DNA from: Quercus robur
Lineage: Eukaryota > Streptophyta > Magnoliopsida > Fagales > Fagaceae
Length of the DNA: 64,000 nucleotides
Direction of reading: 5' to 3'
Assembly (NCBI RefSeq): GCF_932294415.1
Contig: NC_065536.1
Coordinates: 46,411,854-46,475,853, forward strand
Position numbers and translations under genes: made by a program. Below, piece by piece: positions 1 to 64,000 of this stretch (position 1 is the first letter of the stretch; each line of letters opens with the position of its first letter). The notes beneath the pieces were generated by a model. That model saw only the letters and a list, made by a program, of their open reading frames with translations, did not search any database and was not told the DNA's origin.

Positions 1-560
1 CAAAATTCCATTAGAAATTGAAACCCTAACAACAAAATCAAAACGAAAAAAAAAAGAAAAAAAAAGAAGCAAAACGATTTGGATTGAACCTGCAAAAAAT
101 TCAAAGCAAAACCAAAACCCATATCCAATCTGAGAGAGAGAATCAGAGTGAGAGAAAGAGAGGATCGAAATGAGAGAAAGAGAGAGAATCCACCATCGTC
201 GTTGCTCCAAACCACCATGCCATCGCCACCGATCTACAAACCACTACGCTGTCGCTGCCGATCTTCAGTCCCTGCTGCCAATTTTGATCTCTAATCCACG
301 CTGATCTGAGAGACCCACAACAAAAATTCAAAGTAATCCAAAACCCACATCTAATTTGAGAGAGAGAATCGGAGTGAGAGAAAGAGAGGATCGAAATAAG
401 AGAAAGAGAGAGAATCCACCATCGCCGTTGCTCCAAACCACCACACCATCGTTGTCGATCTCCAATCGCCATGCTCCGACATGACGGTGGCTCGCTCCAA
501 CGGGTTCTCCTTGGGGTTCGCTTTCACTAGGAAAACCTCTTTCTTCTTTAACACAACACA
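1..560. repeat. Direct duplication, period 226 bp
   Basis: Bases from about 112 and from about 338 repeat each other closely at a spacing of 226 bp. Both copies contain the same run of GAGAGA and AGAAAGAGAGGATCG, followed by a CCACCATCG(T/C)CGTTGCTCC segment. Both strands have open frames here (for example minus 143-472), but these simply follow the repeat and look non-coding. The block resembles internal sequence of a transposon, but no terminal structure is visible because the window starts inside it. Confidence 0.7.
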
Positions 561-1416
561 GGTATATACAATAAAGAAAATTTAATTTAATTTTTATTAT
601 AATTTTTTTTGAGGTAATAAAAATTATTTTATAATAGTCAATAGTAGTTTATATATATATATATATACTTTTTTTTTTGATGGATAATTTTATACTTTTA
701 TTAGTGGTACTTGATGGAATGAGAATGTTAATTAAATAATTATTTAATTTAACAAATTAATCATAAACTAATGTTGCAAGTTCATTTTCAAATAGAGGTA
801 AATTTGTCTATTTAAATAATTTTCTTTCATTTCCATCATAATTTTTAAAACATCCAAATAAGAGGAAGGGCTAATTACTCCCTTCTCCCTTATTAATTTT
901 AAAAACATCTAAATAAGGTGGAAAATAACCATTCCACTCTATTCTTCTCCATCTTTAAACTTCCAAACAGGTTATTAATTCATTGCAACAAATCAAAATA
1001 TGCAGACCAGAGAACAGTCAAAAGAAGAATTATGTTTTTGGCCTTTTTCCCCTTCATCATATTGCTAGATTTCTTCCAAAATCTGTCAAAAAGATTAAAT
1101 GGTTTTATATATCCAAACTTTAGTCTTGTAATTTATGATCAATCCGAAATTATTAGGAACGATCCAAGATTGCTAAGGAGATATATAGGATCCGATTTTA
1201 ACAAGTCTCCATTAAGTATGATCCCAGATAAGCAAAACATAAATTAAAAAAAAAAAAAAAAAAAAACTATTAAATATTAAAAAGAAAAACAGACTACATT
1301 ACGAAATGAAAAACCAAAATCCATCAACAAAAATGCCTAAACGTAATGGGAAATTTTAAACATAATATGTTCTCTATTTTTTCTCATAAACTACGGAGTA
1401 GAAAATATGAAGATCA
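561..1416. other. AT-rich intergenic sequence
   Basis: AT-rich DNA with a TA microsatellite near 650-667 and an A-tract at 1246-1266. The part at 840-975 has the phrase CCAAACAGGTTA, typical of the edge of a TIR element, but I could not find its partner. It includes the 3' flank of the DUF2828 gene. No gene is supported. Confidence 0.5.
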
Positions 1417-3333
1417 TCAATCCAGCACAACAAGTTTCTGATACTCTTCTCCAGAGATAGCAGCTTCCATGATAAGCTCTGGGTTCATAGCCCCATCATT
1501 ATCCAAAAACAACTTCATCAAATTCTTTGAATACCCACTCACCAATGCTACCCCATTCTGCGTCCCTGGTACTGGTGTGGCACTCGAATCCCTCAAGTTC
1601 CAAAACACAATCTCCGGTATCGCAGACCCGTACCCTTTCTTCCTAAACTTCCTCTGTATAGCTTCATAATCAGTCTCCCAATTATTCCGCGAAGCTTTAT
1701 CGAACTCCATGTCACTAAACACAAACAACCTCTTTACCATCTGATCCTCTTTCAACTTCCCATTCACAGCCACTTCCAAAATAAGGTCAAACACCTTCTG
1801 AAAATCTGTGTTCATTCCCCACTCCATTCTCCTCACGAAACTCGTCTTCGATACAAGATCATTGCCTGGAATCAAATAAAGCTTAGGTTTTTTACTAAAC
1901 GTAATAAGCTTCCCTTTCCATGGCTCTTCACTAAGTTCCGAAACCAACACTCCCAATGCAACAGAAACTTCCATTGGCACACCTTCCATACTTCCAGAGA
2001 CATCACAAATGGCAAGGCAATTCTTCAACTTGCCCTTCTTTAACAAATCATCCACCATTCTCTTCCATTGTAGCTCTTCCACTTGCCCACCATCGTTGTC
2101 ATTTAAAGACTTTATGATCTCATGTGGAAGTAATGCCCCGGCTGCGATTGTTGATTTCCCAGCCTTCACATCTTCCAAATATTTCTCAAATCGATCTTTA
2201 TCATACTTCAAGAACTTCTCTTTATAAAACTTCATCGCCACTGAAGCGACCCTATTGTACTTTATTCCATCCCACCTACTTGCACCAATATAAACCTCGG
2301 GCAACTCCAAAATCTTCCTTAAAGGCACTAAAACTTGCTTTCTCAACCTATCTCGAACTCTGTACACATAATGAGCCTCTTCCACACCTTGGTATTCGAT
2401 GTAAGACTCGCGAGGAAAAATCCTCCTTGCAATGCTTTCGCAAAGCAAAGTCGACCTATCAAATGAAGAATCAAGCGAAGGACACCACTTCGCTGCTAAA
2501 CTAATCTTCGTAAACTCTTCAGCCTTTAAGAATTCCATGTCAGCCTTCAAACACTCAGCAAAAAACTCCGAAACGCGATCATATAAGAACTTAAAATCCG
2601 AGTCATTCTTGTATTTTTTAAGAACTTTCTTGGCCATATCTGCATATTTGGAATGCCTCGCTTCACTTGCTTTTTCCTTTTCAATCCGAGCCCTCTCCAT
2701 CTCATTCAAGATCCTAATCTCTTTCACCACACGGGCTCTCTTTCTTTTATTCGAATGTTTTTTACTACTTCCAGGCCTTAAACGCATTCCTTTACTTAAA
2801 CTTCTACTACTCTTTTTCCCAGTTTTTCTGTGTTTCCACTCTTCTCTTTGATTCTTTCTCACATCAGAACCTTCTAAAAGCCTATACAAAATCTCAGGCA
2901 AGTCTTTCATGTAACCAAAATCAGAAAGAGACCCAATATTACATGCCAATGTCTTAGGGTGGTCTTTGTGTAGCCAAAACGCCGCCGTGTAAAACCCTTC
3001 TTTATCAGACTTTCCAGTACCACGTACTCCTCGGAGATTATAGATGAGTTTGAGTGTGGTCAAGGGGTTGTGGGTCCAAGCCAATATGAGCCTTTGAATC
3101 AAAGATTCTGCTGGGGTATCAGGTACAACATGGAAGAAGAAATCAAGGCATGGGTTACCGCTTGAGAGAAAAGTTGCAGAGTTGTTCTCTGTGTAGCCTG
3201 TTTTGGGTTTATAGTTAACGGTGTTGTTGAAGTTCTTAACCATGAGGTCCATGAAAGGATCGCTGGCTATGGGTTTAGGTTGGGGTTGGTTTCGGGTTTT
3301 GTTGTAGAGTCCGGGGGGACCAAGAAGAGTCAT
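1417..3333 (-). CDS. DUF2828 / von Willebrand A-like domain protein
   Basis: A single uninterrupted exon encodes 638 residues. The start is the ATG at 3333. The open frame reaches a GTG at 3402, but plant translation would use the ATG, which is followed by the family-like N-terminus MTLLGPPG. The N-terminal two thirds match the plant DUF2828 family, with a Lys/Arg-rich stretch in the middle that could act as a nuclear signal. The C-terminal third is a vWA-like fold: D444-V-S446-G-S448 is a metal-ion-dependent adhesion site (DxSxS), followed by a second conserved FSDMEFD segment. Length and the lack of introns agree with family members of about 600-700 residues. The biochemical role of the family is poorly known; a protein- or RNP-binding role is inferred from vWA/TROVE relatives. 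No break is visible, so the gene looks intact. It reads away from the transposon cluster downstream in plus coordinates. Confidence 0.92.
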   Translation of the reverse strand: MTLLGPPGLYNKTRNQPQPKPIASDPFMDLMVKNFNNTVNYKPKTGYTENNSATFLSSGNPCLDFFFHVVPDTPAESLIQRLILAWTHNPLTTLKLIYNLRGVRGTGKSDKEGFYTAAFWLHKDHPKTLACNIGSLSDFGYMKDLPEILYRLLEGSDVRKNQREEWKHRKTGKKSSRSLSKGMRLRPGSSKKHSNKRKRARVVKEIRILNEMERARIEKEKASEARHSKYADMAKKVLKKYKNDSDFKFLYDRVSEFFAECLKADMEFLKAEEFTKISLAAKWCPSLDSSFDRSTLLCESIARRIFPRESYIEYQGVEEAHYVYRVRDRLRKQVLVPLRKILELPEVYIGASRWDGIKYNRVASVAMKFYKEKFLKYDKDRFEKYLEDVKAGKSTIAAGALLPHEIIKSLNDNDGGQVEELQWKRMVDDLLKKGKLKNCLAICDVSGSMEGVPMEVSVALGVLVSELSEEPWKGKLITFSKKPKLYLIPGNDLVSKTSFVRRMEWGMNTDFQKVFDLILEVAVNGKLKEDQMVKRLFVFSDMEFDKASRNNWETDYEAIQRKFRKKGYGSAIPEIVFWNLRDSSATPVPGTQNGVALVSGYSKNLMKLFLDNDGAMNPELIMEAAISGEEYQKLVVLD

Positions 3334-3460
3334 GTCTGTGATCTGAGTGAGGATTGTGAGTTTCTGAATCTTTGTTTGGATTTTAGAAGGGAGCCAATTC
3401 ACGTAAAAATTAGAGGGCTTTGATCTGTTTCTAATGAAACGGCAGTGAGGGTTTCAGTTC

Positions 3461-3470
3461 TATTTTTATA
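3461..3470 (-). promoter_or_regulatory. TATA box of the DUF2828 gene
   Basis: Read on the minus strand, TATAAAAATA lies about 130 bases upstream of the ATG at 3333. That distance fits a short 5' UTR. The motif and position are seen directly; use as a promoter is inferred. Confidence 0.6.
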
Positions 3471-3479
3471 GGGGCTTAA

Positions 3480-4251
3480 TTATGGCACCATAGTGAGATA
3501 CTTGTGCACCACGCTTCCCCGATAGCTAGGAGAAATTATAATTAATAATAAAAAAAAAATATAACGTACTTAAAATTTTTTTTTTCTAGTTTTTTATTTT
3601 ATTTTTGCTCGTGATTTGTAAACCGACTTATATACAAACTCTAATTATATTTAAATATTAATTAAATAATATTTATTTAAAATCATTTTTTTTTGCGTGT
3701 TATTTTTCTTTAAGACTAGTAACAAATTTATCGAGATCCTTTTTGTGATTCAATTTGTATTTCAATTTTTTATAAATTTTTTTATAGCTTTTTATAATCC
3801 ATGTGGATATTTTTTTACTGGACATTTATAATTAAAAAATATATATGACTAAATGTAACATGATTCATAAAAGGAAAACTATTATTTAATTATCTTGGTT
3901 TATCAAAAGCAAAATTGCAACTTTATTAATGAACATATCTAAAAAGTTTATTTATCACATAACTTGATAAATTAATATTTTTATATAAAAAAATTTAATA
4001 TTGATATCAAAGTAAATTCTAAATTCATATTTTCATTATATTAGTTTTTATACATATATTTAAGTTTGATTAAAATATTTATTATTAAAAAAAGGAAGAA
4101 TACCTTATGAAAACATATATAAAAAATACAAAAACAAACTACTTAACATAAAAGAACCGGGTCTATATTAACATAAAAACAAATCCTAGGTTAATGTTAA
4201 AAAGAAGAAAAAAAAGAAAAAGAAGGGAAAAGTGTTATAACAAACAAAAAA

Positions 4252-4287
<36 letters not shown>
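3480..4287. other. AT-rich intergenic sequence
   Basis: Very AT-rich sequence with many short T and A runs and a TA microsatellite at about 4252-4281. No gene or terminal repeat was recognised. Confidence 0.5.
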
Positions 4288-4430
4288 TGAGAGAGTTTCA
4301 ACTTATGACGTCCGCTTCTGATGATACTCTTTATAATTAGATTAAAATACCAATTAGTTTTTGGTGTAGGCGGTGATTGAACCCCAGATCTCTTATTCAA
4401 TCATCAGAGACTTTACTAGTTGAGCTATAC
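4288..4430 (-). mobile_element. tRNA-derived SINE, family 1
   Basis: Read on the minus strand, it starts with a Pol III box A-like sequence TAGCTCAACTAG (4427-4416), then a box B-like GGTTCAATCACC (4383-4372). The spacing fits a tRNA-derived internal promoter. The element ends in an A/TA-rich tail (4252-4287). Its 3' part recurs at 31463-31546, so this is a dispersed family. It sits at the outer edge of the Mutator-like left TIR and hides the exact end of that TIR. Confidence 0.6.
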
Positions 4431-5174
4431 ATTTTTCTAAACCATTAGATTTAAGTAGATCTAACAGTATAAAAAAAGACTAATTAATGTCGATATTCTG
4501 ATTAGCATCTCATTTTAACCCTTACTTATGACATTCCATACTAGTCTCTTCTACCAAAAATGTGTTGTTCGTTATCTCTCCTTTCTCCTTCTACTCAACT
4601 CTCTACAAAGGGTGTGTTTGTTTTGGGCGAAAATCACTTCCAGAAATGCTTTTCCGGAAATGCGGGTGTTTGGTTGGTCCGAAAAATAGAATTTTCTGGA
4701 AATTGATTTCCGTTGACTGAAAAAAAAAGGCTTTGACTATGGAAATGAATTTCTGTTCCTATTTTCACTTCAAATGAATTCCAGAGAGAGAGAGAGAGAG
4801 CGCGCGAGAGGAAGAAGAGGCCCCCGAGCTCTAGTCCAGTCCGATGATCGCTGGTGAACCCCGAGCTCCAGTCCGCGCCGATCGCACGCACCAGTCGATC
4901 TCGCGAGCTCCAGTCCGACGACCGCGCAGTTGATCGCGATCGGTGCGTGCTTCGCGAGATCGCGATCGACGCTTCTCGAGATTGAGCCGTAGATTGCGAT
5001 CTTGCCTTCGCGCTGATCGCGATCTTGCGAAGCATCGCGCCGATCGCGATTGATGCTTTGTGAGATCGTGATCGGTGTGGTGCTTCGCGAGATCGCGATC
5101 GACGCTTTGCGAGATTAGCGTTGATCGCGATCTCAAGAAGCACCGCGTCATCGAACCCAATCGAGCGTCGATCG

Positions 5175-5208
<34 letters not shown>

Positions 5209-5945
5209 GTCCGTGTTTTTTTGGGTTTGTCTTTTCCTTCTTCTTTTCCAAACACCAGAAAATATTTTTCGGAAAATTTTTTGAAATGCAACCAAACACA
5301 TGAAAACATTTTCTTTTCCGAAAAATAGCATTTCCGGAAAATAGATTATTTTCCGGAAATGGATTATTTTCTGGAAATGCTTTACACGAACCAAACATAG
5401 CCTAAATTAGAATCTTTCTTCTCCACCACTTGTCCATCTCCATTGCCACAGGGTTCCACCTCCATGGCCATAGGGTGGGTTACCAGTAGCGAAAAAAGCC
5501 GTAGCCGCTAACACCGACACCGATATTAGAGGTTTGTTGTTCCTTTCTTGATAGTGTGAATTTTTTTTTCCTTTCTTACCGTTGGCTTTTCATTCTTTGT
5601 ATCTATTGTGTATTAGCACTTTACTTGGTAAAGCAAACTTTTGAAGAAAGCTTGTAAATTAGTTTATTTCTTGGCCATTGGCTATTATATATCCTATAAG
5701 TTTGCGGTATATAATTAGACTATGGATTGCTCATATGCATACTTTACCTATTGGATTCGAATCTAGCTTGATGGTTTCAAATCATAGTTGCTTGTGTGTT
5801 ATTTATTGTTGCACAATGGGTAAGGTTGAAATTTTAATTTTTTTTTCCACTATTTGTTTGTAAGGTTGAAATCATAGTGACTATTGCTTGATTGACCTTT
5901 TATGTAATAGTACTTGGCTTGTTTACAATTAGTCACAGATATTGG
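4428..5945 (+). repeat. Left terminal inverted repeat of the Mutator-like element
   Basis: Matches the reverse complement of 13678-14441, interrupted by a foreign element at 4610-5402. Without that insertion it is about 725 bp. The inner edge is near GTTTACAATTAGTCACAGATATTG (5928-5945), after which the two copies diverge. The first line of evidence is direct sequence similarity. Confidence 0.72.
4610..5402. mobile_element. TIR element inside the MULE left TIR, GATCGCGATC-rich
   Basis: Ends read GGGTGTGTTTG at the left and, in reverse complement, AGGCTATGTTTGG at the right. Inside them are further inverted segments of the type TTTCCGGAAA(A/T). The other MULE TIR (near 14240-14270) lacks this block and so gives the empty site CTCTCTAC-AAAT. 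The middle (4800-5170) is unusually GC-rich and full of TCGCGATC palindromes. A long Arg/Ser-rich open frame on the minus strand (4634-5398) is a by-product of these repeats. TIR wording fits hAT or Harbinger MITEs. The target duplication is short and ambiguous (AA or AAA). Confidence 0.65.
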
Positions 5946-6117
5946 CTACTAAATCTATTGTGTATCAGATTCTATGTGAAGACATTTTTTTTTTCTTTCT
6001 TATTGTTGCAGACCATGGATTTCTGGCTTTTCTTACTTTTGAATTATTCAAAGAGCTTTAAATATGAAATTGTGAAAGACTAAAAAAAAAAGCTTTATTT
6101 TGCAGGGAAATGCTAGA

Positions 6118-7521
6118 AGGCTCCTGTCGTGCCCCAACCCTACAAATGTAAATAATTATGGAAGTGGATTTGGGCTCCAAATCTATTTGTTGGTGGGATT
6201 TCTCATAGTCCTACAAATTTAGCCTCAAACAGAGCCTAAATAGCCGAATTACAAGTACCCTCGTGATTTCTAGCCCAAAAACCCTCTCCTTCTCAGACTT
6301 AATATCTTACTATCTCTTGTATGTCTCCCTCAGTTCTATCATCCTCCCTCTTTGTGTCTATTCTTCCCCTTTCTTCTTACTTCTTTCTTGCTTTTTTTTA
6401 TTTTTTATTTTTTTTAGCAAGCCCTTCAGTAGCCCCACTTATTTGGCCTCACTCCACTTATATAATATCTTCTTAGTGAGATTCCAATCATTATTGTTTC
6501 GCCAAGTTCCATGTAATCCCACTTTCACTCAGAATCCCAAGGAATCATCACGTCTTTTGAGGATTTTCTTGAAACTTGTTTCAGACGCTAAATAGTGCTC
6601 GACAAAGACTTCCCAAAAGCACTTCTAGCGCTTGGTGCCGATCTAAACTTCTCTACTTCCTTGTTAATTTTGTACTGTTTTGACGGTTAGTAGTGGGCCG
6701 AGATGTGACTGAACACTTAACAAGTTCACTGAACATTGCTCTCTAGATCTTGATACACATATTGTTGGGCCAGGCCCATCCAGGCTAGTTTTGGCTAGTG
6801 TATTTGGGCTTAAGCTTGGTGGGCCGGTACCAATCACCTAGCCCAAGTCTTGTGGGGATGGGCTCGGCCCAACAATAAGTGTATCAGGATTTGGAGAGCA
6901 ATGTTTGGTGAACTAGTTAAGTGTTTGGTCACATCTTGGCCTATTACTAACCATCAAGACAGTACGAAATTAACAATGAAGTAGAGAAGTTCAGATCGAC
7001 ACCGAGCGTTAGAAGTGCTTTTGGGAAGTCTTTGCCGAGCACTATTTGGCGTTTGGAACAAGTTTTAAGAGAATTCTTAGAAGACGTGATGATTCCTTGG
7101 GATTTTGAGTGAAAGTGGGATTGCATAGAACTTGGCGAAACAATAATGATTGGAACCCCACTAAGAAGAGATTATATAAGTGGAGTGAGTGTAGAGAAGT
7201 GGGGTTGGTGAAGGGCTTGCTAAAAAAAAAAAAGAAGAAGAAAAAAAGCAAGAAAGAAGTAAGAAGAAAGGGGAAGAATAGACACAAAGAGGGAGGACGA
7301 AAGAACTGAGGGAGATATACGAGAGATAGTAAGGGATTAAATCTGAGAAGGAGAGGGTTTTTGGGCTAGAAATCACGAGGGTACTTGTAGTTGGGCTGTT
7401 TAGGCTCTATTTGAGGCTAAATCTGTAGGACTGTGAGGAATCCCACTAACAAATAGATTTGGAGCCCAAATCCACCTTCATAACTATTAACGTTAGTAGG
7501 GTTGGGGCACCATAGCTCCTT
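6118..7521. mobile_element. Fold-back element with 666-bp inverted arms
   Basis: Left arm 6118-6783 and right arm 6856-7521 are inverted copies of each other along their whole length, around a 72-base spacer. Shared blocks include GTGCCCCAACCCTAC at the outer edge, CTAGCCCAAAAACCCTCTCC / its complement, and TATTGTTGGGCC next to the centre. The similar open frames beginning MISSPKTLSF in both arms are a consequence of the duplication. No transposase is present. Transcription through this block would form a long double-stranded hairpin. Target duplication not identified. Confidence 0.85.
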
Positions 7522-9090
7522 TACAAATGTTTTGATGGGAATACAAAATGTATTATTAGTGACTAAGAATTTTTTTTTTAATTTTTTTTTTCAGGTTTGA
7601 GAGTGATTATGGAACAAAAAACACTATTGTATAAGTTTTTAGCTGTTATTGGTAATTGTATTTATGTTAGTTGTACACTTGGCCACCCATTGATTGAATC
7701 GCTTCTTTATATATCAGATTTTGTAATTAGAGATGTCATAAGGATGTGTTTCAACAAGTTTTAAGAAGAAAAGATGTTTCTATTCTACCTAAAAAAATAG
7801 CCTTTGTTTGATATGGCAAAACTTGTGATTATTTTCAGCATTGAATGAACTACTTTTTAATTCACCATTTTCAATTGTAAATCAAATAATAAATTTACAA
7901 GTAGTTAAAGTCTCTAATCAATCCCATTTGGAAGTGTATTTGGGAATTGAAATTATGCATCACTCATTCCATTTTTCTCAAATCATTTCCATTTCAAGAG
8001 AAAAAAAAAAAGATCCAATGAATGCATTTCATTCTTCTCATATCATTTTGCACTTAGGGAAAAAAAATCCAATGAATGCAAATGGAAAAATGATAATTTA
8101 TTCAAACTTTTCGGTATCAAGAGAAATTCATTTAAATGAAGAAACATTCATACACATCGGTACACTAAACAAGATAAAAAAGAGAATACAACAAAAGAGT
8201 AGTAGCTTTACATAACTTGTTAAGAACACTTTTGCGTTCATTTCCTAGTTACTTTTTCTCAAGTGGTTTTTCAACAAAAATACTTCACTCAAACTAGTCA
8301 AAATGATGACTACTTAAATCCAAAGTAGCAGCCAAGAAAAGAGGTCTACCATTTCTTGCTTTACACAAAAAGACTGCCTCTGTCTTCCTTTGTTGCTCCT
8401 ATTTCCATCCATGAGCATAATAGTTTGCCAAAAACTTATATGTCTACATTACAAAATGAATATAGGATAAAACAAAGAGTATAGAATTGCTTGAAAATCT
8501 GAAAAAATGTGTCTTAAAAACTCCGTTAAAGACATTAAATTAAATCAAAAGCAAATGAGTAGTTGTAACCAAAAGTATGGCTAAACTGCTACTACCCTCC
8601 ATGTATATGTTGTCATGGATCAAAGACTAATAGCTAAGGTTCTTAGCCAGAAATTTTCAAACAGTATTCCAACATAGGTCCCTAAAAAACAAAACCAAAC
8701 AAAAATAAAAAACCAACATGTACCATTTCATCATGATTAACAACATAGGTCCTCAAACATTTATATTCTAAGCTACTTTGACTCAATATATATCTCAATT
8801 CCACCAAGCGAAGCTCATTTTGTGATTTTCTTTAGCCACATGTACCTAAAGTAAAAAAAAAAGGTATAAGTAAATTTGAAACACAAGATATATATTATTA
8901 CAATCAAAATCAATACTAAGTCCCATCCTCCAAAATGTAATTTAAGAAAAGCAATTTTGTGAAGAAACATATACCAAAATGTGCAATTGCCTGCCTCCCA
9001 TACTCCATTTTGTATATAAAAAAAATCAGAAACATCAACATCTTTACTCCTCAATGATTCCCAAAGTTAGAGAGACCTAGTAGTTTTACA
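7522..9090. other. Internal MULE sequence, no gene recognised
   Basis: AT-rich, no recognised coding sequence. An open frame at 7841-8215 (plus) is low-complexity (short repeats of the type TCCAATGAATGCA) and is not called. This is presumably original interior of the Mutator-like element. Confidence 0.4.
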
Positions 9091-10349
9091 CACTATAGCA
9101 AATAAGACTTATGGTGATGAAATAGTTTCATCATGAAATGTCCTTATTTTGTCGCCTAAAACATATGGTGACGAAACATCATTCGTTGCGTGATCTCAGT
9201 CACGGAATCAGAATGTGTTGGTGACAAAAAGTTTTGTCACTTACTTTTTTTTTAATAAAAAAATTATAGGTGACGAAAGTTTTTTGTCACCTAATATTTT
9301 CCTTGCTAAACATTATTTTCAGAGACAAAATAAATTCGTCACCAATTATTTTTAATTTGTAATTTTTTATTTGACCATATTAGGTGATGAAATATTTCAT
9401 CATTGATTGAATTTTTGTTTTTTTGATTTTCCAATGTCAATAGATTAGGTGACGAATTATTTTATCACAAATTTCTGTTTATTTTCAAAGTTCAACCTGT
9501 TAGTGAAACATTTCATCACCAATTGATTTTTTGCTCTTTAATTTAGCATTTTAGTGACAAATAAGGTTGTCACCAAAATTTTTTAATTGTCAGTTCAACC
9601 TATTTGTGATGGAAAATTTTTGTCACCTTTTTTTATAAAAATTTATTAATGTTTTTTACATTAAATTTCCATTATATTACATTAACCTATTTATTTCTAA
9701 TCACATCCATAAACAAATTAGTTATACAATCTTTCCAACTACATCCATAAACAAATCATCCATATAATCTAAAAAGTAAATAAAAATGCATTATATTCAT
9801 TTGGAAGCTTTTGCCCAATTTCCTCCCTGCTACCAAGCAGCAACTATTACAATAAAACATACAACTTGAGCAACCTCTTTGTTCTTTGTGTGCAATGAAA
9901 ACAGAAACCATAGAGCATCTATTCTAAGAGTGTGAATTTGTGAGAACAATTTGCTTCAATGCATCTTTCAAGTGTGATCATCATGCTGACAAGCAAAGAC
10001 GTTTGTTTATTGGATTAGAAAAAGCTCAAGCTAGCTCAAATTTAAATCCAATTCTAGCAACTTGCTAACAAACTCATAAAAACTCCCTTAATTGATTTGA
10101 AATCCCAACCTATCCGAAACCAAAATAAAAAATGCCCCACACAACAAAACTAAACAAAAATACTATCTACTAGACCCACCATAAATTAGTTCAAAATTTC
10201 TAAGTTAAATATCCTTTAGCAAAGTTAAGCAAAGCATTAATAGACTTATAATGAGCCATACACATAGGACTTATATATATGAGGCCCATGGCTTCAAACC
10301 CAATAACTCACAATATCAATAAAAAACAAAAAAATGAAGAAGAAAAATC

Positions 10350-10403
<54 letters not shown>

Positions 10404-10803
10404 TAGGGTATAGGGTTTTTTTACAAAAAAAAAAATAATGAATAAAATTTGGGTACTAAAAATTTTTTTTGTACGCGCCCAAAAATTGTCATCACGTGCT
10501 AGTATTTCGAGACCAGTGACACCTAGGTCTAACTTTTTGAAATGAAATATTTCGTCATCATAGACACTCGTAGGTTTGACGCCTTTTTTTTGTTTTTTTT
10601 TTCATGAACTATAGTGACAAAAGAAATATTTTGTTACCAATTTGAATATCTTTAGAGACAAACTATTGATTTCGTCACAATTTTCAAAAAATTTAATGGT
10701 ATTTGGTGACAATTTTCTTTTCCTCGCTGAATGTTATCATTTAGAGATGATAATTTTTTTTCTTAACTAGATTTCGTCACCATAGTCCACGTTTGTTGTA
10801 GTG
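9091..10803. mobile_element. Non-autonomous CACTA (En/Spm) element
   Basis: Starts CACTATAGCAAATAAGAC at 9091 and ends, in reverse complement, CACTACAACAAACGTGG at 10803. ACA flanks both sides (9088-9090 and 10804-10806), which is the 3-bp target duplication diagnostic of CACTA elements. Both subterminal regions carry many degenerate copies of a GGTGA(C/T)GAAA motif in both orientations, as expected for transposase-binding subterminal repeats. The 1.7-kb body has no transposase frame and includes a GA microsatellite (10352-10400), so it must have been moved in trans. Confidence 0.88.
10352..10400. repeat. (GA)n microsatellite
   Basis: Uninterrupted GA repeat of about 24 units inside the CACTA element. 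Confidence 0.95.
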
Positions 10804-11524
10804 ACAATGATTTAATAATTAGGACACATAATATCAAATTATAACAGGAATGACAAAAAAAAAAAAAAAAAAAAAGACAAAAAAAAATGAAATGAAAAAC
10901 TCTCTTTATGCTAAATCATCAATATTATTATGCTAAATCATCAATATTATTGGCATCAAAAGTTGTCATATTTTCTTCATCTTGGCAATCACTTCCCTTC
11001 ACCATTATATTATATACAAGTATGACAATTATGACCATAACCCCCAAAAAGTTGACAAGATCGTCTTTTTGTTGTTGCATGAGGTAAGGATATTTCAAGC
11101 CCCACCTTAAATTCTCCCCCCATGACCTTCCAATGCTTTTCTTTTGACCTTTATTTGTGATACATGCAGATCTTTTATATTCAAAGGAACATTGGGAGAG
11201 TAGTCTTGTACTTCAACAATGTTAGTTGATTCACCACTATTGTGGTGCATATTCATTTCATCATTTTACTTACCTTCAAGTATTTGATTTTCCATATCAA
11301 AAGCTTTCTTAAGGGTGTGGTCTAAGTTGGAAATGATCATTTCATATATATCTTCAGATTTTTCAGCAAAGTAAGACAATCGACTTAAATTATGACAAAC
11401 ATGGATGCTTCATAAGGCTCTTGACATGTAATGCTCATCTACACAGCTTGATCTATATTCTCCTCTTTTGATTCCTTTATTTGCTTCTTTTGTCTAGCGT
11501 TGTAGGATGTAATGACTAGGAATC
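10804..11524. other. MULE interior with a short tandem duplication
   Basis: AT-rich. Contains a perfect short tandem repeat of ATGCTAAATCATCAATATTAT at 10908-10951. No protein recognised; it would be the 3' flank of the transposase relic. Confidence 0.45.
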
Positions 11525-13250
11525 TCAAAAAAATTTAACTTGAAAGATTAATAACATGTGCCTACAAAAAATTCCCATAAAATCAAAAAGTTGGCAGTCA
11601 CATTCACAAACTTTTGATTCCAAGTTCAACTTCACAATAAATGTATCATCTAGACCAAAGGAACTTGTTACTTTGTACTTATATAAAGTTCCATTTTTCT
11701 CTACCTTTTCCTTTGAAAAATGATTACTACTCACCAACTCTTTTTGGAACTTGCTAAATATGGTTCTCATGTATACAGATACAACTTGATCTTTATTTTT
11801 GAGCTAATTACCAAAGAAGGACTTTTATGTCTTGAATCAAAATCTTCATTTCGACTATTTATTGTTTTTGCAAATTTGACACCCAAAACTTGTAATGTAG
11901 TTCTTGAGTTTACAAAGGAGTCAAAGAATTTCACTTCTCTAGGTAGTGTTTATTCTTGTAAAGAAAGTATTTCAATTGTACACCGGTAACCATGAATTGC
12001 GAATATTATATAATCCTTGAAGCCATTCATTTCTATCCAAACCATAAGTCAATATTCGGCTCTTCTAGTCCTCCTCAAATTTTTACACACTAGGTGACTC
12101 ATGTTTGTGTCTCTTCAAATCACATTTGAATATTGATTTCTTATGATATATATGGGAAAGTTTCTCCTGAAATTTCTTATTAATATGCCAAAGGAAAAGA
12201 TGATGACGAGTTCTTGGGAATACTTTTGCAATAGTTGCGCCCATGGCTAAATCTTGATCTGTAATAATAGATATTGATCCCTTCCTCCACATTACTTGAA
12301 GCCAAGTTTCTAATAACCACACAAAAGTTTGTTCTGTCGCATTTTGCAACAATGCACAAGCAAATAAAATTGATTGACAATGATGGTTTAACCCAATAAA
12401 AGGAGCAAATGGCATATCATACTTGTTTGTTTTATAAGTAGTGTCAAATGTCACTACATCCCCAAAGTATTGATAAGCCATTCTTGATTGCGCATCCACC
12501 CCCCAAAAAATTAACCATATGGCCAACATCACCACATTGAATTGCATAAAAGAAATAGAGTTTTCAACTTGCTGTTCTTGGCAATAATTAAGGCCAGCAA
12601 AGGCATGTCTAGCATCTAGGATTTCCCCCCTAACATCTATCAAGTGATTCTAGCAATCTCTACTTGTAAACATTTGGTCACCTACATTGAACATCATGGC
12701 AACTTTTCTTGTTGGAAGACCTTCTTCACCAAAATTTTCAAAAAGACTCTTGGCAATAGTAATTTTTTTTTTTTTTTTTTTGGGAGGCATCAAATGTATG
12801 ACACACTTTTTATTATTAATTATACCATGACTGTGGTTGTTGTCAAATGCCTTAACAACCCCTTTATGCAACTTCTTATTCTTCATGACCTTAAGCTTGT
12901 ATCTAGTTCTAAGACTTGAACAATTTCTACGAGCCTTTTTTTTCATCATCTTTGTTCTTTCCATTATCAAATGTCTTTTTTCTTTTGGGTTGCCCTTCAC
13001 TACAACTTACATAAATACGACTTGTTACACTATCACTTATGGGTGTTGTTTTACTGATACAAACACGGATTCCAAAGCCTTCTTTTTTTGCAAATTCTTT
13101 GTAAAATGTTTCAACACCATCAAGGGAGTCAAATTGCATTCCGACATATGGCTTGGATTTCAACTCACAATCACCAAAATCATCAAGTGGTAACTCTTGC
13201 TCTGGTAGTTCTAAATTGTTCGGGGCGTGATATAACTCTTCACATTCCAT
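11525..13250 (-). pseudogene. FAR1/FHY3-type MULE transposase relic
   Basis: Conserved pieces occur in the correct order on the minus strand but in shifted frames. From 13250 to 12927 there is a FAR1 DNA-binding domain start (GMQFDSLDGVETFYKEFAKK). From about 12950 to 12800 follows its second half, ending NNHSHG. From 12643 to 12083 is the MULE transposase core with DVVTFDTTYKTNKYDMPFAPF, ITDQD and the LFLWHI segment; the two aspartates of the DDE triad are in these motifs. Around 12050-11880 remnants of the WLQGLYNIRNSWLPVY and FFDSFVNSRTTLQ type are interrupted by stops. From 11770 to 11525 is a SWIM zinc finger with CECDC and CRH. Frameshifts and stops mean no functional protein. Position next to the right TIR supports a transposase rather than a domesticated FRS gene. 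Confidence 0.85.
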
Positions 13251-13677
13251 TTGGTCATTATTTTAAATAACACCATCTTGATGGAACTCTTGGCCAAAAT
13301 CTTGATGGAAATCTTCTCCCCACAAAATAATCCATATCTATAAATTTGCAACTTAGTAACTACAAGAACCAATATAAATAATGGACACAAATATAAAATA
13401 TGCAAACATATTAAAAATAGTAGCTACAAAATAGAAATAAAAATTTAAACTCTCAATCAGACCCAATCAACACCACAAATGACAAACAGCAGAGAACAAG
13501 ACACAAAAAACAGTTGAAAAAAAGAATTAAAATTTCATCCTTATCAATTGTGCAATAATAAATAACACTGTTCACGGTTGACTTGGTCAAATAGTGCGGC
13601 TGGAACCAAAAGAAAAAAAAAAAGCTTGAAAACGCAATAAAACTTTCAGCTACTTTCAGCCCAATCCAAACGCTCTC
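13251..13677. other. MULE interior between transposase and right TIR
   Basis: AT-rich, includes a segment (about 13480-13560) that is repeated at 13770-13855 inside the right TIR (both contain CAGAGAACAAGACACAAAAAAC). It may hold the transposase promoter. No gene. Confidence 0.45.
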
Positions 13678-14441
13678 AATATCTATGACTAATTGTAAAA
13701 GAGCCAAGTACTATTCCATAAAAGGTCAATCAAGCAATAGTCACTTTGAGCAAAACAATTGTCAATAATAACAAAGAGCAGAGAACAAGACACAAAAAAC
13801 AACGAAAACTAAAATTAAAATTTCAACCTTACCAATTGTGCAATAATAAATAACACACAAGCAACATTCAGCAAAAAAATAACACACAAGCAACTATGAT
13901 TTGGAACCATCAAGCCAGATTCAAATCCAATAGGTAAAGCATGCATATTAGCAACTGATAGTCTAATCATATAACGCAAACTTATAGGATATATAACATC
14001 AAAGGGCCAAGAAATAAACTAATTTACAAGCTTGCTTTACCATGTAAAGTGCTAATACATAGTAGATACAAAGAAAGAAAATCCAACGGTAAGAAAAATA
14101 AATCTTCACAGTATCAAAAAGGGAACAACAAGCCTCTGATATCAGTGTCAGAGCTACAATTGTGGCTTTTTTCGCTACTGATGACCTACCCTATGGTCAT
14201 GGAGGTAGAACCCTGTGGCAGTGGAGGCAAAAGAGCGGTAAAGGAGAAAGATGATTTGGTAGAGAGTTGAGTAGGAGGAGAGAGAACATACAACGCATTT
14301 TCGATAGAAGAGAGTGATATCAAATGTCATAAATAAAGAATAATAAATGAGATTCTAATTAAAATATTAGTATTAATGAGTTATATTTTTGACTGTTAGA
14401 TCTATTTAAATCTAATGGTTTAGAAAATGTGTAACTTGAAC
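13678..14441 (-). repeat. Right terminal inverted repeat of the Mutator-like element
   Basis: Reverse complement of 4428-5945 without the 0.8-kb insertion. Relative to the left copy it has a short duplicated stretch around 13850-13905 (AACACACAAGCAAC occurs twice). It serves as the empty-site reference for the insertion in the left TIR. Confidence 0.72.
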
Positions 14442-14493
14442 TCGTATATATATTTCGAAACTTATATATAATATCTTAGATATAAATCAAGAT

Positions 14494-15688
14494 CTTCTGT
14501 ACTATAAGTTGTGTACCACTCCATGTACCAGTAATAAAAATATGACACTTAGCTGCCCTTTTATTTCTCCTTCTAAACTAACGTTGGGTTAACATTACTA
14601 ACATTCTTGTATTTCAACGCTAGGTAACTTTAGCAATTGTTTTTTTGGGTTTTACCCTCTTTGTTATGGCTTCCTTCCTCACGTCTGGTATTCACTCTTC
14701 GATTTGATTTGTCACCGCTGCTTTTTTATTTTTTGTTTATAGCTCACGTTGAACTTGAAAGAAGCAGAACAAGGCACGCAATATATTATTGCTATTATTC
14801 ACGACCTTATTGGGCTAAGGCTCATAATTTCTCACAACCAACATATTGGGCAAATGGCCCATAATCTCTCTGCTTAATGAAGTGTATTCATAACCCGTAG
14901 TTTTCTTACTTCAGGACTTAGGCTTGTCTTTGAATGGGAGATGTTCGATTTCAAGTTATTTGACAAGCCACTTGGATTATTTGGTTTTTTAAGAGAATTA
15001 TAAATAAATAAAAACACTTATTTTCAGAGAAATCTCTGGAACTAATTTGCATTGTAATTTTTTTTTTTTTTTAAATACAAGATAAAACCACTCAACAGTT
15101 TGGTGTAGAAGTATCATTGCAATTTTTTTTTGGGTCTGGTGCATGAAACTAGAAAGCCCCTGCCAACAATCTTCCTTTAACATAACATAATCAAACAATT
15201 ATCTGATGTATACAAAAGACACAATCTACCTCCAAAAAGATCCAAAATTTGCAAAAAATTCAATATCCACACCGCAACAGAGAGAAATTTATTTATGTGT
15301 TACCTATGACAAACCCCAAAATTTGCAAAAGAGATGAAATTGGGACATTAACCACAACAAAGACCTAAATCCCATAAAAACAAGAGATTACCTTTACCTA
15401 AAACTTCATCCACTAGGAAATGAACACTGATTAAACTGGAGATGGTTTCCTTCATGGTGGAGCTACCGTTGAGAAAAAAGAGAGAGAGAGGGGGAGAGTT
15501 GGTACGGAGGGCTGGAATGGAAGAGTGAAGGCTACCTCAGACTCAGATTCACAAATGTAACGGTGAGGAATTAACCTTTGTCGTTTGTCTCTCCCGTTAG
15601 TTTGAGTAATAAAACTATTAAAAAGGCAGCCAGGTATCATGTATTTATTAATGGTACATAGAGTGGTACACAATTTATTATACAGAAG
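14494..15688. mobile_element. TIR element, about 1.2 kb, unclassified
   Basis: The first and last hundred or so bases are inverted copies: CTTCTGTACTATAAGTTGTG at the left against CTTCTGTATAATAAATTGTG in reverse complement at the right. The similarity continues through GTACCACTC(C/T)ATGTACCA and CTGCC. The interior has no recognisable transposase. Longer TIRs suggest a Mutator-type non-autonomous element, but no target duplication was found, so the class is not settled. Confidence 0.6.
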
Positions 15689-15855
15689 CCTCTCTCAGGT
15701 ACCCCTTTTAAAATTTAAATACTGTTCACTTGCTTAACCGTGAAACTAGTGATAGTATTCCATCTATTTCTTTTTCTTCTTTTATTTTTCCTTGGTTTTT
15801 AGACTTTGAACTCACGCAAGAAATCCTAAAACCCAAACTTCTCTCAAGCAATAAT

Positions 15856-17109
15856 CAGGACCGGCTCAATAGGTGATGTAATTGATGCAATCGTCTAAGG
15901 TCTCCAAATAAAAGAAGGCCCGTTTGTAAGAAAAAAAATTATATATAATATATTTATTTATATATTTTAGTTAAAAAAAATTTTAAGTATTTTTATTGGT
16001 CAATAAAATGCATTAAAAAAGTCTCATTGTATCTTAAAATGCAAAAACTTAAAAAGGAAAAAAAAAAAGTCAAACTTCAGCTAACAAAATTAAATTCTAG
16101 AGCCAAATTTATTAACTCATTCTTGAAATATGCTAAAATCAAAATTAATAGCAGATAAATTCATTAATAATACAACATAATTATCTTGAAATATGCTAAA
16201 ATAGAGATTATAAATTTAAAAAACAAAAGAAAAACCTCTCATCTCTCTATCTCTTTGCCTCTCCATCTATATTCTTACCGTCTTACCTTTCTTTTCTTCA
16301 TCTTCATCTTCATCTTGATTCTTGATCTTTTTCCATCAACTCAGTCAGTCAGTCTATCTTGAAATTTTTCTTTGTTGATTCCAGCGTACCAGTCGGCGGT
16401 CACAAATGGATTCTTCTTCTTCAATTCTTCCTCTCTTTCTCAGTTTCTCTGTCTTACCGAAAATAAAGACTCAGGTCTATATCTTTAACTTAAATTATAT
16501 ATATTTTAGTTTACTTCACACTTTCACTGCACTGCACAGTTGTTTGATGGGATGGGAGGGACGTGTTTTTTGCTACGGCTTTTCTAATCTGCCCCTCTTT
16601 AGACTTTTTTCTGCCATATATTTGATATTGATACGACATCTTTTTTCTTTAAATCTTAGCCATAGGAATATATGATGTAGTGGAGTACAGGCCGGATGGT
16701 TCTCACACCTTATTTATTTATTTTAATCTTACACTTTATCTATTATTATAAATTATTATATCAATTAATAGTTTGATGTATATTATATCAACTTATTTGT
16801 ATTATAGTGACACTAATTTATTAAATTATATATTAAATTAATTTTTATTTGTGCAGGTTTAAACTTTAAAATGGTCACGGTTTTAAAAAAATTGCAATAA
16901 CCAGGTTCTATGGTTCTATACTTAAAATTTTATTTTTAGTTAAATTATCATTTTTAATTATAAATTGTGTTTTATTTATCTATAAATATTTTCTCATTAT
17001 AAATGTCTACTAAAAAATATTTATCCGGATAGGAAAAACTTCTAAAAAAGAGAAAAAAGCCCCTTTTAAAATTTCGCCTAAGGCCCCCAAAATTGTTGAA
17101 CCGGCCCTG
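15856..17109. mobile_element. hAT-like non-autonomous element
   Basis: The left end CAGGACCGGCTCAATA and the reverse complement of the right end CAGGGCCGGTTCAACA are matching TIRs of a common plant hAT type. The flanking 8-mers GCAATAAT (15848-15855) and GCGGTAAT (17110-17117) match at 6 of 8 bases, consistent with an aged 8-bp hAT target duplication. No transposase is present. The interior near 16250-16500 is pyrimidine-rich with an ATG-started open frame (16406-16675) that looks like a first-exon fragment, but I cannot identify a source gene. Confidence 0.7.
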
Positions 17110-17118
17110 GCGGTAATA

Positions 17119-17465
17119 TTTTGAGGTCTGGTAGAGTTTTTCTTTGTTTATTCTGATTTGGGTGTAAATTTTGATTAATGGGTCTGTGTTATTATTGTTT
17201 TGGTTAATTTTGATTTAGGTTTTCAATTCTACATGTTGGGTTTGTGTTATTTTGAGATTTGGTAGAGTTTTCCTTTGGCTATTTTTGATAAAGGTTTAAT
17301 GGATTTGTGTTAGTTTGAGGTTTTGTGAAATTTTGATTTGGGTTTTCAATACTAGTTGCTGGTTTTGTGTTATTTTGAGGTTTGGTAGAGTTTTCCTTAG
17401 GCTATTTCTGATAAAGGTTTTAATTTAGTTAATCGGCCTATGTTAGTTTGAGTATTTGTGATAAT
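17119..17465 (+). repeat. Degenerate tandem repeat, unit about 120-130 bp
   Basis: The phrases TTTGGTAGAGTTTT(C/T)C, GATTT(G/A)GGTTTTCAAT and TGTGTTATTTTGAG recur in the same order about three times. The block directly follows the right target site of the hAT-like element. Function unknown. Confidence 0.65.
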
Positions 17466-17887
17466 TTAGTTATAGTGCTATCTTGTACATATTGATAGTA
17501 CAATTGCCACTTAAAAGATGATGGGATTCTTGTAGAGTGGCAGGTAGTTGGTGATAATATAAATTGGTAACTATTGATAGTACCCTTTGAAGCTGGCTAT
17601 CTAGTTTTGAAGAGAGAGTGAGAAGCATTTGAGTTTTATGTGGAAGAGGTACAAAATTAACAGCAAATGGACATTGATTTCTCTATTCACCTTGATGAAG
17701 CTGAGTTCTAATTATTTTTTCAATGTTTGATGTTTGTCTTTGGTGTTTGATTGATAGTTCAAATAAGAAATTCTAAATTGAAAAGGCAAAAGATTCTTAG
17801 AACAACAATCATATACTAATCTTAGAGAATTAAATACAAATATCTTGATTTGCATATTTTTGAAGTTATTGGAGGCATTGATATTAG
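17466..17887. other. Intergenic sequence, nothing recognised
   Basis: AT-rich DNA between the tandem repeat and the copia relic. It may be the upstream part of the copia LTR, but no TG start could be fixed. Confidence 0.35.
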
Positions 17888-18083
17888 CAATACCTACCCA
17901 GTGGGGTTTTTTCCTTGCGAGGTTTTCTCCATTTATCAACAAATCACCGTGTTCAATTTATTTTCCGTTGCACTTAGTATTTTTGGTGGTTTGTTGGTGC
18001 CTTCACTTTTTGCATGCAATTGAACTTAATTAATCAACTTGGGTAATTGAATTAATTAATTGGGGTCAAGCTATCTTAACCCA
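17888..18083 (+). repeat. 3' part of a copia-type 5' LTR
   Basis: Sequence with the look of LTR U5 (GGGTTTTTTCCTTGCGAGG, then TTTATTTTCCGTTGCAC) ends in CA just before a PBS-like site. The 5' boundary of the LTR could not be located and no 3' copy was found in the window. Confidence 0.45.
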
Positions 18084-18088
18084 ATAAG

Positions 18089-18104
18089 TGATATTAGAGT
18101 GGGC
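18089..18104 (+). other. Degenerate primer binding site (initiator Met tRNA type)
   Basis: TGATATTAGAGTGGGC resembles TGGTATCAGAGC, the plant copia primer binding site, with decay at several positions. It lies 54 bases ahead of the gag ATG. Confidence 0.55.
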
Positions 18105-18157
18105 ACACTCTAATTATATTTTAATCTTTGCTGTGTGATCCATTGACCGCTGTTGTT

Positions 18158-20083
18158 ATGGATCGTGGGCAATCCTTGATTATCTCTCCTTTATTTGATG
18201 ATACTAACTATGCATACTGGAAAGTATGTAAGAGAGCTTTTTTTGCAGTCCTTAGTTGAGAAAGTGTGGCTGGCAGTTGAAGTAGGTTGGAAGAAACCTA
18301 AAGAGCCACCCACAATGTGGGATGATGCTAAGATCAAAGCGGCTAACTTTAATAGTAGAGTATTGAATGCTCTATTTAGTGATGTGACAAATGAAGAATT
18401 CAAGAAGATCTCTTCCATTGACAATGCCAAGGAAGCTTGGACTATTCTTCATAACACCTATGATGGCAATAAAGCTGTTAAAAACTCTAAGCTCGAAAGG
18501 CTCACTGCTAGTTTTGAGGAAATAAGGATGGATGAGGACGAGTCATTCGATGAATTCTATGCCAAGCTCAAGGACATAGTGAATTTAGCCTTCAATCTTG
18601 GAGAATAGATTCCAGAGCCCAAGATTGTTAGGAAGATCCTCAGATCTCTTCCAGAGAGATTCCATGCCAAGATCACTGCCATTGAAGAATTAAAGGATCT
18701 TGACTCTATGTCTTTGACAGAACTGATTGGGAACTTGCAAATCTGTGAACTAGGGATAGCAAGAGTTGGCAAGGGTGGTAAAGGCAAGAACATGGCCTTG
18801 AAGACCAAAAATGATGACAATGATGAGTTGTTTGATGATGAGGATACCAAGTTGAAATTTTATATCACTAGACAATTCAAGAAGTTTATCAAAAAATGCG
18901 AATGTCAAAGCTGGTGATAAGGATTGCAAACAGTTTGCTTTCTCTCAATTTAAGTCCCAAGACAAAGGCAAGAGAGAATCCAAGGATGTGGGTCAAGGCA
19001 ATAATGTTCCTGCTGGACCAAAGTGCTATGGGTGTCATGGATTTGGACACATGAAGCAAGAGTGTCCTACATATCTCAAATCCATTGGCAAAAGCAAAGC
19101 CTTAGCTGCCACATTAAGTGATTTAGAACCTAAAGCAGATTTCGATGAAAGTGATTAAGAAGGGATAGTAAGTGCTTTTACAACTATTGTCGAGTCTACT
19201 GAAGAAGAAGTAGACATAATTGATGATGAAGAAGAGCTGATGGAATTGAAGTTTAAAAAAATGGATGATCAGGATGACATTCATACTACCTACGCTAAGC
19301 TATACAAGGTCTTTGAGAAGCATGAGAAGCTCTACAGGTTGGCCACAAGAAAGCTCAATGAAGTGGAGTTAGAATGTGAGAAACTCTCCACCAAGGTTGA
19401 TGAAGCTAATTAGACTATTGGAGCATTAAGGTTTGAGAATAACTTTCTTGTTGAAAAGGCCAAGAAACTGGATGCTAAATTGTTTTAGGTTAGAGCACAA
19501 TTGGAAAGGAATTTAAGTGCAAAACTGGATGAAATGCTGAATGTTCAGAAGTCTGCATCTAACAAAACAAGTCTTGGGTATGATCACTCTCTCCTCTTCT
19601 AATGCTTTAAATAGAGTTATTTTTGTTCCACCTGCTAATAATGATAACTCTGATAATTCTGAGGTAACTGATCCTAAAACTGAAAGTGTGACTGAGGATA
19701 AGAGTGATAGGGGAAAATTCATTCTAGGAGCACTACCTAAGGTTGGTAAGAAAGAGACTAAGCAGAATAATCATCGCTCAACCAACAAGAAGTCTGAACC
19801 AAAGAAGCCTCACTTCTGTCACTACTGTGGAGCATCAGGGCACACTCGTCCAAATTGTTATAAATGGTTAGCCACTCATCAAAGTAATAGTGTGTCATCT
19901 CTAGGGAACCAAAATCAACTCCAACTCTCTTTAGTCCTCTTGGAGAACTTCTTAAAGCAGTCATGCTTCTTTCGAACTTCAATGGTTTTAACTCCCCTCC
20001 TTATTCATTTGAACAAAGGTTCATGCAAAAGAAAGGATCTCCATCCAGGTCTCTCGTCTGGAAGAAAAAAGATTCTAAGTGAC
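18158..20083 (+). pseudogene. Ty1/copia gag relic with two zinc knuckles
   Basis: Begins MDRGQS, then a UBN2-type copia gag core (WLAVEVGWKKP, AKEAWTILHNTYDG, SFDEFYAKLKDIV), a first zinc knuckle CYGCHGFGHMKQEC (19021-19062) and a second CHYCGASGHTRPNC (about 19815-19860). The end is near the TGA at 20081-20083. It is broken by a frameshift in the T-run at about 18240, a TAG at 18606, a frameshift in an A-run near 18890, stops at about 19156, 19411 and 19486, and another shift near 19590-19600. No protease, integrase or reverse transcriptase follows, which points to a gag-only non-autonomous lineage or a deletion. Confidence 0.85.
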
Positions 20084-21701
20084 TTCTCTTCTTTTCTGAT
20101 CTCTTGCATGATTTGTGGTGTGGTTTGAGTCAGTTTAGTTTTGATACTTTGTTTGTCTGTTTGTTTGTTTGTTTTTGCTTTGTTTTAAGTTCTTTTTTAA
20201 TAAAAAAAAAAGGAAACATAAAAAAAATACAAAAACAGTGTGTGTTTGTGTATATTGGTACTTATGTACCTTGGATGGCTATTGAAATAAAGTTTCTCAA
20301 CTTTGTATTTCTTGTAACTTAGATGAGCATTTTCATGCACAACTAAGTAATGTGAGCTTTGTGGCTCTTTTATGTGATTTGTATGATTTGGTTGATCTCC
20401 TATTTTTCATATCTTAAATTACTCTTTTTAACAAGAAGGACTAGAAAATCCTAAGAGAAATGCATAAATAATCATCTCACCATTAAAACTCGTCAATCAT
20501 AAAACATTTGTGTGCAATTCATAAAAGCCGTGCTCGGTATGGTGTAGCACTTGTACAGCAAAATTAGGATGTTCAAGTTTACATAATTGGGTACTTTCTT
20601 TCCTCTCTTATATGCCCATGCATGATATGCTTGAAAGAAATATATGCAAAGAACATGAAAAGAAAAAAGAAACAAAATGCTTTTAATATGGTTGCAAGCG
20701 TGTTTTTAGGAGATGTGAGAGATATATGATGTACCTCGAATGTGATAGTCCCTATCAAACAGTTATGATTGTATGTGAATGTATTTGATCCTCCTATATC
20801 ATTACTTTTCACATAATGATGTACTTATGCTCTCTTACAAAAGTTTCACACACAACACGAATGCTCTTTCCTACTTTTGATATTATTGTACAAGAACAAT
20901 GTGATTTGGCCATCAGAAAGAATACATGTGGTAGTATATGCTCTCTAAACTGTTTAAACTTGTTTTGAAATAAAATTTGGTTAGACTTGTTTAAATGTGT
21001 TTTGATCTAGGAATGTTTTGCATTTAGGACTGAGGTTGTATTTTTGTGCTTGAACATGCTATTTGAATGCCTAATTTGATGGTTATCTTGGCTGCACTCA
21101 TCTTGTGTTGTTTCTCCTCCTTGAAATCTTTTCTTTAGGACTCTCAATAGATAGCTCGATATCTCCTTGACAGCTCCTCAATACAAGCCTCTTCTATCAA
21201 GATTTTTGGATTTCTCTTGATACCTCTCAATAGATAGCCAGATCCATCAAGCAAAATTCTTTGTGGTCTCTGTTTGGTTGATAGCTTCTCAATACCTTCC
21301 TCAATCTATTGAGATTTTTTGCCATCAATACCTCCTCGATACCTCTCGATCTATCGAAAATTTGTTCTCGATAGCAGCTCGACATCTCCTCGATCTATCG
21401 AGATGCATTTTCTATATATGATGAGGTCCGACCTGGTTTTGTGTAAAATCAAATATCTCAATCTCTCTCACTGCTCTCTCGACTCAAAACCCCTTTTTCT
21501 CACTAAAATTCTTCCTCCAATCAAGTTTTCGGCCTAATCCTTGTCCAAATCTCTTGGTAAGTGCTCCATATCTCTTCTCTTTCCCTTTTTTCATGCATTT
21601 TTGTGACCTAGGTTTTAGGTTTGGAAAAATTTTGGGGGTTTTTGTGATTTTGTCAAAATTTTTGGGTTGGGTTTTGTTTAAATAAACTCACATGATCATG
21701 C
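20084..21701. other. Non-coding interior of the copia-like relic
   Basis: No reverse transcriptase or integrase motifs on either strand. A distinctive stretch at 21130-21410 repeats CTCGATA(T/C)CTC and ATCTATCGA phrases many times, as in non-coding spacers of large copia-type derivatives. A T-rich run with GTTTGTTTG units lies at 20150-20180. No host gene. Confidence 0.45.
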
Positions 21702-23441
21702 TGTAGACACTCGATTTTGCACCTATAATTTAATCAAGGAAGATGGCAAGAGTGACCATTCATATACCTAGAAAATTTGGAATTGCATTATATGCATTAA
21801 TTCATTCATTGCATATCATAAAAATGATCTTGAGATTCTAATGGTTGCGATGGTGTATTCGGTTTCCAAATCGAATTATCGGATTGAAAGATATTACATG
21901 ATCAAGTTTGCACGGTTTGCATGCATTTAGTTTGGGTGGAATTGACCATGTATGATTAATTTAAATTAATTCTAATTGGCTAAACAATTAAAATTAATTA
22001 AATTATTTTGTGATTAGTTGTTGGTCAGAGTCAAAAATAGACTTGCTTGCATGAGAATAAAGTGGATAATTAGATAACAAAGAAGTTGTGGATAATCAAC
22101 ACTTTTTGGAATATTTATCTACAAGATAATTATCACTTTAAAGACTTGAATATCTAGAAAAAGGGATTAATTTTTAGAATACGGATTAAAAATGTGTCTA
22201 AATACAATTCCCGACTAAAAAAACCTCAAAAAAGGAGTCCAAATTGGACCAAAATTCAAACGCGAGCTTGGCACCCAAGAGAGCCATTCGGCACATGAAA
22301 AGTGCCGATCAGCACTTCCCAAGTGCCGATTGGAACAAATGCGTGGCTCGGCCTGAGGACTCTTGGATTGAGATAAACCTTACATTTTTCGATTTTTTAG
22401 AGATAAAGACACATTCCAATTCGTATATAATCATTCAACTAATTTTTCAAAGCATTCCAACCTCTATAAATTGGGGATGCCTCTCAAAATTCTGCACACT
22501 TTCTGACCCCCCTCTTTCTGGCTCTTCTCTTATGAATTTTCAATTCCCCTTACGTTAAAGACGTTCTGAAGGCTTTTGTTTTAGGAACTTCTTTTTTGTA
22601 AGTGAAGTATTTTAGGCTTCAAAGAGGTGAATAAATTTCTTTGAATCCTAAAATATTCATTCATTAGAAAAGCACACTTATGCAAGAGGTATTCTGTTTT
22701 TTTTCTTCTTTCTTTCCTTCTTTTCTTCTTTCATTAATGTTGTTTATTGTTTAATGCATGAATATGTTTAGCATGTTTTTATCATGTTTTGCTCTTGATA
22801 TATAATTGCCATGCTTGAATACATTGCTAGAATTTTCTTTAACATGTGCTTAGGTAATTCTGTATTATATATATTTTTTTCTTAAGTTTCAAAATCTGCA
22901 AAAGCTAATAAATTTCTTTTATGAAAACTAAAAACTGATCTATATGGTTTTCTCTAAAACTAAAAATTGATCTGTATTTTTCAGATCTGATTTTTTTAAC
23001 ACAAAACAGATCTATATTTTTCAGATCTGATTTTTTTTTTAACACAAAACAAATCTGTATTTTTCAGATCTGATTTGTTCTAAACTCAAAACTGATTTGT
23101 ATTTTCATTAAATACAGATCTGATTTTTCTTGAAAAATTTTTCTTTGTTACAAAATTGCAGATTTTGAAATTTAAAAGAAGGGATTGAAATTTAGGTTGT
23201 AGTTTTTTAATATGTGATGCATGCATAATAAATTCACCTTATCAATGTGAATCCTCTTTCACAAAATCATATTCTTTCTTTTACATAAAAACAAATCTGA
23301 TTTTTTGTTGTTGATAAAATCACTTTTTTTTTTTTTTTTTTTTTTTTTTTAACTATACAAAAAACAGATCTGATACTTTTTGACAAAAATCTTATTCTAT
23401 CTTTTACATAAAAACAGATCTGATTTTTCTTGATAGAAACA

Positions 23442-23473
<32 letters not shown>

Positions 23474-23615
23474 TCTACACAAAACAGATTTGATACTTTT
23501 TGACATAAATCTTATTCTTTCTTTTACATAAAAATAGATCTGATTTTCTTTACAAATACAATTTTTTTAATTCCCAAAAACAGATATGAATTTTCTTGAA
23601 AAGAGGACATATCCA
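21702..23615 (+). repeat. LTR-like sequence, copy 1
   Basis: Starts TGTAGACACTCGATTTTGC and shares its first roughly 400 bases with the copy beginning at 23616 (common segments: ATAATTTAATCAAGGA, CATATCATAAAAATGATCTT, GATTCTAATGG, TTTAAATTAATTCT). The TG start and repetition fit a Ty3/gypsy LTR. The copy contains the AGATCT-rich repeat block at its 3' end. No coding region or PBS was recognised. Confidence 0.5.
22925..23600. repeat. AGATCT-centred tandem repeats with a higher-order unit
   Basis: The short motif CAGATCTGATTTTT, palindromic at its core, is repeated with variation about ten times. From about 23270 to 23540 it is organised in a longer unit of about 120 bp that contains CTTTTACATAAAAA(C/T), a T-run of about 25 bases, an AACT(A/C)TAC phrase and GATACTTTTTGACA. 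Confidence 0.75.
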
Positions 23616-24090
23616 TGTAGACACTCAATTTTGCACCCATAATTTAATCAAGGAGAATGACTTGAATGACCAATCCATGTACCACAAAAATCATGCTTGC
23701 ATAACATGCATCGATTGGTTCTTGCATTACATACATCAACTTGTCTTTGCATTACATGCATTACATATCATAAAAATGATCTTAAGATTCTAATGGTCGC
23801 AGTGGTGTTTCCGGTGATCAAATCGAACTATTGGATCGAAAGATATCGCATGATCAAATTTGCACGGTCAACATGCATTGCGTCTAAGTAGAATCGACCA
23901 CACATGATCAATTTAAATTAATTCTGATTGGTTAAACAATTAAAATTAATTAAATAATTTTGTGATTGGTTGATAATTAGTGTTTAAAATAGGGATGCAT
24001 GCACGAGAATAAAAGGGATGATTGGATAACAATAAAACTGTGGATAATTTGAACTTTAGAAGGATTTATTTTAGGGTATTTATTTTAAAC
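23616..24090 (+). repeat. LTR-like sequence, copy 2, truncated
   Basis: Begins TGTAGACACTCAATTTTGC immediately after copy 1 and follows it to about TGTGGATAAT(T/C), after which the two diverge. Compared with copy 1 it has extra CATTACATGCAT-type sequence near 23690-23770. Confidence 0.55.
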
Positions 24091-25095
24091 TGTGGATAAT
24101 CTGAACAATAAAAGGTATGTTTTCAACTTAAACCTTAAAATAAACATAAAAATTATGTTAAAAATATAATTAAAATTTGACTTAATTAATTAATTGTCGT
24201 ATCCTCAACTTGTAACCTAATTTTTTAAGAAATGTTGTATACCATTGCCTCGTATGTTAGTACGAGTGCTTTGTAAATTTACCATTTCCCATAATTTTTA
24301 CCTTCTCATTTGAGAAATTTTCACCTAAAAATTTAGTGTATTATTTTGTAAAATGTTGCTTAATTGGACAAAGTCTAATGTCAAATATGTTTGGAGGCAT
24401 GAACTCCAACTATAAATAGAAAAATGGTATTAATACTTGTATTTCACATGACTTACTTAACTCAACCAACTAAGTGAGTTATGTGCATTGCACATGATGG
24501 GATATGTAATTTTTCTATTAGTAATTGGAGCCCAATGCTCCAAACATGTTTGTAACTAAATCTTTTTCATTCTATAATTACAATGGGAATGAGAGATTTA
24601 CATCTTAGATGTATTTACTAAAAATACCACAAGATCTAACTAATTGAGTTATAAGACTCTTAGCATTTTTTACCCTTGTGAGATTAAAAAAAATGGTATA
24701 AATTTAAATTGACTTTGTGCGTGTTGCTTACTTTGGGTCGGAAATGTTATCCTTGCTGACAAAAAGAACCCCCGAAGATTAACAAATTCTCCTTACTTGG
24801 CAGTAATGTAGAGTTGGTTGATTTTTATTAGACTTTTAGGGTGAAGAAGATTTGATCGAATCACATACTGGTATAGCATCTTTAAAATACATGATTCAGA
24901 TGGATCATATTCATAATCATATACTATAACAGACAAGACATGCTTGTTTCTCAAATCAAATATAAGACATAAAGGTAATCAAATTCCAATTATGGGAATA
25001 TTCAAGGAATTAGACTGGAGTACCATGAACAGAATTCCTGCTTCCCATCTTTACCAAATACGATAGTTGTATATATAATCATACACATGAAAGGC
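24091..25095. other. Intergenic sequence, 3' flank of the CYSTM gene
   Basis: AT-rich with no recognised gene or element. The last part is the expected 3' UTR of the minus-strand CYSTM gene. Confidence 0.4.
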
Positions 25096-26253
25096 TTACA
25101 AGCAACACTCCTCCAACATACAGCAGCAACAAAGTATAGCTAAACTGCAAACATGACAAATGAAAGGAAGAATTGAGAAAAATAATAAAAGAGGAACTTC
25201 TGTCAGCATCTTAATTTGTATATGAAAGGAAGTATGATCAGGGAAAATTTAAGCCAACAGTAGACTAATCATATTAAAATACAAACATATCCAATTAGGA
25301 GGGATTCAAGCTCAACTGGATTTAGTGTTGGTTAATTTCAATTAGTTCTCGGGTCAATATTTTCTATTGAACATGACCCTTAGCTGTTGCAGTTGCCTTA
25401 TCCAAAGAATTATACCCCACTCACGGATGAAGTCATGAAGGCGATGAAGGCTTGTCGTGGATAAGGAATGGGCTTCCTCACCATGTCCTTCTCATAGTGT
25501 GTTTCAAATACCTAAGTTGGTTAGGTGGATTAATATTTATTGTCAAATTTAGGTCAGTAAATAATCTGAGTTATATATTTATGAGAAGTTCAAATTTGGT
25601 TCAGGAAAAAAAAGGTTTATTTTCATTTATTTAGTGAATAAACCAAGTTAAATTCAAATTTAAGTTCGACTATTGTACAAGCTAATCTCAAATTAATATA
25701 ATATTGTGACAGTGATAAATTTGCAAGAATGAGCGTACAAGATCATAAGATATAATAATTCATATAGAAAAAGTCATAAAATATAACTAGTTATTAATTA
25801 TTGGTACAGTCGTGTGGTGAAAGTTAAAATTGTTTATTCAAAATGAATAAATCTTGAGTATATTTGATAAGAAAATGAATAAAGTTTAAATAGTAATTTA
25901 ATTTTTGAAATAAAATTAAATAATTAATCATAAACTTTTAATATTTAACTTGATTATGTTCTAAACTAAATCCGTTTAGAACCCCAAGGAAACAATCTAA
26001 AAAAAAAAAAAAAAATCCTTGAACTTCAAGGGAACAGTTTATAAACATCCATATTAATTTTGATCTATTTTTTTATTGGCCAGATTTTCAAGCTTCATAA
26101 TCGGTTCTTCTATCAAGTAATATGCAAAAGTCACAGGCCAACCGCCAATAATAATAAAACGAAAATCTCTTACAGAACAAGATTAGAAATAGAAGGTATA
26201 GAGGCACATATATCCTTATCACCCATTAATATCATCAACTCTCGATTATATAT

Positions 26254-26301
<48 letters not shown>

Positions 26302-26865
26302 ACAACTCTAAATAAAAATAAAGAGTAAGATAAGTAATAATAATCTGCAAATGGCAACAGAAAGTCACAGAAATATGCAGGCCATGAACAAGAAATGACT
26401 CTAAATCACATCATGTGCAATGATATAAATTTAAAAAAGAATAAAAAAAGGTGCAATTAGTAAGGATAGAGTGCACATATATACCAGGCTCTTAGAAATG
26501 AGTCATGGTGGTGATGGTGATGATATGGCAGGGGAACGTGTGTAGGTGGAGGTGGTGGGTACCCATCATAGAAGTAGTCTTGATATCCGGGTCGCGGTGG
26601 TGGCTGTGGTGGCCCTGGGGGATGAGGATAGTTTGGTGGTGGTGGTCCTGGTGGATATCCTAGCGGTTGAGGCCCTGATTTGTATCATCATCACATTAAT
26701 AACATGAACAAATTAATATACACAACTAAACCAAACCGAATGTTAAGAAAATAAACTATACTAATAATATAGAGGGAAAAGAAAACTGGAGGAGGAGACC
26801 AATCCTTGGAGACTATACTTGCCTGGAGGAGAGTTAGGCTTATGAGAAATATGGTAGTAACTCAT
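25096..26865 (-). CDS. CYSTM (cysteine-rich transmembrane module) stress peptide, 3 exons
   Basis: Coding exons on the minus strand are 26865-26823, 26674-26485 and 25144-25096, giving 93 residues. Exon 1 encodes MSYYHISHKPNSPP. Exon 2 is Pro/Gly/Tyr-rich (GYPPGPPPPNYP, then DGYPPPPP) and ends in six histidines and DSFLRA. Exon 3 encodes LAILCCCCMLEECCL and a stop. The cysteine at the exon 2/3 joint (TG|T) completes the CLA-x-LCCCC-x-LEECC signature of the CYSTM family. Splice phases agree throughout. Intron 1 uses a GC donor (CAG|GCAAGT); the nearest GT would break the frame. Intron 2 is 1,340 bp with donor GTATAT and acceptor TTTGCAG. Family members are short membrane-associated proteins linked to stress tolerance; that role here is inferred. 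If intron 2 is retained, the reading ends WYICALYPY and lacks the membrane module. Confidence 0.88.
26244..26300. repeat. (TA)n microsatellite in CYSTM intron 2
   Basis: TATATATA run with a few CA interruptions, on the genomic strand within the long second intron. Confidence 0.9.
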
Positions 26866-26945
26866 TGCTTGCTTGACTAGTGACTACTGGATGAGAATGA
26901 GAGTAATGATAAGTAGTATTAAAAGTGAGAGAGGATTATAATTAA

Positions 26946-26953
26946 GTATATAG
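26946..26953 (-). promoter_or_regulatory. TATA box of the CYSTM gene
   Basis: CTATATAC on the minus strand, about 80 bases upstream of the ATG at 26865. Confidence 0.6.
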
Positions 26954-26990
26954 CAGGATACTCTTGGCACTGCATGTCTGCATCCATTTG

Positions 26991-27024
26991 CTACGTGCAC
27001 TTTCGGGAATCCCTCGGAAGCTTC
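26991..27024 (-). promoter_or_regulatory. Heat-shock-element-like and ACGT motifs upstream of CYSTM
   Basis: Two inverted HSE half-site pairs occur: TTCGGGAA (27002-27009) and GAAGCTTC (27017-27024). An ACGT core lies in CTACGTGCAC (26991-27000), the type bound by bZIP factors in ABA and stress responses. They lie about 40-75 bases upstream of the TATA box. Motifs are seen; regulation by heat or ABA is inferred from their known binding factors. Confidence 0.45.
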
Positions 27025-27394
27025 CTTACTGTTCTATAAAGAAGGCATGCATGACAAGTAACTAACTGTACTTTTTTTTTTTTTTTTTTTCTCTCTCAGA
27101 TGAATAGATTATAGAAGTAACTAACTGTACTTCAAGTCTCTATTTCAGCAACCAAAAAAAGAAAAAAAAAAAAAAAAAGTACTTCAAGTCTTCAACAGTT
27201 CAACCCAATTTAAGTGTGAGTACCAAGTAGCAGTAAAAAGGGGCCAAACTATGTTATTAATCATTGGTGATTACCTTGGTCTATCTACCCTCTTCACTTG
27301 GGCTCAGGGGCCCAATAGAGTGATTCAACCGACTTTCAACAATAATATCTTTTTGGGCTCCAATTGTTTTTTGTTTTGTTTTCCCTCTCTCTCT
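27025..27394. other. Intergenic sequence between CYSTM promoter and solo LTR
   Basis: Contains T and A tracts (27070-27090 and 27160-27178) and two copies of a short phrase TAACTAACTGTACTT. Nothing else recognised. Confidence 0.4.
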
Positions 27395-28166
27395 TGTTGG
27401 GTGCAAAGCACCGTGTGGATCCAGCCCACATGCTTGGCTCAAAGCTCATTAAATGAGCTTGCTTCCTCGAACTTCTAAAGTCAGCATGCCATTCTTTGGG
27501 CAGTGACTTAGGCGTGTGGGACACGCTGAAACTGACAGAGAAAGAAAAGAAAGAAAACAGAGGCCATTCGGCCTAGTAAGGAGAGCTGAGGCACAGAGAG
27601 CAATTTGGCCATTTGTGTGTGAGTTCTAGAGTGAGCAAAAACAAAAAGAGATATTCAACTATTTGAGAGATGCAGTCTGTGTGAAGAGATAGAGAAAAAT
27701 ACCGTAAGAGTGTGAGAGAGTGAAAAAGAAAAAAAGATTTTTTTTTTTTTTGCACAAGTTATATACAAAGAAGATAAATTGGTAGAGTTCTTATGGAGTT
27801 TTTAAGTGTTACAACCATGAAGAGTTGAAGTATTTAGATGAAGATTTTGCTACTGGCTTTGTGGTGAGATTGTATTTATTCCTTGAAATTTATTTGTTGT
27901 ATATCCAATTTATTGTGGACATAAGTTTAGCATAAACTTGATAGTTATAATCTTTATTTCATAGTAGATATTTTTCGAAGTTGTCCTGTAATTTTTCCTT
28001 ATACACTAAAAGGTTTTCTATGTAAGATTTGATGTTGTTATATAGTTGAGTTTATATGGTGCTTGCTGAAATTTTTTTGTTTATTGCTATTACTTTATAG
28101 TTATATATTTTAATTGACAGTTATATATTTTAATTGACATTGAGGGGATAGGATTTTTCCCCAACA
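27395..28166 (+). mobile_element. Probable solo LTR (copia-like)
   Basis: Begins TGTTGGG and ends CCCCAACA, the matching inverted ends of an LTR. The interior has the order expected of an LTR, ending in a TTCCTTATACACTAAAAGG U5-like segment. Flanking 5-mers are TCTCT (27390-27394) and TATCT (28167-28171), matching at 4 of 5. No PBS follows, so this is a solo LTR rather than an element edge. Confidence 0.55.
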
Positions 28167-28962
28167 TATCTCTCTCTCTCTCTCTCTCTTTATAGAGGCT
28201 GTGTTGATTGGTAATTGGTATTCTAGTCTTTTACCATAAATGAATTAAAAATTTAACATTTTCTTTAAAGTCGCAAATGTAAAGGTGAAAATTAAAATGA
28301 AATTGAAAAAAAAAAAAAAAAACTTTTCACGATAAAATGAATTATTGAAATTTGAAACACAAGGTAGAAAAGAAATCTGACCAATTTAGAGCCAAGCCCC
28401 CAGGGTAATTGAGTAAGAATCCTCATATCTTGATATGGTTCTATAATAGATTACTAGAAACCCTACATAAAGTTGGTTAATATAGCAAAGATTTATAAAT
28501 TTTGGCTTTGCCCAACTTAGGAGTGCATCAATGCATGTCTCCACTTCTTTAGAAACTTGGATACAAATCTTTAGTGGTAGTACATTAGGTTCTCTAATTA
28601 ATTCAATCACAAACTTAAGATACAATTTGTGCTTTATTAGTCAATGCAGTCATGTATTTGAATTTAATTAAGAACATATTACACTTACAAAATTGTACTT
28701 AATCTTGGGCAAAAATATTAAATTCTAACATACTAACACAATCATAAAGCATTGGATTCATAAAATTATATTCAATATTTCTGGATTCGCAATGCATTTA
28801 TATGATAGTTTCTGGTAGATGATAATATTTGACAAAACCCATGTGAGAGCAGAATTAGGATCCAAAAAAAAGTTTGCAGCAGACTTTGACAACTTCAAAT
28901 GTTTTGAGTACCTGTTAGACAAATGAGAAATTTATTGAGCAAACTTTTATGGGCATACATGA
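28167..28962. other. AT-rich intergenic sequence
   Basis: CT microsatellite at 28170-28189, an A-run at 28305-28322. No gene is supported on either strand. Confidence 0.45.
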
Positions 28963-29232
28963 ATGCAATCAATATTAAAATGGCAATGTAGTAACCCGCA
29001 AGGTAACATTGAGGTTGGTGCTTTGACAATTTTGGTATTTAGAGAAACAAAATCTTATCTGATGATCAAATTCTTATACCCTATCTGCTTTTCCCATAAC
29101 ATCCTTTCAAATGTCACCACAGTAGTGATTTACTTTAAGTACATGGATGGTAATATGGTATACAAGTTTGATCACCAAGTTAATGGCAAACCAATATATA
29201 TACCATTTAAAGTCAGTATTCCTCCAATTTAA
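28963..29232 (+). other. Unassigned open frame, possible gene fragment
   Basis: An 89-codon frame with mixed, non-repetitive composition (VTTVVIYFKYMDGNMVYKF near its middle) that ends at a TAA. It looks more protein-like than its neighbours, but I do not recognise the family and see no adjoining exons. It could be a fragment of a gene or transposon. Confidence 0.25.
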
Positions 29233-29559
29233 TACAAATTGATAATAACTTCTACAAGAACAATCTAGACCCTTTTATTTTCATTGTCAGCTCAACAAAT
29301 GTGAAGGCATTCGATGCCTTTTTCCCCTTCCGACTGCACAAATTATTTTGTAATACATGTTATGTTGAGCTTTTATGTTTTTCTTTTTGTATGTTAATTT
29401 AACATGGAGATCTTAAGATTCAGTCTACAAGCTACGATTTTCATTTTTAAAACCTTTAATAATAAAAATTTAACATATAGTGTTAGGTGTGTCCTTGATT
29501 TATGTTTTCCTAAAGGATATGACAATTTTGAGGGCCTTGCCTTTGTGAGGTTATACGTC

Positions 29560-29590
<31 letters not shown>

Positions 29591-31228
29591 AAAAAAAAGA
29601 AAAGAGTAAAGAATTTGGCAATCCTTTAAGTAATGATTTTCAAGCCACATGCTCATATCTTTAGATTTTCATTGTGGAAAAGATGATATATGTAAATTAA
29701 AGTCTCTGGCCCAATGGCCTTTAAGGTGACTTCTTACTAAATTCAACTATGGATTGGCAAAACTAAAGAAGATTGTTATTCTGTTAAGTGGACATTTTCA
29801 TGAGAAGGTCTTTGTAACTTTTTGAGGAAGTTAATAAGAAGATATTTTATTTTTCAAGGCATGTGAGCTGCACTTTTGGGAGTATCTAAGGAACCATGGA
29901 AAAGAAAGAACATTGTTAGGGGCTTGAAAACAACTGTTGTTGCTCTTTGGACCATGATTTAATTAATTTTGCTTTGTCTTGAGGTGAAAAATGAGACTAC
30001 ATCTTACAAAGATACAATCCCTCAGCAAAATGTGCAACCATACAAAGATACATGCATACAAGCATAAACAAATTATTTTTGTATTTATTTGTATGTGAGT
30101 TTTTGTTGAAATTATTGCAAATTTAACATGGAAATTGTACATAAACCTATGGTAACTCTCAGGTTATTATCTACCCTTAATTTATTTGTTCATATGTCCT
30201 CTCTATGAATTAAAACAATGTCTCAAAATAGAGATAACATATATCATATTATATCATGATTTAGTTGAAATCAATTGACATTTTATTTATTTGTAATATA
30301 TAAAAATAAAAATGTTGAACTTACCCATGCATAGTATGAGTTAGTGATTAGTTCCCACTAAAGACCAAGGAGCTGTGATTAATTTCATTTAATTTTTGTT
30401 TGATTTTACCATGCTTTAGTATCATACTAAAAAATATATTTTAAAAATCTTCAACCAGTTTGAACAATTTGACCTCTAATATGAAATATTTGAACTTAAA
30501 TTGGCACTATTAACAATATCTCACTTAGGGTGTGTCTCAAACCCACCAACCCTATGAACTCAATTTTGACGTTTGGGTTGGTTTTCATAGATTGGGTTAG
30601 GTTAAAATTTTATTTTAAGCTTTAGATCCGGTCAATTTCGAATTGATAGTTTTTTCAGCACGTCTGATACAACCCTACTCACTATGTATATAAATTTATT
30701 TTATAACTCTTATGTTCAATATTTTTTGTTTGTTTGATTGACTGTGGTATTTTGAGAATTTGAAAATTTGGAATATAATTTAAGCATATTATATGAATTG
30801 TAATAATTTATTGAAAAAAGTGTTTAAATAATTGATAAAGACTTAATCTTTTATAAGACATAAAATATATATGCACAACCTACCAACCTAATCCGATTTA
30901 TTAGATTGGTTTCTATACGTGTGATAGGTTGAGTTGCTTGAAAATTTCTTATCCTCTCAAGGTTGGGCTGAAAAAACTCCCCAATTAAATTTGATCCAAT
31001 CCGATCTATACACCCATTCTCACCCAATGAAAGGGAGTGTTGTTAGTAGCAATAGGATGATAACCAATCCTTTATTTACGGGGGCAAAAAATAGATCCCT
31101 TTGGATAGGGATTTGGTAACAATTCTAGAACCGACAATTGCTAAATGACAAACTTTAAAAATCCCCAGGTGACTTTTTATACAATCCCCAGCTGGCTTTA
31201 TGCATCCAACTCATTGAAGGAAAATTAT
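29233..31228. other. AT-rich intergenic sequence
   Basis: A 29-base A-run with following A/G-rich sequence at 29560-29605; otherwise no element or gene recognised. Confidence 0.4.
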
Positions 31229-31372
31229 TAAGTACTCTCGGAATACTATAAATGCGTACTCCCTCCTCTCATATGAATGGTGGGTCCCACTATGAATTTA
31301 ATTAGTGGGACCCACCATTTATGTGAGAGGAGGGAGTACGCATTTATAGTACTCTGGGAGTACACAATAATT
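31229..31372. mobile_element. Hairpin MITE, about 140 bp
   Basis: Two arms of about 68 bp, inverted and nearly identical, flank a 14-base loop (TATGAATTTAATTA). Arm landmarks are CTATAAATGCGTACTCCC and GGTGGGTCCCAC and their complements. Outer sequence is ATTATT / AATAAT. The whole element could fold into one stem. Confidence 0.8.
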
Positions 31373-31462
31373 TCCCCTCATTAAAATGTGTTTATGCGTC
31401 GGTCCATGCTCTACTGCCTACTAGAAAGAAATTAGTAGATCCTTTTAATTTTTTTTTTCCCA

Positions 31463-31546
31463 GAGAGTTTCAACTTATAGTGTCCGCTCCTGATAATAAC
31501 TCTTTATCATCAGATCAAGACACCAATTAATTTTTGGTGTAGACTA
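31463..31546 (-). repeat. Fragment of SINE family 1
   Basis: Matches the 3' half of the SINE at 4288-4430 (GAGAGTTTCAACTTAT, GTCCGCT(T/C)CTGAT, ACCAATTA(G/A)TTTTTGGTGTAG). The Pol III boxes are missing. Confidence 0.6.
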
Positions 31547-32683
31547 AACCGTTTTGCCCATGTAATCTGGTGGTATTTGGTGTAACATGTGCTCTGGAAT
31601 CTGGATATATATCATTCTAGTATTATTTTAGTGCGATGCAGAACTTGATGAAAATTCATACATAAGTTTACAAATTTTAAAATAATTAAATAAATAGTAA
31701 TAATAAACTATAAAATAAGTAAATAATTTTAGTAAAAAAATTTATTTTAAGTTTTGATTGTTTAGAATTTAGAGTCTTTAAACATTATCAGTGTTTATCT
31801 ATTTTTATATTTTATAATTATTTTTGTACTTTGTGTTAATCTCTTAATATGAGATATGAAAGTTTAATAATTTCTATTTGAGTCATGTTTAATCTATATC
31901 TTAGCCAACACAAATTATAATAAATAAAATAGTTCTTCAATACTGATTTTTTTCTTAGTGATAGTTTAATTGAAAAAATCAACACACTCACAAATTAAAT
32001 ACAATAATCAAAACTGAAAATCAAAACATATACAAAAGAGTTCCAATTTGAGAATATTAAAAAATAAGTGAAAACTTACATAAGAGAATCAAGAACTTAA
32101 ATGTGTGTCCATTGTTTTGCTTCTTTATAGTAAACTTCCTTTAGCATAATATTCTGCATGCAAATTCAGAAGAAAAGAACAACAAGTAAGATGAATTTAT
32201 TAGATTAAAACATAAGTGTAAGTTACATTTTGAAAAAAAAAAAAATACAACAAAATGGGGTTTGTTGTTTGGGATTTAATTTTAAGGATGACTTATTAGT
32301 TAAGATGGATTGTATATATCGAAAGGCCATGACTGAATATATATAAAGGTCTGAAAATTTTGATAATAAACTTTTAGTTGGAGTAGAATTTGAATTTCTA
32401 AAACTTAGATAATAAAGCTTTATGTAATTTAAATTATTGTTAAATTTTATCCCTTAGTTAAGAGTTTTGTAGCTTAATAACCTAATAAAATATTAATTTA
32501 ATAAGATGCAACTTGAAGAAGAAGAAAAAACGTGGGTTGTGTCATGTGTTGGATTAAGTTTAGAAATTTTTTATAATAGACTTTTAGTTTGAATAGAATT
32601 AAATTTTTTTTTTAAAATTATTGTTAAATCATGTAACTTGAGAAAAAAAAAAAGTGGGTTGTGTGGGATTTAAGTTTAGATTT
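31547..32683. other. AT-rich intergenic sequence
   Basis: No gene or element recognised; several short related phrases of the type TTTTATAATAGA(A/C)TTTTAGTTTGA occur here and up to 33050, suggesting old local duplication. Confidence 0.4.
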
Positions 32684-32850
32684 TTTTTATTTTTCTTTTT
32701 ACAAGATAGAAATTTTATTCTAACATAATCTAAGTGTATATGTGTGTGAAGCTCTCTCTTAAAGATTTGAATCTCGGCTCTTACCTCTTATACCCCACAA
32801 ACATTTATACTTGTGGAGTGACCATCGCACTAAAGGATATACGGTGGTAG
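32684..32850 (-). mobile_element. SINE, family 2, copy A
   Basis: Shares its whole length with 46545-46715. On the minus strand it has a box A-like TAGTGCGATGG, a box B-like GATTCAAATCTT, and a 3' segment CACACATATACACTTAGA and TTTCTATCTTGTA followed by an A-rich tail (T-rich on plus). This is the layout of a tRNA-derived plant SINE. Confidence 0.65.
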
Positions 32851-32942
32851 TCTAGAAATTTTTAATAATAAACTTTTAGGTTGAGTAGAATTTAAATTTG
32901 TTTTAAATTATTGTTAAATCGTATCCCTTAGTCAAAATATAG

Positions 32943-32981
<39 letters not shown>

Positions 32982-34517
32982 AAGAAAATGTGGTTTGTTG
33001 TGTAGGATTTAAGCTTAGAAGTTTTTTATAATAGAATTTTAGTTTGAATAGGATTCAAAAAAATATATAATTATTTTACTAATTAGTGAGAGTAGCCACT
33101 TGGTGCAGCCATAACTTTGAAACCCAACTTTTATTATATAGTATATGATATCTCATATGAGATGAGTCTCAGACTTATGGGGCTTATAAGTTTATCCTAT
33201 ATGATAGATATATTATAGGATAAAGTTTAGTTATAAATTTGATTAAATCAATTATTATAACTCTGCTCAATATCTTTTTATTAGATGTGAATTTTGAGAA
33301 ATTCAGTATTGAATTGCATTTTCTTCTTATATCTTTTATACTTGCAAAATTTTCAAAAAAAAAGAAGAAAAGATTAATAATTATGTCATCACTCAAATGT
33401 TTAAATTTCAATATTTTATAATCTAAAATTATGCTTAAAAATAACTTTATGAATCAAATAGTAAATAACATTCGATTGGAACAAAATTTTAAATATATGT
33501 TTAAATCATAAAGAAAATCCTATCTAACCATTAAATTTTCAAAATTTTAACCATATTAATTATTTTAATAGAAGTTGTAACGGTTGGTTACAATCTAGTT
33601 TATAACTGAACTTTAATTTTATAATATATCCAGTCACACACAATAAAAATTTGACATGAACCCACATCCCTCGTCGTACAATAATGAAAATGACATGTAT
33701 GCCAGAAAAAGAAGTCGCAATTTACCAATTTCATGTCACCCTTTCTCCAAGCACCCGGACCCAGAGCACCTTAGAAGCAATGAAGAGTAGATAGTAGCAG
33801 TGAAGATTGTCAAAAACTTGACATGTTGAGAGCTTTTTTTATTTTTATTTTTATTTTGAGATGAACGATAGAAGACATGTTGAGAGCTGATCGCAAATAG
33901 TTATTGGCTTATTGCCATATTGCTTCCATTTAAATTAAATTACTCAAAAATAGGTAATCCATTGATTTTACTCTCCAAATGAGTCAAATGACACATATAC
34001 AAAGATTTCGCAAATTTTTTTTCCCACGTCTTAAATGGGACATGGTTAATTCAACTTAATTGGTGGAAACTGAATGCCAATACCATTCTCAAAGTCAAAA
34101 GGAAATTAAAAAACAACAATAAATAACTTCCATGGCTAAATGAAATCTACAATGATAAAAGAGCCACAAGTAGAAGGTAAATTACATTCCTTTGTGTACC
34201 GTACTGCACCTGGGACTCTTCATAAATTGGAACATGGAAGCAACCAAGCCATTCAAGGGAACTGGAAGCTTCCAGGGGTTTCCTCAGATAACAACTGGTC
34301 AACAAGCCCAAATGAACCTGAATTTCCAATCCATTGTGACCCATATGCCCCTTCTCGAACATGTTTTTTTTTGGATACACCCTTCTCGAAAGTTGATCTT
34401 GCTAAGGATCTGGATGTCAACCTAATCCACCACACAGCCGATTTTGAACATACGATTTATTTATTGCCAAGCAAATAAGACCGCGTATAGAATATTACAC
34501 CAATATAAATATACCTC
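32851..34517. other. AT-rich intergenic sequence, 5' flank of the GEM-like gene
   Basis: Long T-run at 32946-32976. No second gene. The open frame at 34140-34478 lacks recognisable protein features. Confidence 0.4.
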
Positions 34518-34525
34518 TATAAAAA
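34518..34525 (+). promoter_or_regulatory. TATA box of the GEM-like gene
   Basis: TATAAAAA, about 90 bases before the ATG at 34609. Confidence 0.6.
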
Positions 34526-34608
34526 CTCAGCTCTAATTAGCTAAGAAGGTAACATCTATCAAAACTTTAAAATTAGTGATCTACTTTCCATTCAATCAAA
34601 CATTGACC

Positions 34609-37167
34609 ATGACAGGCACACCTGAAGAAACACAACCCCATCAACCGGCTTCAACATCACCTCCCAAACCCAAAGAACCTGAGTCCTATAACCCCTTTTG
34701 TACATCCACAAACACAGATGAATCACAGCCTCATCATCAACCTCCATTAACAGCAGCAACTTCATCATCTTCAACTCCGCCATCGGATGAGGAGACCAAG
34801 AAATGGGGTACTCACATCATGGGAGCACCAGCAGTCCCTACTGTTCACCCTGATAACCAGAAGGCTGCTTTGTGGAGTGCTGCTGACCACCAACAAATTT
34901 ACCACCAACCTTATATTGTCTACTCTCCTGTGGACAAGCCATCCAATAATCCTTTGGAACCTGTGATTCACATGTTCAATAACTGGAGCAGGAAAGCTGA
35001 GACTGTAGCCCACAACGTCTGGCACCACCGTAAGCTCAAATTCTATCTTAAACTAAGTTTAGTCTTATGTGCTGAATTTTTTTTGTTGGTAGCTTTGATG
35101 AAACCGAGACCTCTAAATTTTGATAAAATGTATTAGTCCTAGGGAATCCCAACCTCCAAGTTAGACTAGCTAAGGATTTGTAACTTAATAGATCATGATC
35201 ATTTTTGATGATGCACAAAAATCGTAGTGAGTTGATTGTCCACACACATGCCAATGGGTGTACTTGAAGAACAAAAGAAAAGAACCAATCAGAGAACACC
35301 AGTGGGGTGCAGGCCAAAAACCTTCTGAAGGTTAAGTCAGTGATAAAAGAATCATCAAGAGCTCAAGAGTGCAAAAGTGAGGGAGAATTCACATATCTCA
35401 AAAGAGTTATGGTTTGTTGTTTATATAGTAGTGGAGAGCTGACCCGAGTCCCTTGATACGGGAGAATTTCCTTGTAGAGAGAAGGGTCCCAAGATACTTG
35501 GGATTACCTTCTCATATATAGGAGATTTGATTGTGTGGTAGGATCTTTGATCGTGATGCGTAAATAATTTCCATGTATGGACATATGAGTGGACCCCACG
35601 CAAGTACCATGGAAAACCCTAAGGTGATGGATAGTCGGGATTGGGGGTTGGATTGTCAACCTGGATCGGATGGCCCATGGGTTGGTCATCCATTTGGGAT
35701 TAGTTTAGGTGTAAGGCCGATGATTAGACAAGGAAGGTTCATCATGCGAGGGAGGTTCGGCACGCGAGGAAGGTTCAGCACCCCGTGCTGATCAATCAAA
35801 AATTATCCTCATCAATTTTTTATTTTTATTTTTTATTTTTTATATTAATTGTCAACATATATATATTTATACAAGATCATCTTCCAACTAGATAAAAGAT
35901 CAATATTCACTTCCTATACTGTATCAATAAAAATCATAATTCATTCTATCAAAACTAATCTAACTAATTCTAATGCAAACTAATATATTTGAATCAATAA
36001 AATATATCCCTATCATTACTTATCCAATACTCTTCAAAATAAGTTAAGACTCGCAACATTTAGTCATCTTAAACTAGTGTGTATATGTTTAAAAAGGTAA
36101 TCATGATGGGCTAGCACAGCTGATAAAATAGACGATTGCATAGTTTAGCCAAGTAACAATCAAAATGAAAAATGTTCTAACTTTGAGGGCAACATAATTG
36201 GCTGGGTACCGCACCTATGAAGCAGAGATCAAGAGTCTCACATTCCTGCTCTCCTTATAGCTAAAAACTTAATCAAAGACGAGATGAAAAAGGTTGTGTG
36301 GTTAATATGTATCTCATCTAAATTGCAGTTAAAACTGGGCCATCTATATCGGAAGCTGCATGGGGGAAGGTGAACCTGACAGCCAAAGCAATAACAGAAG
36401 GTGGATTTGAGTCTCTCTTTAAGCAGACTTTTGCAACTAATCCGAATGAGAAGCTAAAGAAGACATTTGCTTGTTACCTTTCCACGTCTACCGGCCCAGT
36501 AGCTGGAACACTCTATCTGTCAACAGCTCATGTGGCTTTCTGCAGTGATCGCCCCTTGTCTTTCACTGCTCCATCAGGACAAGAAGCTTGGAGCTATTAC
36601 AAGGTAATAGACAGATATCAACAGTTTTTGAAATAAGTTGTAGAGATTAAAATGATCTTTAACACTAATCTCCATTGAATTGTGAACAAAATAAAACACC
36701 GCCTTAGTCCCAAAATTTTGGGCTAGGCTAGTGAAGAAAATAGAAGATTGAAAACAAAATGAATCAATACAATTGGCAATTGTTCCAATAGAGCCAACTG
36801 TTAGCCAAAGTATTTTGAGGGTTAGCTTACAACTTCCTTCCTCATATCAAGTCGCTATAAGAACTGTCAATAGAATAATGAGATTAACATATGTCTACTA
36901 TGCAGTGATATATCTCACTACTTAATATCCTTATTCATTCAATGACATACATTTCTTGAACAGGTTATGATACCATTGGAAAATATAGGCACAATCAACC
37001 CTGTGATCATGAGAGAAAATCCACCAGAGAAGTACATTCAGATTGTTACTATTGATGGTCATGACTTCTGGTTCATGGGTTTTGTTAATTTCGAGAAAGC
37101 ATTGCATCACCTCTTAAGCAGTGTGTCAGATTTCAGAGCGGCACAGGCAGTTTTGGATGGCAGATGA
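34609..37167 (+). CDS. GEM-like GRAM-domain protein, 3 exons
   Basis: Coding exons are 34609-35029, 36329-36603 and 36964-37167, giving 299 residues. The start ATG sits in a good context (ACCATGA); the longer frame upstream begins with GTG only. Exon 1 encodes a Pro/Ser/Thr-rich low-complexity region with the family motif YNPF, then WGTHIMGAPAVP and HNVWHH. The first intron splits a codon (C|TT) at GTAAGC...TTGCAG, restoring HHLKTGPS. Exons 2-3 contain the GRAM domain (about residues 166-290), including EGGFESLFKQTF, TLYLSTAHVAFCSDRPL, the YYKV splice joint and FWFMGFVNFEKAL. GRAM domains bind phosphoinositides at membranes; GEM-like proteins include ABA-responsive members and partners of formin and CDT1. 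Which of these this protein is cannot be told. Length and exon pattern are normal and no break is seen. Intron 1 carries a transposon-derived insert. Confidence 0.95.
35139..36050 (-). repeat. Degenerate retroelement fragment in GEM-like intron 1 with an internal insertion
   Basis: TCCAAGTTAGACTAGCTAA and following bases match copies at about 39397 and 40771. The match is interrupted at about 35245 and resumes at about 35850 (ATTTATACAAGATCATCTTCC), leaving about 600 bp of foreign sequence that is more GC-rich than the intron (ends GGTTCAGCACCCCGTGC). All this lies between exons 1 and 2 and does not touch the splice sites. Confidence 0.5.
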
Positions 37168-39183
37168 TTGCATTCCTTGTTGGATCCTTTGTCCTCTTCA
37201 AAATTTTGATGTTATTCTGTTTGTTATTGCTTTCTGTATGCATGGATGTATAAAAGGCAACAGTTTGTCTGCCTTAGTTTTGTGATTCACATCTGCCCTT
37301 TTCATTTAGTGTTTTTGTACGTTTGTCTATGTATATATTGCTTGTTCCAAACTATACATTTTATACATACTTTCGTGCCTGGTTGTATATTATTGTTTTA
37401 TTGTTTGATTGTTGGAGATTTGGACTTCTTTTGCATGCAAATTCCAATACAATAAAAGTAAAACTACAACCTTTTCTGCATACAAACACATACTCCAAAC
37501 AGGAATTTTTTTTTTCAAAGTTGTACTATTCCCCACAGATTAAACATCATGAATGCAAAGAAGGGTTAATGTTTGCTCCAATTTATAAAAATTCGATTAT
37601 TCATATAAGTTTCCAAATGATATAAAGGGTGGTCATATTAGAAGTCAGAACACATCTGAAGGTTAGTTAATAATCTACCAAAATATGCAGCCAGAGAGGA
37701 TCAGTGACCAGTTTACTATTAGTCAGTACAAGACAGCTAGAATTGCAGAGAGATATCAGAGTGGAAAACATTGTCTCTACGCCATCACTTTAAAACTGTT
37801 CAAATTACTATTTAAGATTACTTAGCCATATACTCTTACATGGCTAAGAGCAGCATAAGAGAGGAGTTATTACACCAGCATCAAAAAGGCTTCTGAGTTT
37901 TGACAATGTCAAACTCAATTTACACTGTCTCATATTCATGTTTTAAGCTCATAAGATGAACATGGACGTCCTTGGTTCTCCTATATCAACTCATGGATGA
38001 CAAGCAGATTGAGACATCTTATAGTTCAATATCTTTAGGGTACTACCAAAGGACTCTTCAAAGGATTTTCACAGCATCAACTGACCTAATTCGAGGATTC
38101 TGGATACCATTCATCTAATCTTCCAAGTTTTCTGATTTCAAATAGATAAGAAATAGAACTTTACCTCCATACACAAAAAGCATGTCGAATGGCCAAATAA
38201 CTAGCTGAGCAGTCATTTAAATACACTGAAGTTTCCAGGTTGATCATACATGTGATGACATAACACTGATAAGATACAAAATTCTGCATCATCCTAGGTG
38301 TTAATGCATGAAAGAAGACAAGAGAACATCAGTACCTTTTTACATGCCTAGCTGAAGCAAGCAAGAAGATAAATCATAGCACAAACTCAGAACATTGGAG
38401 TTCCTCTCTGTCAAAGATCCTTGCGGAGAAGAACTGCATTATGACGCATATAATAGTTCTATATGTCTCAGCTATGGGACCTTGTTTCTTTTGAGAATAG
38501 ACAAGATTACAGAGGCAAGCAAGGAATAGCAAAACCATTCATCACTTATAAGGCAATAATGAAATAGAGTTACCAAAACGCATTGGAAGCAGAGGTCATG
38601 AAATTTTTGTTCTAAGATTGCTGAGACATGCTGAAAGGTAATGCATAATGAAGAAAAACTCAAAAGGCAGAATCAAATGAATTCTTTAAAAAATGAACTA
38701 GGTTAGCTGTATGCCATGTTGTATATTGGTTAACATCTAAATTAAGACCAATGCACCAAAATTTTCACTCACACATTAATTACATTGGTGGAGGAACTAT
38801 AAACATTTGAAGACACAGAATATTATTTGGAAGTATTGATCTCAAACATTGATGCTGGCTAGCTCCTGCCTCCTGAAAACTACTAAAAAAAATTGAGTGC
38901 TACACCCATTTATTTTCTTGATTTCATGTATCACAGGAATCCAAGTTACTGTTTTAGAATAAAGCATGTTAGGGGAAAGCAAAGATCATGAAATAAGCTG
39001 TTTACATGATTCATACCATACCACTTTCACTATCAATGGAAAAAATTACAAGGACAGCGGAACTTAATGGCTCAAATACATACTCGATCCTGTTTTCACC
39101 TCAGCAAAACCCACAACTATTGCTCCACTAGTACAAAATATATCAGGCAAAACCTTCTCTTGATGCTACTTTAAACTCTTAAT
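37168..39183. other. 3' flank of the GEM-like gene and intergenic sequence
   Basis: An AATAAA lies at 37451-37456, about 280 bases past the stop, and could be the polyadenylation signal. The rest holds no recognisable gene or element. Confidence 0.45.
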
Positions 39184-39841
39184 CTAGATAAGGTAACCAA
39201 ATATAGTGTTAGCATAAGCATTATAGAATGTTCCCTTTATTCTTGGTAATAAGTGGTGAAAATAAAAATTGTTACAAACTTTCATAACAAATCGAGTAAT
39301 GTATTGATTTGCAAGCACTGTATTGATTTTTCTAGCAACTCTGTTCTTTTCTGTATTTTGGTTAAGAGAAATCAGAAGCATAAGCCTTTCTTTGAGGAAA
39401 ACCCAAACCTTCCAAGTTAGACTAACTAAAAATTTGTAATTTGGGAAACTCTGACTATCTTTATTCATTGTTCACAACTGAATTTGTACAAAATTGATCT
39501 TCAACTAAGGGAAAATCAACTTCCAATAATCTATCAATAAAACTCATCATAACTTATCTTAATCCAAATTAACTTAGTTGATGCCTGGATTGATCAGAAA
39601 ATCATTTCAATTGGCTAGAATCTGTTACTCAAATAAAAATAGATTTTGTAGAATCATATTGAATATTGGACAATACCTTTCATACCTTGCTAAAAACCGA
39701 CCTCTTTTTCACCAACCATGCATTGTCTAACCAAATCAAATTCTGTCTCGAATCCAAATTAACTTATTTGAATCTATCGTAACAAATTTCTATTCTAATC
39801 TAACTTATTTGAATGAAGCATACAAACTACAAACAATTGTA
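39184..39841 (-). repeat. Degenerate retroelement repeat, copy 2
   Basis: Shares TTCCAAGTTAGACTAACTAA, TTTATTCATTGTTCAC and AATCTATCAATAAAAC with 35139-36050 and 40640-41040, in the same orientation. Likely LTR and leader fragments of a Ty3/gypsy-type element; inferred from the gag-like frame next to copy 3. Confidence 0.45.
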
Positions 39842-39935
39842 ATTTTTTTTTTTTAATAAGTAACGAAAACTTTATTGAAAACAAAGCAAACCCAAGTACA
39901 TAGGGAATGTACTATGGGGGTAATACAATCAAGAT
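39842..39935 (-). mobile_element. 3' end of a LINE (truncated)
   Basis: T-run followed by TAATAAGTAACGAAAACTTTATTGAAAAC and CCCAAGTACATAGGGA. On the minus strand this reads as the TACTTATTA-polyA 3' terminus common to plant L1 elements. No coding part remains. Confidence 0.45.
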
Positions 39936-40368
39936 CTCACAAACATTTGTCATTTAATATTAATAAAAATAAGACAAATGACTCCCTTCTAAGAAAAAAC
40001 TTCTTTCAGCTCCTTAAAAATCTATAGTCAATCCACAATTTATTCATAGGGGCATCTAGATCATTTAGAATAGCATTTTTTGAACAATATTAATTTTGTA
40101 AGGGATTTGAAAACTTTCAAGAATGGGATCCATTATTCTCAACAATTAGCAATCAAAACATCACAACCTATCAATGTAAGTAAATAAATATTATTGAAAC
40201 TCCTTGGATCATTAGTTGAAACCAACACTGGATCTTCAAAACTAAATGATTCTAGTGATACTTTCTCATCATTAAGTATTCAATGAACTTCAAGTTTTGA
40301 TCAGTCTACAATTCCAACTTGTGGGATCTTCCATTGTGTTAAAACGAGGGAAGCCCAATATTACCATT

Positions 40369-40635
40369 TTAGGGAAGTATGAAAATGGTTGGGTGATCTC
40401 GAGTTGTTTCTTCATTTGCACTTACTTGACCTCCAATGTTGTTGTTGTTAAGTATTGGAGTTCTCTCCTTACACAAAAAAACACAATAGTTGGTGAGCTG
40501 GTCAAAGCCTGCATTCAAGGCCATGAACTTCTCTTTCATATTCTTGAATATTTTCATTTGACTAGCAGCTAAAGAACTCATCGCATTCTCCAAACATCCC
40601 ACCCATCTCTCCTCCAAGCCTGGCTTTAATGTCAT
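40369..40635 (-). pseudogene. Possible Ty3/gypsy gag N-terminal fragment
   Basis: An 88-codon frame, with helix-forming composition like gag N-termini (ERWVGCLENAMSSLAASQ, then KNMKEKFMALNAGFDQL). The sequence upstream on the minus strand (40640-40860) belongs to the dispersed LTR-like repeat. No capsid or pol motifs follow. The assignment is weak. Confidence 0.35.
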
Positions 40636-41040
40636 TTGTTATGAGGCTAACATTACGGATCGAGCAATGAATCGGTTTATGACTGGTGGGTCAATTTCCT
40701 TGACTATTCTCTACTTATTTTTCTCTATGTTGGTTAAGAGAGATAAGTAGAGTAAGGTTTGCTTTGAGGAACCCAGACCTCAAAGTTAGACTGGCTAACA
40801 ATTTATAATTTGGGAATCATGGCTCATCTTTATTCATTGTCCACGTTTGAATGTATAAAAGACTGATTTCCAAGTAAAGATAAAACAAATCATAACAAGA
40901 CCAATTTCCTATAATCTATCAATAAAACAAATCATAATGCATTGTAATCCAAATTAACTTATTTAAATCTACCATAACAGGCTTCTAATCTAAAATAACT
41001 TGTTTGAATCAACCATAAAAAATAAAAAATAAAAAAATTT
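40636..41040 (-). repeat. Degenerate retroelement repeat, copy 3
   Basis: Same family as 35139-36050 and 39184-39841; contains AAAGTTAGACTGGCTAAC, TTTATTCATTGTCCACG and AATCTATCAATAAAAC. Confidence 0.5.
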
Positions 41041-42100
41041 AAAAAGTAAAAACATTGTAATTATGTTTCATTAACATGTAAAAAAGACCACCACTAGAAT
41101 AACAATATTCACAATTGCAAGACATGAATGGTTGGCCGTATCTGTAAATTCATTTCTATATGTAGGGATGTGTAAGAAATTTTATTTTCTTGATAATGGC
41201 ATTTTTTTTTTTTTTTTTTGGGTCTAGTACAACGTAGTGCAACTATGTAAGTACGAGTTGGCATTTCCTCAAACACTTTGTAGGCGGTACGTGAAAAATC
41301 AGTCTAATAAAATTATATGAGACATGCAATATTCTACGATCATTTTGGCCAAAGGCTATGAGTTATGACTTCTGAGCAAAAAGGGAAAGCAGAGATCTTG
41401 CCTTGAGAGTATAAAACTTGAGATTGGGGGCATTCTGGAAGCAATCAACCATTACAGGTTAAAGGCTTTCGCTTCAGGAATCAGGATAAGGAAGGCGTTG
41501 CAATCAGCAAAACTCAAGAATGGGGACCTTGGGCCCAGCTCATGAGCCCAAATCTAATCCGACCACTTCGTTAGCCCACTTAACTCTTTCGTTTGGGATT
41601 TTTTTTTTTTTTTTTTGAGGAAATCTTTCAATTGGGATATAGTTAGTTTATGAAGTGATATTCAATCTAATTATAAACTTTGTCGCTTGTTTGTTTTTTT
41701 TTTTTTTTTTTTTTTTTAATTTTTTTTGGGGGTGGGGGGGGGGGGGGTGGTTAGATCTAATAGAATTTCAAATCTATCGCGTAAGTTGACAATAAATAAT
41801 AATAAATAAATAAATAAAACTATGACCACGGCCAAAAATAAAAACCCCATAAGGCCATAACTTTTTTTTTTTTTTTTTTAAGCTAATATACACAATACAC
41901 TCTTGAGGTTTAGGTTAATACTAGGTATTACAAAAGCTTTTCAAAAAATACAATTTGTTCCCTATGCACAAATGCCACTTAACATTGTATGAAAAATTTC
42001 CCTATGCACAAATGCCACTTAACATAGTATGAAAAATATATGTTCAAGAGGGTATCTAGGTAACCAGTAGTAAATATATAGTAGGCCGAGATGGGATATG
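41041..42100. other. Intergenic sequence with homopolymer runs
   Basis: T-runs at 41200-41219, 41600-41616, 41693-41727 and 41862-41879, the third followed by a G-run (about 41727-41747). Two copies of TTCCCTATGCACAAATGCCACTTAACAT-like sequence are at 41960 and 42000 (tandem, about 40 bp period). No gene. Confidence 0.5.
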
Positions 42101-43420
42101 CATGACTAGGCTAACTTGACATTGCTTGAGACCTAAATGTTGTGACTTCAATGATGTTCCCAAGTGTAGGATTGTAGTGAAATAATAATTAAGTAAATCC
42201 AAGGTTGAATTCACAAGAAATGGAGTTGATTATCAATTTAAAAGATAAAATAAAATTTAATTGAAAAGAGATTGTGATTTGTTTGGTAAAGTATATTAAA
42301 TTAAGGGTAATAATAATATCTTAAAACATTCAGATTCAGGGATTCATACACAATATCTATTGCTAGTTATAACAATATGATTTTTTTTAACTCAACTAGA
42401 ATTCATATGAAGGGTGATTTTAGTTGATTGATTTAGCAATAAGAACATAAGATAATTAATTTTCTAAAGCTAGTTCTATGAATTTGATTAATTGTAGCAA
42501 GACAAAACCAGTGAACTGATTCATGGGGAATTCTAAGTGTTTAACGTGCCCAAGGTCTATGTTAATTTAAATAACTATACAAAATAAACCACTTTTCTAC
42601 ATTTTCATATTTACTCAAAATACAAAAATTTAAGCATCAAAATTCTCAAAATATTGTTAAGAAAATACCAATAGAATGTTGGATTTCATCCCCTTACCTT
42701 AGCAAGGTTTCTAGTAAGTCATTACATTAAAGAAAACTCTAAGAAAAACCTAATTTTATTCTAAGGATGCTCTCCCTTGAAGTTGACCTAAAGAGCCTTT
42801 AAATAGGCCAACAATCCTATTATAGGGAGAATTTTCATTTAGAAAAAACCCCTAATTTTCAAGCTCCACCTAACCACCTATTTTAACCCCTTAATCCTCA
42901 AAATTGGATTTTTCATAAATCACAAAGTTTTGGCCCTCTGAGTTATCTTCTAGCCCAACTGGAATCATTGCAATCTAATATTTGAGCTAATATATGAGTA
43001 GAAAGTTATGCTTAAAATAGTTAGGCTTATGCAAGTTGGAATTTTAATCCAAGTTTGACTTGGATTTAGTGCATTTTCTTTGATTCCTTACTCCATTTTG
43101 ACTCAAATTTAATTGAATGACCTTCTTTAACTTCATTATGGTCATCGTAAAAATTTAGTCCATTAGCCTTCTTTATTACACATATCCGCTTGTGCCTTTC
43201 TTGGTAAAACTTACTATAATCAATTCCCACTTCCTAAAAAAGACATATTCATGCATATTAAAATTTATTTTAATCACAAATTAATTATTTAATGTTATTT
43301 CAAAATCAAATATAAAATGCAAGCATTAACACAAAATAAGTATAACAATGCTCTCTAATAATGATCTAAATATGCAAAATTAAGCTATTATCATTAAACG
43401 TGACAATTTTAAGTAATTTT
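42101..43420. other. Possible LTR-retrotransposon remnant
   Basis: AT-rich, non-coding sequence whose right end (AACAATGCTCTCTAATAATG, GCTATTATCATTAAACGTGACA) has the look of an Athila/gypsy LTR end read on the minus strand. No paired LTR, PBS or protein motif was found, so this is only a suggestion. Confidence 0.25.
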
Positions 43421-43667
43421 TTTTTTTTTTTAAGATTTAGAGATCAATTAAATAAAATTTATATTATAATTTTTTTTTATTCAAAATCTAATTTCTTTCT
43501 TTTTTGAGATGTAAAAAATTACTAATGAAATTTTTATATTTAGGTTTTGTTAATATCTCATTCTCAAATGATGGTATGGTTGATCCATTTTTTTCTTGTG
43601 ATATAATCTTAAATAGGATTATATTAATTTCAATTTTGAATTTTTTTAGAAATAACTATAACATGTA

Positions 43668-43929
43668 CTCCTTCTGTCCCACTTTTTTTATCCTCTATTC
43701 CATTTTGAGATGTCCCAAAATATTGTCTTGTTTCTAAAAATAGAAGTTATTAATTTACTAATGTTCCTATTATACCCCTATTAATTTACTAATTCAATTT
43801 TTTGATAAATTTTTTTTAAGGATAGTTTTGGAAACTTATACATTTTTAAAAGGTAGATAAGATAATAAATGATATTTCCTTAAAAAATTTGACTTTTCAA
43901 AGAGGACAAAAAAAGTAGGACAGAGAGAG
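43668..43929. mobile_element. Stowaway-like (Tc1/mariner) MITE
   Basis: Ends CTCCTTCTGTCCCACTTTTT and, in reverse complement, CTCTCTCTGTCCTACTTTTT, the TIR wording of plant Stowaway elements. Both sides are TA (43666-43667 and 43930-43931), the expected target. At 262 bp it has the usual size and no coding capacity. Confidence 0.85.
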
Positions 43930-44310
43930 TATTGTTTATAAAGTTTTATAAACAATACATGTATTTGAAAAGAAAAAAAAAAATTTAGTCTTTTTATATA
44001 ATCCATAATTGTTATATTATATGTATAAACATCATTGTAAATATTTCCATTGTTATCTTTGTTTTTTGTTTTTTTGTCTTTTGTTTTTTTTTTTTTTAAG
44101 ATGATTACAGTATGCTAATAATCCCGCAGAGCAAATCCTTTTTCCTTTAGACCTCCATGCACTTTGTACAGGGAGAGGTGTTAATTCAGCTAAAGGCTAT
44201 TGGCATCTTCATTTTCTATTATTTCATTATCTTCTAAATCTTTTTCATGAATTTATTCATTTCTGATATTGTCATCTAAATTTTCTATTAATTTAAAAAA
44301 AATAAAAAAA

Positions 44311-44656
44311 TAAAGTACATTTTTGCTCTTAAAGTTTGAAGTTGTTTTCATTTTAGCCACTTACGTTGTAAAATTTTCATTTTGGTCTTTCATGTTTGCT
44401 TCCGTTTTCATATTAGCTACGCTATCATTTTTCGTTAGTAATCTAGTAAAATTTAGTATTATATGGGTGATATGTTTTAATATATGCGACTTATTTGGCA
44501 CTTAATGATCATATTACTAACAAAAATAGATGACAAAGTCAATATGAAAAAAAAAAAAAATAAAGTATAAATGATTTAAATAAAAATTTCAAAATGCGAG
44601 GGACCAAAACAAAAACAACCACAAACTTTAAAGGACAAACGTGTACTTTCATCATT
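44311..44656. mobile_element. TIR MITE, about 350 bp
   Basis: AAAGTACATTTTTGCTCTTA at the left matches the reverse complement of the right end, AAAGTACACGTTTGTCCTTT. Both continue AAAGTTTG(A/T)(A/G)GTTGTTTT. Target duplication not clear. Confidence 0.65.
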
Positions 44657-45879
44657 TGTTTTTATTTTGTATATTGCTGGTAACAAATTTTTTTTAGAGA
44701 TCTTATTTAAGATTTAATTAATTATTTGAGATTTAATTACCAAACCAAGATTACTTTCATAAAAAGAATTAAATATCGTGATTCATAAATAAAATTTAAC
44801 AAAAAAAATGAAATTTTATGATTTCTTAACAAAAAAAGAGTTTTATTTTACGTTGGGTAAGGTAATGCATGGTGAAGTCAAGCTAAAATCCAATTTTTTA
44901 ATTTTAATTCATGTTGAGAGAGAGAGAGAAAAATAAATTGTTTGGTGTGTAGCCCTATGAGAACCTACTGTATGGAAAACTGGCTTACAAAAATTGAAAT
45001 ATTGAGTCATTATGAGAATTTGATTTTTGATGATTATTTGACATACTCACAATTTTCTTTTATTTTTTTGGTTAAAATAATTTAGGATTTGAACTGGGTT
45101 GATTTAACATTAGCCTTTGAGATTTTGGAGGTGGATGAGAGAGTGTAACAAACATATGCTTTTATTATTACTCCATAAATATTCACTAATTTGAAGTCTT
45201 TTCGTTATAGGACCTTAAACAATAAGGTGCTATTCCTAGAGTCGGCCATACTTATACCACTAATGAAATTTGGGTAATGAAATTACACCCTATGTTCTTC
45301 CGAAGTCATGTATGTCAAGTTGTTGTCAACGGATTTGATGACAAAACTTGAGGGTCATATATATGCATATTTACCAAACCCTAGACCCGAGTCCTTTTTG
45401 GATCTTGCCTAAATTTGAAATGGTCCACGATAATCTACATCTACTAACACTCAATGTGGACCAGAAGAATTGTTTTACTCAAAAGGTGTATCCAAATAAT
45501 GGGAATACAAATTAAGCATAGAAATGTAGGGCCATCAAAATTTACCAATTGGAGATGGTGTGGAATAAAGTTTCACAATTAAAGTGAGGAGAGATCAGAA
45601 AGCATGCATGTATGGACATTGATGTGTAGAGCTGTTAAAACTTAAAAAGATGCAAGAGGGGAGAAAGACACAAGAACTCAAGGATAGAGAAATAGACAAA
45701 GTGAGATTCCCTAATGAGAATCGTTTGAATTGTGTGAAGAATATACATGTAGGGTAAATATATAGGGTTCGCAGGTCCTTATCTTTCCTCCCACTTACCA
45801 GCATCAGTACTCACTCACTTTCCTCCTTAATTTGTCTTTGACCAATTGATTGAGAGAGAGATATCATATAACACAAAGA
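44657..45879. other. AT-rich intergenic sequence
   Basis: Nothing recognised on either strand. Confidence 0.4.
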
Positions 45880-46335
45880 ACGAGAGGCTTTTTCCCTATG
45901 CCAATGCACTCCTCTCTCTACACTCTTGACTCTACTACAGTCTCCATCCATCTCTTTCGTATTTAAGTGCACTGCACTCTCTAGCTATACCCCTCACGGT
46001 TTAGATTCCTCTCTGACAACAAACAAGTAAAGAAAAGGGAAAGGTTCCTTTGTTTTCTCCACGGTCGAGTCCAGCTATGGGCTACCTACCCCTCACTTTG
46101 GACCGTCTTCTTCTTTTGTACCAACAACCATGTCCTTCTTTCTCTCTCACTTTTCGAAGACGAATCTTTTAGGACGAAGGGCCTCACCTCCACAGTGCTA
46201 CAACTGTATCATGTCTCACTCTTTCGCATGCAGAACTTCAATTATAGTCCCCAGCTTCATATTGTCAAATGTCAATTTAACTCTTTTTCTCTCTCCAACT
46301 TTCTGCAATCTCTGCATGTCGACAGTTGTTTGATT
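45880..46335 (+). other. Pyrimidine-rich, GC-richer island
   Basis: Composition differs from both sides: many CTCTCT, TCTTCTTCTTTT and CCTCAC phrases, with a short frame MGYLPLTLDRLLLLYQQ starting at 46078. It could be a promoter and 5' leader of an unannotated transcript. I recognise neither a protein nor a known microRNA in it. Confidence 0.25.
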
Positions 46336-46544
46336 TTATTTTTATATATATAAAACTTTTACAATTTATAAATAAAAATAAAGAGTAATATTTATTTATT
46401 ACACACAAATTATTTTATATACTTAAAAAATAATAAAAAATATGCGATTTCACACACCTAAAAAAAAATAAAATTCGTAGGATTTCTAAATTATGATTTT
46501 ATGTTTTCAAGTTGATGTTGTTTTTTTTTTTTTTTTTTAATATT

Positions 46545-46715
46545 ATTTTTTTTAATTTTAATACAAGATAGAATTTCTATTCTAACATAATTTAAGTGTA
46601 TATGTATGTGAAATTTTCTTTTGGAGATTTGAACCTCGATCCTTGCCCCTTACACCCTACAAGTACTTATATTTGTGGAGTAATCATTGCACCAATGATA
46701 TGTGGTGATAAGTTA
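46545..46715 (-). mobile_element. SINE, family 2, copy B
   Basis: Aligns along its length with 32684-32850. Minus-strand box A-like TGGTGCAATGATT and box B-like GGTTCAAATCTCC; the 3' end has ATATACACTTAAATTATG and TTTCTATCTTGTATT before an A-rich tail. T-run at 46521-46538 follows in plus coordinates. Confidence 0.7.
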
Positions 46716-47943
46716 TTTTTTTGAAATGTGCATAAAATTGTGTAAATAATATGTACAACAAAATATTTCCCTAAAATGAAAAAGACTAGGATTTATACAG
46801 TACTATACACTCATTTCACTGGAATTGGCAAAACTTTCCTGAGATTAGAACTCTTGTAAGTTGTAAAACATAGTAATACTAATAGTACTTAAATCCTAGC
46901 CACTGACCACATCACTTGTCCTTCCCGAAGCTGCAAAGCTGAGAAAAGCTGCTCAAAATATTCCTGTTCACACTCTATTATGTTTACAATTATTTCTCTC
47001 CTATTCTTCTAAAAAAATCATTATTTTATTAATTAGTTTTTGCTTTTTATATATATGCTAACTGTTTTTGCTTCCTGTATTACCCTTGTCATTACTGTTG
47101 AAAAAAAAAAAAAAAAAAAAAAAAGTGAAAATACATTTTTTGTCTCTATATTTTGGACTATTTTTCATTTTGGTCTCCACATTTTTTTCCCTTCTTATTT
47201 TAGTCCAACAAACTGAAAAAATCATTTTCAATTTAATCATTTCCATCATTTCAGTAATGGAAATTTCTAAACGGAGTGCACCACTAATCCGCTGGCAAAC
47301 ATGAAGCTAACATAGTCATTATAATAATATTTTAAAATGCCAAATTAGCATTTTAAATTAAAAAAATGTCACATCAGAGAGTTTAATAAAAAAAATAAAT
47401 TAAATTAAAAAACTTTCAATCTAATTAAAATTAAATAATTAATTTTTTTGGGGTTATTCTTTAAAAACATTATTAATTTTTTAATATTGAAATAATAAAA
47501 TTATTATTCGATGAGAAAAATGCATTTTCCAATTAAATAACCAAACGCAATTTCATTAAGTATAATTAATTTCTAGTAAAAGTTTTCAACATAATACCAA
47601 ATGTATTTAAAAAAAAAAAGAAAAAAAAAAGAAAAAAAAAAAGGCATTATGGCATAATGCTATTTTAGAAAGCATTATACCAGAATACCAATAAAGTTAT
47701 CAAACGCTACCTTAACCTCTTAGCTTGACTGGTACCTTCAGGCCTACCCTTAAAATCGTGTTCAATTTTGATTTTTGGTTTTTTTTTTAAATCCCTTAAA
47801 AGATTGTTGATTTTTTATTTTTTATTTTTAAAAATGAGAGGTTCAAATTTGAGTCCTTAAATAGCATGTCCCCTTATTATAGCAAAAAAACATTTTCTTT
47901 TTATTGTTGAGTAAAAAACCATAACCTCCCTTGATATATAAGG
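46716..47943. other. AT-rich intergenic sequence with a one-ended MITE fragment
   Basis: After an A-run (47101-47124), GAAAATACATTTTTTGTCTCT resembles the TIR of the 44311 element, but I found no partner end. The rest is AT-rich with A-runs at 47610-47645. No gene. Confidence 0.4.
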
Positions 47944-47948
47944 AAACA
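47944..47948. repeat. Target site duplication AAACA (5')
   Basis: AAACA immediately before the LTR start; identical to 49467-49471. Confidence 0.85.
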
Positions 47949-48358
47949 TGTTAGGATCCCAAATAGCTTAGATGGATGAGATCCCAAATATTTAATTAGA
48001 TTGGGAAATTTAGTTAATGGTTAGTTACAATTGGATAAGTAAAAGTGGGTTGGTTAGTAATCTAGCACACTATTCACATGTATATTTCTTATAAACACAT
48101 GTGATATTAGTAAGAGTAAATGGAACATTAATAAACTAGTAGTTTTGAGCCATCTGTGTCAATTAGATTAGGACTAGTCATATATAAATGGATCCATGTA
48201 AACCCTCTTGGTATCATCTTAACTAATAATGAAGTTGTTGGCCTTTGTGCATCTCTCTTAAAAATTCTTTGGAGGGTGACAGGTGACTACCTTGAAATTA
48301 GTCAAAATCCATGCAATTCAAATTCATTTCCTTTGGGAACCACCGAAATCTTAACAAA

Positions 48359-48371
48359 TGGTATCAGAGCC
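48359..48371 (+). other. Primer binding site of the TRIM-like element
   Basis: TGGTATCAGAGCC, complement of the 3' end of plant initiator methionine tRNA, two bases after the 5' LTR. Confidence 0.9.
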
Positions 48372-49025
48372 AATTTGAGATGATCAAATCCATTACACCT
48401 CATCAAAATTCATTGGAGCTACAAAAATTCAAAAGTGGAGATCATTTTGGTGGCTTTTCAAGGTCTACAAATTCTTTCCTCTTAACACTTCACCACATCT
48501 TATGGTTTCCATTACCTCTTATTAAATGGAAGGAGAGGCGTGAGAATGGTTTAAAATGTGGAGGCATAGGGAATATGCATAGATTGGGTGGACTTTGTAT
48601 ATCCTACAAGATTAATTTCAAACACCAATCCATGATCCACCAATAAAGGGTCCCACTCAAGAGTCAAGAACTAGTAGTCCAAGTGTTAGGGACATAAGAA
48701 TTGAAGAGCAGGAGCCAAAAATTCCAATTGTTCAAGAGTCAAAGGAGATTTACAGGATCTGAGAATAATCCAAGATCCAAAGAACTAATGAGACCTTGAA
48801 GATCGAAGAACCAGTGAAGGCTCAAGAATTTGAGTAGAGTTTGAAAGTCTACAAAGAATTAATCTTCATGTACACAAAGCCCATTGTCAAAGAAAAGTGC
48901 ATGAACATGGTGATTAAAATGTTATAAAGATATTGGTCCATTGGAAGATTGTGCTAAAGAAGCATGCAAAAGATTCACTCACATTTGCTGACACCAAAAT
49001 CAACAAAACCTTAAGGACAGTTTTT

Positions 49026-49037
49026 GAAGGGGAGGGA
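49026..49037 (+). other. Polypurine tract of the TRIM-like element
   Basis: GAAGGGGAGGGA, just before the 3' LTR start at 49040; primes plus-strand synthesis in LTR elements. Confidence 0.8.
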
Positions 49038-49466
49038 TATGTTAGGAATCCTAAATAGCTTAGATGGATGAGATCCCAAAGATTGAATTGATTAGAAAAG
49101 TTAGTTAATAGTTAGTTATAATGGGATAAGTATTAGTGAGTTGGTTAGTAGTCTAGTACACTAATTACATGTATATTTTTTTTTATAAACACACGTGACA
49201 CTAGTAAGAGCACATTGAAAATTAGTGAACCAATAGTTTTGAGCCATGTGGGTCAATTAGATTAAGACTAGTTATCTATAAATAATTCTTTGTAATCCCT
49301 CTTTCTATCATCTTGAATAATACTAAAATTGTTGCCTTTGTGCATATCTCTCTTAATTTTTTCTATATATTTCTCTCTTAACAATTCTTTGGAGAGTATC
49401 GAATTTAGTCAAAATCCATTCAATTCCTATAAATTTTGGATCCACTGAACCGTGGCGTTAGTAACA

Positions 49467-49471
49467 AAACA
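49467..49471. repeat. Target site duplication AAACA (3')
   Basis: AAACA immediately after the 3' LTR; identical to 47944-47948. Confidence 0.85.
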
Positions 49472-49782
49472 ATTGTTGCCCCGTAAAACTCTAGTTGTGT
49501 GTTAGTACAATCAACAATGAGCTTTAAATCTTCTATAAAAGAAATTAAAAAAAAAAAAAAAAAGAACTGTAAATCCCATAAAGTGCTTTTTTTTGGGAGG
49601 GGGGGGGGGGGGGAGATGGTGTCTGTTAGGAAGAATTAAAATGGTTTTAAGTTCTATCAAACCCTTTGGTACTCTTAAAATAAAATTAAAAAAAAAAAAA
49701 AGTTTACAGTTTACCATTCAGGCTTTAAAATTAAGGGTTAAAATCACTATTCACTGTATTTGCTGAACACCCAAAACATTAA
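49472..49782. other. Intergenic sequence with homopolymer runs
   Basis: A-runs near 49545-49563 and 49688-49700, and a G-run at about 49598-49613. No gene. Confidence 0.5.
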
Positions 49783-49926
49783 GGTACTGTTTGGTTTTGT
49801 TTAGAGAGTTGGAAAAGTGGTTTAAGAGGATTAAAAACTCTTTCAGTTAAAATTAACAAATGTTTGATAATTTTGTTAGAAAATTTAAAGGGGACCCTTA
49901 TAGTAGTTTTAAGGATAAAACTGAAA

Positions 49927-49957
<31 letters not shown>

Positions 49958-50136
49958 ACTCTATAATTTATTGCCCATGATTCATAAATCCAAAACTTTA
50001 AAGTACTATTCATTATAATTTACCAAATACTGAAGATGCTAAAGAACTTTTTAGTAAAAGGATTATATTGCAAAGTTCTACTACTAACGATCAGTAACTA
50101 AACTTACTTTTTACAGTAATGCCAAACAGACACTGG
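49783..50136. mobile_element. Possible hAT-type MITE
   Basis: GGTACTGTTTGGTTTTG at the left and CCAGTGTCTGTTTGGCATT in reverse complement at the right are similar TIR-like ends. A TA microsatellite lies at 49938-49957. Target duplication not found. Confidence 0.4.
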
Positions 50137-50447
50137 CTCTTTTCAGTTCAAGTACTCAATGACAAACAAAATATACAACTAATTCTCTATTTCTTACAAC
50201 AATACCAAATTGATACTACATTGTTACATTTTTCATTAATTAATAATCGTATCAATCTAAATGTTTCAATCAGTATCTGACAGAGAGAATACTACTTTTT
50301 GTTTGTTTTCCATTGAACATTATAAAATAAACAAATAAATAACAACAAAAACAAAAATACTTTCAGTTGACTTTCGTTTTTCGTCACACAAAATATAATA
50401 AAATGTTTTTGAAAAAAAATTCCAAAAATAAAAAAGTTTTTGGCCAA

Positions 50448-51797
<1,350 letters not shown>

Positions 51798-52250
51798 CCA
51801 ATCCTCAAACATCATATATTGTTACTTTGCATCTGGAGCTATGTTATAGGCCTTGAAATTTTCTTTTGCTCTTAAATGATGAGGATAGTTGGACAAAATC
51901 AAATTTAGTTTGAGTAACTTTGAGAGAGAGCTTCTAGCTACAAAACTAATTTAATGGAGATCAATATCATTGTTTCCTTGCTGCAAACTATGTGACCTAT
52001 GTTACCTAATGTACTGAAGTTATTAGATACAATTATTGGCTTGTGGCCTGTGGATAATGCTACGACTGGTAAGGACTCTCTGTAGTCTATACTCTATTGT
52101 CTCTATGTTTAGGACCCAAATCGATTATTGTTGACATCGGAGACGGAGAACTCTAACTTGGACCTGTCAAACATGAAGAACTGGGACACCTAGAGTTATC
52201 ATCTTTTGGGGTGAAAAAACAAGATATTCTCTAACGAAGAATTTGTATGG

Positions 52251-52301
<51 letters not shown>

Positions 52302-52615
52302 ATTTTTTTTCAATTTCTTTACACAGTCAAATTAAGACAACAATAGGTTTTGAGGCACAAATTTTTTTATAAATTTTTTCAAGTCTTGTTGTATATGATA
52401 GATAACAAAGTGATGTACGTAATAGGTTCAGATAAAAATCAAGAACAATTAACAACTCAGTTATTATAAAATTTATTGTGAAACTTTAGCCCCCTTTTTT
52501 CTCATCTTCTTTATGTTATTTACTTATTTTAAAGCTGGGGGTATATTTGCCTTCTCCTACTTCTTTCTCTTGTAGGAAAATTTATTTATCTAATCTTCAG
52601 CTAGAAACTAGAAAT
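51798..52615. other. AT-rich intergenic sequence
   Basis: TA microsatellite at about 52257-52282 followed by a T-run. Nothing else recognised. Confidence 0.45.
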
Positions 52616-52631
52616 AAAGTCTATCATCCTC
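52616..52631. repeat. LINE target site duplication (5')
   Basis: AAAGTCTATCATCCTC, repeated directly after the LINE poly(A) at 58618-58633. The first A's are ambiguous with the tail, so the certain length is 13 bp. Confidence 0.9.
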
Positions 52632-52769
52632 GATAGAGACAGGTTTTCTCTCTAAGTTTCCTAGGAAACTCCTGAGGTGAAAAAAGTGGCTTGTCGTCAG
52701 ACAAGAGTCGTTTCTCCTTTCCGGTAGAAATATTCCAGTGCGGGATTCAGTTTAGGTTGGTTGCTTCCA

Positions 52770-54457
52770 ATGGAGGAAATCGCAAAGAAGTGTGAGAAAC
52801 TAAAACTGACAGAAAATGAAGCAGAACAGGTAGTCCTAGAAGAAGAGGAGGTGAATGAGGGCTGGGTTCTAGCAGGTAAGTTTCTGTCGAAAAGGCATAT
52901 TAACTTGGGGGCAGTAGTGAAGGCCTTGAAACTGATATGGAAAACAAAGGAAAACTTTGTGGTACAGGACATCGGTGACAATACTACTCTGTTCTTGTTC
53001 CAAAATGAAGGGGACATGAATAGAGTACTATGGGCAAGCCCATGGTCTTTTGATAAATACTTATTAGTCCTCCACAAGCTGGGTAAAGGGGACTCAATCT
53101 CAACGATAAGCTTCGATAGGTCTTCTTTCTGGATACAGATACATGGCCTACCGATGAGAATGCAGACGATGGAGGTCGCAAACAAGATTGCAGGGCCTTT
53201 GAGGCTGATAGAGAAGGTGGATATAGGTTCAAAAGGGTTCAGGTTGGGAAAGTACCTTAGAATAAGAGTGAACATCGATATATCAAAACCCCTGTGCAAG
53301 GGAAGGGTGGTGCGAATGGGAGAAACGGAGAAGGAATGGGTCGATTTCCGATATGAGCGCCTCCCCATCTTTTGCTATTGGTGTGGGAAACTGGACCACG
53401 ACGATAGAGATTGCCCACTCTGGTTGGACAACAATGAGTCCCTAGAGCTTGAAGAGAGGCAGTACGGCCCCTGGCTCCGTGCAGATACGGAAAGATTGCA
53501 AAGGCCGCAAGTTGCAGAAACACCATCTCGGAAAAATGAAAAAGACGGAATTAAGTCCGGAAACCAGAAGCAAAGCAAAATCCAGGCAATGAATAGTAGG
53601 TGGAGATCATCGGAAAAGGCAGGACATGGTGGAGTGGGTGAAATACCAACTACATCGGTAATGTCGAACCTAATGTCAGAGGCGGTCATGATGGATGTGA
53701 CTTTTCAAAGAGAGAAGGAAGATGACTTTGAGACGCAATTAAGGGAGATTGATTGTGCCATTCATGCAGTAGACACGGAAAAGGAAAAATGGGAAACCGG
53801 GAGGCTATAAGGGAAAGCAAAGTAGCTACAGGCTTTTCAAATAATGCTCAATCCGAGGAGTTGTCTATGGGCGGGAAAACGGACAAGACCCTTATACCCC
53901 AACGACCACACTTAAGCCCATCAGCTGATCTAGCGGGCCCAAATGGGCTTGGACAAAACCAAGTAGAAGCCCAATGTAGCCAGAGTCATACGGCCCAGGT
54001 GTTAGTTGAAGGAGGCCGGATCTTAAGAAGCAAGGGGATTGATATCTGCCTAAACGAACAAAAGCAAGTCAACGTAGCAAGGAGCGAAAGTTTAGGACAG
54101 AATACAAGAAGCCAAAAGAAACTTCCAGAGGAAACAAAAACTCTCGTGAACAGGGGAAAGGAGAACGAACCTCCAGCGGGTGAGGTTGAGATTCAGCAAC
54201 CAGCAGCACAAAATGGGGCCAAACTTGGAACATGGAAAAGATTGAGGAGAGACGGAGCAGAGGTGACGCACCATTCCAACAATGGGTCTGAATCGGGATC
54301 AAAACGGAAAGGGTCGGCACCACTCAAAGTACTCCAAGAAGAAACAGAGAGCTGGAAAAGAAGCAAGAAAGAGAATGAAGCGGGTCCGGAGGGTCACCTC
54401 TGGGCAAAGCACATGGGTTCGGCGGAGGCTGCTGCGCAGCCCCGCCGTCATCAATGA
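52770..54457 (+). pseudogene. LINE ORF1 (nucleic-acid-binding, DUF4283 and CCHC knuckle), frameshifted
   Basis: Starts at the ATG 52770 (MEEIAKKCEKLKL). A DUF4283 region covers about residues 45-180. A zinc knuckle CYWCGKLDHDDRDC lies at about residues 205-220. The frame stops at 53810 (TAA). A second frame carries on (from the overlap at 53753-53810 to the TGA at 54457) with the normal ORF1 tail, rich in Gln, Lys and Arg and ending AAAQPRRHQ. This indicates a frameshift near 53,755-53,805. The final TGA overlaps the ORF2 start as ATGA. ORF1 proteins coat LINE RNA. Confidence 0.85.
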
Positions 54458-57400
54458 GTACAATGGCCTGGAACTGTAGGGGGCTTGGGAACCGGCGTAC
54501 AGTTCATGCCCTTGAGAAGGTAGTGTCTTCTGAAGATCCCAGTTTTTTTTTTTTAATGGAAACAAAATTAGTTTTATCTGAAATGGTTGGTATAAAGGAG
54601 GGGTTGAAAAGGTCCCAAGGGCTGGTGGTGCCGTGCAAGGGGCGTAGTGGGGGATTAGCATTGCTTTGGAAAAAAGAGTTGAAAGTGGATATCCAATCTT
54701 TCTCCGACAGCCACATTGACGCGATAGTTGATCAGGGGGTTAACGGGAAGCAATGGAGAATAACAGGTTTTTACGGAAACCCGGAAACGAGTAAAAGACA
54801 AGAATCTTGGCTTTTGCTCAACCGGTTATCCTCTCTGAACTCTCTGCCGTGGGTCTGCCTTGGTGACTTTAACAAGTTGATGAATAGTAGTGAAAAGGAG
54901 GGTGGCTGTACTCGACCGGCGAAACAAATGGAAGCCTTCTGTGATGCAATTAACACGAGTAACCTTCGTGACATGGGGTATACAGGCCAAGACTTTACTT
55001 GGAGTAGACGCTTAGGCAGCAGAGGTTGGGTTAGGGAGCGGCTTGACAGAGCTCTAGTCTCAACAAATTGGGCAGCCAGGTTTCCGAAAATGCAACTCCA
55101 CCATAAACCCAACTCATCCTCTGATCACTGTATTCTAATTCTCAAGGATATTCAGCAAAAAAGAAAGGGTGGGCGTCGTAAGAAAATGTTCCGCTTCGAA
55201 GAAATGTGGCTGAAAGATGAAGCTTGTGTCGGAGTGATCGAAGAGGCTTGGGACAGAGGATTGCACATGGTGCCCATTTCTCCTCTTTCTTCCTGTCTAG
55301 AGGAGTGTAGGCGCTCCTTGTCTGCCTGGAACAATAACTCTTTTGGGCATGTGGGGAAAAAACTAGCGATGCTGCAAGCTAGATTGGAGGGGTTGGAAGG
55401 TATGAGGGGGTCCTCTGTTACACTGAAGGAGATAGAGTGCACTAGAACAGAGATAAACACTTTATTGGATACTGAGGAAATCATGTGGCGCCAAAGGTCC
55501 AGAATATGCTGGCTGAAACACGGGGATAAAAACACGTCTTTTTTCCATACTAAGGCTTCAAGCAGATATAACCGGAACACTATCCAGGGTGTGATGGATA
55601 ATTCTGGGAACTGGCAAAGTGAAGATGAGGGTATTGAAAATTCCTTTGTGGACTATTTTGGGAGCCTATTTACTACGTCCAACCCAGTGGTGAGTGAGGA
55701 ACTTATCCTTGCTATTCAAGGAAAGGTGACGGAGCCAATGAACGTTTTGCTCACTAGGTACTTTCAGGCTTCAGAAGTGGACTCTGCTCTAAAACACATG
55801 TACCCCACCTCAGCTCCGGGCCTAGACGGGATGCCCCCAATTTTTTACCAGAAATTCTGGTCTAAGGTACGCCTTGTAGTTGTAAAATCTGTTTTAGATT
55901 TTCTAAACTTAGGCATTATTCCCCTGCACTTCAATGAAACACACATTGTTTTAATTCCAAAAGTAAAAGAACCACAAAGGGTGACAGATTTTCGTCCTAT
56001 TAGTCTATGTAACGTTGTGTATAAACTTGCATCCAAGTCTATTGCCAACAGGCTTAAACAGATTTTACCTAAGCTAGTGTGTGAGAATCAAAGTGCCTTT
56101 GTGGCTGAAAGGCTCATTACAGACAACGTGTTGGTGGCGTCGGAGACAATGTATCATATCAGCCAGAGAAGGAAGGGCAAGGTGGGGGAGATGGCATTGA
56201 AACTGGACATGAGCAAGGCCTACGATAGGGTCGAATGGGGCTGCCTGGAACGGATAATGCTGAAAATGGGTTTTGCGGAGAAATGGATAGCACTGATCAT
56301 GAAGTGCATTTGCTCAGTCTCTTATGCCATCAAAATTAACGGAATCCCTCAAGGCCACATCATCCCGTCAAGGGGTTTACGGCAAGGGGACCCATTGTCT
56401 CCTTACCTCTTCCTTATTTGTGCGGAAGGGCTTTCAGCAATGCTACACAAGGCTGTGCAAAGAAAGAGCCTTAGTGGGATATCCGTTTGTAGAAGAGGGC
56501 CAAAAATCTCCCATCTCTTTTTTGTGGACGACAGTATCATTTTTGGGAAAGCAACCGAAGCGGAGGGAGTGGAAATCCTAAGAATTCTCAAAGTGTATGA
56601 AGCTTCTTCGGGGCAGCTGCTAAATAATCAGAAAACCTCCCTCTTCTTTAGCAGAAACACAAGAGGAGAAGTGCAAACAAAGATCAAAACTATGTTTGGC
56701 GCTCAAGTGATTAAGCAACATGAAACATACCTAGGTCTTCCCTCCCTAATTGGAAGATCAAAATCCAATTCCTTTGCTTAATTGAAGTCCAAGGTAGCTA
56801 ACAAACTGTCGGGCTGGAAAGAGAAACTCCTCTCGGCTGCCGGCAAAGAGGTTCTCATTAAGGCCGTGGCTCAAGCGGTCCCGTCCTATACTATGAGCTG
56901 TTTTAAGCTCCCGGATAACCTTTGTGATGACCTTACCAGCATGATAAGACAGTTTTGGTGGGGCCAAAGAAAGAATGAGAAGAAGCTGGCCTGGGTTAGT
57001 TGGGAGTGGCTATGCCAATCAAAGGAAAACGGTGGGATGGGCTTTAGGGACTTGAAGAGTTTCAATAAGGCTCTCTTAGCGAAACAATGGTGGAGGCTGC
57101 TGTCCAACACCCAATCTCTTTTCTCAAGGGTTTTCAAAGCGAAGTATTTCCCGGATTGTGATTTTACTGAGGCTTCCATTGGTCATCACCCGTCTTTTGC
57201 GTGGCGAAGCATAATGTCTGCCCAATCTGTGGTTAAGAAGGGGGTTAGGTGGAGGGTGGGTAACGGCAGAAGTATTCAAATCTGGACTGATGAATGGCTG
57301 CCATCCTTGTCTTACCCGAGGATCCTCTCTCCCGCTCAGGTCCAGTGGGCTAACGCAAAGGTTTGTGACCTCATTGTGGAAGATCGTGGAGAATGGAACT

Positions 57401-58552
57401 TGGCCGTTGTTAAGCACCTCTTTAATCCTATGGAAGCTGACCTGGTGATGAGCATCCCTCTTAGCCAAAGGTTGCAAGCGGATAGAGTGGTCTGGGAGGG
57501 GTACAAGAAGTGGGAAATTTTCGGTTAGCAGCGCCTATCACAGCATCCGTGCAATGGAGAATTCCAACAAGGAAGATTGCTCTGATACATCGGAGATGAA
57601 GAACCTTTGGAAACGAATCTGGAACCTGCATCTTCCTAACAAAATCTGGAGTTTTGCATGGAGAGCCTGTCGAGGTGCCTTAGCCACCAAAGCCAACCTG
57701 AAGAAGAGGCAAATCACAAAGGATGAGACGTGCAACCATTGCGGGAAGGAAGCCGAAACCAGCACTCATCTCTTTTGGTTCTGTGATAAGGCGAAAGATG
57801 CTTGAAGCAACAGTAAAACGACTCTCCTTTTCTCTATTGATAAAGGATGGGATTTCATTGATGTAATATGGCAGCTAGTGAAACAAAGCCCGGTGTCCTC
57901 ATACTTAATGGAAAAAACCATCTCCATGTGCTGGGAAATTTGGAAGGACAGGAACACCGTTCGTAACGGGGGTATGAGTCGGTTAGGTAACACTCTGGCC
58001 AGGAGCTCAGTTGCTATAGTGGAGGAGTTCAGGGGCGCAAACGAAAGGGTGTTTCTGTCTGGTCCAGAGCGGCATGTCAGGTGGCTTCCTCCAGAACCAC
58101 CTCGGTACAAAATGAATGTTGACGCTGCAATATTCTAAGACCTTCGGGCTATGGGGGCGGGTCTGGTGCTTAGGGACTCACAAGGCTTGGTCTTGGCTGC
58201 TATGAGCAAGAGAGTCCCTGCCAACCTAGAAGCGCTAGAAGTAGAGGCGAAGGCTATGGAAGTTGCAGTCCAGTTTGCAGGGGAGGCGGGGTTTATAGAG
58301 GTGTATTTTGAGACCGACTCCAGCACACTTAAGAATATCCTAACTGGAATATCAGAGGCCCCTGCCTCTATTGAAACAATCACAGACAACATCTTGGCCC
58401 ATTTAGATAATTTCCGTTTTGTTTCTTTCTGTCATGTTAAAAGGGAAGGCAATAGGCCAGCCCACATCCTAGCCCAACATGCAAAATATGTGGGTGATTT
58501 TGTTGTATGGTTGGAGGAAACTCCAAACTTGATTGAGGACGCGTGTTCTTAG
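54454..58552 (+). pseudogene. LINE ORF2 (endonuclease, reverse transcriptase, zf-RVT, RNase H), broken
   Basis: Starts MSTMAWNCRGLG. Endonuclease residues of the EEP fold are visible: N in WNCRG, E in METK, GDFN and SDH. The reverse transcriptase has KLDMSKAYDRVEW, GLRQGDPLSPYLF and the active-site segment FFVDDS (usually FADD). A zf-RVT domain with CNHCGKEAETSTHLFWFC follows, and a C-terminal RNase H-like domain ends near 58552. Breaks: TAA at 56779-56781, a frameshift between about 57515 and 57553, TGA at 57803-57805 where Trp is expected, and TAA at 58136-58138. The endonuclease and most of the RT lie in the first uninterrupted 775 codons. Confidence 0.93.
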
Positions 58553-58617
58553 GATATTGCTTGTAATGCTTCTGAAGGTTTATAAGATATTTGAATCTTC
58601 TTATCAAAAAAAAAAAA

Positions 58618-58633
58618 AAAGTCTATCATCCTC
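58618..58633. repeat. LINE target site duplication (3')
   Basis: GTCTATCATCCTC after the poly(A) tail, identical to the copy at 52616-52631. Confidence 0.9.
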
Positions 58634-59430
58634 TTTTTCTATTACTTATTATTTTCCTTTAACAGTCAAAGTCAACTGGTCCAGAGTCAAAGTCAACAGT
58701 CAAAGTGCTCACGGGTCAGATCCGGGTGGTCCGGGTCGGGTCGGTCCGGTCAACGGTCAGCTAGGTGACATGGTGCTGACGAGACGACACTGCTGACGTG
58801 GCTGATGACGTGTCGCTGACGTGGACTAGGGCTGACGTGGATGTGATTGCATGGTTGCTGACGTGGAGTGATGACGTCATCCGATGACGTCAGATGACAT
58901 CAGCAATAGTTTTCTGGCGCATGGAATGCACGTGATAGCGTTACCGGCACGTGGAGGAGAAGCCAGAAATCCTGGAAGCGCGTGAGAGCGCGTGTTATCT
59001 CAGATGAGGGCCGGAATCGCAGGTTTCGTAGATCGGCGAACGAGGAGGCCAATAGGGAGGCGCGTGCGCTCAGAAGACGATCTAGAAGTAAGGATTCTAT
59101 GGCGGCGCGTGGGAGATTTTCCAGAGGCTACGGAGGCGCGTGGCAAGGCTTCGGGTGACCGGATTTCTGGGTTTTGGTCGCAGGAGATCTTGGAGCACGT
59201 CTGTGGTGTTGGTTTCATCAGGCGAAGCTTGAAGTTGCGTAGATCTGAGATTGATGTCACGGGTTTGCTTGAATTTGTGGATCTTGGACACAGCACTACG
59301 CCACGGTGGCTGCGAGATGCCGTGGAGTCTAGATCCAGCAGAGAAGCATGCGTGACTTCTGATGGTGGTGTGCATGTGATATTCTTCTTTGTTGTGTAGA
59401 GATATTTGTTTGATGCCAAGAATGAAGTTT
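58634..59430 (-). mobile_element. Leader/interior of a copia element with GACGTCA-type repeats
   Basis: Lies downstream (on the minus strand) of the PBS at 59431-59443. GC-rich relative to the window. At 58765-58910 it carries many copies of (G)CTGACGTGG and GATGACGTCA, and at 58660-58760 AGTCAAAGTCAAC and GGGTCGGGTCGG repeats. No gag or pol domain is recognisable; the open frame 59000-59419 lacks an ATG and is not called. The 3' remainder of the element is missing. Confidence 0.55.
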
Positions 59431-59443
59431 GGCTTTGATACCA
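59431..59443 (-). other. Primer binding site of the orphan copia LTR
   Basis: TGGTATCAAAGCC on the minus strand, one base different from the standard initiator-Met tRNA site, and directly adjacent to the LTR end. Confidence 0.8.
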
Positions 59444-59754
59444 TGTTAAATATTAGCAACGCGATGTGATATATCATGTTGTGTATGCTAGAGTGGATAC
59501 GGAAGGGGAAGCATAGAGGAGGAACACTGAGAACACGAGGGTTACGTGGTTCAGCCTTGACGGCCTACATCCATAGAGGAATCCCTTAAGGGCTACATCT
59601 TTATTGTGTAAGAGTGTAGTACAATAACCTCCTGTGTTACAATGAACCCTAACATGAGTATATATAGGCGACTAAACCCTAGACTACTAGTACAAGCAAG
59701 AATGGGCTTGGGCCTATTATATTGGGCTAATATGTCTAATATATATCTCTAACA
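59444..59754 (-). mobile_element. Copia-type 5' LTR (311 bp)
   Basis: On the minus strand it begins TGTTAGAGATATATATTAG and ends TTTAACA, then the PBS follows. A TATA box (CCTATATATACTC, about 59655-59670) and an AATAAAG signal (about 59600) lie in the expected order for a promoter-bearing LTR. No second LTR was found in the window, so the element is cut short at its 3' end. Confidence 0.85.
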
Positions 59755-60080
59755 AAATCGACAAAGTTTGTTCCTTCTGGTTACCTGCATAACCTCTTTG
59801 ATACCTACAGAGTAAAGTATTATTTATTAGGAGAGCATCATAAGTATTAGGATGCGTATCTTCAAGTTGGATGCAAAACAGAAAGCGTGAAAATTAATGC
59901 TAGCTAGATATCATTCTAACTAGATGCAAACCCTTAACTTCATAAGGGACTCTTTGAAGTCACAAGAAAGAATTTTGAAATCCACCAGAAATTTTATTTT
60001 TATTTTTTTCAAATTAAAAACCTATTTAAAGGCTCTAGAAAATTTATTATATTCGTAAATTGATCCTATTGATAGGCTAT
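59755..60080. other. Intergenic sequence between LTR and LINE
   Basis: No gene or repeat recognised. Confidence 0.45.
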
Positions 60081-60094
60081 CGTGGTAGGACTCT
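60081..60094. repeat. Target site duplication of the second LINE (3' side)
   Basis: CGTGGTAGGACTCT, identical to 63511-63524. Confidence 0.92.
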
Positions 60095-63000
60095 TTTTTT
60101 TTTTGATACTGAAAAAGGGAGATTACAAAAGAGCTGGGTTCAACCAGCAGTGTTTAATAGGCACCTGTACTGCCTTTTTAGCAACGTTACATAAAGTTTT
60201 AAGCAGCATATGAGGAACAAGGATCATGTGGCAGAGGAGACCATTTTGTACAAGAAAATTTAAATCAGCAAGCCTATAGTTAGTTTGCCAATCAGAAGCC
60301 TTCCTGGTATTGAAGAGCTTGACCAATCCTCTGCTATCACTTAGGAACAAAATACTATGAAACCCATGATATTTTGCTGTAAGGCAGGCATCCACCACAG
60401 CTTCAAGCAAAAATTCCTCTACTGCTCCAACTAGGCTACTATTCACAGCAAGGAAGACACTTTCTCCCTGTATGTTGACAGCTTCAAAACCAAAAGCACT
60501 TCTATTCCTCTTCTTGTCTCTGAACCCAGTAACTTTGATAATTAATTGCCAGGATCCAGCTGCGGATTGGACTGGAGTTGTTGATATTCTTGGGGACTGG
60601 TTTGAGCTGAGCTGTTCTGAGAATGCATCCTTATACCTGCAAGATAGAGATTGCGCCATGAGAATTACATTCATAGGATTAGGAGAAATACCCTCATGAA
60701 CAACTTTGTTCCTGTGATTCCAAATAGACCACAAGGTTGTGAATAATGCTTGCAGATAGTTCATAACATTAGGGTCCTTGTTGTTGTGCTTGGTGATAAC
60801 CCCAGTTAGCCACTGCTGCACAGACAAGTTATTGAAGTCAGAAGAGTGTATGGCCAAAGTGGTGCCATGCCAGCAAGCTCTCGAAAAGGAACATAAAAGA
60901 AATAAATGAGTGCTGGTCTCCTCATGCTCATTGCAGAAAGGACAATTAGAGTCAGCTAAGATTCCTCTACTCCTAAGATTGGAAAATGTAGGTAAGCTGT
61001 CCAGAAGCAACTTCCACACAAAAGTGTTTATTTTCAGAGGGGTTTTCACTTTCCAGAGTTTGGTCCACACCACCTGATTAAAAGGATTAAGATTAGAAGG
61101 TTGTAATTGCTCTAAGTTAAGAATCTCATAGGCCTTCTTAACATTGTACACCCCATCAGAAGAGTGTTTCCAAACCAATTTGTCCTGAACAGAGTTTGTT
61201 TTAGAGATGGGAATTTGAAAGATTTTTCTAGCCAAAGAAGGGGGGTAGAGATCTCTAACTAGATTACAGTTACAAGAGGCAGATGTGTGGTTAATTAAGT
61301 CTCCCACAGTTCCAGTAGGAAGTCTATGGTCTTGAAGATTAAGAGGAGACCATTGAACCCAGTCTTTATGCTTGAGAGGGATATTATAACCATCCCCAAT
61401 CCACCATCTTCCTTCCCTCAAAGTTGGACAATCCTGTTTAATGATGTTTTTCCAAAACCATGAATGGTGTGGTTTGGGGCAACAATCCTGAATTGGTCCT
61501 CTAGGGAAATACTTTGCTTTGAAGGTCCTAGCTAGAAGAGAATGGGGATTATGATGAATACGCTAGAACTGTTTGGTGATCATGGCTTGATTCATTGTTT
61601 TGAATTTTTTCAGACCAAGCCCCCCTAGCCTCCTAGGTTGACAAACTCTATCCCATTTGATTACATGTAATTTCCTTTCCCCAGTCTCATGCCCCCACCA
61701 AAAGGCTCTTACAACGGCATCCATTTTGTTGCAAATGGTATTAGGTACCTTGAAACAGGAAAAAGCATAGAGGGGAAGAGATTGGAGAACAGAAGAGATG
61801 AGTGTAGTTCTACCAGCTTGTGATAAGAGTTTAGCCTTCCAACCTTGAAGTCTAGAATGGAGCTTATCTACCAGAAAATGAAAGTCTGCGCATCTATTTC
61901 CCCTCATCTTAAAAGTCATTCCAAGGTACTTAGTTGGATTCTGAACCAGATTGACATGAAGTCTAGAAGCAAGAGATTCTTTGTCCACAGCAGCCATGTT
62001 AGGAGAGCAATAGAGATCCGATTTTGCCAAATTAATTTTCTGTCCAGAGATAGAACAATACCAGTCCAAGATGGCAATCAATTTTGTAACTGACATATCA
62101 TCCTTTTTGAAAAAGAAAAGAGAGTCATCCGCAAAAAGGAGATGAGTGAATGAGAGACCATTCCTACCAATCTTCACACCTTTTAATTGTTTCTGATTTT
62201 CAGCTTGCAATAAGGCAATAGAAAGGATATTCGCACAAAACAGGAATAAATAGGGAGAGAGAGGATCTCCCTGTCGTAGTCCTTGGGAAGGCTTAAAAGA
62301 GGATGTTAGATTCCCATTAACAAGCAATGTATAGCTAACAGACGTCACGCATTCCATTATCCACTGAATCCATCTTTCCTCAAACTTCATAACAGTAAGG
62401 ACAGCCTTAAGAAAAGTCCAGTCGACCCTATCATAGGCTTTACTCATGTCAATTTTAAGAACTCCAAAGCAAGCCTGTCTACCTTTTTACTTCCTAAGCA
62501 CATCCAGAATCTCATGAGCAATAAGAATATTATCAGTAATGTTCCTGCCTTTAATGAAAGCATTTTGATAGGGTGTTATAAGGCTATCCATGAGAGGTTT
62601 GAGTCTATTCACTAGAATTTTGGATATGACTTTGTAAATAACATTACAAAAACTAATGGGCCTAAAGTGAGAGACATCATCAGGGAAAGGAATCTTGGGG
62701 ATAAGGGTGATGAAGGTATGATTAAGAGGTTTAAAAAGTGACCCTGAGTGGAAGAAAGCTTGAACAGTGTTTATAACATCCCACTTAACAATGCCCCAAA
62801 ATTCTTGAAAGAAGAAGGCCAGACCATCAGGTCCAGGTGCTTTGTGAGAGCCAAGTTGGAAGACATTGTGTTCAATCTCAGTAGGTGTAATGGGAGCATT
62901 CAAAAGGCTTCTATGAACAATATCAAGAAAGTTGGACTGATTATTGTTACTAAAACAATTTTTGAAATGCCCGACCAAAATACTTTCAATGTCCATCAGA

Positions 63001-63510
63001 TTATCAATAATGTTTCCATTAGGATCTTTGATTTGTACAATCCTGTTTTGGCTCTTCTTTGCTTGACAATCGTCTGAAAATATTTTGTATTCTTGTCTCC
63101 CTGTAGTATCCATTTAGTTCTAGCCTTTTGTGCCCACATTAATTCTTCCTTATTCATAAGGTCTTCCAGTTCACTTCTAAGTTGCCTCTCCTTCCTAACA
63201 TCCTCAATAGAATCTAAGGAATTTTGAATTTGCTGCAACTGAGCCTGTTTAAGCTTAATATCCCTCTCTACCTTCCCAAAAACTGATTTGTTCCATTCAG
63301 TAGCAGTTTTCTTGACATTTAGGATTTTATGCCTTAATTGAACAGCCCTAGAACCCGTTGACTTAGTAGACCAGGCTTGTTGAATCATACTCGTACAATT
63401 GGGGTGTTTAGTCCACATAAGCTCAAATCTAAAGGGTCTGGATTTGAAGGGGGTTTGGAGTTCAAAGTCCAAAAGGATTGGGCCATGATCTGACCTAATT
63501 ATTAGTAGAC
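60095..63510 (-). mobile_element. 5'-truncated LINE of a second lineage
   Basis: Runs on the minus strand from 63510, inside the endonuclease domain (SDHGPI), to an A-run ending at 60095. It is bracketed by perfect 14-bp target duplications. Loss of ORF1 and most of the endonuclease at insertion is the usual result of incomplete target-primed reverse transcription. Its sequence is clearly different from the LINE at 52632-58617. Confidence 0.95.
60123..63510 (-). pseudogene. LINE ORF2 fragment: RT, zf-RVT, RNase H
   Basis: Begins in the endonuclease C-terminus (SDHGPILLDFELQ), then a linker, then reverse transcriptase with KIDMSKAYDRVDW, GLRQGDPLSPYLFLF and an intact FADDS active site. The zf-RVT domain has CPFCNEHEETSTHLFLLC, and a decayed RNase H-like domain ends at 60123. 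Breaks are a frameshift near 63055, a TAA at 62487-62489 just before the RT core, and a TAG at 61563-61565. All other reading stays in one frame, so this copy is less damaged per base than the upstream LINE's 3' half. Confidence 0.92.
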
Positions 63511-63524
63511 CGTGGTAGGACTCT
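63511..63524. repeat. Target site duplication of the second LINE (5' side)
   Basis: CGTGGTAGGACTCT, identical to 60081-60094. Confidence 0.92.
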
Positions 63525-64000
63525 AATTTGACTGGGAAACTCTTAAAAAAAAAAATCCATTAATTTAAGATTGGAGACTAAAACATCAACTGTTGTGGGT
63601 TTCAATGCTCTGTGATGAGATCATGGAAAGTACGCCTTGATCAAGTGGAGCAAGTGGAGGATGAAAAATGGAGCCACCACCTACTTTAGGTCTATGAACC
63701 ATATATATAGCGCCCTTCATGGAAAGACTGATCTTACTTGAGCACGTGTCTGGAGTTTAAGTATGAGGATGAGAAGGTGTTAGGCACCCAACCTCACCCA
63801 ACCCTTGGGTTAGCCTCTACTCATTGTGTTCCGCATCCTAATTCCATCAAAAGGTCTAATAGGTTAACCTATACACAAACACACTCTAGATCTATCCCAA
63901 CATCTAACCTAACATTAATCTATCATGGCATAACATACATATCATCACATGGCATCTCATTATGTCCTAAAATACATCTAAATAGGCATAATCATCATTT
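63525..64000. other. Possible Ty3/gypsy (Tat/Ogre-like) non-coding fragment
   Basis: Contains GGAGCCACCACCTA and, about 110 bases further, GGTGTTAGGCACCCAACCTC, two landmarks that commonly occur together in the non-coding part of Tat/Ogre-type elements. The window ends before any LTR or coding domain. The assignment rests on memory of the motif pair and is weak. Confidence 0.25.

Follow-up and report, generated by a model that had tools for sequence, protein, structure and literature searches.

The window, by which we mean the whole 64,000-nt stretch of Quercus robur DNA analysed here, contains an old, broken cut-and-paste element that is almost certainly a member of the Mutator superfamily (a MULE) of the FAR1-domain (Jittery-like) kind. 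This identification follows from a pair of terminal inverted repeats (TIRs), a transposase with FAR1, MULE and SWIM domains, family copies elsewhere in the genome, and 9-bp target duplications in the relatives. The FAR1/Jittery kind is assigned by domain order, the tree described below being built solely from copies of the Q. robur genome. After removal of three nested inserts, the element is ~5.9 kb long. The window copy is dead: it carries a disrupted transposase frame and a left TIR split by an insert, and where the left terminus is expected there is a SINE-like fragment. The family is large in this genome and is a new one of a known kind, FAR1-type transposases with attached TIRs having been known beforehand. 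Its features in the window are:

4279..4287, possible left copy of the 9-bp target duplication, TATATTTTG
4290..4430, minus strand, tRNA-derived SINE fragment abutting the left TIR
4431..4609, outer portion of the left TIR (82% identical to the right TIR, ungapped)
4610..5411, nested ~0.8-kb insert within the left TIR, with ends AGGGTGTGTTTG / AGGCTATGTTTG
5412..5944, inner portion of the left TIR (90% identical to the right TIR, ungapped)
6124..7515, long foldback within the element (arms ~655 nt, 88.5% identical; loop ~74 nt)
8910..10887, plus strand, nested LINE relic with zf-RVT at ~9736-9949 and an A-rich tract at its end (Pfam and comparison with copy A)
11525..13250, minus strand, degenerate FAR1 - MULE - SWIM transposase relic with stops and frame breaks (profile matches, frame reading)
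11525..11770, minus strand, SWIM zinc finger (PF04434)
12086..12649, minus strand, MULE transposase domain (PF10551)
12927..13250, minus strand, FAR1 domain, N-terminal part (PF03101)
13478..13568, partial tandem copy of a subterminal TIR segment (13767-13856), 89% identical
13677..14448, right TIR, its outer edge set from the family terminus GAGATGGGTTCAAG (4 mismatches in the window copy)
14449..14457, possible right copy of the 9-bp target duplication, TATATTTCG

In a self-BLAST of the window, 13677-14252 matches 5944-5412 (E 1e-125) and 14256-14446 matches 4609-4414 (E 2e-34), both on the minus strand, so that two blocks are indeed inverted copies of each other, as the original prediction held. 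The right block had been placed at 13678-14441, which is correct to within a few bases; the family terminus moves its outer edge to 14448. The left block, placed at 4428-5945, has the proposed extent but is not homologous throughout, since it encloses the non-homologous insert at 4610-5411. By their coordinates the left and right TIRs measure ~712 and ~772 bp, and ~17 bp of the terminus is absent at the left end. The inner TIR block is also present, in permuted order, in another repeat (L003-L006), and a Pfam scan of the L003 repeat gave no domain.

Between the blocks lies the predicted FAR1/FHY3-type MULE transposase relic, which adjoins one TIR: it reads inward from the right block and starts 427 bp inside the right TIR. 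Its MULE and SWIM domains are recognized with E values of 1.8e-27 and 4.8e-7, respectively. The FAR1 domain is divided between two frames; a single frame falls under the 28.1-bit cut-off (24.3 bits, E 5.1e-5), and the two joined score over it (31.4 bits). The long TIRs (~0.7 kb) and the MULE domain place the element in the Mutator superfamily, and FAR1 ahead of the MULE domain with SWIM behind it, in both the window copy and copy A (below), is the FAR1/Jittery arrangement. Comparison of the relic's MULE domain with solved structures gave no match at E 0.1, and a search of IMG/VR for relatives of this domain gave none.

The combination of TIR and transposase recurs in other genomic copies, as expected from the original prediction. 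We searched the 786-Mb genome from which the window comes, scoring 150 of 414 candidates for the transposase and 40 of 436 for the TIR (where 4 of the 53 matches fall within the window's own element), and the copy numbers from both searches are therefore lower bounds. In a tree of this genome's copies, the window copy and 12 others form one clade with support of 100/100; the tree comprises 30 loci less L044, which was too short, is possibly a clade member, and is counted among the 17 loci lacking a TIR end. A TIR end lies beside the transposase at 8 of the 11 other places of the clade (L039 and L041, 12 bp apart, being counted as one place), and is absent from the flank examined at three, one of which had only ~1.5 kb of flank. 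None of 17 further transposase-like loci has a TIR end within the ~1.5 kb searched on each side. Copy A has 86% DNA identity over 2.4 kb, clear FAR1 (74 bits), MULE and SWIM domains, and one TIR end. Both termini are present at two places: copy B (C5, 9.9 kb) carries the two TIRs together with the transposase at 85%, and in copy C (C2, 7,336 bp) the transposase is enclosed by both termini, with flanks TATTCTTAA / TATTCCTAA that agree at 8/9 positions.

These copies bear on two alternative readings. The blocks might be the halves of an inverted segmental duplication, with an unrelated transposase relic between them, and blocks as long as ~0.7 kb that are merely 75-77% identical in the BLAST alignments would suit such an origin. 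We give this virtually no credence, because copies B and C, with both termini and a transposase, refute it in substance. The flanks beyond the TIR edges have no match to each other among the self-BLAST matches above 60 bits, and the outer ends recur elsewhere in the genome as inverted pairs ~1 kb apart and also flank other copies of the transposase. With at most one mismatch allowed, the family terminus GAGATGGGTTCAAGTTACACC is present 628 times in the genome, compared with 0 for the reversed control; given this recurrence and the lack of any listed duplication of the neighbours, the blocks are something other than a segmental inversion, the outcome against which the original prediction had been set. 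Scarcely more probable is that the relic is a decayed host gene of the FAR1/FHY3 family (FRS), which was either captured by a non-autonomous MULE or came by chance to lie between the TIRs of such an element. Its domain order is the same as that described for FAR1 genes (PMC8599713), and MULEs are reported to acquire host gene fragments (PMC6446971), but the intact frame and freedom from TIRs of a domesticated FRS gene are not found here, where frames are broken and TIRs are present. Moreover, the relic belongs to the clade of transposase copies described above, in which TIRs are a repeated association and stop codons interrupt the matched stretch of 8 of the 12 other copies (compared with 6 of the 17 next loci).

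Thirteen of the family's short inverted pairs were measured, at ~0.9-1.2 kb (pairs L072-L075 were picked by eye among the terminus matches listed). A perfect 9-bp target duplication is found at six of the thirteen, one of them in a TA run; the others agree at 8/9 positions (two pairs), 7/9 (one) and 1-5/9 (four). Hence the 9-bp duplication of the Mutator superfamily, which the original prediction sought at the outer edges of the window copy, is present at the level of the family. TA runs occur at 12 of 27 family termini, versus 0.8% and 1.9% of control 20-mers; the count started from 32 ends, of which 5 were set aside for lack of a clear terminus. Both ends of a given copy are non-independent observations, and the flank common to L014 and L027 reflects a single insertion within a duplicated stretch.

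At the window copy itself the duplication is no more than suggestive. The edges originally predicted give a best agreement of 7/9, which has an 18% probability by chance, and this candidate was rejected as no better than chance. Outside the SINE-like fragment, TATATTTTG and TATATTTCG agree at 8/9 positions (chance 0.9% for at least 8/9 when offsets of up to 5 bases in either direction are allowed, in a test chosen after seeing the sequence), and this duplication, which spans the adjoining fragment, holds solely if the fragment is a later insert. The fragment is probably Au-like. Another portion of this repeat lies at 31462-31542 (self-BLAST of the window); IMG/VR gave no match to the SINE pattern, and a search of published papers for SINE strings gave nothing related by title. 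To the left of the fragment is a TA run, with a short TA stretch on the right side of the element. It is unlikely that the element instead inserted into a SINE at its left edge. The 5' head of the fragment, by comparison with the Au SINE sequence, is cut exactly at the TIR start, and TAACTTGAAC on the right-hand side resembles the remainder of the head, but this resemblance was equalled by 156/4000 random stretches, and the same letters are part of the family terminus GGTTCAAGTTACAC. In addition, the TA run is outside the SINE-like fragment, as it is outside many family termini. We rejected this candidate on the right-hand letters, and favour a SINE-like fragment that would have inserted in, or next to, the left end of the element.

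We infer the order of the nested insertions. The foldback at 6124-7515 is taken to be one of them, and 8910-10863, within the LINE relic, is missing from copy A. A six-frame Pfam search of 7516-11524 for ULP1 or other cargo gave just the zf-RVT LINE relic and two matches under the cut-off, and of the 19 open segments in 5945-11500 with a length of 55 aa or more, ten were scanned, giving one match, far under the cut-off. An Rfam scan of the window gave no family at its gathering score.

Among known systems, the Jittery group of plant MULEs is similar in having an N-terminal FAR1 domain, a C-terminal SWIM domain and one transposase ORF (PMC6446971, Table 1). The same table gives TIRs of 39-292 bp or none (dicots and monocots), a range that excludes the window TIRs, and target-site duplications (TSDs) of 8 bp or not indicated, compared with 9 bp in the Q. 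robur family. Long TIRs do not exclude the Jittery group, because TIR length is reported to vary independently of phylogeny (PMC6446971). Jitvine-1 and Jitvine-2 of grapevine are likewise multi-copy Jittery-like MULEs of a woody plant (11.9 and 14.4 kb); Table 4 of PMC2528002 gives no TIR or TSD for them. The MuTAnT family of Medicago truncatula (PMC4486113) includes a putative autonomous member with a Jittery-similar transposase (AutoMuTAnT) and short non-autonomous relatives, which are inserted mostly in TA microsatellites, with 9-bp duplications at the remainder. The TIR mask printed for it, GGGGTTTGCTAGAACA, differs from the Q. robur terminus, GAGATGGGTTCAAG. AutoMuTAnT measures 4.9 kb, and 90% of MuTAnTs fall at 200-300 bp, compared with ~0.9-1.2 kb for the 13 Q. 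robur pairs. In MuTAnT 204 of 218 copies are in TA microsatellites; with TA runs at 12 of 27 termini, the Q. robur family is enriched in such sites yet less strict. Microsatellites also harbour the non-autonomous SaTar MULEs of guayule and rice (Micron among them), for which matching autonomous elements exist; one autonomous element has 400-bp TIRs. TSDs are 10 bp in guayule, and FAR1 is mentioned nowhere in the text of PMC5907723.

The transposase gene adjoined the right TIR and read inward. By analogy with MULEs in general, its product would have bound the TIRs, excised the element and reintegrated it, producing a staggered duplication of 9 bp. The same or related transposases presumably mobilized in trans the short non-autonomous members, which often lie in TA microsatellites. 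The legume MuTAnT and the Q. robur family have different TIR ends, but both have Jittery/FAR1-type transposases and share the TA preference, and we therefore propose, tentatively and with more doubt than confidence, that this preference is not peculiar to MuTAnT but is common to FAR1-domain (Jittery-like) MULE transposases in general. In that case the target would be picked by the FAR1-type transposase itself, a protein of the type ancestral to the FHY3/FAR1 transcription factors.

The element was originally thought especially informative about the link between FAR1/FHY3 and transposases. Its TIRs are indeed attached, but its special value is weaker, FAR1-domain MULEs with TIRs having been published (PMC6446971, Table 1; AutoMuTAnT, PMC4486113), and the element alone leaves knowledge of the origin of FAR1/FHY3 unchanged. 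What it provides is a degenerate FAR1-like pseudogene now assigned to an established type of mobile element whose ends, relatives and target-site duplications are in evidence, and its annotation should therefore read transposon rather than FAR1 gene. A further FAR1-type MULE family is linked to TA microsatellites, and the choice of target by this transposase group becomes testable.

The window element is bounded by two inverted blocks, its terminal inverted repeats (TIRs), which surround a degenerate transposase. When the window is compared with itself, 13677-14252 matches 5944-5412 in inverted orientation (E 1e-125) and 14256-14446 matches 4609-4414 (E 2e-34), with a non-homologous insert of ∼0.8 kb (4610-5411) interrupting the left block. 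The inner TIR parts are 90% identical ungapped (K2P 0.114) and the outer parts 82% (K2P 0.205), and no flank-to-flank similarity outside the blocks occurs among the matches listed. The transposase lies on the minus strand in a broken frame, with domain order FAR1 (24.3 bits in a single frame; 31.4 bits with both frames combined), MULE (E 1.8e-27) and SWIM (E 4.8e-7); it starts 427 bp inward of the right block and is read away from it. The original prediction of inverted blocks bracketing a FAR1-type transposase is borne out. The insert at 4610-5411 carries GATCGCGATC-like repeats in a GC-rich block, is bounded by short inverted sequences (AGGGTGTGTTTG / AGGCTATGTTTG), and may be a MITE.

Relative to copy A (L030), a relative with a clearly encoded transposase, 8910-10863 is an insertion, which we read as a nested LINE fragment because of its zf-RVT relic and its A-rich terminal tract. 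A foldback also lies inside the element (6124-7515; arms of ∼655 nt, 88.5% identical, loop of 74 nt). Without these two and the 0.8-kb insert, the coordinates give an element length of ∼5.9 kb. The right outer edge, 14448, is set by the family terminus, from which 4 of 14 bases differ there. At the left end ∼17 terminal bases are absent, and the TIR is adjoined by a tRNA-derived SINE fragment (4290-4430, minus strand), presumably an Au SINE, outside which is a TA run, as outside many family termini. To the left of the SINE fragment TATATTTTG agrees in 8 of 9 bases with TATATTTCG to the right of 14448; a match this good has a 0.9% probability when shifts of up to 5 bases in either direction are allowed, for a test picked after the letters were seen. 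Since the choice was post hoc, and the best 9-base match at the originally predicted edges is 7/9 (chance 18%), a 9-bp duplication at the window copy is suggestive only.

Other features of the window are as follows.

1420-3453, minus strand: 678-aa open frame that matches DUF2828 (E 1e-138) and DUF7788 (E 1e-79), adjoining the element; apparently an intact gene
18180-18605, plus strand: Copia-type gag fragment (PF14223, E 2.5e-10)
31250-31345: short palindrome (∼95 bases) formed around GTGGGTCCCAC...GTGGGACCCAC, perhaps a small MITE, directly preceding a second SINE fragment (31462-31542)
52728-58549, plus strand: LINE-type retrotransposon with endonuclease, reverse transcriptase and RNase H-like domains
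60126-62486, minus strand: LINE-type retrotransposon with reverse transcriptase and zf-RVT

The two LINE-type retrotransposons sit where G+C climbs above 0.40.

Across the genome (785.7 Mb, 42 contigs; the window is C3:46411854-46475853), the right TIR has at least 53 matches (40 of 436 candidates scored), four of them inside the window's own element. The part that recurs most commonly is the outer 120-240 bp, and many matches form inverted pairs ∼1 kb apart. Their common outer terminus, GAGATGGGTTCAAGTTACAC, precedes ∼25-bp units that vary in number; in the fetched loci L009-L028 and L059-L062, such units (like GTTACACCTGGTGTAACTCTAAAGA) separate the outermost 14 bases from the remaining TIR. 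The 21-base terminus occurs 628 times at ≤1 mismatch (302 forward, 326 reverse), versus 0 for a control pattern read backwards. For nine pairs from the TIR search and four picked from the terminus listing, we compared the 9 bases adjoining the best-scoring terminus on its outer side. Of the nine, four pairs agree at 9/9 (TTCACAAAT, TTCAAAAAA, ATTCTTCTT and, in the fourth, a TA run), one pair at 8/9, another at 7/9, and the other three at 1-5/9. Of the four, two agree at 9/9 (TTATGGTTT, ATTAAGTTA), and the others at 8/9 and 5/9. This is the 9-bp duplication that MULEs should leave. Another repeat contains the inner TIR block (window 5615-5965) in permuted order; its four fetched copies (L003-L006) are ∼93-98% identical, and a Pfam search of L003 gave no domain.

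The MULE domain has at least 150 genomic matches including the window (150 of 414 candidates scored). In a tree of 29 of the best 30 loci, 13 copies, the window among them, form a single clade (support 100/100). The original prediction rightly expected other copies to decide the case: a TIR end is present in the examined flank at 8 of the 11 other clade places (L030, L032, L033, L035, L036, L037, L038, L040) and absent from it at L031, L034 and L039/L041. The flank covered ∼9 kb per side for copies A and B (L032), ∼1.5 kb per side with a further 4 kb upstream for eight places, and ∼1.5 kb per side for L039/L041. None of the 17 other transposase-like loci (L042-L058) has a TIR end within the ∼1.5 kb per side searched. 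Copy A clearly encodes all three domains, FAR1, MULE and SWIM, and a single TIR end was found in its flanks. Copy C, at the L033 place (C2:33683736-33691071, 7,336 bp), has both termini, flanked by TATTCTTAA / TATTCCTAA. Copy B (C5, 9.9 kb) also has both TIRs; its transposase is closer to the opposite TIR than in the window copy, and the ∼6 kb of consecutive open frames that separates its transposase from the right TIR is probably a nested insert. In this run (about 9437-15749 of the joined stretch L061/L062) two frames share the peptide LITDYLSRK, and it is probably a retroelement; a domain scan of L062, one frame per strand, gave no match. Other genomic copies do combine this TIR with this transposase.

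Family termini often lie beside TA microsatellites. We examined 32 termini and dropped 5 that lacked a clear motif; of the remaining 27, 12 are bordered by ≥4 TA units in a row within 20 bases on the outer side. Such runs occur in 70 of 9140 20-mers from the window and in 137 of 7036 from the fetched loci L009-L028. In the sections cited, MuTAnT of Medicago combines this habit and a Jittery-like transposase with 9-bp duplications at non-microsatellite sites (PMC4486113), and further microsatellite-associated cases are the SaTar elements of guayule and rice (PMC5907723) and the pineapple Ac-mMITEs (PMC8449440). The window family seems to behave like MuTAnT, but the MuTAnT TIR mask, as published there, is unlike the family terminus, and we therefore do not class the window element as MuTAnT.

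The descent of FAR1/FHY3 from MULE transposases has long been accepted (Hudson 2003 and Lin 2007, as cited in the papers named here). The Jittery subgroup of dicots and monocots, in the account cited, has an N-terminal FAR1 and a C-terminal SWIM (or CCHC) domain, and its TIRs either measure 39-292 bp or are absent (PMC6446971). In grapevine, two Jittery-like families are multi-copy, with no TIRs listed, and there are single-copy domesticated relatives (PMC2528002); a MuDR-like family there has 710-bp TIRs (Table 4 of that paper). In maize and rice nested insertions are ordinary, with more than one third of candidate coding MULEs carrying them (PMC3903597). The window TIRs, at ∼0.7 kb, exceed the range listed for the Jittery subgroup but are comparable in length to those of the grapevine MuDR-like family. 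Given the published FAR1...SWIM structure, the Jittery-like families, the nested MULEs and the FAR1/FHY3 descent, the window element, correctly predicted to be a FAR1-type MULE, is a new degenerate member of a kind already known. The result is of modest interest, setting the anatomy of a single dead element within its large family and tying one more FAR1-type MULE family to TA microsatellites.
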